A program made the position numbers and the translations under genes. The notes under the pieces are model-generated. The model saw only the letters and a list, made by a program, of their open reading frames with translations, did not search any database and was not told the origin of the DNA. A stretch of DNA of 58,856 nt from the IMG/VR virus record IMGVR_UViG_3300030105_003283, positions 1 to 58,856 of that record, one strand, 5' to 3'. Positions within the stretch are counted from its first letter, which is position 1. Each line of letters begins with the position of its first letter. This DNA is from a virus. Shown here in pieces: positions 1 to 58,856 of the stretch.

Positions 1-481
1 TATCTCTGCCCTCATATTGTGCCAGCTTAAACCAATCAACAGCCTCGGCATCATCTGTTAAGATCATACCACCCTTGGCAATTGGGAGTATCTTTCTAAT
101 ATGAAAAGATAAGCACTGGTATGTGTTTGGGATATACATTCCCTTTGTAAATCTTGTGGCGCTGTCTACAACAGGATAGGGGTCTAACGTATAGACTCCT
201 GACCATTCATGATCGACAAATTCCACCTCACATCCGGCATGTATAACGCTTTGTGGGACTGATAGGTATGTCCTCTTAGGTACTTTAACTTTGCCTGTGG
301 CATTAAGGTACTTTAGGCAAAGAAAAAGGCTATTGGTACAGCTATCGGTAGCCACAGCGTATTTACTGCCCGCGTACTTAGCCACCTTGTCTTCAAATAT
401 TTCTACAATGTGCCAAGGATCGCTAACGGTGTAGCCATCTTGTTTTAATGATGAAATCGTTTTTTCTAATGAACTATACAT
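1..481 (-). CDS. DegT/DnrJ/EryC1-type aminotransferase, partial
   Basis: The 3' end runs off the left edge of the window; about 160 residues are visible. The sequence has the large-domain pattern of PLP-dependent sugar aminotransferases (aspartate aminotransferase fold I): 'VATDSCTNSLFLCLKYL' near the N-terminus, and 'SFHIRK' followed by 'KGGMILTDD', where the lysine aligns with the internal-aldimine lysine. The family transfers an amino group to a keto-sugar nucleotide. It starts at an ATG overlapping the preceding gene by 8 bases. It resembles the other DegT gene at 5552-6157, so two paralogs exist. Whether it is full length cannot be seen. Substrate is unknown; the GDP-4-keto-6-deoxymannose made by the nearby GMD is one possibility. 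Confidence 0.72.
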   Translation of the reverse strand, partial: MYSSLEKTISSLKQDGYTVSDPWHIVEIFEDKVAKYAGSKYAVATDSCTNSLFLCLKYLNATGKVKVPKRTYLSVPQSVIHAGCEVEFVDHEWSGVYTLDPYPVVDSATRFTKGMYIPNTYQCLSFHIRKILPIAKGGMILTDDAEAVDWFKLAQYEGRD

Positions 482-1154
482 TTTGCCACTCATATAATTT
501 ATAGTAGTCCCCGAGCACAAACTTTCTGCTCGCTGTAGCAGAGCTTTTAGCCGCAGACTCATCGTATTTATCATAAGGCAATACCCTGAAGTCCATACTA
601 ACCCTAGTCTTGCCTGTTTTGTTTTCTTTATTTCCGTGAATACATTTGTTACCATAGAAGATGGCGAAGTTTCCAACACCCATCTCTAGTGGGGCGAAGT
701 CCCCTAAGCCGGGAACCGATTCTAGCCACATTGCATTGGAGTCCCACATTTTAGTGAGGGCAATCTGAAAATTAATCTCCCAGTCTGGATGGTTGTGATC
801 TTCGTCAGAATCGTAATGCCACTTGTGAATGGCCTGATCGTTTGGTATGTGCACCCTGAAACTTGGGAAAGTCTGATAGAAGAATGATCTTCCGAACATT
901 GGGGCAACCGTGTCCTTAATAAACGCCTCGTAGACCGTCTTTATATCGCCCCCCTCGTCAGAATTTAAGGCACCATAGAACGTAGAGTGAAAATCTGTTC
1001 TTGTTTCGTTGTCAAAGTTCAACTTGTCTGGCGGCATTAGCTCACTTCTAAGGTCGTGAAGATTATGTAGCTCGCCCTGTGGTACGTTGAATATCTTTTC
1101 AACCTCTCCACAGAAGTTATAATTACTGGTGTCGTAGGTGCTGATTGCGCTCAT
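474..1154 (-). CDS. 2-oxoglutarate/Fe(II) oxygenase-like (StrG-like) protein
   Basis: The protein shows the iron-binding facial triad of the 2OG-Fe(II) dioxygenase fold: HYD (about residues 113-115) and a distal His in 'CIHGNKENKTGKTRVSMDFR' (about 173), followed by the Arg expected to bind 2-oxoglutarate. The pattern resembles StrG-like proteins of aminosugar and antibiotic clusters, and similar oxygenases occur in phages. I chose the ATG at 1154, which overlaps the upstream stop by one base and has a GAGG ribosome site at good spacing; an in-frame start 12 codons earlier has none. It probably hydroxylates or otherwise oxidises a sugar or small-molecule substrate in the glycan pathway. Substrate unknown. 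Confidence 0.6.
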   Translation of the reverse strand: MSAISTYDTSNYNFCGEVEKIFNVPQGELHNLHDLRSELMPPDKLNFDNETRTDFHSTFYGALNSDEGGDIKTVYEAFIKDTVAPMFGRSFFYQTFPSFRVHIPNDQAIHKWHYDSDEDHNHPDWEINFQIALTKMWDSNAMWLESVPGLGDFAPLEMGVGNFAIFYGNKCIHGNKENKTGKTRVSMDFRVLPYDKYDESAAKSSATASRKFVLGDYYKLYEWQNV

Positions 1155-1729
1155 TATTTTTTCCTCGATAACATGTGACCTTCGATCCATGATGGATCAA
1201 AATCTTTCATACCATATTGGTCTTGAATATCCTTGAATTGGATATTTTCAAAATCCAAACTTTCCATAAGTTCTTCTGATTTAAATCTAGCTACGTTTAG
1301 GTTGTTTCTTCCTAAAAAGTATCCACCCTTTATAATATTCCTAGCTGCCCATTTTTGCCCATAAATTTTTAATTCTGGCGTTGTTGGAAAACTTCCAAGA
1401 TCGTTATGACAGAACGCTATGGGAAAATCATCCAGCTCAGAAAGCGTCATACAATCCTTGACGACAACACGGGGGTGTCTGATTGGATTATGTAAGTCAT
1501 ACCCTATACATCTCTCATAGCCAAAATGATTGCATAGCAGATCAAACGCCACACATCTATTTGTTCCCAAGAGAACTATATACCCGTCTTCGGGAATGTC
1601 TTCAAGTTCAAGGATTACTTTTTCAAATATCTGATAACCATAATAATTCTCTCCATAGTTATCTACGTCGGCATGTTCTTCTGGACTATCGTACCAATAA
1701 TCTTTACTGTAAAAATCTTTTTCTGACAT
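1154..1729 (-). CDS. Putative SAM-dependent methyltransferase-like protein
   Basis: 191 residues. The central segment 'GYIVLLGTNRCVAFDLLCNHFG' followed by 'CIGYDL' resembles motif I and the following acidic strand of a class I Rossmann methyltransferase, and 'IIKGGYFLGRNN' resembles a late beta-strand of that fold. The glycine loop is degenerate, so catalytic activity is uncertain. It sits between the oxygenase and a fucosyltransferase-like gene, overlapping the former by one base. A fold-level assignment only; it could be a non-catalytic relative. Confidence 0.4.
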   Translation of the reverse strand: MSEKDFYSKDYWYDSPEEHADVDNYGENYYGYQIFEKVILELEDIPEDGYIVLLGTNRCVAFDLLCNHFGYERCIGYDLHNPIRHPRVVVKDCMTLSELDDFPIAFCHNDLGSFPTTPELKIYGQKWAARNIIKGGYFLGRNNLNVARFKSEELMESLDFENIQFKDIQDQYGMKDFDPSWIEGHMLSRKK

Positions 1730-1730
1730 T

Positions 1731-2549
1731 CTATCTCTCTTCTATATCTTGTAGGTTTACTAATCGCCACTCGTTATCATACTGTTTTATGTATTTATAT
1801 CGCTCTTCGTCATCAACAAAAAGCGCCACACCCGGACTTTCTATACTCCACTCGTTTCCCCAATGTTCCCCCATTGGAACAGGTACAAAAATCTCAGTAG
1901 CTTCTGATAAAAACGCAGCACACCAAGAGAATGTGCTCTGTGACATTATTATCTTGTTAAAGGATTTTATTGCATTAAAGTCTTCAATGGTTGTGCCGCC
2001 TATTAGTTTAGGATTGTACTCTTTAAAGCTTTCCATATAGTTGTGAAACATGGGGTGTTCTAGTGTCTCTGGATCAGAACAAATATAAAGACTATCGAAA
2101 GACATCAACCCTAGAGCGGTTTTGAAGTACTCGGGCGGCATTACATATGGATGTTCCGAAAGGTCTCCGAGTATGCAGTCGCCAAGTCTTAAGTGTATAA
2201 CGGCATCATTTTCGCTTTGTCCCACATCATAATATTCTGTTCTTAACCATTGTCTAATTTTTTCTTTATATGGCTTGTAATACTCATATCTCTGAAAGAA
2301 TCCCATAGGTCCCAGTATCACCGGAGAGTCCTTTACTACCGTCATTTGATCCATGTCTACAACTTGATTTGTGAGCCGTATTGGCGTTCCATGAGAGATG
2401 TTCTCGCCGTCCACATCCTCGCCGGTTCCTACAAAGCCGTCAATAGCGTGAGCCATAAGCTTAAAGCCCATACGGTCTGCTAAAACCCTACCCATAGAAT
2501 ATTGTAACAGAGTGTTTCCAAGTCCGCCACTATAATTAACTGCTATCAA
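1731..2549 (-). CDS. GT11 (alpha-1,2-fucosyltransferase-like) glycosyltransferase
   Basis: The GT11 signatures are visible: N-terminal 'GGLGNTLLQYSMGR', the donor-binding 'HLRLGD' (about residue 120, the HxRxGD motif) and the late 'SQSTFSWCAAFLS'. The family transfers L-fucose from GDP-fucose to a galactose or related acceptor. GDP-fucose could be supplied by the GMD (4572-5555) and GDP-fucose synthase (15134-16099) in the same island. I place the start at a TTG overlapping the upstream TGA by 4 bases, with GAGG 7 bases upstream; a TTG two codons earlier is possible. Acceptor unknown. Confidence 0.75.
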   Translation of the reverse strand: MIAVNYSGGLGNTLLQYSMGRVLADRMGFKLMAHAIDGFVGTGEDVDGENISHGTPIRLTNQVVDMDQMTVVKDSPVILGPMGFFQRYEYYKPYKEKIRQWLRTEYYDVGQSENDAVIHLRLGDCILGDLSEHPYVMPPEYFKTALGLMSFDSLYICSDPETLEHPMFHNYMESFKEYNPKLIGGTTIEDFNAIKSFNKIIMSQSTFSWCAAFLSEATEIFVPVPMGEHWGNEWSIESPGVALFVDDEERYKYIKQYDNEWRLVNLQDIEER

Positions 2550-3442
2550 AGCCAATCCTCTATTTTGATTTTAGGTTTCCATTTTAACAACTTCTTAGCC
2601 TTGCTTATATCCGCCAGAGTGACTCTAGACTCCCCAAGCCTGTCTGGAATATGTGTTCGTGGGGCATAGTCATCAACCATGTTGGCAAGATCAATCATAT
2701 TGATATTTGTGCCGGTTCCGATATTAAATGTCTCTCCAAAGATTTTGGGGTTGTCTGAAGTGGCGGCCAAGATGTTTGCATTTACAACATCGCTAACGTG
2801 GGTAAAGTCCCTGCGCTGTAGTCCGTCTCCCACTATCGTCATAGGTTCTTTGTCTTCGACTTGTCTCTGGAAGATTCCAACTACGGGAGCGTACTGTCCC
2901 TGTATCGGCTGTCGCTCTCCATAGACATTAAAGTATCGAAAGATTACTGTATTCAGTTTGAACAGATCGTTATACATTCTACACAAACCCTCTCCGGCAA
3001 CCTTTGTTACGGAATATGGATTTAGACAGTCCGTAGACATGTCCTCGGTGTGTGGGGGATTATTTAGTCCATACGCAGAGGAGGTTGAGGAATATACAAC
3101 CCTAGAAGCTCCCGATTGTCGAGCAGCCTGTAAAACGTTGCACGTACCACACACATTGGTTTGAGCTGCCAGAGTTGGATTTTTTATGGCTGGTTGTATT
3201 CTAGCCTCTGCCGCCAAGTGAAATACAACATCAACACCAGAAAACCACGGAAGTATTTTCTCGTAATCACATATATCTTCTACAACCTTGACGCACTTCG
3301 GATTCCAATAGAACTCCTCGTTTGATGTGGCTGACTCATTGTCTATACATACAACTTCGTGGCCATCTTCTATCAAGGAATCCACAATATGGCTTCCGAT
3401 AAAACCAGCTCCGCCAGTAACTACAGTTTTTATTTTATTCAT
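2546..3442 (-). CDS. NAD-dependent epimerase/dehydratase (UDP-hexose 4-epimerase type)
   Basis: An extended short-chain dehydrogenase: N-terminal NAD loop 'TGGAGFIGSH', 'FHLAAEARIQPA', catalytic Ser-Tyr-Lys region 'YSSTSSAYG' with 'NPYSVTK', and the sugar-binding 'RYFNVYGERQ'. These match UDP-glucose/UDP-GlcNAc 4-epimerases of the GalE/WbpP type. It probably interconverts UDP-hexoses for the surrounding transferases. The ATG chosen gives a 4-base ATGA overlap with the preceding gene; the longer reading would intrude 40 bases into it. The C-terminus is slightly short relative to typical GalE (about 299 against about 330 residues). Exact sugar unknown. Confidence 0.82.
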   Translation of the reverse strand: MNKIKTVVTGGAGFIGSHIVDSLIEDGHEVVCIDNESATSNEEFYWNPKCVKVVEDICDYEKILPWFSGVDVVFHLAAEARIQPAIKNPTLAAQTNVCGTCNVLQAARQSGASRVVYSSTSSAYGLNNPPHTEDMSTDCLNPYSVTKVAGEGLCRMYNDLFKLNTVIFRYFNVYGERQPIQGQYAPVVGIFQRQVEDKEPMTIVGDGLQRRDFTHVSDVVNANILAATSDNPKIFGETFNIGTGTNINMIDLANMVDDYAPRTHIPDRLGESRVTLADISKAKKLLKWKPKIKIEDWL

Positions 3443-3903
3443 AATGGTGTCACAATATTTATCAATTCGTCTATATTCCAATTGTCCAGTATGCCATCAA
3501 TCCGTTTGTTGCAGAAGTTATTAATTACTGTGGCGTGCGAGTCACTTCTAGCTATGAGTTTGAGCCTGTCATCAAGAAGTATGTCGCAGGCAGCGCTAAA
3601 GTTTACAGGATGGGTGAGCCATTCTATATCCCAAATGTATAAATACTTATCTGCTGCCGTGTGAGACTTTAATAACATGTCGGCTCCAATTAGGTCGGTC
3701 GCGATGACCACTCCGTCGTATCCGGCTAAAAATGATATATTTGAACAGGCGAAGTGGGGCTTTGTTACTGGCATCGCTGGCCTGCTATAAAAGGCCGATA
3801 TAGAAAAATCTTTAGACATTGCGGCCTTGTTGAATTCCTTTATCATATAAAAGGCTTTCTGAGAAGGGCCCATGTCGTTTACAATGGCTGCTATCTTATT
3901 CAT
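3439..3903 (-). CDS. Unknown protein, possibly a single GT-B-like domain
   Basis: 154 residues with alternating strands and helices ('IAAIVNDMGPSQKAFYMIKEFN', 'GYDGVVIATDLIGADMLL', 'KYLYIWDIEWL'). This looks like one Rossmann-type half of a GT-B glycosyltransferase, but no donor-binding motif is clear. It is tightly coupled to its neighbours, with an 8-base overlap upstream and 4 downstream, and lies between a GT25-like transferase and an epimerase. A role in glycan assembly is inferred from position only. Confidence 0.45.
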   Translation of the reverse strand: MNKIAAIVNDMGPSQKAFYMIKEFNKAAMSKDFSISAFYSRPAMPVTKPHFACSNISFLAGYDGVVIATDLIGADMLLKSHTAADKYLYIWDIEWLTHPVNFSAACDILLDDRLKLIARSDSHATVINNFCNKRIDGILDNWNIDELINIVTPL

Positions 3904-4579
3904 CTTTTGCCGTGCTCCTAAAATCCCCCTGAGTACATAGATAGGGATATGTGTGGTATACGTTTAGTTTGGCCTCGTGAAAGGCGTAGTTCAATTGCCA
4001 ATCAATAGAAAGACAAAAGCTCTCCATGTGTGGAAGTATCTTGGATACGCTTTTCTTTTTATATAATATAGATGATGTTGTGTTTGTGGCTGGGTGAGCA
4101 GCCAACATGTATCCGTCTTTAAACGTTAGAGGCGTTAGTATTCCATGATCAAAAGCGCCACCTAAAAAGATAACATCCCAGTCGCTTGGAGCGTTATCAA
4201 TAATGTCCTCTATTCTAGCTGGGTGATTAATAAACCGACAATCATCTTCTAGGAAAAGTCCAAACTCCTCATTCTGCTTCATAAATCTATTGAAGGCAGA
4301 CAAATGCTTCATGTTTAAGGATATGGATGAGAGCGTCATTTCCTCATAGTTATGATCTAATTTTCCAGCATATCCATGTCCACGCCTAGAGACCTCAGAG
4401 ACTTCCCGATGAAGATCGTGGTCTTTATCGTATCTGGCCAGATCTTCTTCTGTGAGCTCTTCGCGGTCGAATTCGCTTATGAATTCAAAGTCCTTAATTC
4501 CAGCAGCCAGCAGCTGTTCAGTTATAAACTGACGTCTGTCTTGTAGCGGAGTATAGTGCATTACGTATGTTTTATACAC
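3896..4579 (-). CDS. GT25-family glycosyltransferase (LPS/LOS type)
   Basis: The N-terminal 'YVMHYTPLQDRRQFITEQL' matches the GT25 opening (a 'YVINL..RRPDR' type). 'MKHLSAFNRFM' and the acidic 'GLFLEDDCRF' correspond to the acceptor helix and metal/nucleotide-binding motif, and 'DWQLNYAF' to the late Asp motif. GT25 enzymes add hexoses to lipooligosaccharide or protein-linked sugars. I favour a GTG start overlapping the gmd stop by 8 bases with GGGA just upstream; a TTG at 4612 is the alternative, and a downstream ATG (4561) would delete the conserved first strand. Confidence 0.75.
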   Translation of the reverse strand: MYKTYVMHYTPLQDRRQFITEQLLAAGIKDFEFISEFDREELTEEDLARYDKDHDLHREVSEVSRRGHGYAGKLDHNYEEMTLSSISLNMKHLSAFNRFMKQNEEFGLFLEDDCRFINHPARIEDIIDNAPSDWDVIFLGGAFDHGILTPLTFKDGYMLAAHPATNTTSSILYKKKSVSKILPHMESFCLSIDWQLNYAFHEAKLNVYHTYPYLCTQGDFRSTAKDE

Positions 4580-5555
4580 TTTGTTTCCCGTAAAAATCTT
4601 GCCAATGCTCAACCATTTCTTGCATCATAGACTCAAAGGTGTATTCTGGTTCCCATCCAAATGTTTCTTTTGTCTTGGCTGGATCGCCCCTTAAGTATTT
4701 TAACTCTTGGGCACGCATGAATTTAGCGTCTTGCTCTACGTAATCTTTGTAGTCCATGTCGAGACAGCCAAAAACAACTTCACACAACTCTCTGACTGAG
4801 TGCGTCCTACCTGTGGCAACCACAAAATCATCAGGAGTGTCGTGGTTAATGATATCAACCATAGCTCTGACGTAATCTTTGGAATGTCCCCAGTCTCTAT
4901 AGGAGTCCATATTGCCCAAGAACAACTTATCTCTCATTCCTAAAGATATTTCTACGGCAGTTTTGACAACTTTATTTGTTACAAAGTTAGACCCTCGTCT
5001 GGGAGACTCGTGATTAAACAGTATTCCGTTGCAGGCGTGAAGTCCGTAGGCATGTCTATAGTGTCTCACTAAAGAGTATCCCATTAGCTTGGAACATCCA
5101 TAAGGACTCACAGGAGTCATTGGTGTTGTCTCTCTTTGATATTTGTCGTCGTCTACACTATTGCCAAACATTTCGGAAGAACTTGCCTGATAAAACTTCG
5201 CTTCGGGGCAGTAGTTCCTATAGACTTCAAGCAGATTCAAAACACCCTCTGCGTTGGTCTTGATGGTAAAGGAAGGAATGTCTGAGCTTACACGAACATG
5301 ACTCATTGCACCCAAGTTAAAGATGTGCGTGGGATTACATTCTTTTACGATGCGTTCTAGCGAACACCAGTCCATAAGGTCGCCATATCGGGTTTCTATA
5401 CGATCTATAATATGGTCTATTCTAGATTCTTGGCTTTCCGCAACAGACTGTCTACGTATAACACCATGTACTTCATAATCTTGTTCCAGTAGATGTTCAG
5501 CAAGATAGCTACCATCCTGTCCAGAAATTCCAGTAATCAGGGCTACTTTTTTCAT
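4572..5555 (-). CDS. gmd: GDP-mannose 4,6-dehydratase
   Basis: Clear GMD of 327 residues. It has the NADP loop 'TGISGQDGSYLAE' (about 8-20), 'VHGVIRRQS', 'SSSEMFG' (125-131), the catalytic YxxxK (Tyr152, Lys156 in 'PYGCSK') and 'LFNHESPRRG'. It converts GDP-D-mannose to GDP-4-keto-6-deoxy-D-mannose, the precursor of GDP-L-fucose and GDP-perosamine. It is slightly shorter than bacterial homologs (about 345-370). The gene overlaps its neighbours by 4 bases upstream and 8 downstream. With fcl at 15134-16099 it completes GDP-fucose synthesis from GDP-mannose; with the adjacent DegT gene an amino sugar is a possible alternative product. Confidence 0.95.
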   Translation of the reverse strand: MKKVALITGISGQDGSYLAEHLLEQDYEVHGVIRRQSVAESQESRIDHIIDRIETRYGDLMDWCSLERIVKECNPTHIFNLGAMSHVRVSSDIPSFTIKTNAEGVLNLLEVYRNYCPEAKFYQASSSEMFGNSVDDDKYQRETTPMTPVSPYGCSKLMGYSLVRHYRHAYGLHACNGILFNHESPRRGSNFVTNKVVKTAVEISLGMRDKLFLGNMDSYRDWGHSKDYVRAMVDIINHDTPDDFVVATGRTHSVRELCEVVFGCLDMDYKDYVEQDAKFMRAQELKYLRGDPAKTKETFGWEPEYTFESMMQEMVEHWQDFYGKQSV

Positions 5556-6157
5556 CTAAAAATCTCCATGTTTCTTAAGTCGGGCCAGTCTTCAATAGAC
5601 CACTGTCGAGGTTGTGTTTTAATTGCATCGGGCAACTTGTCAAGTCCCAAGTCAGCGGTTTCGGGAGTCATATAATAATGATATCCCATGTGTTTTATGT
5701 TTTGTTCTCTCCAAGGCGTAAAGGGCTCTCTTCCATCGTGAGCCATAATTCTCAAGTCCCTCGCTACATGCTCGTCGTCCGTAAGTATCATTCCCCCACG
5801 CCCTAAGCTTAGGTGTTTTTGAAATTGAAAACTGAGGCACATCAAACTTTCTGGTATGTAGCTATCCTCTTTCCACAGAACTGCGGCATCATAAACTGTT
5901 ATGCCGAACAGGGGGCTTCTTCCGACCTCATAGTAGTCTTGCCATCGCTCTTCGCGCCACACAAGCGGTATAGAGAGCTTCTTGGCCAAGAAAGGAATGG
6001 ATGGATATGTTCTGCTAGGAGACTCTACGACGCTTGCGTTTACGTATCGTAGACACAATTCAACTCCGTGAGTACAACAGTCTACCGCAACGGCATAAGG
6101 AGCGCCAAAGAACTCAGCGATCTTTTCTTCAAATAATTTTACACTAGGTATAGTCAT
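5552..6157 (-). CDS. Half-length DegT/DnrJ-type aminotransferase
   Basis: 201 residues, about half a normal DegT protein (around 370). The PLP-binding large domain is recognisable: 'AVAVDCCTHGVELCLRYV', 'SFQFQKHLSLGRGGMILTDD' with the aldimine Lys in the expected place, and 'HMGYHYYMTPETADLGLDKL', which corresponds to the 'GYNYRMS..qAA' motif. The open reading frame then ends, so the C-terminal small domain is missing. No frameshifted continuation is evident because gmd begins with a 4-base overlap. It may work as a compact form, pair with another subunit, or be non-catalytic. The left-edge gene is a paralog. Confidence 0.75.
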   Translation of the reverse strand: MTIPSVKLFEEKIAEFFGAPYAVAVDCCTHGVELCLRYVNASVVESPSRTYPSIPFLAKKLSIPLVWREERWQDYYEVGRSPLFGITVYDAAVLWKEDSYIPESLMCLSFQFQKHLSLGRGGMILTDDEHVARDLRIMAHDGREPFTPWREQNIKHMGYHYYMTPETADLGLDKLPDAIKTQPRQWSIEDWPDLRNMEIFR

Positions 6158-6705
6158 TTTACACCCTCCACATTTAGGCTGATGAGAGTTCCATTTTCTT
6201 TTTCCATATGTGGTATGTAGGCCTGAGAGTGGTCGTCAAATTCTGAGTGTTCAGTTTGTCTCCAGTCATATTTCTTGACGCTTTCAATCCCCGCAGACTT
6301 CAATACCTCAGAGAGACTATCGAAATCGTATGTTGTCTTATGATAAATAGTCTGACTACCCATTTTCATTCTTCCATACAGAGGGCCCAGAAAATTATCC
6401 AACGAACGTTGGTTAAGTGTGTTTCGTGACATTACATACATAATAGCCATAGCCTCAAAATCTGGCACAGCTATTCTGAGTATTCCTCCCCTTTTTAAGA
6501 CTCTTGTCCATTCTTGCAAGATTGGTAAGACTTCTTCTCTGTCGAAGTATTCTAGTACGTGGGAGGCGTATATAAGGTCTACCGATTCATCGTCTATCGG
6601 GAGTTTTGTAATGTCGTTATGGTCTAGATGATCGTAATCTCCACCATCAACATGAACCCAATCATCACCAAAATCTCTCCATCCACATCCTAAGTGAAGT
6701 TTCAT
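6154..6705 (-). CDS. Class I SAM-dependent methyltransferase (Methyltransf_11 type)
   Basis: Motif I 'LHLGCGWRDFGDDWVHVD' lies at the very N-terminus. It is followed by 'DITKLPIDDESVDLIYASHVLEYF' (motifs II-III) and 'EWTRVLKRGGILRIAVPDF' (motifs IV-V), the standard order of small-molecule methyltransferases. It probably O-methylates a sugar in the glycan pathway. The chosen ATG makes an ATGA overlap with the sulfotransferase gene upstream and has GGAGA 6 bases before it; a second ATG four codons earlier is less well placed. Confidence 0.8.
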   Translation of the reverse strand: MKLHLGCGWRDFGDDWVHVDGGDYDHLDHNDITKLPIDDESVDLIYASHVLEYFDREEVLPILQEWTRVLKRGGILRIAVPDFEAMAIMYVMSRNTLNQRSLDNFLGPLYGRMKMGSQTIYHKTTYDFDSLSEVLKSAGIESVKKYDWRQTEHSEFDDHSQAYIPHMEKENGTLISLNVEGVK

Positions 6706-7334
6706 AATTGTCTCCATTCTTCGAGAGGTTCGTGGAGGCGCTCCTCAAGAAAAGCTATTTGTATACCTGTTAAAGTTTTCTTATAATTAAATGGCTCTGG
6801 CGTTGCTATGTGGTTTCCGTGCACCCTTGTCTTCTCGTCAACGTCGTTAAAATCCTTCAGGGCTCTCTGTATCTTTTTAGTGTTTTTGATTCCGCAGATT
6901 TTCTTTATATTGGCTCTTTTCTCTTTTGAAATTTCGACGCAATTGCGATATTTAAATCCTAATGCGTTGTTGAAAAAATTTTCCAGCTCATCAAAAACAT
7001 AGTCATAATTATTCCAGAACTTTTCGTATTTTAGTTTTAGTTTAGCGCCTTTGTTTTTTGACATGTCGTAGGCGTATTGTCTGTACTGCCATTCAAGCGG
7101 CGGTAGATAATGATTCAGAGTGCTGTCGTCTATTTTTGAGGCGCCACCAGTTCGAGCAATAGAAACAAAAACATCTAGTGGGTGTCGGCAAGATATTATT
7201 AGAGCGTCCAAGCTGGAATAATGTCCCGGCGGATGCTGTGAAGGCTGTTCGTATTCGGGGAAAACACCATACAGAATTCTACGAATAAGTGTAGACCCTG
7301 TCCTCGGCATACTATACTGCACAAGGTCACGCAT
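6702..7334 (-). CDS. Sulfotransferase-family protein
   Basis: The PAPS-binding elements are visible: 5'-phosphosulfate loop 'QYSMPRTGSTLIRRIL' near the N-terminus and 3'-phosphate motif 'ALIISCRHPLDVFVSIAR'. This is one of three sulfotransferase-like genes within 3 kb, the others being at 7715-8299 and 8837-9619, each of a different subtype. It probably transfers sulfate to a carbohydrate. The ATG at 7334 gives an 8-base overlap with the cupin gene; the longer reading (to 7403) would overlap it by 77 bases. Confidence 0.7.
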   Translation of the reverse strand: MRDLVQYSMPRTGSTLIRRILYGVFPEYEQPSQHPPGHYSSLDALIISCRHPLDVFVSIARTGGASKIDDSTLNHYLPPLEWQYRQYAYDMSKNKGAKLKLKYEKFWNNYDYVFDELENFFNNALGFKYRNCVEISKEKRANIKKICGIKNTKKIQRALKDFNDVDEKTRVHGNHIATPEPFNYKKTLTGIQIAFLEERLHEPLEEWRQL

Positions 7335-7731
7335 TAAAAACAACCTTATCCGCATCCTTCCCAAAGTATGGGCCACTCTTGAATTCATATACCACGGTGC
7401 CATCTTCTAGACACTCGTACTTATGTCCGCCCCAGAAGCTTATCGTGCAGCCACCAGCCGAAACCACTGCCGATCCCATCGGATTCTGGTCTTCGTCATA
7501 ATACGTAATCCTTATCTTTCCCTTTAGAACAACCCACGCCTCTTGTGTTGTATCAGTTGTTCTTTCACAGGGAATGTGGACATGTGGATCAAACTCTTTT
7601 CCATCGTCCATATTTATAATGGCACACTGTAGATACTCTCCAGCATCAGTTGCGTCGAATCTTCCCTCTGGATATTCGTCTACATTAAAGTAACAATGAT
7701 AGAGCTTCTCGCCCTTATATATTTTGTGCAT
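7327..7731 (-). CDS. WbuC-like cupin-fold protein
   Basis: 134 residues with one cupin barrel. The metal-binding region is 'FDPHVHIPCERTTDTTQEAWVVLKG', followed by the second half 'GGHKYECLEDGTVVYEFKSGPY'. The 'EFKSGPY...DKVVF' ending resembles WbuC-family cupins of O-antigen clusters. The reaction is unknown for this group. It overlaps the sulfotransferase genes on both sides (17 and 8 bases), implying co-translation and a role in making or modifying the same glycan. Confidence 0.6.
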   Translation of the reverse strand: MHKIYKGEKLYHCYFNVDEYPEGRFDATDAGEYLQCAIINMDDGKEFDPHVHIPCERTTDTTQEAWVVLKGKIRITYYDEDQNPMGSAVVSAGGCTISFWGGHKYECLEDGTVVYEFKSGPYFGKDADKVVFNA

Positions 7732-8299
7732 CTTTTATCTCCTTATACAGTGTTATATCCTCTTTATAGAGATTTGCCACTATATTTTTAGTTTCTTCGG
7801 TATAATATTCTTCAAAATGTTGATGTTTACTTTTATTGATAATCGGCACCTCAATAAGGTCTTGATTATGTATAATAGAGTATAATTTTCTAGTCTCCTC
7901 TTCCAAATTTTCAAAAAGTCCAATATGGTCAAAGTTTTCTCTCTTGCCAATTCTACGCATCATGGGCATTACATGTTGCTGTTCCAGATAGTATTCCGGA
8001 TCTTCGCTTGCCAGCTTAACCCAGTCTGAAAAACTGTTCTGGGTTACGCCATACTTCATAGCGTCGTTGGCATCTCCAGACCAACACCCGCCAGACTTAA
8101 GGTAGCAAAAACAGCTTACTAGTCTGTCGAAGGGGTTTCTTATCACTGTGAAGGAATAACCCTCTGGCTTGGACTCTACAAAGCCGTGTCCAGAAGTTAG
8201 CCCAATGCCACTAAAAAGATGTTCCCACATTTTACCACCAGTCTTTGGTATGTGCAAGAAAAAATAGTTGTTTCCATTATGGGAAAATTCTCCAGCCAC
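7715..8299 (-). CDS. Sulfotransferase-family protein (Sulfotransfer_2-like)
   Basis: 'YFFLHIPKTGGKMWEHLF' (residues about 12-29) is the typical 5'-PSB loop of membrane-type carbohydrate sulfotransferases, and 'YSFTVIRNPFDRLVSCF' is the 3'-PB motif. The C-terminal half has the expected helices with 'IGLFENLEEETRKL'. No signal or membrane segment is present, so it should act in the cytoplasm with host PAPS. It is adjacent to a cupin and a methyltransferase. Confidence 0.82.
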   Translation of the reverse strand: MAGEFSHNGNNYFFLHIPKTGGKMWEHLFSGIGLTSGHGFVESKPEGYSFTVIRNPFDRLVSCFCYLKSGGCWSGDANDAMKYGVTQNSFSDWVKLASEDPEYYLEQQHVMPMMRRIGKRENFDHIGLFENLEEETRKLYSIIHNQDLIEVPIINKSKHQHFEEYYTEETKNIVANLYKEDITLYKEIKDAQNI

Positions 8300-8829
8300 T
8301 ATTTAACCCTTATACAAAATTGAGAGCCTTGTAAATTTATTTCCGCCTCTAGGCCGGTTTCCTCTGTGAACTCCCGTACCGCCCTCTCCGGGCCGCCGTT
8401 AGAGTACGGGTCGCTATCGTTGCTTCCGTAGTCGTCTCCACAGAGAAGCCCTCCGGTCTTTACGAATGGCAAATAGTGCCTCAAGTCCTCTAGTACGTTC
8501 TCGTAGCTGTGGTTGCCGTCTATATAAACCCAGTCAAAGTACTTTTCTGAGAACATCGCCTTCGCAGAAAACTCTCTATGTATCTCCACTGTCTCGTTTC
8601 CAGCAAACCTGTCCACTACATCGTCATATATTCTGTCCATTTCTTCTTGCCCACAACAATAAATTCTTAGCTCGTTGGGGTCATCTACTGGAAAATCTTG
8701 GTGAACCCAAGGATCTATAAGGTGCAGCTTTGAGGGTTGTTGATTCAGTATATGTTCTGAAAATTCACCCTTCCACACACCAACCTCAGCACAAACATCT
8801 CCCGGCTTCACTCTATTCAATTCTCTCAT
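8299..8829 (-). CDS. Class I SAM-dependent methyltransferase (Methyltransf_24 type)
   Basis: Motif I is 'CAEVGVWKGEFSEHIL', then 'LHLIDPW' (acidic ribose-binding strand) and 'FDWVYIDGNHSYENVLEDL' with the Methyltransf_24 'YIDGxHxY' signature, then 'GGLLCGDDY'. Such proteins are common in polysaccharide and glycan clusters, acting on sugars or other small substrates. It overlaps the downstream sulfotransferase gene by one base. Confidence 0.8.
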   Translation of the reverse strand: MRELNRVKPGDVCAEVGVWKGEFSEHILNQQPSKLHLIDPWVHQDFPVDDPNELRIYCCGQEEMDRIYDDVVDRFAGNETVEIHREFSAKAMFSEKYFDWVYIDGNHSYENVLEDLRHYLPFVKTGGLLCGDDYGSNDSDPYSNGGPERAVREFTEETGLEAEINLQGSQFCIRVK

Positions 8830-8836
8830 TAAAATC

Positions 8837-9619
8837 CTAACTCGTTAAGCAAAAATTATAGTACTCTTCATCTATTAAATCCAGATCTCTTAGTGCAAGC
8901 AAACACTCATAGTCTTTTTTTAGATATCTTTTTAAATTGTTTACCGCCTTGTCAGACATGGTGTCGTCGTATGGTTTTCCCCAGTTGTCGTGGAGGGTGT
9001 GACTATTGCGACGCTCTTTACACTCAAATCCCAAAACACTCAACACATCTCCGTGTATATGTTCGCACCTAATAACGCCAACAATTGATTCTGGTTGATT
9101 TTTTATTAGGTCTTCGATGTACCAAGCTATGTTCATCCCCAAATGGTTGTCCATATGCTGATTGGTTTCAACACCCTCGTCGTTTACCAAGTCCATTATT
9201 GTGTGGGTTTTTATTAGGGTTTTTGTTGTTCCAGAATCTGCCTTTATATAAATGCCAACCGATGGTAAATCATCCCTTGTGATTAAATGGTGAGCGTCTA
9301 TGTTTAACTTTCCCCCTTCATCATATATTGCCTCAGCAAGCCCGTTGGCCGTTTTGTAAAGATTAAACCTTTGTGTATTTTTCTCTATGTGGTTTAGCGC
9401 TTCCTGATTTACTGTGTCACAGACCGAATAGGCGGAATACATATGATAGAACGCAGACACAAATCTGTCTATTGGATTTCTTATTACTACTACATATTTG
9501 CCATTTTGACCTAGGGCCGGTCTTGTTGCGTGTAGGGTTTTATAGGTATCGGGAAGAACCGACTTAACGCTAGATCCACCACACTTTCCAACGTGGATAA
9601 TTATTGGCGTGCCGATCAT
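8837..9619 (-). CDS. Sulfotransferase-family protein
   Basis: 260 residues. 'PIIIHVGKCGGSSVKSVL' is a 5'-PSB loop variant ('hxGKCGGsS', as in a subset of bacterial and phage sulfotransferases), and 'KYVVVIRNPIDRFVSAFYH' is the 3'-PB motif. It is the third and longest sulfotransferase of the cluster and overlaps the GT10 fucosyltransferase gene by 4 bases. That close coupling to a fucosyltransferase suggests sulfation of a fucosylated product, which is an inference. Confidence 0.75.
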   Translation of the reverse strand: MIGTPIIIHVGKCGGSSVKSVLPDTYKTLHATRPALGQNGKYVVVIRNPIDRFVSAFYHMYSAYSVCDTVNQEALNHIEKNTQRFNLYKTANGLAEAIYDEGGKLNIDAHHLITRDDLPSVGIYIKADSGTTKTLIKTHTIMDLVNDEGVETNQHMDNHLGMNIAWYIEDLIKNQPESIVGVIRCEHIHGDVLSVLGFECKERRNSHTLHDNWGKPYDDTMSDKAVNNLKRYLKKDYECLLALRDLDLIDEEYYNFCLTS

Positions 9620-10494
9620 ATTCCCACCTTTTCAAAAAATTCTGACAATGATTCTGGCGTTGCGTGATGTGGGACTTTCCCATCCTTGAAAACGGGTTGC
9701 TGTAAATAGCTTAGAAGTTTTGATTCATCAGATAACACTTCCTGTATCTGGTCGATAGCCTCTTCGTCAGAACTAAAGTCACTTATGTCAATAAAGGCTT
9801 TTTTATTAAAGTCTTCTCCTACATTCTTTGGCCCCCAGTATATGGGTAGACATCCGGCGTAGAAAGCGTGAAGTATTTTTTCGCAAACATATCCATCTCT
9901 AGGGTCGTTCTCAAAGCATAGATTAGACTTGAAGTTTGATATAAACTCTATCTTTTCTAGGTAGTCGCTGTTTCCTGATTTTTCAACCATCTCGGCTGTG
10001 TTTCTAAGGAAGTCTCCACCGTGCGCAACATCAATCCGTTGTGAGATCGCGGGATAGAAGTCGGCGCGTTTACCAAGAGTCCCAGAAGCTACGGAGCAGC
10101 ATGGCTTTTCTCTGTGAGATATCTCTCTGCTACAGAGCTTTTCTAGAGAGACGTAATATGTTGGCCCACGATTTATGTCGTGTGCAGGAGCGTTATTCCA
10201 ATTAATTTGCGTTGCCCAGAAAGGAATCCTGTAATTTCTCTCGTCGTCTAGATTGCAGCTATTAAAAGAGTAGTCACAGTTGTCATAATTGGGTTCGCCA
10301 ATCCTGTTCATAGACTCTATAAACCAAGATATTGTTACGGCGTTGTTGTCCTTGTGAGGTCTGGGCCCCTGACAAACTATTATGTCCGCACCATCATTAA
10401 CAATTTCCACACGATGTCTTAACTTAAGAGCCACCGTTATGATATTGTCGTGGACTGGAAAACCTCCCCAGAAATTCTCGAACTTAATTCTCAT
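9616..10494 (-). CDS. GT10 (alpha-1,3/4-fucosyltransferase-like) glycosyltransferase
   Basis: The C-terminal donor domain carries the family signature: 'FKSNLCFENDPRDGYVCEKI' followed by 'HAFYAGCLPIYWGPKNV' and 'FIDISDFSS', matching the GT10 pattern 'FxlcFENs...YvtEKl..al.agtVPVywG'. GT10 enzymes transfer fucose from GDP-fucose. Together with the GT11 gene at 1731-2549 and the GDP-fucose genes in this island, it argues that fucose is used by this element. One-base overlap with the upstream exostosin-like gene. Confidence 0.85.
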   Translation of the reverse strand: MRIKFENFWGGFPVHDNIITVALKLRHRVEIVNDGADIIVCQGPRPHKDNNAVTISWFIESMNRIGEPNYDNCDYSFNSCNLDDERNYRIPFWATQINWNNAPAHDINRGPTYYVSLEKLCSREISHREKPCCSVASGTLGKRADFYPAISQRIDVAHGGDFLRNTAEMVEKSGNSDYLEKIEFISNFKSNLCFENDPRDGYVCEKILHAFYAGCLPIYWGPKNVGEDFNKKAFIDISDFSSDEEAIDQIQEVLSDESKLLSYLQQPVFKDGKVPHHATPESLSEFFEKVGI

Positions 10495-11297
10495 TAATAG
10501 TGTCCTATTTTATTTAACTCTTTTGTTATGTATTTACCCACAGCTTCAGGGGAACACTTTTCTTTCCACCATTTTTTGGTTCGTTCATGGTAATCTCTGA
10601 GCAGCTCTTGGTTCTCTAGTATTGATGGAAGCATATTTGATAGATCGAGCCAATCATTAATCTCTATGTGTGGAGCGTCCTTATAAAACCACACATCGGG
10701 TTTTGGTTCACTAATTATTACACAGCCAGCCCTAGCGGCTTCAAAATACCTAAAGGTCTCACTGCTTGTATATCCTTTGGGACATAACGCCACTTTGCTG
10801 TTATACATGACCTTAGCATATTCAGGAATACTCAAACCCTTTGCCCACCCCTCATAGAACAGAACAAACCTCTGATGTTCATCTGAGGGTAAACGGTCTA
10901 TAGAAAACTTTAAAGCGTGCCTAGTGGCCTCACAGGGAGCCTCTGGGAGCGTTCCGCTAAAGCTATAGGCGTATTCCCTATCTTCAAATGTCACATCCTC
11001 ATGCTCAAACCCCTGAAGGTATCCAAGCGGCAAAGCTTTTACTTTTGGGTGTTGTTGTTCTGGTAGATAATTTCTAAATGTCAGTAGTACGTTTGGATGA
11101 TTGGTGAACTTCTCATGATATTTGTGATGTTCATCTGACGTGACAAGAAGTATGCATTTATTTTTAGTCTTTGGAATATCCTGATCCCACTTCATGAAAA
11201 CAATATCTAAATCGTCTATAATGTTGACGTGTTTGGTTATCAGGTTGAAGTAGTCATACTCCCACTTTCCATCTAGTTGTTCTATTAATGTTTTCAT
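10494..11297 (-). CDS. Exostosin/GT47-like glycosyltransferase
   Basis: The C-terminal half has the exostosin-domain signature 'SKVALCPKGYTSSETFRYFEAARAG', followed by 'VIISEP' and 'WFYKDAPHIEI'. The N-terminal half is a Rossmann-like lobe with 'KALPLGYLQGF'. Two further genes in the window (13481-14281, 28825-29739) share this domain. Function: transfer of a sugar from an NDP-sugar donor; donor and acceptor unknown. Confidence 0.7.
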   Translation of the reverse strand: MKTLIEQLDGKWEYDYFNLITKHVNIIDDLDIVFMKWDQDIPKTKNKCILLVTSDEHHKYHEKFTNHPNVLLTFRNYLPEQQHPKVKALPLGYLQGFEHEDVTFEDREYAYSFSGTLPEAPCEATRHALKFSIDRLPSDEHQRFVLFYEGWAKGLSIPEYAKVMYNSKVALCPKGYTSSETFRYFEAARAGCVIISEPKPDVWFYKDAPHIEINDWLDLSNMLPSILENQELLRDYHERTKKWWKEKCSPEAVGKYITKELNKIGHY

Positions 11298-11932
11298 TTT
11301 ACTTTTTCATACAAGGCTAGACCCACAGAATTTTCCGACTCTTCGTTTGGCCATTCTCCCATTACTCCAGAAAGACATTCTATTTCCTTCCAGCTTTCGC
11401 TATTTTCAAGGTATGGTCTTAACGCGGCGTTCTTGATAGAGAATCCACCCTCTATTCTTTCTTCTACTTCCCAGTCGTGAGACGCAAACATGGTTCCTAC
11501 AGGAACAACCTCTTCAAGCATCTTAAAGTCTTCTAAGTTTAATTCTGGATGCTCTGGCCCATCAAAGAATATAAAGTCTGGAATTATGTTGCTGGAAATC
11601 AACCTAGTTAAAAACTCGGTAGAATAGTCACACGACACTCTGACAAAATCTTTGTAGTCTGGATGGCTAGAAAAATAGGGTTTCGATTTGTCAATTTCCA
11701 CTGGGTCAGCATCACAAGTATAGAATTTTGTATCGACACACTCGCCATCATCTTTTAGCGTCTTTAAAGCGTGTGCTATTTGGATGGTAGATCCACCACC
11801 CTCGCCGCCGCCAACCTCAAATATAACAGATGGCTTTTTTTTGCACACCCACTCATGCAGTTTGTCTCTTTCAAAGAAGTGCATCTGACCGCTCAAGTCC
11901 TCTAGTTCTGGGTGATTATATTTATTAGACAT
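11294..11932 (-). CDS. Class I SAM-dependent methyltransferase (Methyltransf_24 type)
   Basis: 212 residues with motif I 'SVIFEVGGGEGGGSTIQIAHAL', the acidic strand 'FYTCDADPVEI' and 'PDFIFFDGPEHPELNLEDF', the Methyltransf_24 'fDGxH' equivalent, followed by 'GTMFASHDW'. It probably methylates a sugar or related metabolite. ATGA-type overlap with the exostosin-like gene and an 8-base overlap with the upstream GT-A gene. Confidence 0.75.
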   Translation of the reverse strand: MSNKYNHPELEDLSGQMHFFERDKLHEWVCKKKPSVIFEVGGGEGGGSTIQIAHALKTLKDDGECVDTKFYTCDADPVEIDKSKPYFSSHPDYKDFVRVSCDYSTEFLTRLISSNIIPDFIFFDGPEHPELNLEDFKMLEEVVPVGTMFASHDWEVEERIEGGFSIKNAALRPYLENSESWKEIECLSGVMGEWPNEESENSVGLALYEKVK

Positions 11933-12767
11933 CTACAAACTCCTTTAGGTTCTTGCTGTGTATATGTAGGTTGAATATCTTGACTCCGTTTACCGATGGT
12001 TGGCCGTCAAACTCCACGCTTAGGCTTTCGTTGTCAATGAGCTGACCTATGAAGTGTTGAGGATCTGTGAATCCTGATGAGTGACCGTTGTTCGTGCCGC
12101 CCAAAAACTGACCATAAGATCCGGGATCAAAAACCATTTCGCGGCTCTGTGTTGGTAGCGTGGGAAACGCAGCTACAATATGCTCTCTGAAGGCCATATG
12201 TAATAAAGACATTTCACTAACATGATCGCGAAGATGTTGCGACAACCTAGTTTCACCATAGGAAGACATCAGCCAATTGAAATACTTGCACACCTTTTGC
12301 AGGTGGTCAAATTCTGGTATGTGGGAAAACGCAAACGTGGCCTTGTTGTGAGACATCGGAAGTATCATTGCCACCTCGTCAAGAACCGGAACTGTCGACA
12401 GGTCACCGTACAGCAAAACGTCGTTCTCAAAATGGAAAACGTTTTTGAGGTCGTTTTGAGATATGTAGGCTTCTAGGTAATAAATTCTCTCTGCCGTGCG
12501 ATGCCAGAACAACTCTGGGCTTGGATGGGTTGTGTTGGGTGTGCCATGTCTCTTAAACCAGCAGCACTCATTAAATTCTCTCAATAAGTCGCTATCTATA
12601 GACCCTTGGGAAACCCACTTTATATCCAGCTCATCGAATATGTCCTGATTGTCCGCACATATAAATCTAATGTCGGCATCTGGATTGGTTTTACGGGCTT
12701 GTCGCAGAGATATCTTTGTGTACTCTGGAATGTCGCCGCCGTCAGATATAAAGGTATTTATAATCAT
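11925..12767 (-). CDS. GT-A-fold glycosyltransferase (capsular type)
   Basis: 280 residues. 'DADIRFICADNQDIF' and 'FHFENDVLLYGDL' look like the first nucleotide-binding strand and the DxD-equivalent (END) of a GT-A enzyme. The region around 'HSSGFTDPQHFIGQ' and 'IFNLHIHSKNL' near the end matches the C-terminal His motif of small GT-A transferases. The donor is not predictable. It is separated from the upstream transferase by one base. Confidence 0.6.
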   Translation of the reverse strand: MIINTFISDGGDIPEYTKISLRQARKTNPDADIRFICADNQDIFDELDIKWVSQGSIDSDLLREFNECCWFKRHGTPNTTHPSPELFWHRTAERIYYLEAYISQNDLKNVFHFENDVLLYGDLSTVPVLDEVAMILPMSHNKATFAFSHIPEFDHLQKVCKYFNWLMSSYGETRLSQHLRDHVSEMSLLHMAFREHIVAAFPTLPTQSREMVFDPGSYGQFLGGTNNGHSSGFTDPQHFIGQLIDNESLSVEFDGQPSVNGVKIFNLHIHSKNLKEFVDV

Positions 12768-12768
12768 G

Positions 12769-13491
12769 TTAAGTCCAGCTATGTATCGTGAACAGATCTA
12801 TATCTTTCTCGGAATTTATTTTTACCAAGTTGTTGATTTCTTCTTTAGACCAAGAGTGGTTCGCCATCTTGCCATTGAGTTGAGTCTTGGTCTTTTGTAT
12901 ATTATATACATGTGGGTGATGTTTTGTCACATAATTTCCATACAGCTCAAATTCTGACAGCAGGCAATCGTCTGAAACATTGTCATTGCAGAAATCCAAA
13001 AATTCATTGACGTCTGGTACAATTTTTCTACAAATGGTTTTGTCAAGCATCATAAAATCGTTAATAAAAGTGAAGTCTACTTGTCTGCTTAGACCATAAG
13101 CCTTTTCCATAAAGTGGAAATAAGCGTCATGCTTTTGGTCTCTGTCGCTAATGAAAAATTTAGGCTTTTCTTCATCAAAAAGATTGATGGCTCTATTGAA
13201 TATTAAATCGCTATCGACACATAAATAGTGGTTGTTTTTGGTAAAGTCTTGACACAACTTAATAAATTGCTGATATATCCAGTTTGGCCTGCGGTAGTTT
13301 ATATCGCCTTTTTTAATTGCTATAGCTTCGTCGTCATGAACGTGAATCAAGCCATCCGACTCAACCCTGTCTGGCGACACTATGTATATACCTTCCGGCT
13401 TTGGGTTAAAAAACTCAAGACAGGAGTTTATACAAAACCCAAGCTTAACATAATCTTTTGGATGGCACAAAACCACTAAATCATAGTTCAT
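12769..13491 (-). CDS. DUF6492-type glycosyltransferase
   Basis: 240 residues, opening with 'YDLVVLCHPKDYVKLGFCIN' and carrying 'PNWIYQQFIKL' and the metal-binding 'YLCVDSDLIF' (DSD). These are the hallmarks of DUF6492, a GT-A family common in surface polysaccharide clusters. The C-terminal 'LFTIHSWT' suits the family's final active-site His. It overlaps the upstream exostosin-like gene by 11 bases. Confidence 0.72.
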   Translation of the reverse strand: MNYDLVVLCHPKDYVKLGFCINSCLEFFNPKPEGIYIVSPDRVESDGLIHVHDDEAIAIKKGDINYRRPNWIYQQFIKLCQDFTKNNHYLCVDSDLIFNRAINLFDEEKPKFFISDRDQKHDAYFHFMEKAYGLSRQVDFTFINDFMMLDKTICRKIVPDVNEFLDFCNDNVSDDCLLSEFELYGNYVTKHHPHVYNIQKTKTQLNGKMANHSWSKEEINNLVKINSEKDIDLFTIHSWT

Positions 13492-14281
13492 TGTTGATCC
13501 TTTTGCTCCAGTAAGACATTTTTAGCAGATCGGAATCAAATAGAGATCCGTCAACATATTTATAGGCTTGCTCAAGAAAGTCTTTGGTGATGTCTTCCCA
13601 CCGATTCACAAAAAGAATAGGAAGGTCTTTGTTAAACTTGTGAGCAGCATAAAGTTTACATATTGGAACACACCCCATATATAAGGCCTCCCAAAGTCGA
13701 TGGGTGTCAACTCCATTTCCTCTTGGGCACAAACAAAAAGCGTATTTTGCCAAGTTGTTGCAAAACAGACTGTGCTGAGATCTGTCCCCGTTGGCTCCAG
13801 TATATGTGTCGTATGTGTCCGGACGCAGGACGCTTAAGGCGTGGTTTCTTTCTGGGTGAGTGGCCGGATTAAACTGCACAAAGGCTTTGGCAGTTCGTGG
13901 CTCTTTAGGTTTTGTTTCTAGCATTATCTGCTGCTTGTAAGGAAACCAATACTCATTTTCTAACCCTATTGGCAGAGAGTATACGCCGTCCCGATCAATT
14001 CCTCTGTTTTGCGCGAACCATCTATGAAGGTTAGCGGGTACGTCGCCACATTCCGCCAACAGGTCACTATTATGAGTGACGAGCGTAAATAGATTGTCTG
14101 GATTGGCCCGAATAACACCCATTGCTGCTGAGAGATTTTCTGTTTTTGCGTATATGCTAACATGTTCTTTGTCAGGAACCTCAAGCTGTTCTGTGTAGGG
14201 TAGGTTTCCCTCTGTCCCCACACGCATGTCGCACACATGAGGAAAATATTCTCCTCTTATAAACTCTTCTGGATCTATCAT
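13481..14281 (-). CDS. Exostosin-like glycosyltransferase
   Basis: The signature 'YAFCLCPRGNGVDTHRLWEALYMG' with 'VPICKLY' is the C-terminal donor-binding motif of exostosin-like transferases, also seen in many phage glycan islands. Upstream are 'FTLVTHNSDLLAE' and 'VYSLPIGLEN', matching the N-terminal lobe. 266 residues. ATGA overlap with the upstream transferase. Substrate unknown. Confidence 0.65.
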   Translation of the reverse strand: MIDPEEFIRGEYFPHVCDMRVGTEGNLPYTEQLEVPDKEHVSIYAKTENLSAAMGVIRANPDNLFTLVTHNSDLLAECGDVPANLHRWFAQNRGIDRDGVYSLPIGLENEYWFPYKQQIMLETKPKEPRTAKAFVQFNPATHPERNHALSVLRPDTYDTYTGANGDRSQHSLFCNNLAKYAFCLCPRGNGVDTHRLWEALYMGCVPICKLYAAHKFNKDLPILFVNRWEDITKDFLEQAYKYVDGSLFDSDLLKMSYWSKRINNEL

Positions 14282-15162
14282 TCTAGTCCCTCAAGTATGT
14301 CTATTTCTTGATGTGGGCAAACGATATCGCTAAAGTCAATCTTGTCAACATTTAATCTCTTGCCGGACATATAGAGATGATTTAGCTCGGAGGGTGTATA
14401 GCTAAATTGGTCACCAGACCTATTTTCCGCACATGACTGAACTCTGTTATTGGGGCTATTTACAACACAGCTTTGTTCCAAGGCGTACATCATTACCGGG
14501 AGATCAAAATAGAATCTTTGTAGCTTGGATTCAAACTCGTTTGGGGTTTGGCTCCAGCACCAGTTTTCTCTTGGGATACCTCTGTGCTGATAATGTTTAT
14601 TTAGAACTTCAAGCTCTATGCAGAATTCTAACATTGTCTCTCTTTTAAATATGTGACCGTCTACTGAGAGCGGATATGCCCAGTAGCCACATGTGGGTAT
14701 ACTTGTTCTGTTCCACACTATGAATGGCGGATCGCTAAAAACCTCTCCGGGAATGTTGTCATTCCTAAGCGTTCCGTCGCCGTAGTCTCTTTGTGTTGTA
14801 TTGACGCCCATCCTAAGACTAAAGCACGAGGCTCCGGAATTAAAAACATGATTTAGCTGGAGATTGTTTATGGACACTTTGCGGTAAACAATATTGTCAT
14901 CAGTAAAGAAACATACATAGTTAGATGCGGCTCCGCTAACGATCCCCAATATATCTACGAATAAGGAGTGTGACTGCTCATAAAACGAAACGTTGGGGTG
15001 TTCCGCCTTGAGATTTTCATAGGATTCTTTATACTGCCGTTCTGACGTTTTGTATATAACTATCACATCGTCACAGAGATCAAAGTTTTTCCCAATCGTT
15101 TTCAGCGTTAAGTCAAGCTGTAACGCCCTATCCTTACTGAATATTATTGAAGTAATCAACAA
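14278..15162 (-). CDS. GT-A-like glycosyltransferase
   Basis: Starts 'MLITSIIFSKDRALQLDLTL', the opening strand-helix of a GT2-like GT-A fold. 'YVCFFTDDNIVYR' (about 80-92) holds a DD pair in the place of DxD. 'TCGYWAYPLSVDGHIFKRE' resembles the acceptor-side region of such enzymes. The start appears to be TTG (two tandem TTG codons) behind AAGGA and overlaps the fcl gene by about 29 bases. Family assignment is at fold level. Confidence 0.6.
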   Translation of the reverse strand: MLITSIIFSKDRALQLDLTLKTIGKNFDLCDDVIVIYKTSERQYKESYENLKAEHPNVSFYEQSHSLFVDILGIVSGAASNYVCFFTDDNIVYRKVSINNLQLNHVFNSGASCFSLRMGVNTTQRDYGDGTLRNDNIPGEVFSDPPFIVWNRTSIPTCGYWAYPLSVDGHIFKRETMLEFCIELEVLNKHYQHRGIPRENWCWSQTPNEFESKLQRFYFDLPVMMYALEQSCVVNSPNNRVQSCAENRSGDQFSYTPSELNHLYMSGKRLNVDKIDFSDIVCPHQEIDILEGLE

Positions 15163-16099
15163 ATTTTTCCTTGTTTTTATAGAACCAGCTCACTGTTTCT
15201 TTTAGCCCTTTGTAGAGCTCTGTCTTGGCTTGGAAGCCAAGCACCTTGTAAGCCCTACTTGTATCGAGACATCTTCGGGGCTGTCCGTCCGGATAATCGG
15301 AATTAAATTTTATTTTGCCTTCATACCCCATAATTTCTGATAGGGTTTCTGCTAATTTTCTGATTGTTATCTCGCTACACGTTCCAATGTTTATGGGGTG
15401 AGGAGTTGTGTCTCTTTCTAAACATAGGGAAATGGCGGATGCGCAATCGTCCACATATAGAAATTCACGACTAGCCGAGCCCGTTCCCCACAACTCCACA
15501 CTTGAATCATTATCTTCGATAGCTTTTGCAAACTTTAAGATAAGAGCTGGTATAACATGACTCTTTACTGGATCAAAATTATCATTCGGCCCGTACATAT
15601 TAACTGGTATTAGATTGGTGCAGTTGAAGTCATACTGTTTGTTATAGGCTATTAAAAGCTCCATCAGTGTTTTTTTTGCAATTCCGTATGGAGCGTTGGT
15701 TTCTTCAGGATATCCATTCCAAATGTCCTCCTCTTTAAAGGGTACAGGAGTGAACTTGGGATATGCGCAAACAGTTCCCACCATTACAAACTTTTTAAGC
15801 TTGCCATATTTTCTACATGACTCGATTAGGTTCATGCCCATTGATAGATTGTCGTACATATAGAGTCCCGGATTTTCTCTGTTCGCACCTATACCTCCGC
15901 ACGTTGCCGCCAAGTGCACTACGACGTCCGGACTGAATTCGCTTAGAGCATAATCAACATATTTTTGCTTAGTTAGGTCCCATTGAGCCTTTCCGGATAA
16001 TGGAATAACTTCATACGCTTTATTTTTTTTAATTTGGCGACACACAGACTTTCCTAAAAACCCGTTTGCTCCCGTTACCAATATTTTTTCTTTTTTCAT
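15134..16099 (-). CDS. fcl: GDP-L-fucose synthase
   Basis: 321 residues, an extended SDR with NADP loop 'LVTGANGFLGKSV' (Gly10-Gly16), 'VHLAATCGGIGANRENP', 'GTVCAYPKFTPVPFKEEDIW' and the catalytic Tyr138/Lys142 in 'APYGIAKKT'. 'NLIPVNMYGPNDNFDP' and 'SASREFLYVDDCA' are diagnostic for WcaG/Fcl. It epimerises and reduces GDP-4-keto-6-deoxymannose to GDP-L-fucose, acting directly after the GMD at 4572-5555. It adjoins the CgeB-like transferase with no gap. Confidence 0.93.
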   Translation of the reverse strand: MKKEKILVTGANGFLGKSVCRQIKKNKAYEVIPLSGKAQWDLTKQKYVDYALSEFSPDVVVHLAATCGGIGANRENPGLYMYDNLSMGMNLIESCRKYGKLKKFVMVGTVCAYPKFTPVPFKEEDIWNGYPEETNAPYGIAKKTLMELLIAYNKQYDFNCTNLIPVNMYGPNDNFDPVKSHVIPALILKFAKAIEDNDSSVELWGTGSASREFLYVDDCASAISLCLERDTTPHPINIGTCSEITIRKLAETLSEIMGYEGKIKFNSDYPDGQPRRCLDTSRAYKVLGFQAKTELYKGLKETVSWFYKNKEKFVDYFNNIQ

Positions 16100-17128
16100 T
16101 TAAAGACTCCTTGCTACTTCAATCATTTGTTTAGATAGATCATCAAATCCACACTCTTCTAATATCGTAGCACACCTATGAAAACCTGTATGGTTCTCTT
16201 TGACGTACCTATGTCCCCTTTTAGCTATGGCTTCACGTTCTTCCGGAGCGTCTAGGTAATGGTTTATTTTTTTCTCAAAGTCTTCTGGAGAGTTGGCGAT
16301 AACGATTCCATCGCCAAACATCTTATAAGAACTAACCTTGTCGGAAATACAGAACCCTCCTGAATATAAGATCTTAAAGATTCTTTCGTTTACATCTATT
16401 CCAAACTCGTGAGCATGGGGCTCGCTTAGATTTGGACATATTTTTGCAGAAACAAATAAATTCTTAACGTCAGAGTCGCTTATAGCTCCACAATACTGGT
16501 TAACCTTCCAAGGCTGATTCCCGAAAATCTTGACTTTGTGTTTACCCACGGGATCTAGTAGCGGGAACAGATACTTGTCTATAATTAGACCTTTGTGTGG
16601 CCAGTAGCCACCCACGAAGCCAATGTCACATTTTAATTTTTCGTCTACTACCGCTCCCGAATACATAATGGTGTCGGCACACATCATCAGGGAAACTGGC
16701 TTGATGCCTATTGTTTCATAGTGATTGTGAGTTACCTTCATGGCCTGCCCGCCGTAGTGTATATGAACAAAGTCGGGCTTCCCGGTTTCTTCTTTAAGTT
16801 TTTCCAAGACCTGTTTCTCTTGCTCAGAGCAAAACAGTATATTGTATTTCTGCTTATCTACTATTGGTTCGTGATCGCCCCAGTCGCCAGCCCTTAAGCC
16901 AACCTTGAGGTGCGGCCTTTCCTTGATACACTTTATCGTGGCGTCATCTAGATTGTACGACTGTCCCATAAAAATGTCCGGCTCGAACATATCAAACGCA
17001 TCAAAAGCTGATACGGATTTATAGTCCCAAAGCTCGGCCTCGATGCCACAGGCGTCAAAGGCGTGCTTCCAAGCGACTCTCTGAAAAAAGTGCGCGTGGG
17101 TTCCGTCACTAGATATCATTACCTTCAT
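16100..17128 (-). CDS. CgeB-like GT-B glycosyltransferase
   Basis: 342 residues. The C-terminal domain shows 'CDIGFVGGYWPHKG', 'KIFGNQPWK', 'AKICPNLSEPHAHEFGIDVNERIFKILYSGGF' (split by convention as the Glyco_trans_1_2 motif) and 'HRYVKENHTGFHRC'. These are typical of CgeB/DUF3880-type glycosyltransferases. The N-terminal half is a Rossmann lobe starting 'MKVMISSDGTHAHFFQRV'. Donor unknown. One-base overlap with the nucleotidyltransferase gene. Confidence 0.75.
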   Translation of the reverse strand: MKVMISSDGTHAHFFQRVAWKHAFDACGIEAELWDYKSVSAFDAFDMFEPDIFMGQSYNLDDATIKCIKERPHLKVGLRAGDWGDHEPIVDKQKYNILFCSEQEKQVLEKLKEETGKPDFVHIHYGGQAMKVTHNHYETIGIKPVSLMMCADTIMYSGAVVDEKLKCDIGFVGGYWPHKGLIIDKYLFPLLDPVGKHKVKIFGNQPWKVNQYCGAISDSDVKNLFVSAKICPNLSEPHAHEFGIDVNERIFKILYSGGFCISDKVSSYKMFGDGIVIANSPEDFEKKINHYLDAPEEREAIAKRGHRYVKENHTGFHRCATILEECGFDDLSKQMIEVARSL

Positions 17129-17844
17129 TACTTTAAGTCCTTTATTCGATCTATTTCAAGTATGGACATACCTGCTGGCTCATAGCATTTAAATTTTGCT
17201 CCCATAGATATCATCTTGTTTAGGATTTCAAATGACAACATTTTCTTGTGCGTGTGATCAAACTTGTTAAATATATTCTTTAGTATCTTCATTTCTTTTC
17301 CGGTAACGTATGCCATCTGACACCACTTTGTTGAAAGTCCATAAGAGAAGATTGTCGCGGTATCCTCGAAAACGGTGAGGCCAACCTCCTTATTTAAGAT
17401 CATGTCCTTATTATCAACTATAACAAAAGATTTGGAATAGTCAACATTTTTCAGCGTAGATGTGTTAAAATATAAATCACCATGCATAAATAGAAAGTTT
17501 TTCTTTAGGCCGTTGTTGAATGCGAGACGTATACTTTCTGAGGTGTTTGTTTCGTCGTGAATTTGGTTTTCAACTATTCTAACGTCTCCTCTCATCTTTT
17601 TTATAATCTTTTCAGCCTTGCATCCGACTACGGCGATTATATCCGGAGACTCAAAACAATCTCTTATTGTCGACAGTTGATGCTCTATTAGAGTTTTGTT
17701 TCCTATCTTTATTAGACTTCTTGGTTCGTGAGACTTAATCCTAGAACCTGATCCAGCACTAAGTATGGCAATTGTCGTATCCGACATATTGTTATAAGAT
17801 TTGTGCTTGCTGTTTGTTATTTTTGTGGTAAATCTACCGCTCAT
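17128..17844 (-). CDS. Sugar-phosphate nucleotidyltransferase-like protein
   Basis: 'IAILSAGSGSRIKSHEPRSLIKIGNKTLIEH' (quoted in part; about residues 26-56) is the G-x-G-x-R signature loop of NTP-transferases. The usual Lys of 'PKxL' is Arg here. 'FLFMHGDLYFN' supplies the metal-binding Asp. The closest overall shape is LicC/GlmU-N type; the GDP-mannose pyrophosphorylase signature is not clear, so I do not assign the sugar. It starts at an ATG overlapping the upstream stop by one base; another ATG 19 codons downstream is possible. Confidence 0.65.
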   Translation of the reverse strand: MSGRFTTKITNSKHKSYNNMSDTTIAILSAGSGSRIKSHEPRSLIKIGNKTLIEHQLSTIRDCFESPDIIAVVGCKAEKIIKKMRGDVRIVENQIHDETNTSESIRLAFNNGLKKNFLFMHGDLYFNTSTLKNVDYSKSFVIVDNKDMILNKEVGLTVFEDTATIFSYGLSTKWCQMAYVTGKEMKILKNIFNKFDHTHKKMLSFEILNKMISMGAKFKCYEPAGMSILEIDRIKDLK

Positions 17845-18593
17845 TACCTACTGCCTAAAATCTGAGCATGTTTTTGAAAGATCTCGCCTGTCATTTTTAG
17901 TGACTGGTTGTTCCCGTGTTCGTTTGCTCTAGCCAAACACTCTGGAACATGTGTAATCATACATATTTTTGATAACCTTATCCACAGGTCATAGTCCTCG
18001 GTACATCCTATAAATCCTTGGCTTGCCGGACCATGCAGCCTGCTGTCAAAAAATTCTCCGTTGGGAAGCCTAACGGCTTCTAGGTACTCTTTTTTGATAA
18101 GTGAATTGCTATGGACTATACACCTCTGTAATAATACCTGTCTATCGTATGGTGGCTTTAGCTCTTGCTTTGAGTATACTGGAGTCCTTATGTCGTAGTC
18201 AGCGTAAGCAACTCCGACCTCTGGGTATTCAACCAGCTTGGCAACAAGCTTCTCAACCTTTTTAGGATAGTACTCATCATCAGAGTCTAGTATGCCGAAG
18301 ATGTCAGCCCATTCTAAAGCCGCCTCAATAGCTACGTTTCTAGCAACACTAGCTCCCGAGTTTTCTATCCTCATGAAGTTGTATTTGTCTTCTTCGCTTA
18401 TAAGAGAAGCGTGTTCGCCTTTTTCCTTTTTATATTCCGAAAGCTTCTCCCAAGAGTCGTCCGATGAGCCATCATCTACTAAGAAAATTTTGATTGGACC
18501 ATCGTAGGTTTGGTTTTCTATGCTTTTTATTGCATTAATAACATAATCGCCATAGTTATAGTTGGCTATAATAATTGCCACTTTAGGATTCAT
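17844..18593 (-). CDS. GT2-family glycosyltransferase
   Basis: Canonical GT2 N-terminus 'VAIIIANYNYGDYVINAIKS', 'IFLVDDGSSDDSW', 'NSGASVARNVAIE' and the DxD equivalent 'FGILDSDDEY' (all in the first about 110 residues), then 'GCTEDYDLWIRLS' (the ED motif of inverting GT2s). It adds a sugar to a growing chain using an NDP-sugar. The ATG at 18593 is preceded by GGAG at 9 bases, so I prefer it to the start six codons upstream. It overlaps the upstream gene by 11 bases. Confidence 0.87.
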   Translation of the reverse strand: MNPKVAIIIANYNYGDYVINAIKSIENQTYDGPIKIFLVDDGSSDDSWEKLSEYKKEKGEHASLISEEDKYNFMRIENSGASVARNVAIEAALEWADIFGILDSDDEYYPKKVEKLVAKLVEYPEVGVAYADYDIRTPVYSKQELKPPYDRQVLLQRCIVHSNSLIKKEYLEAVRLPNGEFFDSRLHGPASQGFIGCTEDYDLWIRLSKICMITHVPECLARANEHGNNQSLKMTGEIFQKHAQILGSR

Positions 18594-19377
18594 TAAATTC
18601 GCTCCAGTCAATAAGTGTTTGATCGTCGCTTTCTATCGCCGCCTCTTCAACCTTCTCTAAAAACGGCCTGTTGTCCACAATCTCGTCCTGAAAGAGTTTT
18701 GGCTTGTTTCCATTTACGAACTTAAATAGCGCGGTTTGAAACAGCAATCCATTAACTCCGGAATACGGCTTAACCACCATGAGTTTTTTTATATCTAAAT
18801 TCACACGCTTGTGGATTCTGTATATCAGATCCCTCGGAATACTTTCTCCGGCAGAGGTCACATAAACATATCCGTTTTTCGCGTGCTTGAACGCCTCATC
18901 TATAGTCCTAATTGGGTCTTCTATTTTAACTTCTAGCTGCAATATGTGATATTCTGTTTCATCGAAGTCAAACATGGGCTGGAGAATCTCAAAGATTCCT
19001 TCGTTATATTGCACCTTGTCATTGATTACCACAACATATCTTGGGGCAATTGATTCCTGCCCTTTAATGTCTTCCAGCGTTTTTGCAAGATCATCTATGG
19101 CGTCTTCCTTGCTAGTATCTAACAATACAAAAAATCCAACACGAGGACTAATCTCCTTTAGTGCGGTCTCTTTAATGTCCTTTGATTCAGCTAGAGAAAG
19201 GTCGTTTAGCCATTCTTTTGGTCTGTAGGTGGTGCAAAATCTAGACAAAACAAAGAAGTTTTCATCATCTTTTTCTTGGATTCCCAGCTTAGACGCTCTG
19301 TCTAGCTTACAAGACAGCTGTTCTGTTTCGTTTACGTCTGCAAAAACACAACCTCTGCAACTGCTTTGTACACTCAT
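18583..19377 (-). CDS. Degenerate GT2-like protein with N-terminal cysteine motif
   Basis: 264 residues. The N-terminus has four Cys in the pattern CxxC-x12-C-x24-C ('SCRGC...LSCKL...RFCTTYR', residues about 7-48), a possible metal or Fe-S site. The rest ('VGFFVLLDTSKEDAIDDLAKTL', 'APRYVVVINDK', 'KNGYVYVTSAGESIPRDLI') follows the GT2 strand order but lacks a DxD. It may be a non-catalytic GT2 relative acting with the adjacent GT2 gene, which overlaps it by 11 bases. Confidence 0.45.
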   Translation of the reverse strand: MSVQSSCRGCVFADVNETEQLSCKLDRASKLGIQEKDDENFFVLSRFCTTYRPKEWLNDLSLAESKDIKETALKEISPRVGFFVLLDTSKEDAIDDLAKTLEDIKGQESIAPRYVVVINDKVQYNEGIFEILQPMFDFDETEYHILQLEVKIEDPIRTIDEAFKHAKNGYVYVTSAGESIPRDLIYRIHKRVNLDIKKLMVVKPYSGVNGLLFQTALFKFVNGNKPKLFQDEIVDNRPFLEKVEEAAIESDDQTLIDWSEFNES

Positions 19378-19796
19378 TGAGCTCTCCTTGCTTTGATCAC
19401 TATGTTCGATGTGGCTACATCAAAATGTTTCTCTGTAATTTGAAGGTTGTCGGGAATTAGTGATTGTATTGTTTCGGTGGAACATAGACTCTTAACACCT
19501 TCGCCCCTGAATAAAATACTGTTTAGAGACTTCTCATCTATTTCCTCCCTAGAAAGCTTTTGGGACAGGATGATGATGTCTGGTTGCACTATTGTAAGTT
19601 CTGACTTTAGCCTCATCTTAGATGCGATAATTTTCATCACTTCTGGAATTTCGTCATAGGAAAAAGAAGAAAGGAAATGATCACAAATTATAGATGTTGC
19701 TTCTCTGTCCTGAACCATATCATTAAACGATACAATATTGGAAGCCCATTTATATGACTTATCTACTGGCCCTGATGAAGAAAGGTGGATTCTCAT
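19374..19796 (-). CDS. Unknown protein, methyltransferase-like remnant
   Basis: 140 residues. 'SIICDHFLSSFSYDEIPEVMKIIASKMRLKSELTIVQPDIIIL' (read as one helix-strand unit) and the final 'FDVATSNIVIKARR' recall the C-terminal half of a class I methyltransferase, but motif I is absent. It overlaps the next gene by 4 bases. Probably a non-catalytic or minimal protein; function unknown. Confidence 0.4.
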   Translation of the reverse strand: MRIHLSSSGPVDKSYKWASNIVSFNDMVQDREATSIICDHFLSSFSYDEIPEVMKIIASKMRLKSELTIVQPDIIILSQKLSREEIDEKSLNSILFRGEGVKSLCSTETIQSLIPDNLQITEKHFDVATSNIVIKARRAQ

Positions 19797-19798
19797 TT

Positions 19799-20815
19799 TT
19801 ATTCCTTATATTTTTCTATGGTTGAATAAAACAAATTATTCCAGTTTTCAGTAAACTGTGTTATGTTATATTTTTCACGTATGGTCTCTTGAGCCTTTTG
19901 TCCCAAGCTGTGCGCCATGTCAGGATCTTCCAGCAGCATTTTCAACATTGATCTTAGGGTCTCGGGATCATTGGACATTAGTCCGTTTTTTCCGTGTTCG
20001 ATTATTTCTGGAATCATACACGTCTCTGTTGAAACTATGGCACAGCCACACGCCATAGCTTCCATCAGCACTGTGGGAACTGGTGAGTGTAGGGACGTGT
20101 TGTAGAATATTCTGGAAGAGTGATATATCTCTCTCAGGTGCTCGATAGACGACGCAGGTTCTGACAATCCGGGGCTTTTTCCAAACACGCGAACGGGTAG
20201 TTCTTGGGTGGTTCCCTTCCACAATTCCCATCCACAACACCAATCTCTATTTGGCCAGTCATTGACCACAGATAAACAGGCGTTGTCTCTCTCCACTTCT
20301 TCGGGCTCCATCCAAAAGTTGCAGTCTATTCCGTGTTCGATATATTCAGCGTTTGACTCATTACAACCCCATGCGTCCCTGTTGAATTCGGATATAAATG
20401 ACCTCTGATCTACCCAAGACGACACCTCCTGAAGCTGCTGTATCTGCAAGGATGTATCTGTTCGTATGTCTGGCAATACGTGATTATGTAGTATAACGGG
20501 CACATTCAGGTCTTGCTTTATTCTCTGAGAAATTGCAAGCCTTTCGCACGGAGTGTGACACAGAACCAAGTCTATGTCAACGTAGGGCGGCGGAACACTA
20601 TCTATCTCAGAATAGTTTTCTGGGATTTCCCCATAGTCCTTATCCCATTTTTTACCATGACTTATTGCATAAAAATTATGTCCAGTTTTACATAGTTGCT
20701 GTTCATATCTTTCATGGGTGCAAAAGGTTAGTATGTTTAGCTTTTCACGAGAGTCTAAAACGTGCTGTCTTCTCATGATGGCCCTTACGGCTTCAGGTGT
20801 TGCTCTACTAGTCAT
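19799..20815 (-). CDS. GT4-family glycosyltransferase
   Basis: GT-B fold, 338 residues. The C-terminal donor domain shows 'YNTSLHSPVPTVLMEAMACG' and 'AIVSTETCMIPEIIEHGKNG', the GT4 'E-x7-E' region, and an ending 'LGQKAQETIREKYNITQFTENW' typical of the family. The N-terminal lobe has 'LNVPVILHNHVLPDI'. It overlaps the next GT4 gene by 8 bases. Donor and acceptor unknown. Confidence 0.8.
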   Translation of the reverse strand: MTSRATPEAVRAIMRRQHVLDSREKLNILTFCTHERYEQQLCKTGHNFYAISHGKKWDKDYGEIPENYSEIDSVPPPYVDIDLVLCHTPCERLAISQRIKQDLNVPVILHNHVLPDIRTDTSLQIQQLQEVSSWVDQRSFISEFNRDAWGCNESNAEYIEHGIDCNFWMEPEEVERDNACLSVVNDWPNRDWCCGWELWKGTTQELPVRVFGKSPGLSEPASSIEHLREIYHSSRIFYNTSLHSPVPTVLMEAMACGCAIVSTETCMIPEIIEHGKNGLMSNDPETLRSMLKMLLEDPDMAHSLGQKAQETIREKYNITQFTENWNNLFYSTIEKYKE

Positions 20816-21890
20816 TCAACAGCTCCTTTAGTTGTTTGCCAACGTTGGCATGGTCGTACCCAGAGGCGTGAACTTTAACCTTCTCACTATCTTCCTGCGA
20901 CTCTTGCGAATTCCACTTTTGATAAGCTTCCCGCATAGCCGAGCATAGTTTTTTGATGTTAATTTCTTGCCATTCACTTCTGGCCGTATCGAGATTCGAT
21001 ATTGTTGAAACAGCGCCCAAGCACGGAACGGAGGAGGATTCGACCGCGGCCCCAATGCAGAAGTCGTCCATTCCCGTGTTGGCGGTGTGGATAACAGGAA
21101 TTCCTAGAGACATTGCCTCTAGGGCCGGAATACAGAACGCCTCTCCCCTGCTAGGCATCACAAAAGAGTGGCACTGACCCAGAACCGATACATAGTCTTT
21201 CTCTTCCAGTCTTCCAGCTATTATGATCTCTTCTCTATATCTACTACGTATCTTTAGGCCAGACTTAACATGTTTTATATAGTCTTGAATTTGCGGCAGC
21301 TCTACCTTTGAGGTTTTTATGAGTAGGTTTACAGGTTCCTGAAAATCAAACTCTAGATGAAAAGCTCGTATGAGAGCCTGTAGATTCTTCCTCTCTATAA
21401 ACTCTCCAATAAATGCAAAATTAAAAGTTGGTAGCATTTCCTCTATTTTGTTTCCACCATTTTCTTTTTGATACTTTGAAATATCTAGTGAGTGTGGTGC
21501 CACCTTAATTGGTATCTTCACGTCGCTATTCTCACAAGAGACTTTAGCGGAGTTACTGGGAACCCACAGCTCATCCATCAGGTTTATATTGTGCTGCCAT
21601 CCGGTATCCTTAAAGTGGCTACTCTCAACAGCCAAAAACCCTATATTCTTATATCTTGAGTCATAGGAATACAGGTGTGGAAGGGTGTGTTGTATACATA
21701 CGTCGCATCCCTTAGTAGAGGCCGATTCCAATATCTTTATTTTGCCGGGATAGTTTTGTTGCTGCGATTCAAACGTTATTGCTCGTGGAACAACATCAAC
21801 TCCGGCACTGTCTAAGGCCAAGATATTATTAATACAGGCATTAGCCCATCCCGTACCATCTCTATAATTTCCTATATAGAGTACTTTCAT
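20808..21890 (-). CDS. GT4-family glycosyltransferase
   Basis: 360 residues with 'MKVLYIGNYRDGTGWANAC' at the N-terminus and the donor-binding domain 'FAFIGEFIERKNLQALIRAF', 'HSFVMPSRGEAFCIPALEAM' and 'GIPVIHTANTGMDDF', the canonical GT4 pattern with both Glu residues. Cytoplasmic. It overlaps its neighbours by one base upstream and 8 downstream, as part of a run of four transferase or methyltransferase genes. Confidence 0.83.
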   Translation of the reverse strand: MKVLYIGNYRDGTGWANACINNILALDSAGVDVVPRAITFESQQQNYPGKIKILESASTKGCDVCIQHTLPHLYSYDSRYKNIGFLAVESSHFKDTGWQHNINLMDELWVPSNSAKVSCENSDVKIPIKVAPHSLDISKYQKENGGNKIEEMLPTFNFAFIGEFIERKNLQALIRAFHLEFDFQEPVNLLIKTSKVELPQIQDYIKHVKSGLKIRSRYREEIIIAGRLEEKDYVSVLGQCHSFVMPSRGEAFCIPALEAMSLGIPVIHTANTGMDDFCIGAAVESSSVPCLGAVSTISNLDTARSEWQEINIKKLCSAMREAYQKWNSQESQEDSEKVKVHASGYDHANVGKQLKELLND

Positions 21891-22462
21891 TATATGTGCC
21901 TCATGTCAATAGTTATCATTCCGTCATTACCAAATCCATGATGTGTCTCGAATTTAATTTTCTTAGACTTTAAGTATTTTACAAGACTGACGGCTTTGCT
22001 TTTTATATCGTCGATCAAGACAACAGATTTTGTGTTTTCTATTTTCTTGAATTGATCCAGCGTTTGCTTGTCTCCTATGTCTCCGTCTGCGCCGTCTAGA
22101 TAATATATATCGTAATCCTCTGAGATGCTCTCTATAGCGTCTCCCAATTCAAGGCTGGTATTATATCCCAGTCTCTCAGCCATAAACGAAGAATTTGCTA
22201 AGTGGTCTAGGTCCACATCGGCAATAGTTAACGATCCTCCAAGCTCTTTTATGTAGGCTCCAAATATTGTGTCGCTCCATCCAGAGCCCCAGCGAAACTG
22301 AGTCTGTAGCGATTCTATTCCCCCTACCTGAAATATTTTTACAGGAGAGCCGTCAAACAGTTCCAAAACATATCGTATAACTGGATCTCTCAGTTTTACA
22401 TCAGTATTCAGTGTTATGTCTGTCTGTCCGGCCAATAAGGCTAAGGCAAAGCTAAAGTCCAT
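21890..22462 (-). CDS. Class I methyltransferase-fold protein
   Basis: About 190 residues. 'VKIFQVGGIESLQTQFRWGSGWSDTIFGA' contains a motif I-like strand-loop. 'GSLTIADVDLDHL' is the ribose-binding strand, and 'DYDIYYLDGADGDIGDKQTL' matches the Methyltransf_24 'yiDG' motif. I prefer the ATG at 22462, which is 9 bases from an AAGGGG ribosome site; a TTG at 22471 is the alternative. Possibly methylates a product of the adjacent GT4 enzymes. Confidence 0.6.
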   Translation of the reverse strand: MDFSFALALLAGQTDITLNTDVKLRDPVIRYVLELFDGSPVKIFQVGGIESLQTQFRWGSGWSDTIFGAYIKELGGSLTIADVDLDHLANSSFMAERLGYNTSLELGDAIESISEDYDIYYLDGADGDIGDKQTLDQFKKIENTKSVVLIDDIKSKAVSLVKYLKSKKIKFETHHGFGNDGMITIDMRHI

Positions 22463-22467
22463 ATCAA

Positions 22468-24108
22468 TCAACCCCTTGGCTTAATGTTGCGTCTTACGTT
22501 TTCCCAGCTGTTTATTTGGTTTCTAAAGTTAACCATCTCATTGCAGGCCTCGTCAAAAGAAAACTGCTTGTTTCCCTGCATTGACTGCTTGTGAGATTCA
22601 TTAAAATAAAAATCCTTATCTACGTTTTCACACCTGTATCCAAAAGTGCAGTCCTTTAAAACCTTTTTCCACAAATAGCTTCCAACCCACTCCGGCTTGT
22701 GTAGTATGTTGGTAAATATAAAGTTTACCTTTTCGATACTCGACTGTAGGTGGGATGGTATGCTTTTGGCTGGCTCAAATATTCTCGGTGGAGACAGCCA
22801 TGTTTCACGAGGGTCTTTAGGCTGCACAGTGCTTAGGTGTTGAGCCCAAACATCTGCGGCCTTATCCCAGCTATAATGATCTATGGCTCTCTTGCGAACG
22901 TCTGCACCAATTTGTGGTATTTTGTCTTTTTTTGAATGAAGGTCTATCAACTTAGAAACAAAGTTGTCGTTGTCTGGAATAGCTCTGTTGCATCCGGTTT
23001 CACATTCCAAGTAATAGGACAGAGGCTCTAGTGGCACGCCGCCAATGTTGTCGATAACAGATTCCATAGCGGAGTAGTAAGTAGACATGACCGGAACTCC
23101 GCAATGGGCCGCTTCTAGCTGAGGCATTCCGAAACCTTCACTATTGGCATATTGTACATATATGTCAAACATGTTGTATATTTTAGATAGGTCTTGCTCG
23201 CTAATGCTATTGCTAATGCCAACCAAGATGCTTGAGAAATTTCCACAATGAGAACATGACTGCATCGTGTCTTGAAAGAAGTTTACAGATATATCTTGAC
23301 AACTTTTACACTTATATGTGAATAGCGCCCTGCTTGATAAGCCATAACGATCTAGAAGTCTAGGTATGTCCCAACCAACGTCTGGGTAGTATGTGTGGCA
23401 ATAAAGAAAGCTATTACTGTCTTCGGTGGAGTCTAGGAACTTTCTGAAAGACTTAAACAGGTCTGGGTATAGTTTTCTTTTCTGGTTACGCATAACGGTG
23501 CCAACAATAAAGGCGTCTGGAGAGACGCCCATGTCCATTTTATGTTTGCGTTTGTCATCCACCGGGGAAAACGATTGGCTTGCAGCCGGTGAGGCTATGC
23601 CAACAAAGTTGATGTCGTCGCATTGTTCTAGTAGGGTTTTTTTACCAAACTCAGAATATGCCAATACCGCATCTGCTGAGGCGTAAGTGTTTATCCACTG
23701 AACGTCTTGTGGTTTTGCATCCACCGTTGGCATTATTGCCCAGTGAAAGAAATCACGAAACGGCGATCTTTGCTCAAACTCAATCATCCACCAGTCACGT
23801 ATATCCATTACAACATCCGGCTGAAAATCCAGTAGGACATTGTTAAACGAGTGGTCTCCAAACTGAGCGCTCGCATTGCCGCTGTAAGCCCCGAACAGAC
23901 TATCTTCTGGGAGTGGCTTGTTTGGGTAAACCTTCCACGGGACAGACTTTATCATTGGATTATTAGCGTCAGCGTAACAGGCTAGCTCCGCCACCTCTAG
24001 GTCATCTATTTGATTTAGTCTCGTGAGAACCTCTTTGGTGTATACCGAATATCCAGTAGGTAACCAAGAAGCTTCTGAGCAAAAAAGAACTCTCTTCTTT
24101 CTGTTCAT
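22468..24108 (-). CDS. GT4 glycosyltransferase with inserted zinc-ribbon
   Basis: 546 residues, the longest transferase here. It starts 'KKRVLFCSEASWLPTGYSVY'; the donor domain is 'MFDIYVQYANSEGFGMPQLEAAHCG' (in two parts) with 'VPVMSTYYSAMESVI'. Between the two lobes is a CxxC...CxxC insertion ('KCKSCQD' and 'CSHCGN', about residues 275-300) that should bind zinc. After the GT domain an extra helical tail of about 140 residues follows. The zinc ribbon is unusual for GT4 and may serve binding or assembly. It ends next to the SSB gene start region, marking the edge of the glycan island. Confidence 0.78.
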   Translation of the reverse strand: MNRKKRVLFCSEASWLPTGYSVYTKEVLTRLNQIDDLEVAELACYADANNPMIKSVPWKVYPNKPLPEDSLFGAYSGNASAQFGDHSFNNVLLDFQPDVVMDIRDWWMIEFEQRSPFRDFFHWAIMPTVDAKPQDVQWINTYASADAVLAYSEFGKKTLLEQCDDINFVGIASPAASQSFSPVDDKRKHKMDMGVSPDAFIVGTVMRNQKRKLYPDLFKSFRKFLDSTEDSNSFLYCHTYYPDVGWDIPRLLDRYGLSSRALFTYKCKSCQDISVNFFQDTMQSCSHCGNFSSILVGISNSISEQDLSKIYNMFDIYVQYANSEGFGMPQLEAAHCGVPVMSTYYSAMESVIDNIGGVPLEPLSYYLECETGCNRAIPDNDNFVSKLIDLHSKKDKIPQIGADVRKRAIDHYSWDKAADVWAQHLSTVQPKDPRETWLSPPRIFEPAKSIPSHLQSSIEKVNFIFTNILHKPEWVGSYLWKKVLKDCTFGYRCENVDKDFYFNESHKQSMQGNKQFSFDEACNEMVNFRNQINSWENVRRNIKPRG

Positions 24109-24111
24109 GTT

Positions 24112-24426
24112 TTACTTAGAGCCTTTGTTGGGGAGGATTTTAAAATTGGTAACCCTAAATATCACAGCTTCTGGATCTTTGGATGGTTGGTTTCTAGCTA
24201 TAGCCTCAACCGCCATGATGTCATCCTTGTACGCATACTTTTCAATTGTTTTGGCTGCGCTATCCCAAGCCTCAAATTTCAAAAGATCGGTTCTTCGTTT
24301 TTTAACGCCTCCCTTATCTCTTCTGTATTCCTCTACCTCTAGTGTAAAACCTACGGAAACACTGCTGTGAGATTCCCACAGGGTGGGGTCGTCCGTTAAC
24401 TTTCCCAAAAAATGAGATCTATTCAT
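24112..24426 (-). CDS. ssb: Single-stranded DNA-binding protein (second copy)
   Basis: 104 residues of a single OB-fold: 'NRSHFLGKLTDDPTL', 'VSVGFTLEVEEYRRD', 'RTDLLKFEAWDSAAKTIEKYAYKDDIMAVEAIAR', 'VIFRVTNFKIL' (motifs given in order). This is the SSB pattern without an acidic C-terminal tail. It lies immediately downstream of the C-terminal DNA polymerase gene. A second, longer SSB with an acidic tail is encoded at 57681-58058, so the two probably have different partners or timing. Confidence 0.78.
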   Translation of the reverse strand: MNRSHFLGKLTDDPTLWESHSSVSVGFTLEVEEYRRDKGGVKKRRTDLLKFEAWDSAAKTIEKYAYKDDIMAVEAIARNQPSKDPEAVIFRVTNFKILPNKGSK

Positions 24427-24436
24427 ACGTCACCTT

Positions 24437-25990
24437 TCAAAGCTGAGAAACCTTGTCCACAATAAGGGAAGTGTTTTCTCTTTTAGATATTTCACCGGTC
24501 ATCAAGACGGTGTTTCCTTCAACAAGCACATCCTTATGCTTGCTATAACATTCTGGAAAAACGGTTATAGAATCCAGTTCGCCACTACCGTCCTCCGCAG
24601 TAACGAACGCCATTAACTGGCCCGGATTCTTACCCTTTTTGGTTTTATACAGCCTGATTGTACTAATTTGCGCGGCAAGTCTTGTCTTACCTGTTATAGT
24701 ACCTTTAGCTATCTCCCTGCACAAAGAACTTGCAAAATTTATGTTAAAGGCGTCGGTCTTGCTGCAACTTAGTGAAAAACTTAAATATTCTGTTTCACTT
24801 TGCGCTAAAAATGGTATGTTATCTTTTAGGTCGTGAGGAGGATTGTCTAGTATCTTCTTAATGTCTAGAACTGTTGTTATTCTTCTACTGTTTATTTTTG
24901 TGGTATTTATCATTTGAGATATGCTCTCAGAAAGAGTCTGACCCTTATCAAAACTGTCTGATAAATCCACTATCCCCTGTTGTTCCCTAGACGTTAAGTC
25001 TCTCCAGCTATCGTACTCATATAGCATCTTCTGTCTATCTCTTTTGTTATTTTCTCCATTAAAAGCCCCAACGGATATGAGGGCCGTTACAGACCTTTTG
25101 TTGAGTCTTCCTCTGTGTATAACTTTCGTCAACACGTCCATCCACGAGTAGCCAGATATGTCGTTTTTATCGCATATTTCCTCTATCTTTTTACACTCGT
25201 TTCTACCAACGTGTTTAATGTGATTTAGTCCGAAGTAGATACAGTTTTCTTTTGAAATAAAACTTGTGTGAAGATGGTTTAGTCGCGGAGGATAGACTTC
25301 AATATCTGAAAACTTAGCGTCAACAATCAGCTCTTTCAATTCCCTCTGGGAATCTGGTTTCCTCTCTGAATGATTCAAATACGACACATAGAAAGATATG
25401 GGTCTGTAGAGCTTACAGTACGCGCTCCAATATGCATTAATTGCATACGAGACAGCATGAGATTTGTTAAAAGCGTACCTGTTGGACTTTTCAATCCAAG
25501 AGAAAATTTCTTCAGCGACCTCAGTGCTTACAATAGCCCGTTCTTTAGCTCCCTCTAGGAAGTTCTTCTTGACCTCTTCCATAAGTCCAGCCTTCTTTTT
25601 ACCAATGGCCTTACGTAGGGCGTCAGCCTCCTTCAGGTCGAAACCAGCGAGCCTCTGGGCTATTTTCATGGACTGTTCTTGGTATACAAGAACTCCATAA
25701 GTCTCCGAGAGAGATTCCTTTAAGGCTTCGTCAGGATAAGTCACAGGTTCCTTGTTAGACTTTCTGTCCACATAAACCTGTGTCATGCTTTTTCCATTAG
25801 CATCCTTGGCCTTGAGACAGCCCGGTCGAATCAAACTGATTAGAGCGGCCAACTCTTTGATGCTTCTAGGCCTAACCTGCTTAGACCAGTGTCTACCCAA
25901 GCTTGACTCTAGCTGGAAAACGCCCTTGGTACGTCCGTCGCAAATCAAATCCCAAACATCTTCATCTTCAAAATTATTAATATCAAACAT
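24437..25990 (-). CDS. dnaE: DNA polymerase III alpha subunit, C-terminal half
   Basis: 517 residues that begin exactly where the N-terminal half (27249-28844) leaves off in a normal DnaE. 'GRTKGVFQLESSLGRHW', 'ALISLIRPG', 'VTYPDEALKESLSETYGVLVYQEQ', 'DALRKAIGKKKAGLM' and 'NKSHAVSYAINAYWSAY' are the fingers and thumb-side conserved blocks. A helix-hairpin-helix-like section and a C-terminal OB domain follow ('GSGELDSITVFPECYSKHKDVL'). It lacks the palm aspartates, so it must act with the other polypeptide. There is no intein sequence at its start (it begins MFDINNFEDEDVW). The start overlaps the endonuclease VII-like gene by 8 bases. Confidence 0.9.
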   Translation of the reverse strand: MFDINNFEDEDVWDLICDGRTKGVFQLESSLGRHWSKQVRPRSIKELAALISLIRPGCLKAKDANGKSMTQVYVDRKSNKEPVTYPDEALKESLSETYGVLVYQEQSMKIAQRLAGFDLKEADALRKAIGKKKAGLMEEVKKNFLEGAKERAIVSTEVAEEIFSWIEKSNRYAFNKSHAVSYAINAYWSAYCKLYRPISFYVSYLNHSERKPDSQRELKELIVDAKFSDIEVYPPRLNHLHTSFISKENCIYFGLNHIKHVGRNECKKIEEICDKNDISGYSWMDVLTKVIHRGRLNKRSVTALISVGAFNGENNKRDRQKMLYEYDSWRDLTSREQQGIVDLSDSFDKGQTLSESISQMINTTKINSRRITTVLDIKKILDNPPHDLKDNIPFLAQSETEYLSFSLSCSKTDAFNINFASSLCREIAKGTITGKTRLAAQISTIRLYKTKKGKNPGQLMAFVTAEDGSGELDSITVFPECYSKHKDVLVEGNTVLMTGEISKRENTSLIVDKVSQL

Positions 25991-26345
25991 TATCTTTCCT
26001 CAAATAATCAATTGCTCTCTGTAGCCCGCTAATGTTGTCTCCTAGCTTACCTATTCCTTGATTGCAGTTTCTGCACAACCAGCCCCGAAACTCTCCCGTT
26101 TCGTGATCGTGGTCTAGAACAAAATGGTCTGTTATCTTATAACAACACTGGCAATGCTCAGGTTTTGGTGGAGCGTCTTTTCTTGCTTGGGCTAGCTGCC
26201 TAGAGGCTAGCTTTTCACAAGTCTTACATTCCGATCTTACATATTCGCCACTGGAGGTGTTTTTGTAGAGTCTGCAAACTCGAAAGCTAGATATATGTTT
26301 TTCTCGTTTACACTTAGCGCAAATTTTATACGTACACGTTTCCAT
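25983..26345 (-). CDS. Endonuclease VII-like (HNH/His-Me finger) nuclease
   Basis: About 120 residues. There is an N-terminal zinc knuckle 'CAKCKREKHISSFRV...CKTC', then the His-Me finger core 'FVLDHDHETGEFRGWLCRNCNQGIGKLGDN', quoted here as the DHDHE and CRNCNQGIG motifs of recombination endonuclease VII. It sits between the two halves of the polymerase gene, so it is either a free-standing homing endonuclease that produced the split or a Holliday-junction-type nuclease. The ATG at 26345 has AAAAGG upstream and overlaps the exonuclease gene by 20 bases. Confidence 0.8.
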   Translation of the reverse strand: METCTYKICAKCKREKHISSFRVCRLYKNTSSGEYVRSECKTCEKLASRQLAQARKDAPPKPEHCQCCYKITDHFVLDHDHETGEFRGWLCRNCNQGIGKLGDNISGLQRAIDYLRKDNV

Positions 26346-27021
26346 CTGCAAATGCCTTTTCAAATTTTACTTTTTTCAATAAGCTTCTCTGTAACTTTAG
26401 GAACTTAATCATAAGATTTGCAGTATCCTTAACGTCTTGCAGTGCGTCGTGAGCATTGTCCTTGCTAGACTGATCCATTCCAAAGTAGTCACGCATGTAA
26501 TCCATACTATAGCCCTTGACGTCCTGATTGTTCTCAAACCAACAATATATATGTTGCATGACATCAATTGTAAAAATGGGATTAAAGATTTTTTGCCGAC
26601 CTTTTTTTTCATCAATGGGTCCGTACTGTTGACACATTCGCTCAACGATTGGCATATCAAATCCGTTGATATTGTAACCGGCCGCAATTGGTGCGTAATA
26701 GGAAGTATGCTTCCAGTTGTATTTATCACAAAACCCTGCAAACTTTTTCCACACTGTTTTAGGAAGGGGAGCCTTGGCAAGCTCTTTTCTAGTCTTTCTT
26801 GTTATCTCTAACGCCTTCTCCTCTAGCGGTCCAACGCCAGCCGCGATAGCTTTGTCGTCATCAATGATTGGTCTAATTTCACTATTGAACATCCCGCCGG
26901 GCTGAATCTCAAGCTTTCTTGCGTGAATAGCCACTGCTGCTATTTGGGTTGGTTGACATGTGTATGGATTCGCTCCACCAGTTTCAAAGTCAAATACAAT
27001 AATATCTCTAAAGTTTGCCAT
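26326..27021 (-). CDS. DnaQ-type 3'-5' exonuclease (DEDDh)
   Basis: 231 residues. Exo I 'VFDFETGGANP' (Asp11, Glu13), Exo II 'AAGYNINGFDMPIVER' and Exo III 'NAHDALQDVKDT' (about 194-205, H-x4-D) complete the DEDDh catalytic set. Placed between the two polymerase halves, it is the probable proofreading subunit. The PHP domain of the polymerase N-half lacks the full metal site, which fits with separate proofreading. Confidence 0.88.
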   Translation of the reverse strand: MANFRDIIVFDFETGGANPYTCQPTQIAAVAIHARKLEIQPGGMFNSEIRPIIDDDKAIAAGVGPLEEKALEITRKTRKELAKAPLPKTVWKKFAGFCDKYNWKHTSYYAPIAAGYNINGFDMPIVERMCQQYGPIDEKKGRQKIFNPIFTIDVMQHIYCWFENNQDVKGYSMDYMRDYFGMDQSSKDNAHDALQDVKDTANLMIKFLKLQRSLLKKVKFEKAFADGNVYV

Positions 27022-27022
27022 T

Positions 27023-27256
27023 TCAATAACCTCTATTTCTAAGTTCCAAAAATTTATTTACCGCGTCATCTATGTTATGGTACGTCTCGTAAATCCTATG
27101 TTTATCAGACCAGACCTGATATCTGGCAGCCCGAACAACAGCCCCACTTGTGTAGTTATTCAGGTTGCATATAGATATACCATTTGATTCTATTGAGCAC
27201 CCAGAAAAGATTACAGACTTGTAGTCTTCTTTTGTTTCCGATGTTTTATTATTCAT
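27023..27256 (-). CDS. Small protein of unknown function
   Basis: 77 residues from the ATG at 27256; a TTG two codons earlier is also open. No recognised domain. The central part 'GISICNLNNYTSGAVVRAARYQVWSDKHRIYETYHNIDDAVNKFLEL' has a strand-strand-helix look like a compact alpha/beta module, similar to small phage proteins with an AP2- or DUF-like fold. It is the first gene after the polymerase N-half, overlapping it by 8 bases. It is not a continuation of the polymerase. Confidence 0.55.
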   Translation of the reverse strand: MNNKTSETKEDYKSVIFSGCSIESNGISICNLNNYTSGAVVRAARYQVWSDKHRIYETYHNIDDAVNKFLELRNRGY

Positions 27257-28844
27257 ATGCAATGTCCATTATTTTACTAAGTAAGTCGATACCAAGAACA
27301 TCAAACTTTACATGTCCCTGAGTTTCAAGAGCCGTCATCTCGAAGGCTACAATAGGGTCTCCGGTCTTGTCTATTGTCATTGGACAGGTATCAGCGAGTA
27401 TGTGTTTAGAAATAATAACCCCCGCAGGATGCTTACCCTGTGATTTGTTCGTGCCTTCTATTTTGATAGCCTGCTCAAACATATGGGCAAGAGATCCTAC
27501 AAGGTTTCCATCTTCGTCTATTGAGCACCAGTTCTTGAGTTCGTCGGGCTCATTTTCCAATGTCCACCTAATAATTGATTTGTCTTCCATGAGCTCAAGC
27601 TGGTCGGAAATAACCGCTTCATCGGGTATGCCTTCTGTTATTGCGTTCATCTCCATAAACGAGACGGCATCATTGATTCTTAACACCTCTTTTAACGCAG
27701 CTCTGCCCTGAAGTCTACCAAACGTTATCATCTGTCCAACCTTATTTGACCCATATTTTTCTTTAATATAGTCAATTACTTCGTCTCTATGTTCGGATGG
27801 AATGTCCATGTCTATATCTGGTAGGGACGTATAGTCTTCTGTGTTTCTTCCCTCGTTATAAAACCGTTCAAAAATTAGGTCATATTCTATGGGATCTACC
27901 TCAGTGACACCAATAAGATACGACACTAAACATCCAGCAGCAGAGCCTCTCCCCGGCCCAGCCAGCCATCCCCTTTCCTTAACACTATTGATGATGTCTT
28001 GAACAATCAGAAAATACCCAGAAAGACTCGCCTTAAATATAACATCAAGCTCCTTTTTAATCCTGTCAAGATATTCTTGCTTCTTATCCGGGTCGGCAAT
28101 CTTGCCCTGTGGAATAAGCCTGCTTTTCCAGCCCTCTCGGCAAAGATTTGTTAGGTGTTCGTCCTCATCAACTCCTTCTGGACATTGAAATTTTGGGAGC
28201 ATGGGTTTGGCTGCTATCTCATAACTCTCGCACATGTCGCAGATTTTGTTTAAGAGTTGGATTTCCTCGTCTGAATCTTTAACCTCATCGGGTTCCGGCA
28301 GGTAGAAATCATCGCTAGTGAAGAACTCTTTGTTTTTCACCTCTTCGCCACTGTTCATTAACGACTGTATCTTGGGCAGTGTTGTCTTCATTCCGGAACA
28401 CAGAAGAACCCTGTGGGCCTCCGCCTCGTCTTTTGTAACGTAGTAGACGCCACGATCTTTGTAGCCGTAAGAGAAATAATTTTTACCAAATGTTTTCTTG
28501 TATCCGGCCTGATGTTCATTCGTTATACATATCAGATTTCCTCTTTTGGCAAGATCCTGAAACAACGCAAGGCCACCATGCGACACTATTTTAATCAGGT
28601 CAAACCAGCCGTCCTTATTCTTTGCTATAAGGAGGTGTGTCCCAAAATCACAACCCAAGATAGGCTTGACGCCATGCTTGTGACAGGACTCGTGAAAATT
28701 TACAGCTCCAGACAGGCACTCCATGTCAGTAATCACACAGGCGCGATATCCGTACTCCTTACACTTCGCAGCAAGTTTATCACACTTTGAAAACGCTTTT
28801 AACAGACTAAAGTGTGTCTTGCAGTTAAATGGTATCCATTTCAT
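27249..28844 (-). CDS. dnaE: DNA polymerase III alpha subunit, N-terminal half
   Basis: 531 residues holding the PHP domain (1-about 210) and the palm. 'WLAGPGRGSAAGCLVSYLIG' (about 293-312), 'LPDIDMDIP' with Asp345/Asp347, 'KHPAGVIIS' and 'HVKFDVLGIDLL' with the third catalytic Asp515 are all present. It then stops right after this last palm motif, where a normal DnaE would continue. In the PHP domain the usual 'TDH' reads 'TDM' and the HxH opening reads 'KTHFS', so its metal site is probably lost, as in E. coli DnaE. The fingers and C-terminal domains are encoded at 24437-25990. Confidence 0.92.
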   Translation of the reverse strand: MKWIPFNCKTHFSLLKAFSKCDKLAAKCKEYGYRACVITDMECLSGAVNFHESCHKHGVKPILGCDFGTHLLIAKNKDGWFDLIKIVSHGGLALFQDLAKRGNLICITNEHQAGYKKTFGKNYFSYGYKDRGVYYVTKDEAEAHRVLLCSGMKTTLPKIQSLMNSGEEVKNKEFFTSDDFYLPEPDEVKDSDEEIQLLNKICDMCESYEIAAKPMLPKFQCPEGVDEDEHLTNLCREGWKSRLIPQGKIADPDKKQEYLDRIKKELDVIFKASLSGYFLIVQDIINSVKERGWLAGPGRGSAAGCLVSYLIGVTEVDPIEYDLIFERFYNEGRNTEDYTSLPDIDMDIPSEHRDEVIDYIKEKYGSNKVGQMITFGRLQGRAALKEVLRINDAVSFMEMNAITEGIPDEAVISDQLELMEDKSIIRWTLENEPDELKNWCSIDEDGNLVGSLAHMFEQAIKIEGTNKSQGKHPAGVIISKHILADTCPMTIDKTGDPIVAFEMTALETQGHVKFDVLGIDLLSKIMDIAYE

Positions 28845-29739
28845 TCAATGATCTCCTAATCGCTTCAAGTTGTTTTTTGTTTGATTTCAAATTTGTTTTA
28901 GCCACTTCAACTTTTGACTTGAGGTGTTCTGCTAGATTTTGTGGACTGAGAGTGTTATTACAATAGTCGGCAATCTCATATAGAAACTTGCGACACTTTG
29001 GCGTCTGTAAAAAGTTTAGCACCTGACACATGGTTCTGTCTAAGTCTCTCCATTTGGTTTTAAAGTGTGGTGCAGCCTCGTAATACCAAAGGCGAGGAAG
29101 GCTCTCTACGAGGGGAACAGCCCCCATAAGTATTGACTCAAAGAATCTAAACGTCTCATCGCTGTGAGCCCCCTGTGGACACAGAGAGACCCTTGACTCA
29201 GAAAGTATGTCTGCATACTCTTCAGCCGCGAGACCCTGTGAAAAGCCGTCTGTGTACTTTACAAAGAACTTAAACTTACCACTAGACTCAGACTTTTCAG
29301 CCATCTCGTCCAAGTGTCTCTTGAAGCAGTCTCTCGTGCCAGTGTCTGGTATTTGTCCCACAAAAGAAAAGTCGTATTTTCTTTCCGACAAAGGTTTTAC
29401 GATGGTTGGACTAATGTCTCTAAATGTACCAAGAGGAAGAGGGTAGACGAGAGGATTGTGTCTTGGGTATCCCCATTCATCTAGCATAAAGTAGTGTTGG
29501 AATATTAAAAACACATCATTTCTATGAAACTCATTTGGAGTGTCGTGCGTTTCTCTAGAAGTTGCGAACACTATATTTAATTTGTCGTCATTGTATTTTG
29601 GCATATCGCGACCAAGATCATATTTCACTATAATCCTGTACTCATCGCTCAGTAGAAATGCCAGCCTTTTCACCACCTCTAGCGTAAAGCCATTTCCTAA
29701 ATGAAACTCTTTATTTAAATCTACTACTTCTGCGGACAT
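28825..29739 (-). CDS. Exostosin/GT47-like glycosyltransferase
   Basis: 304 residues with 'YDFSFVGQIPDTGTRDCF', 'SESRVSLCPQGAHSDETFRF' and 'FESILMGAVPLVESLPRLWYYEAAPHF' as the exostosin donor motif, parallel to the genes at 10494 and 13481. A basic coiled-coil-like tail follows ('KSKVEVAKTNLKSNKKQLEAI'). It is embedded in the replication module, overlapping the polymerase start by 20 bases and the nuclease gene by 16. Location far from the glycan island is odd and may reflect later insertion. Confidence 0.68.
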   Translation of the reverse strand: MSAEVVDLNKEFHLGNGFTLEVVKRLAFLLSDEYRIIVKYDLGRDMPKYNDDKLNIVFATSRETHDTPNEFHRNDVFLIFQHYFMLDEWGYPRHNPLVYPLPLGTFRDISPTIVKPLSERKYDFSFVGQIPDTGTRDCFKRHLDEMAEKSESSGKFKFFVKYTDGFSQGLAAEEYADILSESRVSLCPQGAHSDETFRFFESILMGAVPLVESLPRLWYYEAAPHFKTKWRDLDRTMCQVLNFLQTPKCRKFLYEIADYCNNTLSPQNLAEHLKSKVEVAKTNLKSNKKQLEAIRRSLNEMDTI

Positions 29740-30224
29740 AAGTCTTCCAATGTTTGAAGTTTTTTAATTTCCATATTGTAACAATCCGCTCTCACATAAA
29801 AGCCGTTGCTGCCATCTTTTTGGCCCTTCTTTAAGAACCTAGCGCCATCAAAATAGTCTTCCTTGGATAGACCTCCAAGAACCCACGCTCTTGTCCATAC
29901 TCGGTTTATATTCTCTATTCTAACAAAAACATAATAGTCACATTTCTGCTTGGTGTTAAACGCGGCGACAGAACATTCGTAGTAGGGTTTTGGCTCGCTG
30001 GTACACCGTTTCGTTTTAACGTCGTATGTAACATCGTCACTTATAATATCATAGTCATATGTGTTGTTTATATCACCTTTAATTATATGATTAGCGACTT
30101 CTTCCCCTAAGAATCCGGCAATATTTCCATCACCCTTTGTAATAGAGTTATTTATTTCGCCCATCTCGCGAGCCTTTCTCCAAGCCCTCTTCTTCATGTC
30201 TTCAGTTATTTTTATTTCAATCAT
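29724..30224 (-). CDS. Putative PD-(D/E)XK nuclease-like protein
   Basis: 166 residues. 'IAGFLGEEVANHIIKG', 'YDYDIISDDVTYDVKTKR' suggests the Glu helix, the Asp and the DxK (here D-V-K) of the restriction-endonuclease fold. 'CDYYVFVRIE' is the usual following strand. Similar small nuclease-like proteins occur beside phage replication genes. ATGA overlap with the RecB-like nuclease gene. Specific role unknown; may process DNA ends or degrade host DNA. Confidence 0.55.
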   Translation of the reverse strand: MIEIKITEDMKKRAWRKAREMGEINNSITKGDGNIAGFLGEEVANHIIKGDINNTYDYDIISDDVTYDVKTKRCTSEPKPYYECSVAAFNTKQKCDYYVFVRIENINRVWTRAWVLGGLSKEDYFDGARFLKKGQKDGSNGFYVRADCYNMEIKKLQTLEDLCPQK

Positions 30225-31240
30225 CCCGGTGCCTCATAATAGCCTATTTCAAATCCGTCTTTTGTACATCTTTCCACGGTGTCATCGTGTCCGAAAGCTT
30301 TTAGATGTTCCTCAACATGCTCACATATCGAGATATTGGTTCCGGGCCAGTTGTTCTTGTAGAAATGGCACAGCTTTGTACACTTAAAGTGTGACCTTCT
30401 TTGCGATATGGGCCTAGGAAACTCGTTGTGTTTTATTTGCTTGAACCTTTTCTCCAACATACCCAAGAACTTCTCTTGATCGGACTTGTCAAAACACATA
30501 CTGAATGGGCCACCATCCTTAATATAATATATCGTCATAATGGCCTGTTTGTATTCTGGAAAGAGTTTACATATAGCATAATTATACAATAAGAGTTGCG
30601 GATCTTCAAGTAATTTCTCGTAAGTTTTTTTCTCTCCGGTCGCCCAGTTTAGTCTTCGTCCCGTTTTCCAGTCAACAACCTCTATTACGCCATCTTCAAC
30701 TTCGGTAACTAAGTCTATGGTTCCCTTGATTGCAAGCTGTCCCTCAACCACTTCCCCGTTAGGCATTTTGTATTTATACTTTGCCCAATCTTCTTCTATA
30801 GGAATGTCAAACTGCGGCTCTGAGGCAACCACGTTTCTATTTCTGGGATCAAACTGACCATCGTTATACTCCAGCGCATCATCAACACATTTTTTGCAGA
30901 ACTTCATGTCTGCTGCGGTATAGCTATGGGTGCAGTTCTTGGTGTAATATTCATAGCTTCTATCAAGCATCTCCTTTACAAACTTCTTTGTATACAGAGT
31001 CCGCTTTGAGAATTCAATATCACCTATTCCGTCGTCAGTGATAGATAGTCCTGTCTTCTTGCCTTCCTGTAGCTTTTTTTTACAAGAGCCTAAGCACTCC
31101 ATGACCTTGTGAACTATCGTTCCCAGTTGCGCCTTTTTGCCAGAAATAGACTGGTGTCCAAGCGCGTATGTTATAAAGTACTGCATTTGACAGTAGTCAT
31201 AGTTGTTGTATGACGAGCTTCTTACATAGGTGACTATCAT
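30221..31240 (-). CDS. RecB/Cas4-like PD-(D/E)XK nuclease with probable Fe-S cluster
   Basis: 339 residues. 'GTIDLVTEVEDGVIEVVDWKTGR' (about 185-205) contains the GxxD and D-x-K catalytic motifs, followed by 'DPQLLLYNYAI' (the Q-x3-Y helix). A Cys near the N-terminus ('YNNYDYCQMQYF') and three near the C-terminus ('CTKLCHFYKNN...SIC') have the arrangement of a [4Fe-4S] cluster as in Cas4/AddB. It probably works in DNA end processing or recombination with the RecA-like protein and helicase. Confidence 0.82.
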   Translation of the reverse strand: MIVTYVRSSSYNNYDYCQMQYFITYALGHQSISGKKAQLGTIVHKVMECLGSCKKKLQEGKKTGLSITDDGIGDIEFSKRTLYTKKFVKEMLDRSYEYYTKNCTHSYTAADMKFCKKCVDDALEYNDGQFDPRNRNVVASEPQFDIPIEEDWAKYKYKMPNGEVVEGQLAIKGTIDLVTEVEDGVIEVVDWKTGRRLNWATGEKKTYEKLLEDPQLLLYNYAICKLFPEYKQAIMTIYYIKDGGPFSMCFDKSDQEKFLGMLEKRFKQIKHNEFPRPISQRRSHFKCTKLCHFYKNNWPGTNISICEHVEEHLKAFGHDDTVERCTKDGFEIGYYEAPG

Positions 31241-32145
31241 TAGTTATCCTCTTTAAATTTGTGGATGCCGCCAACCAGTGTTGGCTCTGGGATTTTTTCC
31301 TCTGGTTCCGGATCGGGAGCAATCTCTGCTCCTAACCATCCCCATTCATTCAAAAGTTTTATCAACTCAACGTTTGTTTCGTGTATAGACAGGTTGGCGT
31401 TATCTATAACACCATCAAAGTTGTCGTAAGACGACAGGGATTGCTCGCTTGCATGGGAGTCTTTAAATATGTTTCTTGTTAGTCGAATCACCTTACCATT
31501 AGATTCTTGAATGGCTGTAGCCTCATTTGGAAAACGACAGTCGTCAATAACGGCTATGAGGGGCTCTTCAGCCAGAACGTCTTTAATGAGTTTAGATTGC
31601 CAAACGTCTTCATAAACTTTTCGACAAAGGTCAGTACCAAAGAATTGTAAGAATTCTCGCGCGCTCATCCTGCCCGGTTTATGATATCTCAAAACTCCGG
31701 TATCTATGAGCTTTTTTATGTCCTTTTGTTTTGCTAGCTTTTCGTCCGTGATGACCGCAGGCATTTCTTCCCATCTGAATATGGTGGCGCTGTTTTTTTG
31801 ATTGTCTTTTCCATATACTTGGTCTGATCCCAATTCAAACAGGGCGGTAGATATTTGCTTAAGGGGTGCGGCAAACGAATAGCTCTTGATGTAAGGCCAC
31901 ATGTTATAGGATGCCCATTCTGCGAATTCAGGATCAGAACTACCAACATCTAGAAAAGCCTTTCCCGCTTCAGCTTTTCCGTCAGCATTTATAATCTTGG
32001 TGCCTATAACAAGGTCTCCATCACCAGTTATGCCAAAATCATCTATAACCCTATGGGAACGTAGCTGATATCCGTGTAGGAAATTTGTACAAGTGTTTTT
32101 TCCAGACTGTTTGCTTCCGGCAAACGCCAATATTCTACTCTTCAT
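31240..32145 (-). CDS. Deoxynucleoside monophosphate kinase
   Basis: 301 residues. N-terminal P-loop 'LAFAGSKQSGKNTCTNFL', then 'FAAPLKQISTALFELG', 'MSAREFLQFFGTDLCRKV', 'IAVIDDCRFPNEATAIQ' and 'VIRLTRN'. These are the conserved blocks of phage dNMP kinases (T4 gene 1 and Pfam DNMK type). It phosphorylates dNMPs to dNDPs, complementing the dUTPase and RNR in this genome. A Pro/Glu-rich linker sits near the C-terminus. One-base and 11-base overlaps with neighbours. Confidence 0.85.
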   Translation of the reverse strand: MKSRILAFAGSKQSGKNTCTNFLHGYQLRSHRVIDDFGITGDGDLVIGTKIINADGKAEAGKAFLDVGSSDPEFAEWASYNMWPYIKSYSFAAPLKQISTALFELGSDQVYGKDNQKNSATIFRWEEMPAVITDEKLAKQKDIKKLIDTGVLRYHKPGRMSAREFLQFFGTDLCRKVYEDVWQSKLIKDVLAEEPLIAVIDDCRFPNEATAIQESNGKVIRLTRNIFKDSHASEQSLSSYDNFDGVIDNANLSIHETNVELIKLLNEWGWLGAEIAPDPEPEEKIPEPTLVGGIHKFKEDN

Positions 32146-33181
32146 TGAATAAACCTTTCAATTGGGGATACAGTTCTTCTTTAATTTGCTCTATGGACAT
32201 TTCCCCCACATCCTTCGTTGAGATGTCGGGTCTGTAGTAATTAAATCTTCGTCCGCATTTTTTTATTATTTGTTCGCAAGCCTTTGTTCCGGCCTCGTCT
32301 GAGTCTGTAAGTATAATAACGTTTAATGCGCCGCTTTGCTCTAACAATAATAGCTGGTCTTCATTGATGCTAGATCCAAAAATCCCAACACAGTTCTTGA
32401 GTCCGGCCTCATGCATCCTCCAGACATCCCCTTGTCCCTCTACCAATATGACAGAGCCGCTTTCTTTTATATGTTTTGAGGCTATGTTTAAGCCATACAG
32501 GATTGATTTCCGGAATCCCTTGCTATGTAGCCACTTTGGGTTCATGTTTCCGTTTGTAGCTCTTCCAACACAGCCTATATAATTATAGCCTTCATCGTAG
32601 ATTGGGACAACAACTCTTCCCGACATTGGGCGATTTTTTTCTAAACAAAACCCCACATCGAACATGTCAAGGGTTTCTGGCTGATATCCTCTTCCTATAT
32701 AATATTCTGATGGTATCTGTATCTTTGACCTAATTTCATCCCTAGATATGTTTAAGATGTTTCGATCTATCTTTTTGCTAAAAATATCTAAGACGTTTAG
32801 TGTTCTACGTTGCCGCTCTTCTATGTTGTCCAACTCCTCAATACTTATATTGAAGAAGTTTGCACAGTAGGCAGCAGCTTCGTTTAATGAAACCTTGCGG
32901 TCTCTGTTTTGGGAAAGTGAACCTCTCACGAAGCCAAGAAGACTATTGGTAAAATCGTCTTCGCAGTGATTTGTCCAACATTGCCAATTTCCCTTTGAGG
33001 TTAATCCGTCCGTGAACACGCTACATCCTTCTGGATTGTCTCCTCCGTGTACAGGACACGCAAAAGAAAACCTATTGGGATATTCTACATAATCTATGTC
33101 AAGTGATCTGAGGAGGTCTGGAAGCCTCTCAAACAGATTCTCACAGATCTGAAATATCTGATTCTTCGTTAATGTTTTCAT
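32135..33181 (-). CDS. dnaG: DnaG-type DNA primase
   Basis: 348 residues. N-terminal zinc-binding motif 'FACPVHGGDNPEGCSVF...CWTNHC' (CHC2 type), the RNA-polymerase domain entry 'YYIGRGYQPETLDMFDVGFC', and the TOPRIM motifs 'VILVEGQGDVWRM' (Glu) and 'VIILTDSDEAG' (DxD). It lacks a long C-terminal helicase-binding domain, common in phage primases. Its start overlaps the helicase gene by 41 bases, so the two are co-translated. Confidence 0.9.
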   Translation of the reverse strand: MKTLTKNQIFQICENLFERLPDLLRSLDIDYVEYPNRFSFACPVHGGDNPEGCSVFTDGLTSKGNWQCWTNHCEDDFTNSLLGFVRGSLSQNRDRKVSLNEAAAYCANFFNISIEELDNIEERQRRTLNVLDIFSKKIDRNILNISRDEIRSKIQIPSEYYIGRGYQPETLDMFDVGFCLEKNRPMSGRVVVPIYDEGYNYIGCVGRATNGNMNPKWLHSKGFRKSILYGLNIASKHIKESGSVILVEGQGDVWRMHEAGLKNCVGIFGSSINEDQLLLLEQSGALNVIILTDSDEAGTKACEQIIKKCGRRFNYYRPDISTKDVGEMSIEQIKEELYPQLKGLFNEE

Positions 33182-34619
33182 CTACTTCAAAACCTTCGTT
33201 TCTCGATCTGTTCTCAATATGTATTTCATTTCTAGTCATACCTTCGTCAATTCTTCCGTATTTGCCAAACATCTTCATGCTGATATAGTCTCCGTCACTA
33301 AGACCTTCTCCGTGTCTAGCAACAACCGGCACCAATTTTCTGTTGCCATGATCTACCCCGTCATCGGCAGTTTCTTCATCAGACTTTAGTTTAAATATAG
33401 AAAAACTTGTACACAACCATATAAGCCTATCTGATCCGGAAACCACATCAGTAGACTCCTTGGTTATACCGTCCCTGTTTAGCTGAACAAAAGCCAAGCA
33501 TGGAGCATCATATTTAACCATAAAGTTATGAAGTTTTGTTATTTGAAAACCAAGCACTTGGTATTCCTGCATTGAGGATGTAATGCCCTCGGAACCCATC
33601 AGTTTAAGATAGTCATATACAATTAGACAATCTTTTGTTTGTCCGTCATCATCAAAGCCTACGTGTTGATATATCCATTTACGCATCTGGCTTAATATAT
33701 TTTCAAACGACTCTCCCGCGATACTGATATAGTGATAAGGTATTTCTTTTAGCCTATCTCTAGCGGCTAAAACCTTTTCTTTATCGATTTCGCTTTCGGC
33801 AAATTTTCCTGTTGTTATCTTGTTGATCTCTACACTAGACAGACATGCGAGCATCCGGTTGTGGTGATCCTTTTTGGACATTTCTGTATCAAGAACCAAG
33901 ACTGGTATATTTAGCTCGCCGCTAACATGCATGGCAACAGCGTCTCCAAACATAGACTTACCAACCTTTGGACGAGCAGCAACCAAATCAACGCACTTCC
34001 TTCTTAATCCGCCACCAATCGCCACATCATACCTAGTGAACCCACTAGGAATACCAGCGAAGTCGCACGGATTGTCTATCAGGTACTGCACATACTCGTC
34101 AAGGTCTTCACCAATCAGCTCTGTCTGTTTGCTAGATCCCCTATATATGTCTCCGGTGGCGTCTAGGATGGGTTCTTCAACCTTAGATATTACATCCATA
34201 ATATCTTCATCGCCAGTAACTGAATCTAGATGTTTCTCACAGGCTTTTAGTGTACGCTTGAGATCCCTAGCTAATTTAAGTTTGGCCAGTTTAGAGGCGT
34301 GTGTCCCTAGATTATCTTTAAGGATTGGAAAGTTAAATAGAGATCTAATAAACCCTATTTCATCTTTCGTATTGATTTGGTCGTAAACCCCAAGATCATT
34401 TGCGGCAGACAGGATTGAAGAAAGCTCTACCTTTGAAGTGTCTGATATTGACTTCTGGACACAGCTAAAGATAAGCTGATTCATATCATTGGTAAAATGA
34501 TCAGCCTCAATAAAGTCTATCTCTAGATAAGCATCAAGACCGTATTGGCAAAGTGCTGCTATCACAGCTCTTTCAGCGGCCAGATCTTCAAGCGTTTTTT
34601 TTGTTATTTTCCTAGACAT
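33141..34619 (-). CDS. dnaB: DnaB-type replicative helicase
   Basis: 492 residues. An N-terminal DnaB-N-like helical domain ('LEDLAAERAVIAALCQYG') is followed by the RecA-like motor: 'IPSGFTRYDVAIGGGLRR', Walker A 'AARPKVGKSMFGDAVA', 'VLVLDTEMSKK' and Walker B 'CLIVYDYLKLMG', then 'LAFVQLNRDG'. It unwinds the fork for the split polymerase and primase encoded next to it. An acidic C-terminal tail is present. Confidence 0.9.
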   Translation of the reverse strand: MSRKITKKTLEDLAAERAVIAALCQYGLDAYLEIDFIEADHFTNDMNQLIFSCVQKSISDTSKVELSSILSAANDLGVYDQINTKDEIGFIRSLFNFPILKDNLGTHASKLAKLKLARDLKRTLKACEKHLDSVTGDEDIMDVISKVEEPILDATGDIYRGSSKQTELIGEDLDEYVQYLIDNPCDFAGIPSGFTRYDVAIGGGLRRKCVDLVAARPKVGKSMFGDAVAMHVSGELNIPVLVLDTEMSKKDHHNRMLACLSSVEINKITTGKFAESEIDKEKVLAARDRLKEIPYHYISIAGESFENILSQMRKWIYQHVGFDDDGQTKDCLIVYDYLKLMGSEGITSSMQEYQVLGFQITKLHNFMVKYDAPCLAFVQLNRDGITKESTDVVSGSDRLIWLCTSFSIFKLKSDEETADDGVDHGNRKLVPVVARHGEGLSDGDYISMKMFGKYGRIDEGMTRNEIHIENRSRNEGFEVDENINEESDISDL

Positions 34620-35029
34620 TTGTCACACGTATAAAATTCTCTTGCATGGGTTGGATGTATTGAAAACTCTTTGTTACATCTTTGGCAGCTTTGCTCGACG
34701 TACTTCACTGTTGATCTTCCTCGTTCTACTGGTTGAAAATCTGGAGTTGTAATATCTTTAGAGTCTACTCCATTATCAACGAAAGAGTTTGATCTACCCT
34801 TTACCTCGTTGACTGGAACGCCACCCTTTCTGGTTTCAATTGTGTCGGTGGCAACTATCGGGGAAAGAAATTCAGACTCATCTTTGTTGGCCGTAGGAGC
34901 TGATACTTTTTCAGCTTTGGCGGGAGTCATCTCTTGCTCTAGTAGATTGTTGGCCAGCGATATTAGTTCCGCATCGTTTGTAGCGATGGCGTTTTTTAAC
35001 AGCCTCTTAGCTTGTTCAAGTCTGTCCAT
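34604..35029 (-). CDS. Zinc-ribbon protein of unknown function
   Basis: 141 residues. An N-terminal helix ('RLEQAKRLLKNAIATNDAELISLANNLLEQ') precedes a long polar, probably disordered linker and a C-terminal four-Cys ribbon 'SCQRCNKEF...FYTCDKCLGK'. Its position just upstream of the helicase, with a 16-base overlap, suggests a loader or accessory role, which is inference only. Confidence 0.6.
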   Translation of the reverse strand: MDRLEQAKRLLKNAIATNDAELISLANNLLEQEMTPAKAEKVSAPTANKDESEFLSPIVATDTIETRKGGVPVNEVKGRSNSFVDNGVDSKDITTPDFQPVERGRSTVKYVEQSCQRCNKEFSIHPTHAREFYTCDKCLGK

Positions 35030-35031
35030 GC

Positions 35032-35496
35032 TTATCTCCTTCTAGATAAATTTGTTAAAACGTTTGCCATGTTTTGTATTCTGTCCGCCTTGCCACTCAA
35101 TATCTTAACCCGAGCCTCTGCATGGTTTTTAACCTTTAGTATCTCGGAAGCAAGAGGATTTTCTTTTATGGCAGAGTAATATTTTTCTTGCCACTTGGTG
35201 TATTGCGTTCCATAGTTTTGCATCACTGTAGATATTATATACCAAATGCTAGAATCTGCCCATTCTAAAATTGCATTTTCTTTTGATCTAACTGATTCTA
35301 AATATTCGCCGTAGTTATGAAGCTCATAAGCATAAGACAAACACTCTTCCGCAGTCAAGATTTTTAGAGTCTCCGAGGTGAATCCTAAAACTCTAGAGAG
35401 GTTCTTGTTTGGCTCCTTTGGACTTATGACACTTTTGCAAGAAATCCAATCTTCTATAGCCTGCACGAACTCATTTAATTTTTCTTCGCCAGTCAT
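35032..35496 (-). CDS. Helical protein of unknown function (UvsY-like possibility)
   Basis: 154 residues predicted mostly helical ('AIEDWISCKSVI', 'TAEECLSYAYELHNYGEYLES', 'EARVKILSGKADRIQNMANVLTNLS'). Its size, position between recombination genes and the C-terminal 'DRIQNMANVL' helix recall T4-type UvsY recombination mediators, but sequence support is weak. It overlaps the nuclease gene upstream by 26 bases. Other small phage helical proteins would fit as well. Confidence 0.5.
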   Translation of the reverse strand: MTGEEKLNEFVQAIEDWISCKSVISPKEPNKNLSRVLGFTSETLKILTAEECLSYAYELHNYGEYLESVRSKENAILEWADSSIWYIISTVMQNYGTQYTKWQEKYYSAIKENPLASEILKVKNHAEARVKILSGKADRIQNMANVLTNLSRRR

Positions 35497-35878
35497 CTAC
35501 ATCCTCGTTGTAATTAAACTCTATTAACGTAATGTCGTTTAGGTTGCACCACTCTTTTTTTTCGGAGTCTCTAGCTTTTGCCCTATAGAAGGATAGTTTG
35601 TCCTTGTAGAAGAACTTGTTAAACTTATAGTGCTGCTCGCCATGAACTTCGATTAACAGATTTCTGTTTGGTATAAAAAGATCGGCCCTTAAGGTGCCGC
35701 TCCGTCTCTCTGTTTTACTTCCGACTAGTGAAACCTCTTCCAGTATTCTATCATACGGAAAGAGTTTGTCAAGTAAAATTTTGGCTTTTATATGTAAAGA
35801 AGATAGTTTAGGTGAATTTGCCTGACTGGCAGACGGATTCCAGCTGTATTCTTTTCCATCAAGACCCTGTATAATCAT
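35471..35878 (-). CDS. Small restriction-endonuclease-fold nuclease
   Basis: 135 residues. 'LRADLFIPNRNLLIEVHGEQHYKF' holds an Asp, then Glu and a His-Gly-Glu-Gln-His run, like DUF559/Vsr-type or phage homing nucleases. 'DSEKKEWCNLNDITLIEFNY' is the typical closing segment in which the host adds a motif helix. It may be a homing or DNA-processing nuclease. It overlaps phosphomannomutase by 20 bases. Confidence 0.6.
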   Translation of the reverse strand: MIIQGLDGKEYSWNPSASQANSPKLSSLHIKAKILLDKLFPYDRILEEVSLVGSKTERRSGTLRADLFIPNRNLLIEVHGEQHYKFNKFFYKDKLSFYRAKARDSEKKEWCNLNDITLIEFNYNEDVDDWRRKIK

Positions 35879-36575
35879 TGTATTTATCCCTTAGTATCTT
35901 ATATGACTCTTCCCATCTGGAAACATGGTAGCAGACATCAGACTTAGAAGATATGGGAAAATCGTTCCCGCTAGGCTCACACCTATCTCCAAAGAATACG
36001 GTTTTTCCTGTCATGTCGAGAAGGGCTTGTGATTTATTTTTTCCTTTTGGATAGATGTCTATGCTTATCTCGCCACCAACTGAAAACTCTAACTTGGGAT
36101 ACAACATAGACAATCGCTCTACAATACTTCTTCGCTCGCCAATTGCTTTATCCCACTTGCAGTATACTTGGCGCTGTCTCTTTGTTGCACTTCTACCTAG
36201 AGTGGTAATATTCACCATTCCAATGCGTTCTTCTATATTGTTTTCAGCTTTTCCAAACCAAGGACTCTTTTCCAATAAGATGTGTAAGTCTAGGCGAAGA
36301 TGAGCAGACATTTGCCACTTCGATTCTTTTACCAGCCGCCCTTGTTTATAGAGCTGATTGCCACAACATTGATAAGAGCCGTTAACACATCTCCAGAGAG
36401 GGGTTCCAATTTGTTGTATTGTTTTTTCTCTATCTGATCCGGTTACAAAAAAAACCTTGTCCCCATACCAGCCCTGCCTGAAAACAGTCCACTGTCCAAA
36501 AAACCGTTTGAAATTCTTATCCATACTACGCCTAGGTTGCGTAAGCGTTCCGTCTATGTCAAATAGAAAGTTCAT
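35859..36575 (-). CDS. Phosphomannomutase, eukaryotic (PMM2/HAD) type
   Basis: 238 residues. 'LFDIDGTLTQPR' (Asp6/Asp8) is the HAD nucleophile motif. 'VNGSYQCCGNQLYKQGRLV', 'IEERIGMVNITTLGRSATKRQR', 'LEFSVGGEISIDIYPKGKNKSQAL' and 'TVFFGDRCEPSGNDFPI' align block by block with PMM1/PMM2, including the GRS and GG(E/Q)ISxDxxPxGxxK signatures. It converts mannose-6-P to mannose-1-P, the step before GDP-mannose, feeding GMD and GDP-fucose synthase. It is slightly truncated relative to human PMM2 (246). The bacterial ManB (alpha-D-phosphohexomutase) type is ruled out by the HAD fold. Confidence 0.85.
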   Translation of the reverse strand: MNFLFDIDGTLTQPRRSMDKNFKRFFGQWTVFRQGWYGDKVFFVTGSDREKTIQQIGTPLWRCVNGSYQCCGNQLYKQGRLVKESKWQMSAHLRLDLHILLEKSPWFGKAENNIEERIGMVNITTLGRSATKRQRQVYCKWDKAIGERRSIVERLSMLYPKLEFSVGGEISIDIYPKGKNKSQALLDMTGKTVFFGDRCEPSGNDFPISSKSDVCYHVSRWEESYKILRDKYNDYTGS

Positions 36576-36587
36576 TTAAACCCTGCG

Positions 36588-37427
36588 TTATACCACAGCC
36601 CTCCCTTTTAACTTTTCCCAGTCTTTGTCGGGCCTAACTTCTAGATTGGTCTCCCAAGCCCCACGAAGCGTGTGACATGTCGTCCCTAGCTTTTCTGCAA
36701 GGGTTATGATCGAGTTCAGATCTTTAGGAAAACAGCTCCCGCCAAACCCCTTCTTGCCGTCTGGCCCCGGAACAACCCAGTGCGTATCTCCCAGCCTAGG
36801 GTCAAAGTTGGCGTATTCTGCGATCTTGTCATAATCAACGCCACTAGCCTCACACAGTTTAGCAAATTCATTAGCAACCGAAACCTTTACTGCCAAGAAG
36901 CAGTTAGATAGATATTTTACATATTCAGCAACTGTGGACTCTGTTTTTACAACCTTTACATTTGGAAACACATGTGAGTAAAACTGTTTTAGGGATGTGG
37001 TAGCAGATATGTCGCCACCCAGTATTACCCTACTAGTATTCTTAAAATCTCTAGCTGCAAATCTTTCGGTTAAAAATTCGGGATTAAAAACAATTTTATC
37101 TGTTCCGAGCTTACAGTTTAGGTAGTCTGTGGTTCCCGGAGTAACGGTAGATTTTATAACAACAAAATGGTCATCTCCCGCAGCAACCACATCAGAACAA
37201 ACCTGCTCCACTACCGAGATGTCACAGGAGCCATCTTTTCTCATTGGTGTCGGTACGCAAACGAATACAACGTCTGACGCATTACAAAGGTTTACTATTG
37301 AATCGTGCGTGCAAGATCCATCTAAAAACTTATCATATGTGTTTACCGTATAATATTGTGAGAATTCTTCTTTTAGAGCCCGACCAACAAAACCCTGTCC
37401 AATCACACCAACAGTTTTAATTATCAT
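36588..37427 (-). CDS. Truncated nucleotide-sugar (UDP-glucose/GDP-mannose) dehydrogenase
   Basis: 279 residues with the NAD-binding 'VGVIGQGFVGRAL', 'VVFVCVPTPM', 'FVVIKSTVTPGTT', 'FNPEFLTERFAARDF' and the catalytic 'GFGGSCFPKDLNS' (Cys232). The central dimerisation helix is present, but the third, UDP-binding domain of full enzymes (about 390-440 residues) is missing. Similar short forms occur in tailed phages. It may oxidise UDP-glucose or GDP-mannose to the uronic acid, or act with reduced specificity. It lies 12 bases upstream of the PMM stop. Confidence 0.8.
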   Translation of the reverse strand: MIIKTVGVIGQGFVGRALKEEFSQYYTVNTYDKFLDGSCTHDSIVNLCNASDVVFVCVPTPMRKDGSCDISVVEQVCSDVVAAGDDHFVVIKSTVTPGTTDYLNCKLGTDKIVFNPEFLTERFAARDFKNTSRVILGGDISATTSLKQFYSHVFPNVKVVKTESTVAEYVKYLSNCFLAVKVSVANEFAKLCEASGVDYDKIAEYANFDPRLGDTHWVVPGPDGKKGFGGSCFPKDLNSIITLAEKLGTTCHTLRGAWETNLEVRPDKDWEKLKGRAVV

Positions 37428-37680
37428 CTAAACATCCTTCCATATAAATTGGAGTATTTTCCCCGACGTAAGCTCCGAACGTATTATACTCAAGCCATTC
37501 TTGAGATTCATCATAGCTAATCTCACGTTCCCTTACGTCACTCTCTATCATTTTTTGCACATCATAAATAACTCTCTCACTGTCAAATCCAATAGCCACC
37601 CCAATAATAGCAGAGTCATAACCATCGGCAAACAAAAGAGCATCGCCGTAACGTTCACTAAGATCTTCACGAATTCCCAT
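37417..37680 (-). CDS. Small conserved phage protein of unknown function
   Basis: About 87 residues. 'YGDALLFADGYDSAIIGVAIGF', 'VIYDVQKMIESDV' and the ending 'YNTFGAYVGENTPIYMEG' match a family of short phage proteins ('dGyD.aiiG....Yd...i.....ey.efNi.gayvGe.tP') that I recognise but to which no function is attached. The ATG at 37680 overlaps the upstream 59-residue ORF by 14 bases; a longer reading to 37743 is less likely. Confidence 0.62.
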   Translation of the reverse strand: MGIREDLSERYGDALLFADGYDSAIIGVAIGFDSERVIYDVQKMIESDVREREISYDESQEWLEYNTFGAYVGENTPIYMEGCLDDN

Positions 37681-37846
37681 GTTCTTTGAATCCTTTTTTC
37701 CATGTCCTCTTATCCTTGTCCCACCACTTACGATACTTTTCAATTACCGCCTTAACTTTTCCCTCTATCATGTCTGAATGTTTTTTTAGCCTTTGAAGCT
37801 CTTTCTCATCCATGTCAGTGGATTTGTATGGTTTCTTTTTAGCCAT
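37667..37846 (-). CDS. 59-residue basic protein of unknown function
   Basis: A short ORF of 59 codons, with a strong AAGGAG ribosome site 7 bases before the ATG and an 8-base overlap with the recA stop. The protein is very lysine-rich ('MAKKKPYKSTDMDEKE', 'KYRKWWDKDKRTWKK'), similar in layout to small phage nucleic-acid-binding proteins. The tight coupling to recA and the excellent SD support it as a real gene despite its size. Confidence 0.6.
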   Translation of the reverse strand: MAKKKPYKSTDMDEKELQRLKKHSDMIEGKVKAVIEKYRKWWDKDKRTWKKGFKEHGNS

Positions 37847-38930
37847 TGAGCATCTCCTTGATAGAAGATTCTAGGAATTTGACCAGCTCGGGTTTTTCTG
37901 CCAAGAAGTTGTAAAGATTATCCTGACCCTGAAACTTAAAAGCCTTCCCTAAAGCCTCTTCATCGTCAACATTTACCTCTGGCTTTATCTTCTTTGCCAT
38001 TTTTTTACAATCACTCATAAATACGCAGTTAAACCAAGCTCCTGCCTTTTGTATTAATCCTAAGTCACAAGCAAGCATTAGTGTTTCTTGAGTCTTGTCT
38101 ATACCATGACCATATCTAATATAGCTCTGAACCTGCCCGCCCGGAGGCCCCATAGAGGAACAGATTATTTTCCAGTTTATTACCTGTCCTATTCTATCAC
38201 CACCCGCGCTTGTCCAAGGTGAAACCGCAGACACTCTCTCTCCGCCGCCAGAAATCTCCATTCTTGTGTCTGCTTGATACTGAATCTTATTGCCTCCGTC
38301 AGACATCTTATGCTTACCAAAACCAGCCGTATTTGCAATGTAGTGAGTTACGGCAATGATCAGCCCTCGCTGTCTTGGAAGAAGTTGTCCTATCTTCTTG
38401 GTGAAGATTGAGAGAACCTTTGGAAGGCCTGCCCGTCCCGGAGTCATATCTCCATCTAGCTCTTTTGCCGGAATAAGAGATGAGATAGAGTCAATTATAA
38501 GAACTCCTCCATAGTAGTCGGGGTGGCTCATTAGCTTATGCGCCACGTCCAAGAAGTCTTCTGCTGGAAGAGGCGTGTCTTCTGGGTGTACAATCTTCAT
38601 CTTGCTTGGGTCAAGATCATGCACTTCAAAGTTCATATCCTTTAATCTACCCTCTACATCTAGGTAGATAATAGGCCTTCCTTCCTTCTGGCAGTTGGCA
38701 GCTATTTGCATAGCGGTAGTTGTTTTTCCACTCTTAGGATCTCCTGTGAGTGTTAGCCAAGAACCCTCCTTTATACCTCCACCTAGAGCAATATCAATTG
38801 CTGGGCTAATAGAGATAGTCTTGTAGTTCTTTTTTTCCTCTAGGACGTCAAGACCATTAGATATTATATTGCCGTACTCTTTGAAGATTTTAGCTAGGTA
38901 TTCAGGTTTCTTCTCTGTCGTTTTTGCCAT
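37839..38930 (-). CDS. RecA/UvsX-type recombinase
   Basis: 363 residues. The core has 'ALGGGIKEGSWLTLTGDPKSGKTTTAMQIA' (Walker A about 62-70), the catalytic Glu in 'IIYLDVEGRL', Walker B 'VLIIDSISSLIPAKE' and 'GLIIAVTHYIAN'. A C-terminal extension holds 'AGAWFNCVFM', as in phage recombinases. Strand-exchange for phage recombination and recombination-dependent replication. Co-transcribed with polymerase, helicase and nuclease genes. Confidence 0.88.
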   Translation of the reverse strand: MAKTTEKKPEYLAKIFKEYGNIISNGLDVLEEKKNYKTISISPAIDIALGGGIKEGSWLTLTGDPKSGKTTTAMQIAANCQKEGRPIIYLDVEGRLKDMNFEVHDLDPSKMKIVHPEDTPLPAEDFLDVAHKLMSHPDYYGGVLIIDSISSLIPAKELDGDMTPGRAGLPKVLSIFTKKIGQLLPRQRGLIIAVTHYIANTAGFGKHKMSDGGNKIQYQADTRMEISGGGERVSAVSPWTSAGGDRIGQVINWKIICSSMGPPGGQVQSYIRYGHGIDKTQETLMLACDLGLIQKAGAWFNCVFMSDCKKMAKKIKPEVNVDDEEALGKAFKFQGQDNLYNFLAEKPELVKFLESSIKEMLNG

Positions 38931-39396
38931 TCTCTATGTTCCTAATTTTTGAAAATAATGTATTTGTCTTTTGTGGCGTCCTAGCTTTGTACTGAGTGTT
39001 TTCCGGCAGCTCCAACACCTCCTTCGTCTTGGCCTTTTCTTTTTCTAATTCTTCAACAGCCTTAGACACACCCCTTTCTACAAAATTAAGAGGCAAAACA
39101 AATTTGCCAGAGCCATGCAGAAACCCCAGCGAATATACTTTTCTTGCGCCGGGGCTATTGATGTAGCGTATAAGAGCCTCTTCTCCGAACTTCTTTATGA
39201 GCTTATGAGCAACCCGTACCTGAGTTTGATACTCATCGGTATGAGACTTGCTCCAAAACTTATATTCTAAACTGCCTCGGTTTTCTTTTTCGCTTCTACG
39301 TATACAAACCTTTTCAGCGGCATACTGAGCAGAACTACATTCCTGTCCGGTTGAGGCACTCTTGAACTTTCGGGTTGTTTCTTTTTTTTGATTCAT
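38902..39396 (-). CDS. Phage protein of unknown function
   Basis: 164 residues. The N-terminus is basic and disordered; the middle has 'HKLIKKFGEEALIRYINSPGARKVYSLGFLHGSGKFVLPLNFVE' (helix then strands) and a charged C-terminus that runs into the recA start (29-base overlap). A homologous block, 'YLNSP.ar.iysl', is seen in other phages next to RecA-like genes. The start overlaps the upstream gene by 62 bases, so a later non-ATG start is possible. Confidence 0.55.
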   Translation of the reverse strand: MNQKKETTRKFKSASTGQECSSAQYAAEKVCIRRSEKENRGSLEYKFWSKSHTDEYQTQVRVAHKLIKKFGEEALIRYINSPGARKVYSLGFLHGSGKFVLPLNFVERGVSKAVEELEKEKAKTKEVLELPENTQYKARTPQKTNTLFSKIRNIENGKNDREET

Positions 39397-39850
39397 TTTT
39401 AAAAATCATTCTTTTCAAATTTTCTTTAGATAACTTTCTAGTAGAAACGCGTTGTTCAAACTCGTTATGAGGCCAAACGTATTTGCGTACATCTATTTCA
39501 GAACAGTCATCTTTCAACAGGCATACCGTCAGCGTTTGGTATGATTTAGAATAGGAGCCGTCAATAGCTTGATCTTGAGCCACGCCTCTTACTACGGAGA
39601 TTCCATCGAGACCCGAGGAGTCCTCAAAAAACACTTCCTGCGTGGCGCCAAACATATAGAGTTGAACCTTAGACGGAAGAACTTTATTTTCTTCACAATA
39701 TTTTTTTAACCTTGTCCAAGGATTGTCAAAACCATTCCGTTCGTAATCGCCATATACAGTGGTTCCATCTGTAAGTGTTATCTGCCAGCTAATCATTAGC
39801 TCGTGATGACAGAGGGTCTTCATGTAACCATCAAATTCAGTGCAGAGCAT
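39335..39850 (-). CDS. Phage protein of unknown function
   Basis: 171 residues from the ATG one base after the upstream stop, with AAGGA at 9 bases. 'ISWQITLTDGTTVYGDYERNGFDNPWTRLKKYC' has the sheet-rich look of a small beta barrel; 'LYMFGATQEVFFEDSSGLDGI' and 'QTLTVCLLKDD' follow. A longer reading to 39934 would cover the upstream gene and lacks a comparable ribosome site. No function can be assigned. Confidence 0.55.
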   Translation of the reverse strand: MLCTEFDGYMKTLCHHELMISWQITLTDGTTVYGDYERNGFDNPWTRLKKYCEENKVLPSKVQLYMFGATQEVFFEDSSGLDGISVVRGVAQDQAIDGSYSKSYQTLTVCLLKDDCSEIDVRKYVWPHNEFEQRVSTRKLSKENLKRMIFKNESKKRNNPKVQECLNRTGM

Positions 39851-39851
39851 A

Positions 39852-40157
39852 TTAGTCTTCCTTAATCTTGTGAATAACCCCTTCATATCTTTTTGGATTT
39901 GGAGACTCTGCTTTTCTCCGACTCTTATTGTCATCTCCTGCCGTGGAAGCCGCTTCAGTCATTACCGTAACGCCGCGATCTTCTTTTCTTGCAAAAAGTT
40001 CTGATGTACGAGTGGGATTTTCCTGATCGTTAATCTCAACGTAGCGAGAAACAACCTTTACGGATCTCTCAAGCTTGTTAGCGATATCCTCTGTACTCAT
40101 AGACTTGTTGCTATCAATAAAGTCTTTCTCTTTTTTAGAGAGTGGTCCCTTTTTCAT
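39852..40157 (-). CDS. Small helix-turn-helix phage protein
   Basis: 101 residues. 'GPLSKKEKDFIDSNKSMSTEDIANKLERSVKVVSRYV' is a HTH segment shared with phage proteins whose N-terminus reads 'gpLskaEk.yI....... iA..L.Rtv..v..y'. The remainder is polar and disordered. Probably DNA-binding, perhaps a regulator; position in the recA operon gives no stronger clue. Confidence 0.6.
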   Translation of the reverse strand: MKKGPLSKKEKDFIDSNKSMSTEDIANKLERSVKVVSRYVEINDQENPTRTSELFARKEDRGVTVMTEAASTAGDDNKSRRKAESPNPKRYEGVIHKIKED

Positions 40158-40158
40158 C

Positions 40159-40506
40159 TTAGGTCTCCATTAAAAATCTTCTAGCTTTGGTAAAATACAA
40201 TCTGTTTTTGCTCTCAAGGTACTTAGTATAACTTTCAAAGGTTTTTTGTGACACCTTTTTAAACTTATACATATGGGACTGTCTGCGGGAGGAGGCGTAT
40301 GACGAATCCGCCTGATGTGGGTCTAGAAGCTCATTTCTTCCGTACTTAATATAGAAGGAGGTAGATCCGCTTGAGGACTCAACCATCTTCGCTACAGCCT
40401 TCTCTTCTGATACGTCTTTGCCATTTAGGTCGACAAACTTTGTCTCAATCTTTTCTGGATCCGGTATGTTCATCCCAGTAACATCTTCATTCTCCCATCT
40501 AGCCAT
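40159..40506 (-). CDS. Phage protein of unknown function
   Basis: 115 residues. N-terminal disordered stretch then 'VAKMVESSSGSTSFYIKYGRNELLDPHQADSS' and 'QSHMYKFKKVSQKTFESYTKYLESKNRLYFTKARRFLMET', a long basic helix. No recognised domain. Overlaps the neighbouring gene by 8 bases. Confidence 0.5.
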   Translation of the reverse strand: MARWENEDVTGMNIPDPEKIETKFVDLNGKDVSEEKAVAKMVESSSGSTSFYIKYGRNELLDPHQADSSYASSRRQSHMYKFKKVSQKTFESYTKYLESKNRLYFTKARRFLMET

Positions 40507-40729
40507 TGAGTTTCTCCAATTTTTCTTTTACTATTTTTATACAGTCGGCCTCAGTGGGACCGCTTACGCAAATCTGGGCTTTTGTAGACATATTATATTT
40601 AGAAAGTAATGAATTTCCCATAACCATTGGGTCTAGACTTCCGTCTTTATTCATCTTTCTTATATCAATCTTGAGCGTTATTGTCGCGTGGTGTGGCCAC
40701 GACCGCCTTTCTAAACCATTAGTCTCCAT
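40499..40729 (-). CDS. Small phage protein of unknown function
   Basis: 76 residues, with 'HHATITLKIDIRKMNKDGSL', 'LLSKYNMSTKAQICVSGPTEADCIKIVKEKLEKL'. The beta-alpha-beta pattern, with a basic start, recalls small phage nucleic-acid or nucleotide-binding modules. Overlaps the genes on both sides by 8-11 bases. Confidence 0.5.
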   Translation of the reverse strand: METNGLERRSWPHHATITLKIDIRKMNKDGSLDPMVMGNSLLSKYNMSTKAQICVSGPTEADCIKIVKEKLEKLNG

Positions 40730-41060
40730 TGCGTATCCACTTCAGTTTTTGCGTTTCGGTCATTGTGTTTATCTTTCTATGCATACTTCGTGTTTTTTGA
40801 CCCTCTCTGCTTTTGTTTATACCGTCTTTTTCTTTTTTGTCCGACATTTCATAGCTACCCATTTTTTCAGTGTTTCTATCTGCAAGCTGTCCTATAGTGG
40901 TGGGTTCACCCCTAACAAACATCGCGGGAGCATTTATGTAGATTTTAACTAGAGTGTTTTTCTCACAGTGCGGACACTCGTGAGACTCTGGATCATTGTG
41001 TCTTTGAAATATTTCTGTGTAGTACGCGCACGCCTGACACTCGAAGTCGTAGGTTGGCAT
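40719..41060 (-). CDS. FmdB-type zinc-ribbon protein
   Basis: 113 residues. The N-terminal 'PTYDFECQACAYYTEIFQ' with 'SHECPHCEKNTLVKIYI' gives the FmdB-like two CxxC ribbon. The C-terminal part is basic and disordered ('KSREGQKTRSMHRKINTM'). Similar ribbons are common in tailed phages, and they may aid transcription or DNA binding. It is the first gene of the unit after the promoter at 41075-41103, with a good SD (AAGGAGAT) before its ATG. Confidence 0.75.
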   Translation of the reverse strand: MPTYDFECQACAYYTEIFQRHNDPESHECPHCEKNTLVKIYINAPAMFVRGEPTTIGQLADRNTEKMGSYEMSDKKEKDGINKSREGQKTRSMHRKINTMTETQKLKWIRNGD

Positions 41061-41074
41061 CTCTATCTCCTTTT

Positions 41075-41103
41075 ATTCTACAATATTATAAGCTGTTAGT
41101 CAA
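41075..41103 (-). promoter_or_regulatory. Sigma70-type promoter for the FmdB-to-glycan unit
   Basis: On the minus strand TTGACT, a 17-base spacer and TAGAAT (five of six matches in each hexamer) lie in the short gap between phoH and the FmdB-like gene, 15 bases before that gene's ATG. An overlapping TATAAT within the spacer lacks a -35 at proper distance. From here the tightly packed unit extends through recA, replication genes and perhaps into the glycan island. Confidence 0.55.
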
Positions 41104-41112
41104 GGAAACTAC

Positions 41113-41790
41113 TCATAATTTACAAAGTATTTTTGAGATAATTTTATTTCTAACAATATCACTTGAATCTAGCTCACAAATAGACACTCCTTCAACATCG
41201 TTTAACCTGTCCATGCACACATCCAAGCCTCCATCAGAGCGATAGTCTAGGTCTGTCTGATCAATGTCTCCATTGATTACAACTTTTGAACCAAGACCTA
41301 TTCTGGTTATAAACATTTTTATTTGTTCATAGGTAGCGTTTTGAGCTTCGTCAAGAATCATAAATGAGTCATGAAAGTTTCTCCCACGCATGTATTCCAG
41401 TGGACACAACTCAATAGAGTTATTGGATCTGGCAGAGTTGTATGTTTCCGTGCCTAGATATAGCTTCATTTCTTCGACTACGGGAACTAGGTATGGTTGT
41501 ATTTTTTCGGTAAGACTTCCGGGCAAAAAGCCAAGACCTCTACCAGCTTCAACAACAGGCCTTGTTATAATAATTTTCTGAACCCTGCTATCTAGAAAAT
41601 GTTGACATGCTAAACCTACCGCAACGGCGGTTTTTCCTGAGCCAGCGGGACCAGAGCAAAACGTAACATCGCTTTCTGCCATACATCTAATATAGTCCGC
41701 TTGATTTTCTGATTTGGCTATTAATTCTTTTCTACGCGGTTGAATTCTTTGCTTGTCTTTACGAGGCTTCTGATTTCTACGCTTGGGCAA
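41113..41790 (-). CDS. phoH: PhoH-like ATPase
   Basis: 225 residues with the P-loop 'FCSGPAGSGKTAVAVGLA' (about 46-63), 'IIITRPVVEAGRGLGFLPGSLTEK', 'YMRGRNFHDSFMILDEAQNATYEQIKMFITRIG' and 'VVINGDIDQTDLD', the conserved PhoH/PhoL blocks. Family role: RNA-dependent ATPase/helicase-like protein. Very common in marine phages. It has a basic N-terminus (KPRKDKQRIQPRRKE). Confidence 0.92.
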   Translation of the reverse strand: MPKRRNQKPRKDKQRIQPRRKELIAKSENQADYIRCMAESDVTFCSGPAGSGKTAVAVGLACQHFLDSRVQKIIITRPVVEAGRGLGFLPGSLTEKIQPYLVPVVEEMKLYLGTETYNSARSNNSIELCPLEYMRGRNFHDSFMILDEAQNATYEQIKMFITRIGLGSKVVINGDIDQTDLDYRSDGGLDVCMDRLNDVEGVSICELDSSDIVRNKIISKILCKL

Positions 41791-41802
41791 TTTTAATAAC
41801 TC

Positions 41803-43089
41803 CTAATAAGGGTTTGTCGGGGCAGGAAGATCTCTAACTACGGTGTCTCTAACCAATACTATGTCGCTTGTGTCATTTTGATAGGATATTGTCCCCTCTA
41901 GGTTTCCACCTTGGGTATCGCCTCCGGAATAACTAAAGCCAGTTAAATAGTTTTTCTTGCCGAGATCCCACACAAAAAAATTGGGGGTTGCGGTAAATTT
42001 CTTAGCTACTAGTTTTATTTCTCTATTTACGTATTGCCAGTCTTTAGAGCTAGTGCTTCCATCCGCCGCTGAAAATGTGGTGTCTGTGTTTGGCAGGTAT
42101 GAAGCAGGGGAACTTCTTCTTGGGAATGGCTGCCTTAATACACCTGTAAAGGATGCCGAAACCTGTATGGGCAACACGACGTGTCTCCAGAGATTTTGCA
42201 ACCCCTGATCAATAGAGCCTCGCCATTTTCCAATATCTGCCACTTCTGAATAGTCTATGGAGACGTCTACACTTATGGAGCTTAACCCAAGTATGTCCTG
42301 CAACGTTCCCGGAGCGCCTTCGCTCTGAGTATCGCCGGTGTCGTTTTGAGCCTTAAACATTCTTGTAACCTCTTCCGGAAGAACAGAATATCTTGTGCCC
42401 CAGTCGGGGCCGGTGTTTAAAAGATCTAGATCGCGAGACTTTAAAACGTTTCCCGACTGTACGCCGGTTGGAAGGGTGTACGCGGAAGTGGTTATGTTCT
42501 CATTGTAGGTAGCTCCCCTAGTTGTAAACGTAATCACTTCCATTATCGAACCCCCTATTGCCATGCTATAGCTAATAGAAGTCGCTAGGCAATTTCTATA
42601 GGTGGCTTGAAACACTTTTGTGTTATCGTCGAGTCTGTTCTTGGTGTCCTCGCCATAGAGTATTGTTATGTCAAAATTTCTTATGGATTTTGAATTAGGG
42701 TTTGTTGACCCCTGACATCCGATGTTGTCGTCTTTAAGTATGTGACAATCTTTGTATCCCACGTCACTAGCGATATAGCTAGAAGCGTTAGCGTGATAGA
42801 AAAAGTTGTCCGTTTCCGTTATTACTCTCTCAATAGTTACCTCAAACTGCTGTTGTGAATAGTAGTGGTATTTTTTCTGGAACCTACCCACATCCATTAG
42901 CGATGAAGATGGGTTATCAGAACTAACCCCAACACTCTGTACGCCAGTAAGAAAGGTGGAATCTGTAGGGTCTGCATCGCCCGTCTGGGTTAATCTGCCC
43001 CAGCGGTCTCCCGTTTTGTTTACAAGAACCCCCATGCACGCATAAAACATGCGTCCGTTAAATTCACTAAATGGATATACATCAGCCAT
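41803..43089 (-). CDS. Putative virion structural protein (tail-tube-like)
   Basis: 428 residues, beta-rich and low in Lys. 'YSMAIGGSIMEVITFTTRGATYNENI' and the ending 'KKFTATPNFFVWDLGKKNYLTGFSYSGGDTQGGNLEGTISYQNDTSDIVLVRD' resemble duplicated tail-tube/baseplate beta-barrel patterns with the final strand-turn of such proteins. There is no signal peptide and no enzymatic motif. It lies among late-type genes between phoH and dut. The assignment rests on composition and context. Confidence 0.45.
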   Translation of the reverse strand: MADVYPFSEFNGRMFYACMGVLVNKTGDRWGRLTQTGDADPTDSTFLTGVQSVGVSSDNPSSSLMDVGRFQKKYHYYSQQQFEVTIERVITETDNFFYHANASSYIASDVGYKDCHILKDDNIGCQGSTNPNSKSIRNFDITILYGEDTKNRLDDNTKVFQATYRNCLATSISYSMAIGGSIMEVITFTTRGATYNENITTSAYTLPTGVQSGNVLKSRDLDLLNTGPDWGTRYSVLPEEVTRMFKAQNDTGDTQSEGAPGTLQDILGLSSISVDVSIDYSEVADIGKWRGSIDQGLQNLWRHVVLPIQVSASFTGVLRQPFPRRSSPASYLPNTDTTFSAADGSTSSKDWQYVNREIKLVAKKFTATPNFFVWDLGKKNYLTGFSYSGGDTQGGNLEGTISYQNDTSDIVLVRDTVVRDLPAPTNPY

Positions 43090-43091
43090 AA

Positions 43092-43520
43092 CTAAACCCC
43101 GCTACTTCCAAAACCGCTATCGCCCCTGATTGAGTCGTCTAGACTGTCAACCTCTAGCATTTCGGTTTGTGGAAGCTTATGAAAAATAATTTGAGCAATT
43201 CTGTCTCCCTTGTTGATTTCAAAATTAATTCCTGAAGAGTTATATAGACAGACCTTTATTTCCCCTCTGTATCCCGAGTCGATAACTCCCGCAAAAACGT
43301 CTATTCCTTTTTTTGCCGCGAGGCCAGATCTAGGCCAGATAAGTCCAACATGACCATCTGGAATTACTAGAGATATGGCCGTTGAAACAAGTTTTCTCTT
43401 TGAAGAAATTACAAAGGTCTGCTCAGATGAATACAGATCCCATCCAGCATCATGCTCATGTGCCCTTGTTGGGACACTGGCAATATCTAAGAGCTTTTTA
43501 CATTTTATATTTATTGTCAT
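43092..43520 (-). CDS. dut: dUTP diphosphatase
   Basis: 142 residues with all five trimeric dUTPase motifs: 'HDAGWDLYS' (1), 'WPRSGLAAKKGIDVF' (2), 'GVIDSGYRGEIKV' (3), 'INKGDRIAQIIFHKL' (4) and 'RGDSGFGSSG' (5). It hydrolyses dUTP to dUMP, lowering uracil misincorporation and feeding dTMP. Follows the RNR gene in the same unit. Confidence 0.95.
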   Translation of the reverse strand: MTINIKCKKLLDIASVPTRAHEHDAGWDLYSSEQTFVISSKRKLVSTAISLVIPDGHVGLIWPRSGLAAKKGIDVFAGVIDSGYRGEIKVCLYNSSGINFEINKGDRIAQIIFHKLPQTEMLEVDSLDDSIRGDSGFGSSGV

Positions 43521-43534
43521 AATTCCGTTTCCTT

Positions 43535-45736
43535 TTATACCACTTCACAGCTTCCACCACTACAGGCCCATTCTTGTTCTGGCTTTACATTGTTTTCTTC
43601 TTCGATAACATGTGTAAAGTCAACATCTTGATATTCTCTTTTCATATCAACCCACTCCTTCCAATTATACACATCCTTCATGCAATAGGTCAACCTTCTT
43701 ATGTCTCCCTCAAAATATCTGTCTGCAAACTTCTTACACCTGTCCGCCCATTCCCTTTTACCATTTCCCTTTATCTTCTCACCCACGCCCAGTACGGAGT
43801 CACAGGCAGCCCATAGATTGTCTTCCCACAGATTCAAGGCCACCTCTATTAATCCGCTCACAAACAAGGATGCGTCCCCATAATGAGAAACTTGCTCAGT
43901 GGGTAGGTAAATGGTAGTAAATGGAGCTTGGGGATAGTCTTTGTCTCCTGTTATTGGCAGAAGAGAAATTCCACAAAAGTATTTTCTATTTTTATAAATA
44001 TACGATTCAACCTCGTCCCACTCGTCGGGCTTTACATTGATTGTGTTCGACACGTTGTGAACGAGCCAAGGCTGTGTACAAAGCTTCTTGTTGGTTCCGG
44101 GAATTACCCAGCTTTGTTGAGTGCTTTTGACGTAATTTAACAGATCCAATGCTCCCACTTGGTTTTTAGTCTTGGAACCAGCGGGAACCTCTACACAGAA
44201 TCCTACCACGTCATCGCTTTCATTGTTTGACCAAACGGATTCCTCACAAGCTCTAGGGTTGACCCCTTTAAAATAGTTATAAATAGGCTCCATCTTATTT
44301 GCCTGTACTCGCCTTATATATCTTTTGGCGTGATGGGGATGTATACCACTAGAAGTTCCCAGTATACAGCTCGATGTTCCTTCTGGTTTGATACAGGTGG
44401 TTCGAGCGGCTTGATTTACTCCTATCTTTTTTGCCAATGATGCGTTTTCCTTCTTTACTATGCTGGCTCCCTTTTTCTGGGTATCGGGATCTAAACAGAT
44501 GTCGGGACTCTCCATCATTCCGGTCATTGAAACACCAAGAAGGGCTTCTCTCCTGATGATGTTCTCAGAGGTCTCTCCTAGATATTCAAAAGTGTCAAAC
44601 CCAGCCTGAAGTGTTCCTATAATTGACGCCGCCTTACACGCATCATAAAAGTCTTCTTCTGTTTTTATTTTTGAACAGTTTATTGTGCTTAAATTACAGG
44701 CTTGCCAGCCGCTTTTACCAGTGGTCTCGTCTACTGGCCACATTCCAATCTCAACGCATGGATTAACTATTAGTTCAGTAGAGTCAGACCACACAAAGCC
44801 GGGCTCGCCAAAGTCCTTGACTGAACTCATAAGTTCTGAGAACTGTTTCTTGGTGGTTTCATTTCTTAATAATAGGGCTGAATTGTTCGATCTGCCTCGC
44901 TGAGGATTTTCAATAAACCAGTTGCCCGTTTTAGCCTTGGCCATATCTTCGTCATCGGGACTGAATAAACATATGGTTGCGCTTCTTCTGACGCCACCAC
45001 TAATCACAGCGTCTGCCGCGTGCATTACTATGTCGTATGCCTGAATTGGCGATAGTTTTCTTATAGAGCCTTGGCAGAATTCTAAGTCTATGATAGCCTT
45101 ATCCAAAAGCTTTTTTATGTTTGATAGTGCATTCTTAAGGGGTTCTGGGCCCGGAGCTTTACCTCCACTTGACTTAAGAACAGATCCGGCAGGCCTGATT
45201 TCAGAATAGTCAAAGGTTACATTCTTAGCATTGTATTCTGGAAATAGGTCAGCTTGATCGAAATAACTCGAAACCAAAACTCCCACAGCATCTGACCATC
45301 CCTCTATAGAGTCTGGAATAACAAACTTCTTTGTTCCGTTCTTGTTTTTAACCAGAGGAGGGAGTTTGTCCATGTGGTGCTTTTGAACAGAAAAGCCTGT
45401 GCCACACCCACACAGAAGAAGGTACATACACTCTTGGAAAAACCTCACCCTGTCAGTAAAGGAGGTAATGCAGTTATAGATTCTTGCATTGTGCTTAAGA
45501 ATGGGAGAGCCTCCAAATTGTAGCGCCCTCTGGCTTCCCAGTATCTGTTTCTTGAGCATTTTTTCATACGCCCATTCAATATCTTCTAGCACGTCTTCGT
45601 GCGAAGAGTATTTATCAAGCATCATTTTCTTAACTCTGTCAACAGCCTCTGCCCAAGTTTCCCTTCTCTTTTTTTCTGGTATCCATCTTGCATACTTAGA
45701 AACGAAGGTGTAATTCATGAGCGACTTTATAGACAT
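43535..45736 (-). CDS. nrdJ: Adenosylcobalamin-dependent (class II) ribonucleotide reductase
   Basis: 733 residues, the single-chain class II type. 'ARIYNCITSF' carries the first active-site Cys, 'NPCVEIGMW' the radical Cys/Glu, 'QACNLSTINCSKI' the partner Cys, 'GVRRSATICLFSPDD' a conserved loop and 'TCIKPEGTSS' the phosphate-binding loop. The C-terminal 'CSGGSCEVV' is the reducing Cys pair. It lacks an R2 subunit gene nearby, consistent with a class II enzyme. It requires host cobalamin and makes deoxynucleotides (probably dNTP level) for replication. Directed by the perfect promoter at 45818-45846, with a roughly 75-base leader. Confidence 0.92.
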   Translation of the reverse strand: MSIKSLMNYTFVSKYARWIPEKKRRETWAEAVDRVKKMMLDKYSSHEDVLEDIEWAYEKMLKKQILGSQRALQFGGSPILKHNARIYNCITSFTDRVRFFQECMYLLLCGCGTGFSVQKHHMDKLPPLVKNKNGTKKFVIPDSIEGWSDAVGVLVSSYFDQADLFPEYNAKNVTFDYSEIRPAGSVLKSSGGKAPGPEPLKNALSNIKKLLDKAIIDLEFCQGSIRKLSPIQAYDIVMHAADAVISGGVRRSATICLFSPDDEDMAKAKTGNWFIENPQRGRSNNSALLLRNETTKKQFSELMSSVKDFGEPGFVWSDSTELIVNPCVEIGMWPVDETTGKSGWQACNLSTINCSKIKTEEDFYDACKAASIIGTLQAGFDTFEYLGETSENIIRREALLGVSMTGMMESPDICLDPDTQKKGASIVKKENASLAKKIGVNQAARTTCIKPEGTSSCILGTSSGIHPHHAKRYIRRVQANKMEPIYNYFKGVNPRACEESVWSNNESDDVVGFCVEVPAGSKTKNQVGALDLLNYVKSTQQSWVIPGTNKKLCTQPWLVHNVSNTINVKPDEWDEVESYIYKNRKYFCGISLLPITGDKDYPQAPFTTIYLPTEQVSHYGDASLFVSGLIEVALNLWEDNLWAACDSVLGVGEKIKGNGKREWADRCKKFADRYFEGDIRRLTYCMKDVYNWKEWVDMKREYQDVDFTHVIEEENNVKPEQEWACSGGSCEVV

Positions 45737-45817
45737 ATATATATCCTGTTCCTTATATCAATTATTTGTTTACTTGCAACACTGGGGTCTCTTTGACTTA
45801 AGCTTCCCTCTATCAAT

Positions 45818-45846
45818 ATTATATACTATAGATTGCCTTTTGTCAA
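45818..45846 (-). promoter_or_regulatory. Perfect sigma70-consensus promoter upstream of nrdJ
   Basis: Minus strand: TTGACA, 17 bases, TATAAT, both hexamers exactly consensus. The A/T-rich bases TTGACAAA extend downstream of the -35. It lies in the 175-base gap between nrdJ and the membrane protein gene. Transcription would start about 75 bases before the nrdJ ATG, which has AAGGA and AGGA-like sites just before it. Confidence 0.85.
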
Positions 45847-45911
45847 ATTTTTCTCGTATAATTCCTCAACTATACTACAATCCATTCTATCGTCATAAAC
45901 ATTAAGGCTTA

Positions 45912-46208
45912 TTACCTGTCCAGCTTGGAGATTAGAACGTCAAACTTTTCGTTGAGCTTATCGTTGATTGCCAGCTTGCAGTCTACGACACTTTCTTCGA
46001 GAGAGTCTATTTTTGTTTCTATTTTCACCTCAAGACTTACTACTTTGTCTTCTATCGAGGTCATTCTACGGTTTAATGCATCGTTCACTTTTTCCTCCAA
46101 TAGAATAATTTGTTTACTATGGCTAATCATCGTAAGTAAAACCCAACCCAAGAGGGGTAGAGCCACCAACTGAATGAAACTGCTTATCATTTCCCATGAG
46201 TCTGGCAT
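45912..46208 (-). CDS. Membrane-anchored coiled-coil protein
   Basis: 98 residues. After 'MPDSWEMISSFIQ' comes one membrane helix 'LVALPLLGWVLLTMI' and then a heptad-like coiled coil 'IILLEEKVNDALNRR', 'KVVSLEVKIETKIDSLEESV', 'NDKLNEKFDVLISKLD'. This layout (single N-terminal TM, long soluble coiled coil) resembles small phage lysis or structural scaffold proteins such as holin accessory or i-spanin-like proteins. GGAG lies 8 bases before the chosen ATG; an alternative reading to 46259 would run into the terminator. Confidence 0.6.
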   Translation of the reverse strand: MPDSWEMISSFIQLVALPLLGWVLLTMISHSKQIILLEEKVNDALNRRMTSIEDKVVSLEVKIETKIDSLEESVVDCKLAINDKLNEKFDVLISKLDR

Positions 46209-46228
46209 AATTGTTCTCCAATGAATAT

Positions 46229-46264
46229 AAAAAAAGAGGGGTGAAAGAGTATCCCCCACCCCTC
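46229..46264 (-). terminator. Intrinsic terminator after the structural gene
   Basis: On the minus strand a perfect 8-base stem GAGGGGTG/CACCCCTC with a 13-base loop is followed directly by seven T residues. It begins 19 bases after the stop of the 46283-46957 gene. With the strong ribosome site of that gene this makes a short, independently terminated unit. Confidence 0.88.
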
Positions 46265-46282
46265 ATTTTAAAACCTGTCTTA

Positions 46283-46957
46283 CTACATACCAGTAATGGC
46301 TTTGTAATTGAAGAAGTCTCCACCACTAGCGACAGTGAGCGTCACGAAGTCAACCTTCATAACTAACTCACCCGGAATTGCCCGAGTTGGATTAGCAGCC
46401 GAGTCGGTGCGTTGATTAGTCGAGTTACCAGCAACTGGGTCCCAAGGGTTGTTGCCCGTGAGAGTGGTAGGTTTAGCAACCGCAGTACCGGCAGCATTGA
46501 GCCACAAGTATCGCGAATTAACCTTGTTACCGTTGTTGAAGAACCCAACGCGAGCAAATCGGTTCTTTCTCATCAGGCTCGTAGTGTCGGCACCAAAATC
46601 ATGCTCAAACTGATGAATAGCGTCTACTACGCTACCTTGACCAGTGATAAGAATGTTGGTCTTAGCAACGCCAGAAAGTGTAGAGCTGCTTGCGGCAATA
46701 ACGTATTTACCAGCGGCCTCATAGCCAAATGTGCCAGCGGACAGAAGCTTGAAATTGGAACTTAAGCCATCAGCAATTTCTTTTGGCCTTGTGCCATCAG
46801 CGAAGTCGGTAGCATTATCTTTTAATGCCAAAGCTTTGGTAATTACCGTTCCGGTGGTTACATTACTTAAAATAGTGCCACCCTCAGTAGCTTCACCGGG
46901 AAAGGCTCCCCCAGTAGTGTTTACCAAGTAGGCGGCCTGATTAGCAGGAACTGCCAT
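46283..46957 (-). CDS. Probable abundant virion structural protein
   Basis: 224 residues rich in Ala, Gly, Thr and Asn and poor in Cys ('MAVPANQAAYLVNTTGG', 'GYEAAGKYVIAASSS', 'NNPWDPVAGNSTNQRTDSA'). This composition fits a capsid decoration or tail-type protein. The gene stands alone: 90 bases of leader with an excellent AAAGGAG ribosome site 7 bases from the ATG, and a strong intrinsic terminator directly after the stop. That layout implies high expression as one message. No enzyme motif or signal peptide. Exact role unknown. Confidence 0.55.
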   Translation of the reverse strand: MAVPANQAAYLVNTTGGAFPGEATEGGTILSNVTTGTVITKALALKDNATDFADGTRPKEIADGLSSNFKLLSAGTFGYEAAGKYVIAASSSTLSGVAKTNILITGQGSVVDAIHQFEHDFGADTTSLMRKNRFARVGFFNNGNKVNSRYLWLNAAGTAVAKPTTLTGNNPWDPVAGNSTNQRTDSAANPTRAIPGELVMKVDFVTLTVASGGDFFNYKAITGM

Positions 46958-47048
46958 AATAGATCTCCTTTGAAAAATTAGTTAAACTTAATACTATATC
47001 TTGTCCCAATTATCCAAAAAAAATCCAGTTCCACCCTAGTATACACAA

Positions 47049-47058
47049 ATTATACCAA
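47049..47058 (-). promoter_or_regulatory. Possible extended -10 promoter for the structural gene
   Basis: Minus strand TGG-TATAAT, an extended -10 (TGnTATAAT), overlapping the end of the sigma factor gene about 92 bases before the structural gene's ATG. No good -35 lies 16-18 bases upstream. A second weak candidate (TTGGGA-17-TTTAAC) lies nearer the ATG. One of these should drive the monocistronic unit, possibly through the phage sigma factor. Confidence 0.35.
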
Positions 47059-47532
47059 CTGGCCGTTACTTTTTCTACAAATTTTTATAGCCCTTTTTAA
47101 TCTTCTTCTAGCCGTTTCTCTGCTATATCCATTGGCCTTCGCTATTTCTACCATAGTCATGTTACCAATATATCTTTGTTTTAAGATATCGGAAACATCT
47201 CTCGGTAGTCCAGAAAGCACATCCATAAATTCCCCTGAAGAATCTCTGTAAACAGAGTCGGATTTGATAAAGTCTAGCTGAAGACTGTCGAGATATAACA
47301 TCTGCTTCTTCTTTTTTAGTTCATTCTTGTAGGCAAAAGAAAGCTGCTGATATAGATAGGAGGTGAACTTTGCACCTCTAGAAGCATCGTACTTATCTAT
47401 ACACTTCCACAGAGTGATCATCTTTATAGAATCTATCTCATCTCTGTCAATGGAGCGATTGTACCTATTAGATACAGCGTTCATTATGTTTACAATATTA
47501 GGGTCTTTCAAAAGTTTGTCAATTTTATCCAT
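47050..47532 (-). CDS. RNA polymerase sigma factor (sigma70-like, phage)
   Basis: 160 residues. Region 2 'DEIDSIKMITLWKCIDKYDASRGAKFTSYLYQQLSFAYKNEL' (split over about 31-74) and region 4 'LSGLPRDVSDILKQRYIGNMTMVEIAKANGYSRETARRRLKRAI' with its HTH near the C-terminus are clear. Region 1.1 and 3 are minimal, as in small phage and ECF sigmas. It may redirect host polymerase to late genes such as the structural gene next to it. Confidence 0.8.
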   Translation of the reverse strand: MDKIDKLLKDPNIVNIMNAVSNRYNRSIDRDEIDSIKMITLWKCIDKYDASRGAKFTSYLYQQLSFAYKNELKKKKQMLYLDSLQLDFIKSDSVYRDSSGEFMDVLSGLPRDVSDILKQRYIGNMTMVEIAKANGYSRETARRRLKRAIKICRKSNGQLV

Positions 47533-48163
47533 CGTTTCCTCTCAATATTATCCCACCACGGGATTTTTTAAGTTCAAGTAATCCACTCAGACCCTCAAGA
47601 TAACCTTTATCCATCTTGTCTGAAACAATATATTCAACCTCACCTTCCGGTGACACCAACATAGACCAATATTTTTCAGTCTTTAGTTGTTTTTTCACTA
47701 GGTCTACCGTAGCCTGAGTATTTTCATTTGAAAATATCTCCTGCTCAGTGTAAACGCACAATTCTTTTTCTATGTCTGTTCTCACATCCTTAATATCAAA
47801 AAGTTTTCCAACGCCTATAAAGAATGAGTATCTTCCCATAATTTTCAAGGCTTCTATTCCATTCACTAGTTCTATTTTGTCTGTTATCTCATTAGTTATG
47901 CTAAAATTACTGTGGCCCATCCAGCAGTCCCATCTGTCAGAAGGTTTCATACGCGAATCTTCTGGATATGTCCCGAGTGGGGTGGATATGAAACTTTGTT
48001 GAGGGATAAATATTTCGGGAGATAGGAATTCTGGGGGTATTTCGATTTCACTATATGTCGATTCGTCCCCATTGATTTCTGGCACGATTATGTCTTTTGA
48101 TAGCATCATCTCCTCTACTATAGCGTTCCAGCTCTCCCAAGCTATTTGTTTAGGTTTGGACAT
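47525..48163 (-). CDS. Phage protein of unknown function
   Basis: 212 residues from the ATG with GGAGG 7 bases upstream. 'PSDRWDCWMGHSNFSITNEI', 'IEALKIMGRYSFFIGVGKLFDIKDVR' and 'YTEQEIFSNENTQATVDLVKKQLK' suggest a mixed alpha/beta domain. It overlaps the sigma gene by 8 bases, so the two may be co-translated. No function can be assigned. Confidence 0.55.
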   Translation of the reverse strand: MSKPKQIAWESWNAIVEEMMLSKDIIVPEINGDESTYSEIEIPPEFLSPEIFIPQQSFISTPLGTYPEDSRMKPSDRWDCWMGHSNFSITNEITDKIELVNGIEALKIMGRYSFFIGVGKLFDIKDVRTDIEKELCVYTEQEIFSNENTQATVDLVKKQLKTEKYWSMLVSPEGEVEYIVSDKMDKGYLEGLSGLLELKKSRGGIILRGNDG

Positions 48164-48182
48164 AGAAACCTCCGTTGAGCGA

Positions 48183-48551
48183 TTATAATTTAAATACGTC
48201 ACGAGGTGAGACTGCTACAGACTCACCTGAAATGCCTCCTGAAGTACCATCTTTAATATTACCCGCTGACAACAAAAACCCCTTTATGGTTTGGACTATG
48301 GTTAAAAAGTCCTCTTCGTTACCTTCTAATACACATTGTTCCCTAAGTCCGTTTAATATTTTTTCTATTAGATCGTCATATCCTATGCCATAAAATATTG
48401 AAGCGAGTGCGCCCGTTCCGCTCTTGGTAGAGTCCCAGTCGCAAGTATAGCCAAATTCCCCATTTTTATCTATGGTTATGGTTAGCTGGGCCAGTAGGTC
48501 TTCGCTAGAACTGGGAAGATCTTCTTGATATAAGTGGTTCGTAGTATTCAT
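48183..48551 (-). CDS. Phage protein of unknown function
   Basis: 122 residues. 'SSSEDLLAQLTITIDKNGEFGYTCDWDST' and 'ALASIFYGIGYDDLIEKILNGLREQC' match short proteins in other large phages that I recognise as conserved but cannot name. A strand-strand-helix fold is likely. It overlaps the upstream gene by 47 bases. Confidence 0.5.
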   Translation of the reverse strand: MNTTNHLYQEDLPSSSEDLLAQLTITIDKNGEFGYTCDWDSTKSGTGALASIFYGIGYDDLIEKILNGLREQCVLEGNEEDFLTIVQTIKGFLLSAGNIKDGTSGGISGESVAVSPRDVFKL

Positions 48552-48885
48552 CTATTTTTATATCCAATCCTTGTATTTCTCTGTAGGGGAAAAAATTTCC
48601 AGACTTATTGCTCCCCGACATATCTGGCATAATAATCGTATAAACGACTTCAGCGTCTGAACCATTGACCCTTCTGAAACCCGTCACCTCCACGTTTAAC
48701 CAAGTGGGATCTATGTGGAAATATTTTAAAATTATATCGTTGACGGTTTCTTTTTCATCTTTTGTAGACATATACCCTTGCGGAAGACTCATGTCGTCAC
48801 ACAGATATAGCTGAAAATACCTAGGATCAGAAATGTGAAGGGTTTTTACAGTCTTTCCAATCAGGAGCGTTACTTTAATCTTCAT
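48505..48885 (-). CDS. Phage protein of unknown function
   Basis: 126 residues. 'MKIKVTLLIGKTVKTLHISDPRYFQLYLCDDM' is a beta-rich start; 'VNDIILKYFHIDPTWLNVEVTGFRRVNGSDAEVVYTIIMPDMSG' has a layout with a loose resemblance to NUDIX-type sheets but lacks the NUDIX box. Overlaps both neighbours. Function unknown. Confidence 0.5.
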   Translation of the reverse strand: MKIKVTLLIGKTVKTLHISDPRYFQLYLCDDMSLPQGYMSTKDEKETVNDIILKYFHIDPTWLNVEVTGFRRVNGSDAEVVYTIIMPDMSGSNKSGNFFPYREIQGLDIKIDEYYEPLISRRSSQF

Positions 48886-49102
48886 CCGGCTCTTCTTCGG
48901 TCGGGGGACTGGTGGAAATTTGATCTTTTACCTTTTGTAGAATCTCAAACTGGGCAGCCGCCCTCTGGTAATTGTTTAGGTGTTTTAGGAGCTTATCTAC
49001 CCCTCCCTCAGAGGCCTGATTTTGCATGATCGCGTTTATTTCAAACGCACACCTGTCCATGCGTGCTTTTATGTCGCTTTCTGTAGCATCTATTATATTC
49101 AT
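48875..49102 (-). CDS. Small helical protein of unknown function
   Basis: 75 residues, predicted helical coiled coil ('DIKARMDRCAFEINAIMQNQ', 'LLKHLNNYQRAAAQFEILQKVKDQI') with an acidic tail 'TEEEPDED'. AGGA lies about 10 bases before the ATG. It is the second gene of the unit starting at the promoter 49567-49595. Possibly a structural chaperone or a scaffold-like protein, which is inference. Confidence 0.5.
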   Translation of the reverse strand: MNIIDATESDIKARMDRCAFEINAIMQNQASEGGVDKLLKHLNNYQRAAAQFEILQKVKDQISTSPPTEEEPDED

Positions 49103-49125
49103 TATTGTTTATCCTGTAGATATAG

Positions 49126-49208
49126 GAGATCTGTGGTGGCGAGGGTTGCAGAATCACTGAAGAATGAAAAACATATGAAACAACAGCACCCCACCACCAA
49201 GAGATCTC
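49126..49208. repeat. Imperfect inverted repeat between two small genes
   Basis: Arms GAGATCTGTGGTGG (49126-49139) and its complement (49191-49208) pair over 14 bases with a 4-base bulge, enclosing 51 bases. It occupies the intergenic space after the 58-residue membrane protein. No T-run follows on the minus strand, so it is not a standard terminator; it may stabilise or regulate the downstream message. Confidence 0.6.
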
Positions 49209-49213
49209 TCTAT

Positions 49214-49390
49214 TTATTCAGCAACTCGAATGGTGTCGCCTATGACCCAAGCTGTGACGATGGTAATAACACCGACAATTTGATCGGTGTCAAGCGTAAA
49301 TCCAAAAAGTTCAGAAGATACGACGGCAGCCAACCCGACAGCCGATACCCAAAATCTACGCGACTTCAAAAGTGATTTCACTTTATCCAT
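49214..49390 (-). CDS. Holin-like small membrane protein (58 residues)
   Basis: A 58-codon ORF preceded by GGAG 7 bases from the ATG. The protein starts basic ('MDKVKSLLKSRR') and then has two membrane helices, 'FWVSAVGLAAVVSSELFG' and 'IVGVITIVTAWVIGDTI', separated by a short polar turn. This is the topology of small phage holins of the two-TM type. It is the first gene after a perfect promoter with a structured leader. Alternatives: another small membrane toxin or anchor. Confidence 0.6.
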   Translation of the reverse strand: MDKVKSLLKSRRFWVSAVGLAAVVSSELFGFTLDTDQIVGVITIVTAWVIGDTIRVAE

Positions 49391-49566
49391 TTTAAATCTC
49401 CAATTAAAAATTAGTTACAGTTCACCTTATTCCAAAAATTAAAATCCTTTTAGTTTAGCATAAACGTCTTCCATGAGCTTCAGTACGGGTGCAATAGGTG
49501 TTTTGCTCGCAATATCTGAGGTTCATACCTCAACCCACCCTTTAGGGTGACGTTGTCTTCTCGTTC
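49391..49566 (-). promoter_or_regulatory. Structured leader RNA before the holin-like gene
   Basis: A roughly 170-base untranslated stretch follows the promoter. Close to its 5' end two back-to-back hairpins are seen on the minus strand: CACCC-TAAA-GGGTG (49536-49549) and TGAGGT-ATGA-ACCTCA (49517-49532). An 11-codon ORF (start about 49475) ends before the gene. I see no known riboswitch consensus. It may be a regulatory leader or a small RNA. Confidence 0.5.
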
Positions 49567-49595
49567 ATTATAGTGTATACCTCGTCATTTGTCAA
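49567..49595 (-). promoter_or_regulatory. Perfect sigma70-consensus promoter of the late unit
   Basis: Minus strand TTGACA, 17-base spacer, TATAAT; both hexamers exact. It lies in the largest gene-free gap of the window, downstream of the GT4 gene at 49641-50699. It shares the sequence TTGACAAATG at its -35 with the promoter at 58737-58765. It should drive the holin-like gene and the small genes down to the sigma factor. Confidence 0.87.
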
Positions 49596-49640
49596 ACTAT
49601 TTCTTGAGTGTTATTCAATTTTTATTGAAAAAGAGAGACT

Positions 49641-50699
49641 CTAAAGTCCATTGACGATCTCTTTGGCGGAATTATCCCATGAAAAGCGTGTTCCAGTGTT
49701 TGTGCCAGCTTCATTTAATTCTAGGTTATTTTGTTTTTTATCGCTGTGAACCGCCCTCATATGGCAAACCATCTGTTCCTTTTCTGACTCTCCTATGTTT
49801 GCCCATAGTCCACGAGAACCATCAAAGAAAACACCGTCATGAGCCGTTTCTAAATTCTCTATGTCTACTAGAAGCGAGTTCTCGCTGTTGCAAAACTCTG
49901 TATGCGCTGAGTAGTTTGTAGCTATGACCTGTTTTCCACAGGCCATCATCTCAAGAAGCTCTAGGTTCCAACCCTCGGCCCGCGATGGAAATATCCCGCA
50001 GTCAGCCTGCTTCATTACATTATATACGTCTTGGTGTGTTTTCTGTCTTGGAATCATTCTTATCTTATCGCCAAGAGGAGATGACTTGTATAGGTTTTGC
50101 CAGTCTTGATTGCCTTGACCTATAAAGGGATTGTCACACATCATCCATAATTCAACATCATCAGCCTGAGTGAAGGCGCTACTAAAGCACTCAAGCAAAA
50201 CGTCGTGACCTTTTCTTTTTTCCCATTTTCCGCAGTTTAAAAAGACTGTAGGTATTCTGCCAGACTTGACAGGAGTAAATAGTTCCGCATCAACTCCCAG
50301 AGGGACTACATGAACGTCTTGGTCTGAGAACCTATGTGACATCTGGTCTAGAATTATCTGCTTTGCCCATTTTGAGCAGACAAATATTTTATCGCAGTGA
50401 TTGAGGCTGCTCTTTTCTTCATCATTAAATTCAGTGAGTTCAAAGATGGGGAAGCCTATGTGTTTGCCTTTACCGACAAATTCGTATAGATCGTTCTGAT
50501 GCCATATCTTTACACAGTCGTTGCTACTATTGTCACGGCTTCTGTTGTCCAATCCGGATTGTATAGCTGCGTCAACGAACTCTGGTCTTGAAATAGGGTA
50601 TAGGGCGCTGGTGGGATCTAACCCGTATAAGCTTTTAAAAATATTATATCCAGCAACCCCATAACCTAAATTGTTTATGGGAGCAATTAAGTTAATCAT
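49641..50699 (-). CDS. GT4-family glycosyltransferase
   Basis: 352 residues, GT-B. 'KIFVCSKWAKQIILDQM', 'VPLGVDAELFTPVK', 'FLNCGKWEKRKGHDVLLECF' and 'CGIFPSRAEGWNLELLEMMACG' (the GT4 E-x7-E region) are typical of the family. It stands away from the main glycan island, at the end of the export block and before the structured promoter region. Weak hairpins after the stop do not amount to a clear terminator. Donor unknown. Confidence 0.82.
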   Translation of the reverse strand: MINLIAPINNLGYGVAGYNIFKSLYGLDPTSALYPISRPEFVDAAIQSGLDNRSRDNSSNDCVKIWHQNDLYEFVGKGKHIGFPIFELTEFNDEEKSSLNHCDKIFVCSKWAKQIILDQMSHRFSDQDVHVVPLGVDAELFTPVKSGRIPTVFLNCGKWEKRKGHDVLLECFSSAFTQADDVELWMMCDNPFIGQGNQDWQNLYKSSPLGDKIRMIPRQKTHQDVYNVMKQADCGIFPSRAEGWNLELLEMMACGKQVIATNYSAHTEFCNSENSLLVDIENLETAHDGVFFDGSRGLWANIGESEKEQMVCHMRAVHSDKKQNNLELNEAGTNTGTRFSWDNSAKEIVNGL

Positions 50700-50712
50700 T
50701 CAACCCTTAAAT

Positions 50713-50988
50713 TTATAGTTCTGTTATTTTAAGTTCGGTTTCACACATGGGACACAAATCTATAACTGTACCCTCGTGGACGCCATTCTTGTGCTGTCCT
50801 ATCAGGAGAACCTGCATAATCATGCTTTCTCTCGACTTGGAGTCCTCAATGAGTTGATTAAGAGCAGGAACGCTAATCGTTGGGACGGGTTTTTCCTTGG
50901 TCATTTCTTTGTGCAGAAGGACTTGAAGCACTATGTTGATCATACATAGAACCATCACGAAGTGTCCTATTGGTTTAATATCGCTCAT
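50713..50988 (-). CDS. Small membrane protein with C-terminal CxxC
   Basis: 91 residues. One N-terminal membrane helix ('IGHFVMVLCMINIVLQVLL') and a cytoplasmic-side tail ending 'VIDLCPMCETELKITEL', a CxxC that may be part of a zinc site. It overlaps nothing but is separated from neighbours by 1-13 bases. Role unknown; location between a glycosyltransferase and exported proteins suggests the envelope. Confidence 0.5.
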   Translation of the reverse strand: MSDIKPIGHFVMVLCMINIVLQVLLHKEMTKEKPVPTISVPALNQLIEDSKSRESMIMQVLLIGQHKNGVHEGTVIDLCPMCETELKITEL

Positions 50989-50989
50989 A

Positions 50990-51373
50990 TTATTTGCTCC
51001 CTATTGCTTGATACTTGCCAGTGGAAAAGTTAAATATATATACTGCCCCGATGCTCATATTTGAGTAAGAAATACCTACTCTGACATATCTTCGATCTGG
51101 AGAAACTATAACGGGCCCTGCCGTCATCATGTTTCCTTGAGGGAGGATAGATATAATTGGATGATAACCAACAGCTCTATTCTTTTGAGGCAAAAACATA
51201 CCTGCTAAAGACGCTTTTCTTCTATCTCTTGCTAATTCTTTAACCGCAGAAGTATAAGTGAGGCTGTTTAGTTTTTCTCTAAGGGACAACTCTCTTTGTG
51301 GCCGCTGTGCCATAACAAGGGTTGGCAATACAACCATAACCACAACGAGTAAAGATTTCTTAATGACATTCAT
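50990..51373 (-). CDS. Small exported protein with planctomycete-like beta domain
   Basis: 127 residues with a Sec-type signal peptide ('MNVIKKSLLVVVMVVLPTLVMAQ'). The mature part ends in 'VGYHPIISILPQGNMM', 'VIVSPDRRYVRVGISYSNMSIGAVYIFNFSTGK', resembling a short beta module ('DRRYVR...fsgiG.v..Fnf.tG') that I associate with planctomycete exported and secretin-related proteins. Function unknown. One-base overlap with the DUF1501 gene. Confidence 0.55.
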   Translation of the reverse strand: MNVIKKSLLVVVMVVLPTLVMAQRPQRELSLREKLNSLTYTSAVKELARDRRKASLAGMFLPQKNRAVGYHPIISILPQGNMMTAGPVIVSPDRRYVRVGISYSNMSIGAVYIFNFSTGKYQAIGSK

Positions 51374-52587
51374 TATACAAACAATTCCTTTATAACTTTT
51401 CCGGAGTTGGCGATTTTCATAGGTCTTCCGCTATTGCTAGTGAAGGTTGTGCTCAAAGAAATTCCTAACGCCTTACAAACAGATGCCATAACATCCTGAG
51501 ATGTATAAGGGTCTGTTATAACCTTAGTGCCGTCATCGCTTGTTGCCCCTACCGCGATACCACCATTCATGCCTGCTCCACCAACCACGACGCTCCAACT
51601 ACGAGCCCAGTGATCGCGACCAGCGTTTCCGTTGATGCGAGGAGTACGGCTGAATTCACCCATCCAAATAATGGCGGTGTCTTTTAATAGCTCTCTTTGC
51701 TCAAGGTCTTCAACCAATGCACTCATTCCTTGATCAAGCACGGGCAGCTTATTATCTTTTAGTGTCGGATGGATATTTTGGTGATTATCCCACCCTCCTA
51801 AATTAACCTCAATAAAGGGAACTCCGACTTCGACAAGTCTTCTTGCCATTAGGCAACCTTTACCAAACCCATTATCTCCGTATCTTTCTTTAACGGGTTC
51901 AGGTTCGCCCGCGATCTTAAAGGCCTCCATCTGTTCGCTTGTAAGAAGGTTGAACGTTTGCTTTAATACTGACTGGTGATCCTTAGCGAGAGAACCTCTT
52001 CTCTGATTAATAAAATTAGTCTCTAAGAAATCAAGAGCATAGGCTCTTTGAATGAGCCTTTCGTCTACCTTCATGTCTAGGTTTCTTATTCTTCCGTCGC
52101 TATTGACAGAAAAAGGATTATACTGAGCTCCGAGAAAACCTGCCCCCATGCTCCCGCCGCCGACAGTAACAAACTGGGGTATTTCAATGTCGTCTCGTCG
52201 GAGTTGATGAGATAGGACAGAGCCATAGCTGGGGTGTTCCATTGACGGACTAGGAACATAGCCCGTATGCATATAGTAACGTCCACGCATGTGGTCAGCT
52301 TCACGAGTACTCATTGATCTAATGATAGCCATGTTGTGCATCTGCTTGGCCATTAACGGCATATGTTCACAAATCTGGACATCTCCCGTTGTGCCAATTG
52401 GCTTAAATGGCCCACCAGTTGCGGCGTCCGGTTTAAGATCCCAGATATCCATAGTGGACGGACCACCGCCCATCCATAGCAGGATGGCGGATTTCCCATT
52501 CTTCTTTATCTCTTCCTGATTGGCTTTTAGGGTTTGAAGAAGCCCAAGAACACCAGCAGTACTCGTTAAAAATTCTCTTCTTTTCAT
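51373..52587 (-). CDS. DUF1501 family exported protein (copy 1)
   Basis: 404 residues. It starts 'MKRREFLTSTAGVLGLLQTL', a twin-arginine (KRREFL) leader. The body has 'LWMGGGPSTMDIWDLKPDA', 'STREADHMRGRYYMHTGY', 'GGWDNHQNIHPTLKDN' and 'MGEFSRTPRINGNAGRDHWA', the DUF1501 blocks (alkaline phosphatase/sulfatase-like superfamily). Such proteins are abundant in Planctomycetes and usually paired there with DUF1549/DUF1553 proteins, which are absent here. Enzymatic activity is not established. The first 30 bases of coding sequence and start region match copy 2 exactly. Confidence 0.88.
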   Translation of the reverse strand: MKRREFLTSTAGVLGLLQTLKANQEEIKKNGKSAILLWMGGGPSTMDIWDLKPDAATGGPFKPIGTTGDVQICEHMPLMAKQMHNMAIIRSMSTREADHMRGRYYMHTGYVPSPSMEHPSYGSVLSHQLRRDDIEIPQFVTVGGGSMGAGFLGAQYNPFSVNSDGRIRNLDMKVDERLIQRAYALDFLETNFINQRRGSLAKDHQSVLKQTFNLLTSEQMEAFKIAGEPEPVKERYGDNGFGKGCLMARRLVEVGVPFIEVNLGGWDNHQNIHPTLKDNKLPVLDQGMSALVEDLEQRELLKDTAIIWMGEFSRTPRINGNAGRDHWARSWSVVVGGAGMNGGIAVGATSDDGTKVITDPYTSQDVMASVCKALGISLSTTFTSNSGRPMKIANSGKVIKELFV

Positions 52588-52605
52588 TCTAATTCTTCCT
52601 TTAAA

Positions 52606-53874
52606 CTAAATAATTAATTCTTGTCTTACTTTGCCGCCGTCTATGATTTCAATAGGCCTATCTCCGGGAGCCATCAGCTCTTTATCTGCAACAATACCTA
52701 GTTGATTATATATAGTTGCGGCCCAGTCTTTAACGGTTAGAGCGTCTTCTTCTGGCTCACTAGCCGTGGCATTAGATTTACCGTAGACTATACCTCTCTT
52801 GACTCCTCCTCCGGCCATAACAACACTAAACACTTTAGGCCAATGGTCACGACCCGCAGTAGCATTAATCTTAGGTGTTCGACCAAATTCAGAAGCCATA
52901 CAAACAAGTGTTGAGTCAAGCATACCTCTATCGTCTAGGTCTGAAATAAGAGCAGCGAAGCCTTGGTCAAGGGCTGGAACCTGTCTTTTAATTCCTGCCT
53001 CAATACCATCATGCATATCCCACCCGCCGTAGGTTAGTGTAACAAACCGAGTGCCAGCTTCAACTAAACGTCTCGCAAGTAACATTCTTGCTCCCGCAGT
53101 ATTGCGTCCATATTTGTCACGAGTAGCAGCGTCTTCTTTATTGATGTCAAATGCTTCTCTAGCCTTCTGGCTATTAATTAAGTTATATGCCCTATCATAG
53201 AATGTATCGACGGCATCGAGTGAGTCTGAATTTTCTTTATTAGTAAAGCGATCATTGACAGTAGCTAGAACCTTCTGCCTCTTGATAAACCGATCATCAT
53301 TTACTCCGTCGGGCAGGTTTAGATCACGTACCCTGAATCCCTCGCTGGCTGGATCTGCCCCAAGGCCAAACCCAGAATATGAACTGCTTAAATAACCAGT
53401 TCCAGCGTATTCATTAGGAGGGCTAGGAATACAAACATAAGGAGGAAGGTTTTTTCGTGGGCCAAATTCATGTGATACTACAGAACCTATGCTTGGATAC
53501 TGGAGGGCTGGACTAGGACGATAACCAGTAAACATATTGTGCGTCCCTCTTTCGTGAGCCGCTTCACCGTGAGTCATTGATCGGCAAATCGCAATCTTAT
53601 CAGCTATCTTTGACGTGTTTACCATCATCTCATTAAGTCTTACTCCGGCAACATTAGTTTGAATGCTACCCATCGGTCCACGATACTCAATGGGAGCAAA
53701 GGGCTTAGGGTCCCAAGTTTCTTGGTGAGCAGATCCGCCGGGAAGGTAGATAAATATGACGCTTTTTGCTGGCCCTTCCTTGCTCTCATAGAACTTCTGG
53801 TCGCCACAAACCTCTAGGGTTTGTAGAAGACCTAAAATGCCAGCGGTACTCGTTAAAAATTCTCTTCTTTTCAT
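52606..53874 (-). CDS. DUF1501 family exported protein (copy 2)
   Basis: 422 residues, with the same TAT leader as copy 1 ('MKRREFLTSTAGILGLLQTL'). Blocks: 'IYLPGGSAHQETWDPKP', 'AICRSMTHGEAAHERGTHNMFTGY', 'TLTYGGWDMHDGIEAG' and 'ASEFGRTPKINATAGRDHWPK'. The body is clearly diverged from copy 1, so leader identity suggests leader-region exchange or conservation under selection. Probably folded in the cytoplasm and exported by Tat to the periplasm. 18 bases from the adjacent copy. Confidence 0.88.
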   Translation of the reverse strand: MKRREFLTSTAGILGLLQTLEVCGDQKFYESKEGPAKSVIFIYLPGGSAHQETWDPKPFAPIEYRGPMGSIQTNVAGVRLNEMMVNTSKIADKIAICRSMTHGEAAHERGTHNMFTGYRPSPALQYPSIGSVVSHEFGPRKNLPPYVCIPSPPNEYAGTGYLSSSYSGFGLGADPASEGFRVRDLNLPDGVNDDRFIKRQKVLATVNDRFTNKENSDSLDAVDTFYDRAYNLINSQKAREAFDINKEDAATRDKYGRNTAGARMLLARRLVEAGTRFVTLTYGGWDMHDGIEAGIKRQVPALDQGFAALISDLDDRGMLDSTLVCMASEFGRTPKINATAGRDHWPKVFSVVMAGGGVKRGIVYGKSNATASEPEEDALTVKDWAATIYNQLGIVADKELMAPGDRPIEIIDGGKVRQELII

Positions 53875-53891
53875 TATAGTAACCCTCTATC

Positions 53892-54368
53892 TTAAGATCT
53901 TCGTTTCTGGATATACTTCTTAAGTGCTTCTTTTTCCTGCCCATCAAGCTTGCCGTCCTTATTTTTATCAAACTTTTTCATCACCTCTTTATATCGAGAG
54001 TGTCTATCAGAAGAAGGTCTACTTTGAGGAGGTCTACCTTGAGGAGGTCTATCTTGAGGAGATCTACTACGTGACGGAGGCCCGAAGCTGGGGGTTCTTC
54101 CGTCAAAGCCACGAGTAGGCTTGCTGTGCGGAGGTTGAAAGTTAGGAGTTTTTCCGTCAAAGCCACGAGGAGGTGATGGGCGTTCTGCTTTACAGCATCC
54201 GGGTTTACATTTACACTTCTTTTTACAGTTACAATTACATGTGGGGCCACATTTATTGCAATGCGGGTAGGATGGCTTTGGAGACCCCTTTATCATTGCT
54301 GCCGACGCCAATTCACAAGGGATAATTATAACCCCTACCAATAATGCTAGTACGCTTCTTCTATTCAT
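53892..54368 (-). CDS. Secreted Cys-rich, Pro-rich EF-hand protein
   Basis: 158 residues. Signal peptide 'MNRRSVLALLVGVIIIPCELASA', then a Cys cluster 'HCNKCGPTCNCNCKKKCKCKPGCCK', two 'RGFDG(K/R)TPxFxPP' repeats, a Pro/Arg repeat 'DRPPQGRPPQSRP', and a C-terminal EF-hand 'FDKNKDGKLDGQEKEAL'. The Pro/Arg repeat comes from a 15-base tandem repeat (about 54008-54068). EF-hand exported proteins are typical of Planctomycetes. Possible calcium- and metal-binding surface protein. Function unknown. Confidence 0.65.
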   Translation of the reverse strand: MNRRSVLALLVGVIIIPCELASAAMIKGSPKPSYPHCNKCGPTCNCNCKKKCKCKPGCCKAERPSPPRGFDGKTPNFQPPHSKPTRGFDGRTPSFGPPSRSRSPQDRPPQGRPPQSRPSSDRHSRYKEVMKKFDKNKDGKLDGQEKEALKKYIQKRRS

Positions 54369-54402
54369 ATCATTCTCCGTTTCTTTATTATCTGCTAATT
54401 AT

Positions 54403-54777
54403 TTAAGCTGGGATTAACACTCTTCCATTCTTTGTGTATACGCCTTTTCTGGCAAACTCATAAATTTCGCCGGTAACTGGGTCTTTGTACTTATATCCCG
54501 CAACACTTTCCCCGTTTACAGGAATACACTTGCCGTCTTTTTCTACGTACCCCTCATTACAATTGGGTGGGTATCCGGCCTTTTCATCAGACTCAGAATT
54601 ATGTTTGATTTGAAAGTCTACCGCAGCAATACTACTAAGACCTTCTATAGCCTTACCGACACAAACGGCATATCTCTGCTGACCCTCGGGATATTCTTTA
54701 TTCATAACATCGTCACCCATACAGCGTGACATGAACTTATTTTTATCTTCGCCTTCTTTTTTAGATGGTATTGGCAT
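54403..54777 (-). CDS. Phage protein with prohead-core-like N-terminal motif
   Basis: 124 residues. The start 'MPIPSKKEGEDKNKFMSRCMGD' with 'YPEGQQRYAVCVGKAIEG' is a conserved phage motif ('P.p...E...dFi.RCm....  fPd..qR.avC...') found at the start of head-maturation and structural-accessory proteins. The second half 'GYPPNCNEGYVEKDGKCIPV' and the 'VAGYKYKDPVTGEIYEF' tail are not recognised. It confirms that the surrounding exported genes are in phage DNA. Confidence 0.55.
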   Translation of the reverse strand: MPIPSKKEGEDKNKFMSRCMGDDVMNKEYPEGQQRYAVCVGKAIEGLSSIAAVDFQIKHNSESDEKAGYPPNCNEGYVEKDGKCIPVNGESVAGYKYKDPVTGEIYEFARKGVYTKNGRVLIPA

Positions 54778-54793
54778 CGGTGTCTCCTATGGT

Positions 54794-55117
54794 TTATGCC
54801 TGAAAGCTACTTCCACAGCCGCAAGACTTAACTGCATTAGGGTTACTAAAAGTAAACCCTCTCTGTGAAATGTCATTATAGTAATCTAGAACAGTGCCAT
54901 CTAAATATAGGTCACTCTTCCTGTCTACAATAACGTCAACACCATGCTGACTAGATAGAGTATCTTTTTCTTCATCGTATTCATGGCTTACTGTGATGTT
55001 ATATTCAAATCCAGAACATCCACCACCCTTCACGCCAACTCTTAGGTATTTTTCTTTATTGTCTTCAATATAGGTTTTGGCTTCGACTGCTGCCGCTTCT
55101 GTTAATTTAATTGTCAT
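54794..55117 (-). CDS. A-type Fe-S cluster carrier (IscA/HesB family)
   Basis: 107 residues. 'VKLTEAAA'-like start (MTIKLTEAAAVEAK), 'LRVGVKGGGCSGFEY' with Cys34 and 'SCGCGSSF' with Cys99 and Cys101 supply the three conserved ligands. It should carry or deliver [2Fe-2S]/[4Fe-4S] clusters; the RecB/Cas4-like nuclease of this genome is one Fe-S candidate target. HesB/IscA genes are known from some cyanophages. Lies 5 bases upstream of the next gene's stop. Confidence 0.9.
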   Translation of the reverse strand: MTIKLTEAAAVEAKTYIEDNKEKYLRVGVKGGGCSGFEYNITVSHEYDEEKDTLSSQHGVDVIVDRKSDLYLDGTVLDYYNDISQRGFTFSNPNAVKSCGCGSSFQA

Positions 55118-55122
55118 AGTAT

Positions 55123-55389
55123 TTACTTTTCCTCGCCCTTAAGCTCTGTTGATAAATGATACTTTTCCCTAGTCTTCTCAATCCACGCCTGTTCTTCTTC
55201 CCTGCCTTCTCTAAGCCTAATGTTCAGAAGTATGTCTATCTGACCCGCTTGGTGGATATGAAGAGTATATATCTCGTGTATTTCTTTTTTTAGCTCATTT
55301 ACACTATGGGCTAGAGCACACATTCCAACAGTAACAGTAACCAAAAATACTGAGTATACATAAGGGGCTATTGATTTTAGTAACTTCAT
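55123..55389 (-). CDS. Small membrane protein (spanin- or holin-associated-like)
   Basis: 88 residues. One N-terminal membrane helix 'IAPYVYSVFLVTVTVGMCALA' is followed by a helical soluble tail 'ELKKEIHEIYTLHIHQ' and 'REGREEEQAWIEKTREKYH'. The layout suits inner-membrane spanin subunits or other phage lysis accessories, but there is no matching outer lipoprotein nearby. GGAG lies before the ATG (GCAGGAGTTGAGTAT). Confidence 0.45.
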   Translation of the reverse strand: MKLLKSIAPYVYSVFLVTVTVGMCALAHSVNELKKEIHEIYTLHIHQAGQIDILLNIRLREGREEEQAWIEKTREKYHLSTELKGEEK

Positions 55390-55438
55390 ATACTCAACTC
55401 CTGCGTTATGTTAAAATGCTTGACTGTAGCCACCACCC

Positions 55439-56686
55439 TTATAGTATTGACTTTGCCTCGCCTTCTAATAAGTATCTTGGGCGACCACCATTGTCCGTTC
55501 TCATGGTCTCTGTGCTTATTCCAAAGTGATCAAACAGAGTTGCTTGAAGATCAAGTGGCCCAACAGGATTTGCTATTGGGCTGTATGACCTGTCTGCCTC
55601 GCCAATTGTTCTACCTGACTGATATTCCCCGCCAGCCATAAGCATTGGAGTAATTGAGGGCCAGTGGTCTCTTCCAGAGTTTCCGTTAATTTTAGTTCTT
55701 CCAAACTCACCAGTAACAACAAGAATAATTTTCTCGTTTAGTCCGCGATCCCAAACGTCCTGTAGAAATCCGGATATGGCCTTATCAACAGGGGGAACTT
55801 TAGTTTTCATAGCTTGAGATATATCACTATGCATGTCCCAGCCGCCATATGTAAGTGTCACAAAGCGTGTTCCATATTCTGCAAGCCTTCTAGCAAGAAG
55901 TAGCTGCGTTCCTATGGTGTCGGAGCCATAAAGAGCTTTTGTCTTTTCATCTTCTTTATCTAGATTAAAAGCGTCCTTGGCAGACCCAAGAATTACATCA
56001 TAGGCTTGTCCCTTATAGAACTCTGAGGACTTTGCTCCGTTACCAGAAATTCCAGTTGCGTCCAGAGCGTTTAACAGTCCTTTTCTATTGGTAAACCTGT
56101 CGATTTCTATTCTAGGGGTAAGATTGTCTTTGTTGGATGGGTCAAACGGTTTATACGCACCCCCAAGCCAAGATCCCTCATCCCCCTCTATTTTACCCTG
56201 TTTTACATAGGAGGGCATACCATTTTCTGGATGGTTAGTTCCATAGGAAGCAGACACGATAGACCCAAAGGATGGATGCTCTGTCATAGAGGTAGTAGTT
56301 CTGTCCGTGTTGTAATGTCCAGTCATCATAAAATGAGTTCCCTGTCTGTGGGAAGAGTCTTTATGACTGAAAGAGTTTACTACGTTTAGCTTGCTCGTAT
56401 GCTTGGAAAGCTCTTTCCAATCAGCGCCAAGAGAGATGTTAGTTTTTGAATCATATATTCTACCGTTTGCTGGCTGCCATTCTGAGGGAGTGTTATCTAG
56501 TGGAGCATGAAATGTCTCAAATTGAGATGGGCCTCCTCCAAGCCATAGCCAGACCACTGTCTTGTCTTTGTATGCGACGGCCCCATCTTGAGAAAAGGCT
56601 CGGTCAGAAAGACCTATGGCGCTCATTCCGGCCCCTATGCCGCCAACCCTTAGAAAGTCTCTCCTGTTAAAGCTGATATCTAACAT
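55439..56686 (-). CDS. DUF1501 family exported protein (copy 3)
   Basis: 415 residues. The TAT leader is 'NRRDFLRVGGIGAGMSAIGL' within the first 27 residues. Blocks: 'WLWLGGGPSQFETFHAP', 'SFSHKDSSHRQGTHFMMTGHY', 'TLTYGGWDMHSDISQAM' and 'TGEFGRTKINGNSGRDHWP' (one residue shorter than the other copies here). It is more diverged than copies 1 and 2 and separated from them by four phage-type genes, so all three were probably not acquired as one block. Predicted periplasmic. Confidence 0.88.
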   Translation of the reverse strand: MLDISFNRRDFLRVGGIGAGMSAIGLSDRAFSQDGAVAYKDKTVVWLWLGGGPSQFETFHAPLDNTPSEWQPANGRIYDSKTNISLGADWKELSKHTSKLNVVNSFSHKDSSHRQGTHFMMTGHYNTDRTTTSMTEHPSFGSIVSASYGTNHPENGMPSYVKQGKIEGDEGSWLGGAYKPFDPSNKDNLTPRIEIDRFTNRKGLLNALDATGISGNGAKSSEFYKGQAYDVILGSAKDAFNLDKEDEKTKALYGSDTIGTQLLLARRLAEYGTRFVTLTYGGWDMHSDISQAMKTKVPPVDKAISGFLQDVWDRGLNEKIILVVTGEFGRTKINGNSGRDHWPSITPMLMAGGEYQSGRTIGEADRSYSPIANPVGPLDLQATLFDHFGISTETMRTDNGGRPRYLLEGEAKSIL

Positions 56687-56723
56687 GTCATTCTCCCGAG
56701 ATTGTTGTTTTATAATACGTCTT

Positions 56724-57188
56724 TTATGATATACACATAAAACAGTCTTTTATCAGAGATTCTGCGGAGTCGTATTTTGTTTTAGATGACAGACTCTTGA
56801 CTAGCTTAGACGCATCCCTCTTTTTATAGCCCATGTTGCACAGACCAGAGATGGCTTCCGCCTCAATAACTTGACTCGTTGGGGGAGCTACGGCTTGGGG
56901 TGAGGCTTTCTTCTTTGGTTTAGTCGCCCTCTTCTGTTTGGGGGGTTTGCTGATTTTAACGACAGACTCTTCCCAAGTCTCGCTGGGTGTAAAGCCAACG
57001 TCTTTTGGTGGATTGTAGGTATTTTTTGCTGGAGTCCTTTTAGGGGGCGCGTATACTATTATCGGTCTCGCGGCAGCGGCAGCTATTGCCTCAAAAAACG
57101 CTCTTAAAAAGTACAAACTAATAGGAAGTATTAAACATCCTAAAAATAAAATTGCTAAATCCGAGTCCCAAGTTCCTACGTTTCTCAT
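56724..57188 (-). CDS. Membrane protein with RuvA C-terminal-like domain
   Basis: 154 residues. An N-terminal membrane helix 'LAILFLGCLILPISLYFL' is followed by a basic Pro-rich linker ('PPKQKRATKPKKKASPQ') and a small helical domain 'AEAISGLCNMGYKKRDASKLVKSL', which has the RuvA domain III pattern ('eAi.aL..LGYk..eA...v'). It could tether a DNA-processing complex to the membrane, but the domain is also a general UBA-like binding module. Function unknown. Confidence 0.5.
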   Translation of the reverse strand: MRNVGTWDSDLAILFLGCLILPISLYFLRAFFEAIAAAAARPIIVYAPPKRTPAKNTYNPPKDVGFTPSETWEESVVKISKPPKQKRATKPKKKASPQAVAPPTSQVIEAEAISGLCNMGYKKRDASKLVKSLSSKTKYDSAESLIKDCFMCIS

Positions 57189-57189
57189 A

Positions 57190-57414
57190 CTATTGCTCCT
57201 TAAAATTTCTTATTTGACACGCTCTGTTTTGTAACGACTCCACCTCTCTCTTCAAGAAATAAGTTTCCCTTTCGAGCTTCCTTTCCTCTCTCCTCACCGC
57301 TTGTCTTTTGAGTTTTACTTTTGCAAAATTCTTTTTCTTTTCCTTTGTGCTTACGCTCCTCTTTTTATTTCGTTTTTGATTTTTAACTTCTTTGGATTTG
57401 TTTTTCTTTTTCAT
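57190..57414 (-). CDS. Lysine-rich small protein
   Basis: 74 residues from the ATG ('MKKKNKSKEVKNQKRNKKRSV'); very basic, followed by a helix 'VRREERKLERETYFLKREVESLQNR'. It may bind nucleic acid. A TTG six codons upstream behind AAAGG is the alternative start. It follows another basic coiled-coil gene with an 11-base gap. Confidence 0.45.
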   Translation of the reverse strand: MKKKNKSKEVKNQKRNKKRSVSTKEKKKNFAKVKLKRQAVRREERKLERETYFLKREVESLQNRACQIRNFKEQ

Positions 57415-57424
57415 AGGGTATTCA

Positions 57425-57601
57425 CTATTCAACCTTTAGTCGCCTTGCCAGCTTTCTTTTTGTCTTGTTGAGCTTCTTTTTTTTCTTAGAAAGCTCTCTC
57501 TGGTCAGATGGAGAAACGTCTGGGCTATACTCCCTGTCTGAGAGGGTAGATATTTGGTCTTCTATTTTTTGTATTCGAGATAATATGTTGTTTTTGTTCA
57601 T
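57425..57601 (-). CDS. Basic coiled-coil small protein
   Basis: 58 residues from the ATG at 57601 ('MNKNNILSRIQKIEDQIST'); the ending 'KKKKKLNKTKRKLARRLKVE' is strongly basic. The longer reading would start with a GTG inside the terminator hairpin and is unlikely. No clear ribosome site. Function unknown. Confidence 0.45.
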   Translation of the reverse strand: MNKNNILSRIQKIEDQISTLSDREYSPDVSPSDQRELSKKKKKLNKTKRKLARRLKVE

Positions 57602-57616
57602 AGTTTTACGTAGTGT

Positions 57617-57666
57617 AAAAAACCGTCCCACCCCGAAAAACGTGAAAAAATCCGGGGCGGGGACGG
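57617..57666 (-). terminator. Intrinsic terminator after ssb
   Basis: Minus strand: arms 57653-57666 and 57623-57635 pair as CCGTCCC plus CCCCG, with a small bulge, around a 17-base A-rich loop, followed by six T residues (57617-57622). It begins 15 bases after the ssb stop. Confidence 0.85.
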
Positions 57667-57680
57667 CTACACAACCCCTA

Positions 57681-58058
57681 CTAGAAGGGTTCTTTCTCCG
57701 AGTCTTCAGAGGCGGACACGGCTGAAGCCTTTTTCATATTGGTGGGTTTTACCACCTTTGAAAAACTACTAGGAAGAACGCTGTAGGAAGTCCTACTGTT
57801 TCCATTTTTATCTTCCCAGTCCCGCTGTCGAATTCGACCATCCACAATTACTCGATCACCCTTTTCAAGGCCAACATTTTCGGAATAAGCCGCATGGCTA
57901 CCCCATCCGTCAACATCTAAATAGATGGTTTCCTCTTTGCCGTTTCCGATTGACTCGTTTACGGCGATACGAAATGTAACCAGTTCTTTTTCAGAAATGG
58001 TTTTATATTCGGGATCTTTTGTAAGATTTCCCTTAAGAACAATACGATTATTATACAT
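57681..58058 (-). CDS. ssb: Single-stranded DNA-binding protein
   Basis: 125 residues. 'NRIVLKGNLTKDPEYKTI', 'VTFRIAVNESIGNGKEETIYLDVDGWGSHAAYSENVGLEKGDRVIVDGRIRQRDWEDKNGNSR' (in order of the OB-fold blocks) and an acidic end 'EDSEKEPF' give a full bacterial-type SSB with a short acidic tail for partner binding. Second SSB of the genome, ended by the strong terminator at 57617-57666 and expressed from the 58737-58765 promoter unit. Confidence 0.92.
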   Translation of the reverse strand: MYNNRIVLKGNLTKDPEYKTISEKELVTFRIAVNESIGNGKEETIYLDVDGWGSHAAYSENVGLEKGDRVIVDGRIRQRDWEDKNGNSRTSYSVLPSSFSKVVKPTNMKKASAVSASEDSEKEPF

Positions 58059-58082
58059 ATTTAAACTCCCAAAAATTTTTAA

Positions 58083-58295
58083 CTAAACAGATAAACGACG
58101 AGATAAAGCTTTGCGAGCCAACACGCGGGCCTGCTTGACACCATGATCTCTCAACAGACCTCTAACAACACCACCACTGGAAGTACCAGAGAAAGTGGAA
58201 TAAAAATCTCGGCCAGACATTTGGCCATTTGCAAAACTAGAAACAGTACTAATATTACGCTTCGTACTTAGAAGCGACGTCCAATTTGTAGTCAT
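58083..58295 (-). CDS. Small basic protein of unknown function
   Basis: 70 residues: 'MTTNWTSLLSTKRNISTVSSFANGQ', then 'GGVVRGLLRDHGVKQARVLARKALSRRL', a basic helix. The ATG overlaps the upstream stop by one base and has AAGGAG at 8 bases, which is better than the TTG one codon earlier. Function unknown; possibly a nucleic-acid-binding or structural protein. Confidence 0.55.
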   Translation of the reverse strand: MTTNWTSLLSTKRNISTVSSFANGQMSGRDFYSTFSGTSSGGVVRGLLRDHGVKQARVLARKALSRRLSV

Positions 58296-58705
58296 CAAGA
58301 CTCTCCTTTTCTTTTCAAAGAAACAATAGCTAACTTATGTGGACTATTATAAACGCTGTCCATCAATCGCGACTTTCTCTCACTGCCCATGTATAGGAAC
58401 TCGAACCCGTGTGCATTTCTACCGTGTCCCACAACCAATAGGCCATCTTTTATTACTCTTCTTACTTTGTATATACCGGCGTCTGTAAAATAAATACGCT
58501 CACCGCTATCTTTAATATAATAGTCTCCAGACCTACCAATGACACGTATATATTCTCCAATATCTAGAGATTTCCAATCTTCAATAAATCGGCTTTTCTT
58601 TTTATAGAAAACAAATCCGCAATCTTTGCAGGAAGACAGTCTTGCGTGACACTGCTCTTGACAGTCTGGGCAAACTTTAACTGGGGCTTTTCTTTTATTT
58701 TTCAT
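58295..58705 (-). CDS. Zinc-ribbon protein of unknown function
   Basis: 136 residues. An N-terminal ribbon 'VCPDCQEQC...CKDCGFVF' is followed by a beta-rich domain 'IGEYIRVIGRSGDYYI', 'RIYFTDAGIYKVRRVIKDGLLVVGHG'. Conserved in layout with small phage ribbon proteins. AAGGA precedes the ATG at 9 bases. It is the first gene after the promoter at 58737-58765. Confidence 0.6.
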   Translation of the reverse strand: MKNKRKAPVKVCPDCQEQCHARLSSCKDCGFVFYKKKSRFIEDWKSLDIGEYIRVIGRSGDYYIKDSGERIYFTDAGIYKVRRVIKDGLLVVGHGRNAHGFEFLYMGSERKSRLMDSVYNSPHKLAIVSLKRKGES

Positions 58706-58736
58706 TCCTCAATCCTTTATGCTAATGACTAACACC

Positions 58737-58765
58737 ATTATATCATATAGCGTCCCATTTGTCAA
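58737..58765 (-). promoter_or_regulatory. Perfect sigma70-consensus promoter with UP-like element
   Basis: Minus strand TTGACA, 17-base spacer, TATAAT, both exact, preceded by a run of A/T (A-tracts at 58768-58786), an UP-element-like feature. Transcription would begin about 25 bases before the ATG at 58705. Its -35 region shares TTGACAAATG with the promoter at 49567-49595. Confidence 0.87.
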
Positions 58766-58856
58766 ATCTTTTTTTTATTTTTTTTATCAAATCCCATAGA
58801 GTCGTGTATGCCGTGTCGCCGGTTGTAGCATTGTTCGACTATGTGTTCCTGAATAT
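58762..58856 (-). CDS. Possible C-terminus of an upstream gene, partial
   Basis: An open frame enters from the right edge and ends at a TGA inside the promoter -35 region; 30 residues are visible ('EHIVEQCYNRRHGIHDSMGF' then lysine-rich end). It is consistent with the densely packed minus-strand layout, but too short to assign. It could also be non-coding. Confidence 0.3.
   Translation of the reverse strand, partial: IQEHIVEQCYNRRHGIHDSMGFDKKNKKKI

Follow-up and report, generated by a model that had tools for sequence, protein, structure and literature searches.

A large clade of uncultured phages has a family C replicative DNA polymerase that is, with a probability that we put at about 85%, encoded by two genes whose products work together as a non-covalent complex. 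In bacteria, the replicases belong to this family. The locus described here lies in a stretch of 58,856 bases (the window), which is the whole of the IMG/VR record IMGVR_UViG_3300030105_003283. The N-terminal product (N-half) would supply the PHP domain, palm, thumb and all of the catalytic aspartates, while the C-terminal product (C-half) would supply the fingers, the HhH clamp-binding region and the OB domain, with the two chains predicted to pack together where palm and fingers meet. As the enzyme is specified by two genes and no known splicing device is found at the break, two chains most likely come together to form the working polymerase.

All genes of the locus are on the minus strand and are transcribed in the order N-half, small ORF (SM), exonuclease, Endo VII nuclease, C-half and SSB (Table 1). 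The open reading frame positions in the preliminary description of this DNA were all confirmed, and both domain matches and positions bear out its reading of the locus as a polymerase alpha subunit in two genes with a nuclease, an exonuclease and a small ORF between them. The span that it gave, 24437-28844, does hold both halves and the intervening genes, but leaves out the coupled SSB gene, which in most relatives follows as part of the operon. Overlaps of 8 nt (N-half/SM), 20 nt (exonuclease/nuclease) and 8 nt (nuclease/C-half) in the window, together with an AGGA 7-10 nt 5' of the C-half ATG, suggest that the genes of the locus are probably translationally coupled; the exonuclease gene would then sit between the halves in one coupled operon, from which N-half, proofreader and C-half would be made together. 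A primase, a DnaB-like helicase, a UvsX-like recombinase, a dNMP kinase and an RNR are encoded nearby.

Table 1. Genes of the split polymerase locus, in order of transcription.
Feature	Coordinates	Strand	Length, matches and remarks
Family C DNA polymerase N-half (PHP + palm + thumb)	28844..27249	-	531 aa; DNA_pol3_alpha (PF07733, 5.9e-70), PHP (PF02811, 2e-15)
Small ORF SM	27256..27023 (from likelier ATG)	-	~77 aa; ORF-finder start TTG 27262
DEDDh 3'-5' exonuclease (putative proofreading subunit)	27021..26326	-	231 aa; RNase_T (PF00929), phrog_192 'DNA polymerase exonuclease subunit'
Endonuclease VII/HNH-type free-standing nuclease	26345..25983 (from likelier ATG)	-	120 aa; Endonuclease_7 (PF02945, 4.4e-17); ORF-finder start TTG 26363
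Family C DNA polymerase C-half (fingers + HhH clamp-binding region + OB)	25990..24437	-	517 aa; DNA_pol3_finger (PF17657, 2.5e-45), HHH_6 (PF14579), OB (PF01336)
SSB-like gene	24426..24112	-	SSB domain match; coupled, 3' of C-half

Between them, the two products hold the features of a family C DNA polymerase (a palm with three catalytic aspartates, fingers, HhH, OB and PHP), distributed over two polypeptides rather than one. The N-half had been described as ending right after the motif KFDVLG; in the window it does not end there, the stop lying 19 residues beyond the point where the motif begins. On the NCBIfam profile TIGR00594 (1022 positions) the best stretch of the N-half ends at position 566 and the C-half covers 587-1019, so that only a linker of about 10-20 positions, where palm borders on fingers, is left uncovered in the DnaE profile, in keeping with the earlier claim that nearly all conserved residues are within the two pieces. 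In the alignment with Taq alpha (2hpi/3e0d), the N-half can be followed in its last block as far as residue 626 (profile position 521), and the C-half sets in at residue 649 (profile position 7; aligned 649-946); a missing linker of about 6-12 residues is left once unaligned ends are counted out. The break position is thereby placed at what we take to be the palm/fingers border of PolIII alpha.

All three catalytic aspartates (D343, D345 and D515) are in the N-half and are invariant in 185 loci (118 distinct N-halves), as are Q26, E28, K131, K132, K176 and H178 of the C-half in the same 185 loci. The metal-binding histidines of the PHP domain are degenerate, with His at position 7 in five of these loci and at position 41 in one; such sites would fit a need for a separate exonuclease. 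An AF2 model of the C-half alone (25-row alignment) is confident over HhH and OB, with pLDDT of ~40-65 over most of residues 1-230 (fingers); this weak confidence may stem from the missing palm or from the shallow alignment, and we have counted it for neither side. A Foldseek search with this model returned the PolIII alpha chains 4iqj (E 1.6e-18, TM 0.33) and 2hpi from the PDB.

The same arrangement recurs widely. IMG/VR was scanned with the window halves and with alignments A1, A5 and A6 as queries, the alignment-based viral scans returning the best 80 of ~600 candidates. At least 173 distinct N-halves are present in IMG/VR; in 167 of the 173 the stop is inside the locus, and for 165 the motif could be located, with KFDxLG beginning 18-33 residues ahead of the stop. 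The preliminary description had proposed a search for other phages with the same split: among the matches listed, 140 unique loci carry both halves with the same cut and the same gene order, and none is fused. The exonuclease gene is between the halves in every one of these loci, SM in 83 and an Endo VII homolog in 28. A sequencing or assembly error by which one contig shows an intact dnaE as broken or wrongly joined might be suspected, since the window is a single metagenomic contig and frameshift pseudo-splits exist in records (Pbunavirus PA5 against the intact MT491204), yet 140 unique loci, drawn from many different metagenomes and none of them fused, have the same cut with the exonuclease in between, which is not the product of such an error, and a base error cannot yield three genes. 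Base error, including the possible errors at 27249 and 25990 for which a check had been advised, and misassembly are therefore excluded, and we give this explanation practically no weight.

In bacterial genomes, all 15 distant loci (~30% identity) consist of a single ORF, and among the matches listed intact DnaE was seen only at ~30% identity. With the N-half fully covered, identity to named phages does not go above ~31%, and those inspected are intact or otherwise explained; no intact relatives between ~43% and ~31% identity are among the matches listed from five viral scans and one genome scan. Three candidate counterparts were set aside. The two-ORF polymerase of Pbunavirus PA5 looks like a frameshift, the gene being intact in MT491204; the fragments in Staphylococcus Sextaecvirus are an intein-related, different case; and in Bacteroides phage DAC20 there is a homolog of the exonuclease, but the polymerase, encoded elsewhere, is intact.

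We consider it highly improbable that the halves are rejoined by splicing of the kind known from cyanobacterial DnaE and from fractured genes of phages, whether through a split intein acting in trans at the protein level or through a group I/II intron at the RNA level. No Rfam family reaches the gathering threshold in the window, none appears at E<=1 in 24100-28900, and an intein search gave no match in the window; the boundaries therefore show none of the group I introns or inteins that would have allowed splicing. The tail of the N-half, 18-33 residues counted from the first residue of KFDxLG in all 165 N-halves measured, leaves no room for an N-intein, and the earlier statement that the junction has no intein stands. 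Where the locus is minimal, the N-half stop and exonuclease start, and likewise the exonuclease stop and C-half start, abut or overlap, so no intron fits. Neither an N-intein and C-intein pair nor a group I/II intron was found at the N/C break. What speaks for splicing is a true split intein elsewhere in the clade, at a second break inside the C-half (FNK|SHA) in L055, L089 and L250. The parts could be read in L055 and L089 (N-part CLSPKT..., C-part ...TSN|SHA), TIGR01445 scores above cut-off in L055, and a Vsr/DUF559-type endonuclease lies between the intein parts in L055 and L089. The detection of these inteins indicates that the method is able to see them. The polymerases of these three contigs are thus probably made from three gene pieces, one break being rejoined by trans-splicing and the other not.

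The N-half, the C-half and the exonuclease are under strong purifying selection, dN/dS being 0.03-0.05 in the halves and 0.015-0.03 in the exonuclease (where dS was computable; several dS values exceed 1 and are imprecise). Fixation in a large clade with purifying selection on both halves upholds the proposal of a natural two-polypeptide family C polymerase with neither intein nor intron. Distances of the N- and C-halves are correlated over 70 representatives (r = 0.91), which, as the halves are neighbours on one molecule, shows joint inheritance and not contact. Exactly one PF07733 and one PF17657 are present per contig in 18 related contigs (61-167 kb) and the window. No family A (PF00476) or family B (PF00136) polymerase was found in these 19 contigs, which are possibly incomplete and have no completeness estimate; the split pair is therefore the only replicase detected, although a second or unfamiliar polymerase could have gone undetected. 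The sliding clamp PF02767 also had no match in the 19 contigs, so the clamp, at least, is host-provided or unrecognised. This lack of a PF02767 clamp is the one point in favor of one or both halves being non-functional or having another job, such as repair, while the host polymerase replicates the phage. We regard that as unlikely, given that the catalytic residues are invariant in 185 loci, purifying selection is strong, the halves always occur together, and their operon includes SSB and the proofreading exonuclease, with primase and helicase nearby.

The exonuclease gene is the universal occupant of the gap. Its DEDDh residues (D11, E13, D122, H191 and D196) are invariant in 185 loci, and its product presumably proofreads for the split polymerase. 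A more elaborate arrangement, in which the exonuclease is an obligatory third subunit clamping palm/PHP and fingers, would make the enzyme a heterotrimer of N-half, exonuclease and C-half whose site is complete only with the proofreader bound, three contigs adding a fourth piece by split-intein ligation; we hold this to be a minority possibility, and favor the complex of two polymerase chains. SM has no Pfam or PHROG match, and its AF2 model (pLDDT 78) has no fold match in the PDB. It is kept only in the window's clade (83 of 140 loci) and is absent from the sister clade; SM as a bridging subunit for all members was rejected, as the sister clade manages without it. Further occupants of the junctions are HNH-like nucleases (recognised by sequence motif), FkbM and other methyltransferases, glycosyltransferases and sugar enzymes.

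On a tree built with a quick method from 70 representatives and 7 distant intact outgroup rows, with long outgroup branches, the split has one state change, SM one and the Endo VII gene 11. This indicates a single origin of the split in the clade's ancestor, where the 'one change' rests on the 7 distant intact rows with their long branches. With the exonuclease as the constant element of the gap, the simplest history is that its gene came inside an ancestral dnaE, and the insertion that carried it would have made the split; it was possibly brought into dnaE by a mobile gene that is now lost. SM (gained or lost once), the Endo VII/HNH nucleases and the sugar/methyltransferase cargo would be later arrivals in the junctions.

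In sequence comparisons the Endo VII gene behaves as a mobile element. The window and locus L002 have nearly identical N-halves (dS 0.08), yet their nucleases are only 46% identical; the window and L004 have diverged N-halves (dS 2.5), yet share nucleases that are 94% identical (dS 0.29). The gene is patchy and exchanged independently of its flanks, as expected of a free-standing homing endonuclease. The preliminary description had named it as a plausible cause of the break, which would have it inserted into an intact dnaE as has been proposed for nrdA/mobE of Aeh1 and gene 60/mobA of T4 (PMC2988022). Its place at the junction in the window and the splitting of genes by free-standing nucleases in T4-like phages speak for this. 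However, in a split made by a T4-type homing endonuclease the nuclease would be tied to the split state, and here most loci are split yet have no such nuclease (present in 28 of 140), its 11 state changes compare with one for the split, and it is replaced between near-identical phages and common to diverged ones. It also sits between exonuclease and C-half, while the break between N-half and exonuclease is a separate junction. No intact dnaE close to the clade and differing only by absence of the nuclease was among the matches listed. A causal role for the nuclease is accordingly very doubtful, and we favor the insertion that would have carried the exonuclease gene.

As a natural experiment, the clade suggests that a family C polymerase can have its palm and its fingers on separate chains, an arrangement kept down to ~37-45% identity, and it is a clear case of a split outliving any inserting element. 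It provides ready-made halves for structure work and for studies of polymerase-proofreader assembly, and adds a split-intein site in DnaE that is close to the site used in cyanobacteria. Annotators should note that the halves, each entered as a 'DNA polymerase' ORF of its own, belong to a single enzyme.

The exact arrangement was not found in open papers; subscription literature may mention it. In cyanobacteria, DnaE is encoded by two genes and rejoined by a split intein; split-intein DnaE and fractured genes are reportedly treated by Dassa in 2009 (cited in PMC7090010). The window's clade resembles this system in having two genes, and three contigs have such an intein inside the C-half, but there is no intein at the N/C break, which falls in the palm/fingers linker and not in the FNKSH region. 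The layout of intein and endonuclease in L055 and L089 is like that of published fractured genes. Intact phage DnaE, for example that of Pbunavirus MT491204, belongs to the same enzyme family and also has an exonuclease gene adjoining the polymerase gene, but is a single polypeptide, and the exonuclease gene lies upstream of the polymerase gene, not within it.

Split polymerases are already known from phages. In group 2.2 jumbo phages, a minimal PolIII alpha consists of two separately encoded proteins that are predicted to restore the enzyme without splicing (Iyer et al., 2021, PMC7824862), and the window's clade shares with them a phage family C polymerase in two proteins that is predicted to be non-spliced. 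The jumbo-phage enzyme is a minimal catalytic core, with its genes far apart and a family B replicase alongside (PMC7824862); by contrast, the window's clade keeps PHP, HhH and OB, its genes are adjacent with the exonuclease between them, and no family A or B polymerase was detected, PF00136 included, in the 19 contigs. Among T4-type phages, split genes include gene 43 (43A/43B) of 44RR and Aeromonas phage 25, nrdA of Aeh1 and the topoisomerase gene 60 of T4 (PMC2988022). Like these, the locus described here encodes a phage replication enzyme as two polypeptides that need reassembly, with free-standing nucleases at or near the break; unlike these, which concern family B polymerases or other enzymes in few phages, the present split is fixed clade-wide and its nuclease appears to be a late visitor.

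Exchange of the Endo VII gene, which lies in the gap between the two polymerase halves of the window, is independent of the neighbouring genes when the window is compared with the related IMG/VR loci L002 and L004; judged from sequence, this pattern would mark it as a free-standing homing endonuclease. Inserted among the polymerase pieces are genes for methyltransferases, glycosyltransferases and sugar enzymes, some assigned by Pfam and some by eye, with such cargo at the junctions in L009, L014, L025, L033, L061, L069, L089, L109, L197 and L205. This gene content points to the polymerase operon as a cargo hot spot. Several glycosyltransferase-like genes also flank the replication genes of the window, which carries a second SSB-like gene (phrog_44).

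The small ORF in the gap, SM, encodes a conserved 77-aa protein whose conservation is restricted to one clade; its predicted structure is an alpha/beta model, for which comparison with the PDB gave no fold match. By eye, another small ORF is shared with L188: the window has it upstream of the N-half, L188 between the N-half and the exonuclease, and this differing position suggests gene shuffling within the operon.

Coordinates of features in the window, related loci and named phages
Source	Feature	Position
Window	Endo VII gene	25983-26345
Window	SM	27023-27256
Window	Small ORF shared with L188	29724-30224
L188	Same small ORF	7559-8050
Window	Glycosyltransferase-like genes (by eye only)	20808-24108
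Window	Glycosyltransferase-like genes	28825-29739
Window	Glycosyltransferase-like genes	49641-50699
Window	SSB-like gene	24112-24426
Window	SSB-like gene (phrog_44)	57681-58058
L055	C-half with split intein	10931-13787
L089	C-half with split intein	6191-9020
L250	Intein parts in C-half	4109-4390 and 5292-5405
PA5 (NC_041902.1)	Two-ORF 'DNA polymerase'	39547-42653
S-CoN_Ph16 (OR354839.1)	Polymerase ORFs	27866-32828
DAC20 (MT074140.1)	Exonuclease homolog, terminase	146301-148625

The source identifier of two members, L031 and L131 (IMGVR_UViG_2825974508), differs in form from metagenome identifiers; the record is possibly an isolate or single-cell genome, and if so could name a host.

Among named phages, the two-ORF polymerase of Pbunavirus PA5 looks, from its sequence, like a frameshift of the gene intact in MT491204. 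Several annotated ORFs of Staphylococcus phage S-CoN_Ph16 together span a family C polymerase, accompanied by Hint and LAGLIDADG pieces. In Bacteroides phage DAC20 a distant exonuclease homolog adjoins a terminase gene, and the polymerase (DAC20_249) is intact and unannotated.

The C-half itself is broken a second time, by a split intein, in L055, L089 and L250, with a Vsr/DUF559-type endonuclease gene separating its pieces in L055 and L089. The cut site, FNK|SHA, is close to that of the cyanobacterial DnaE intein, yet at a different position.
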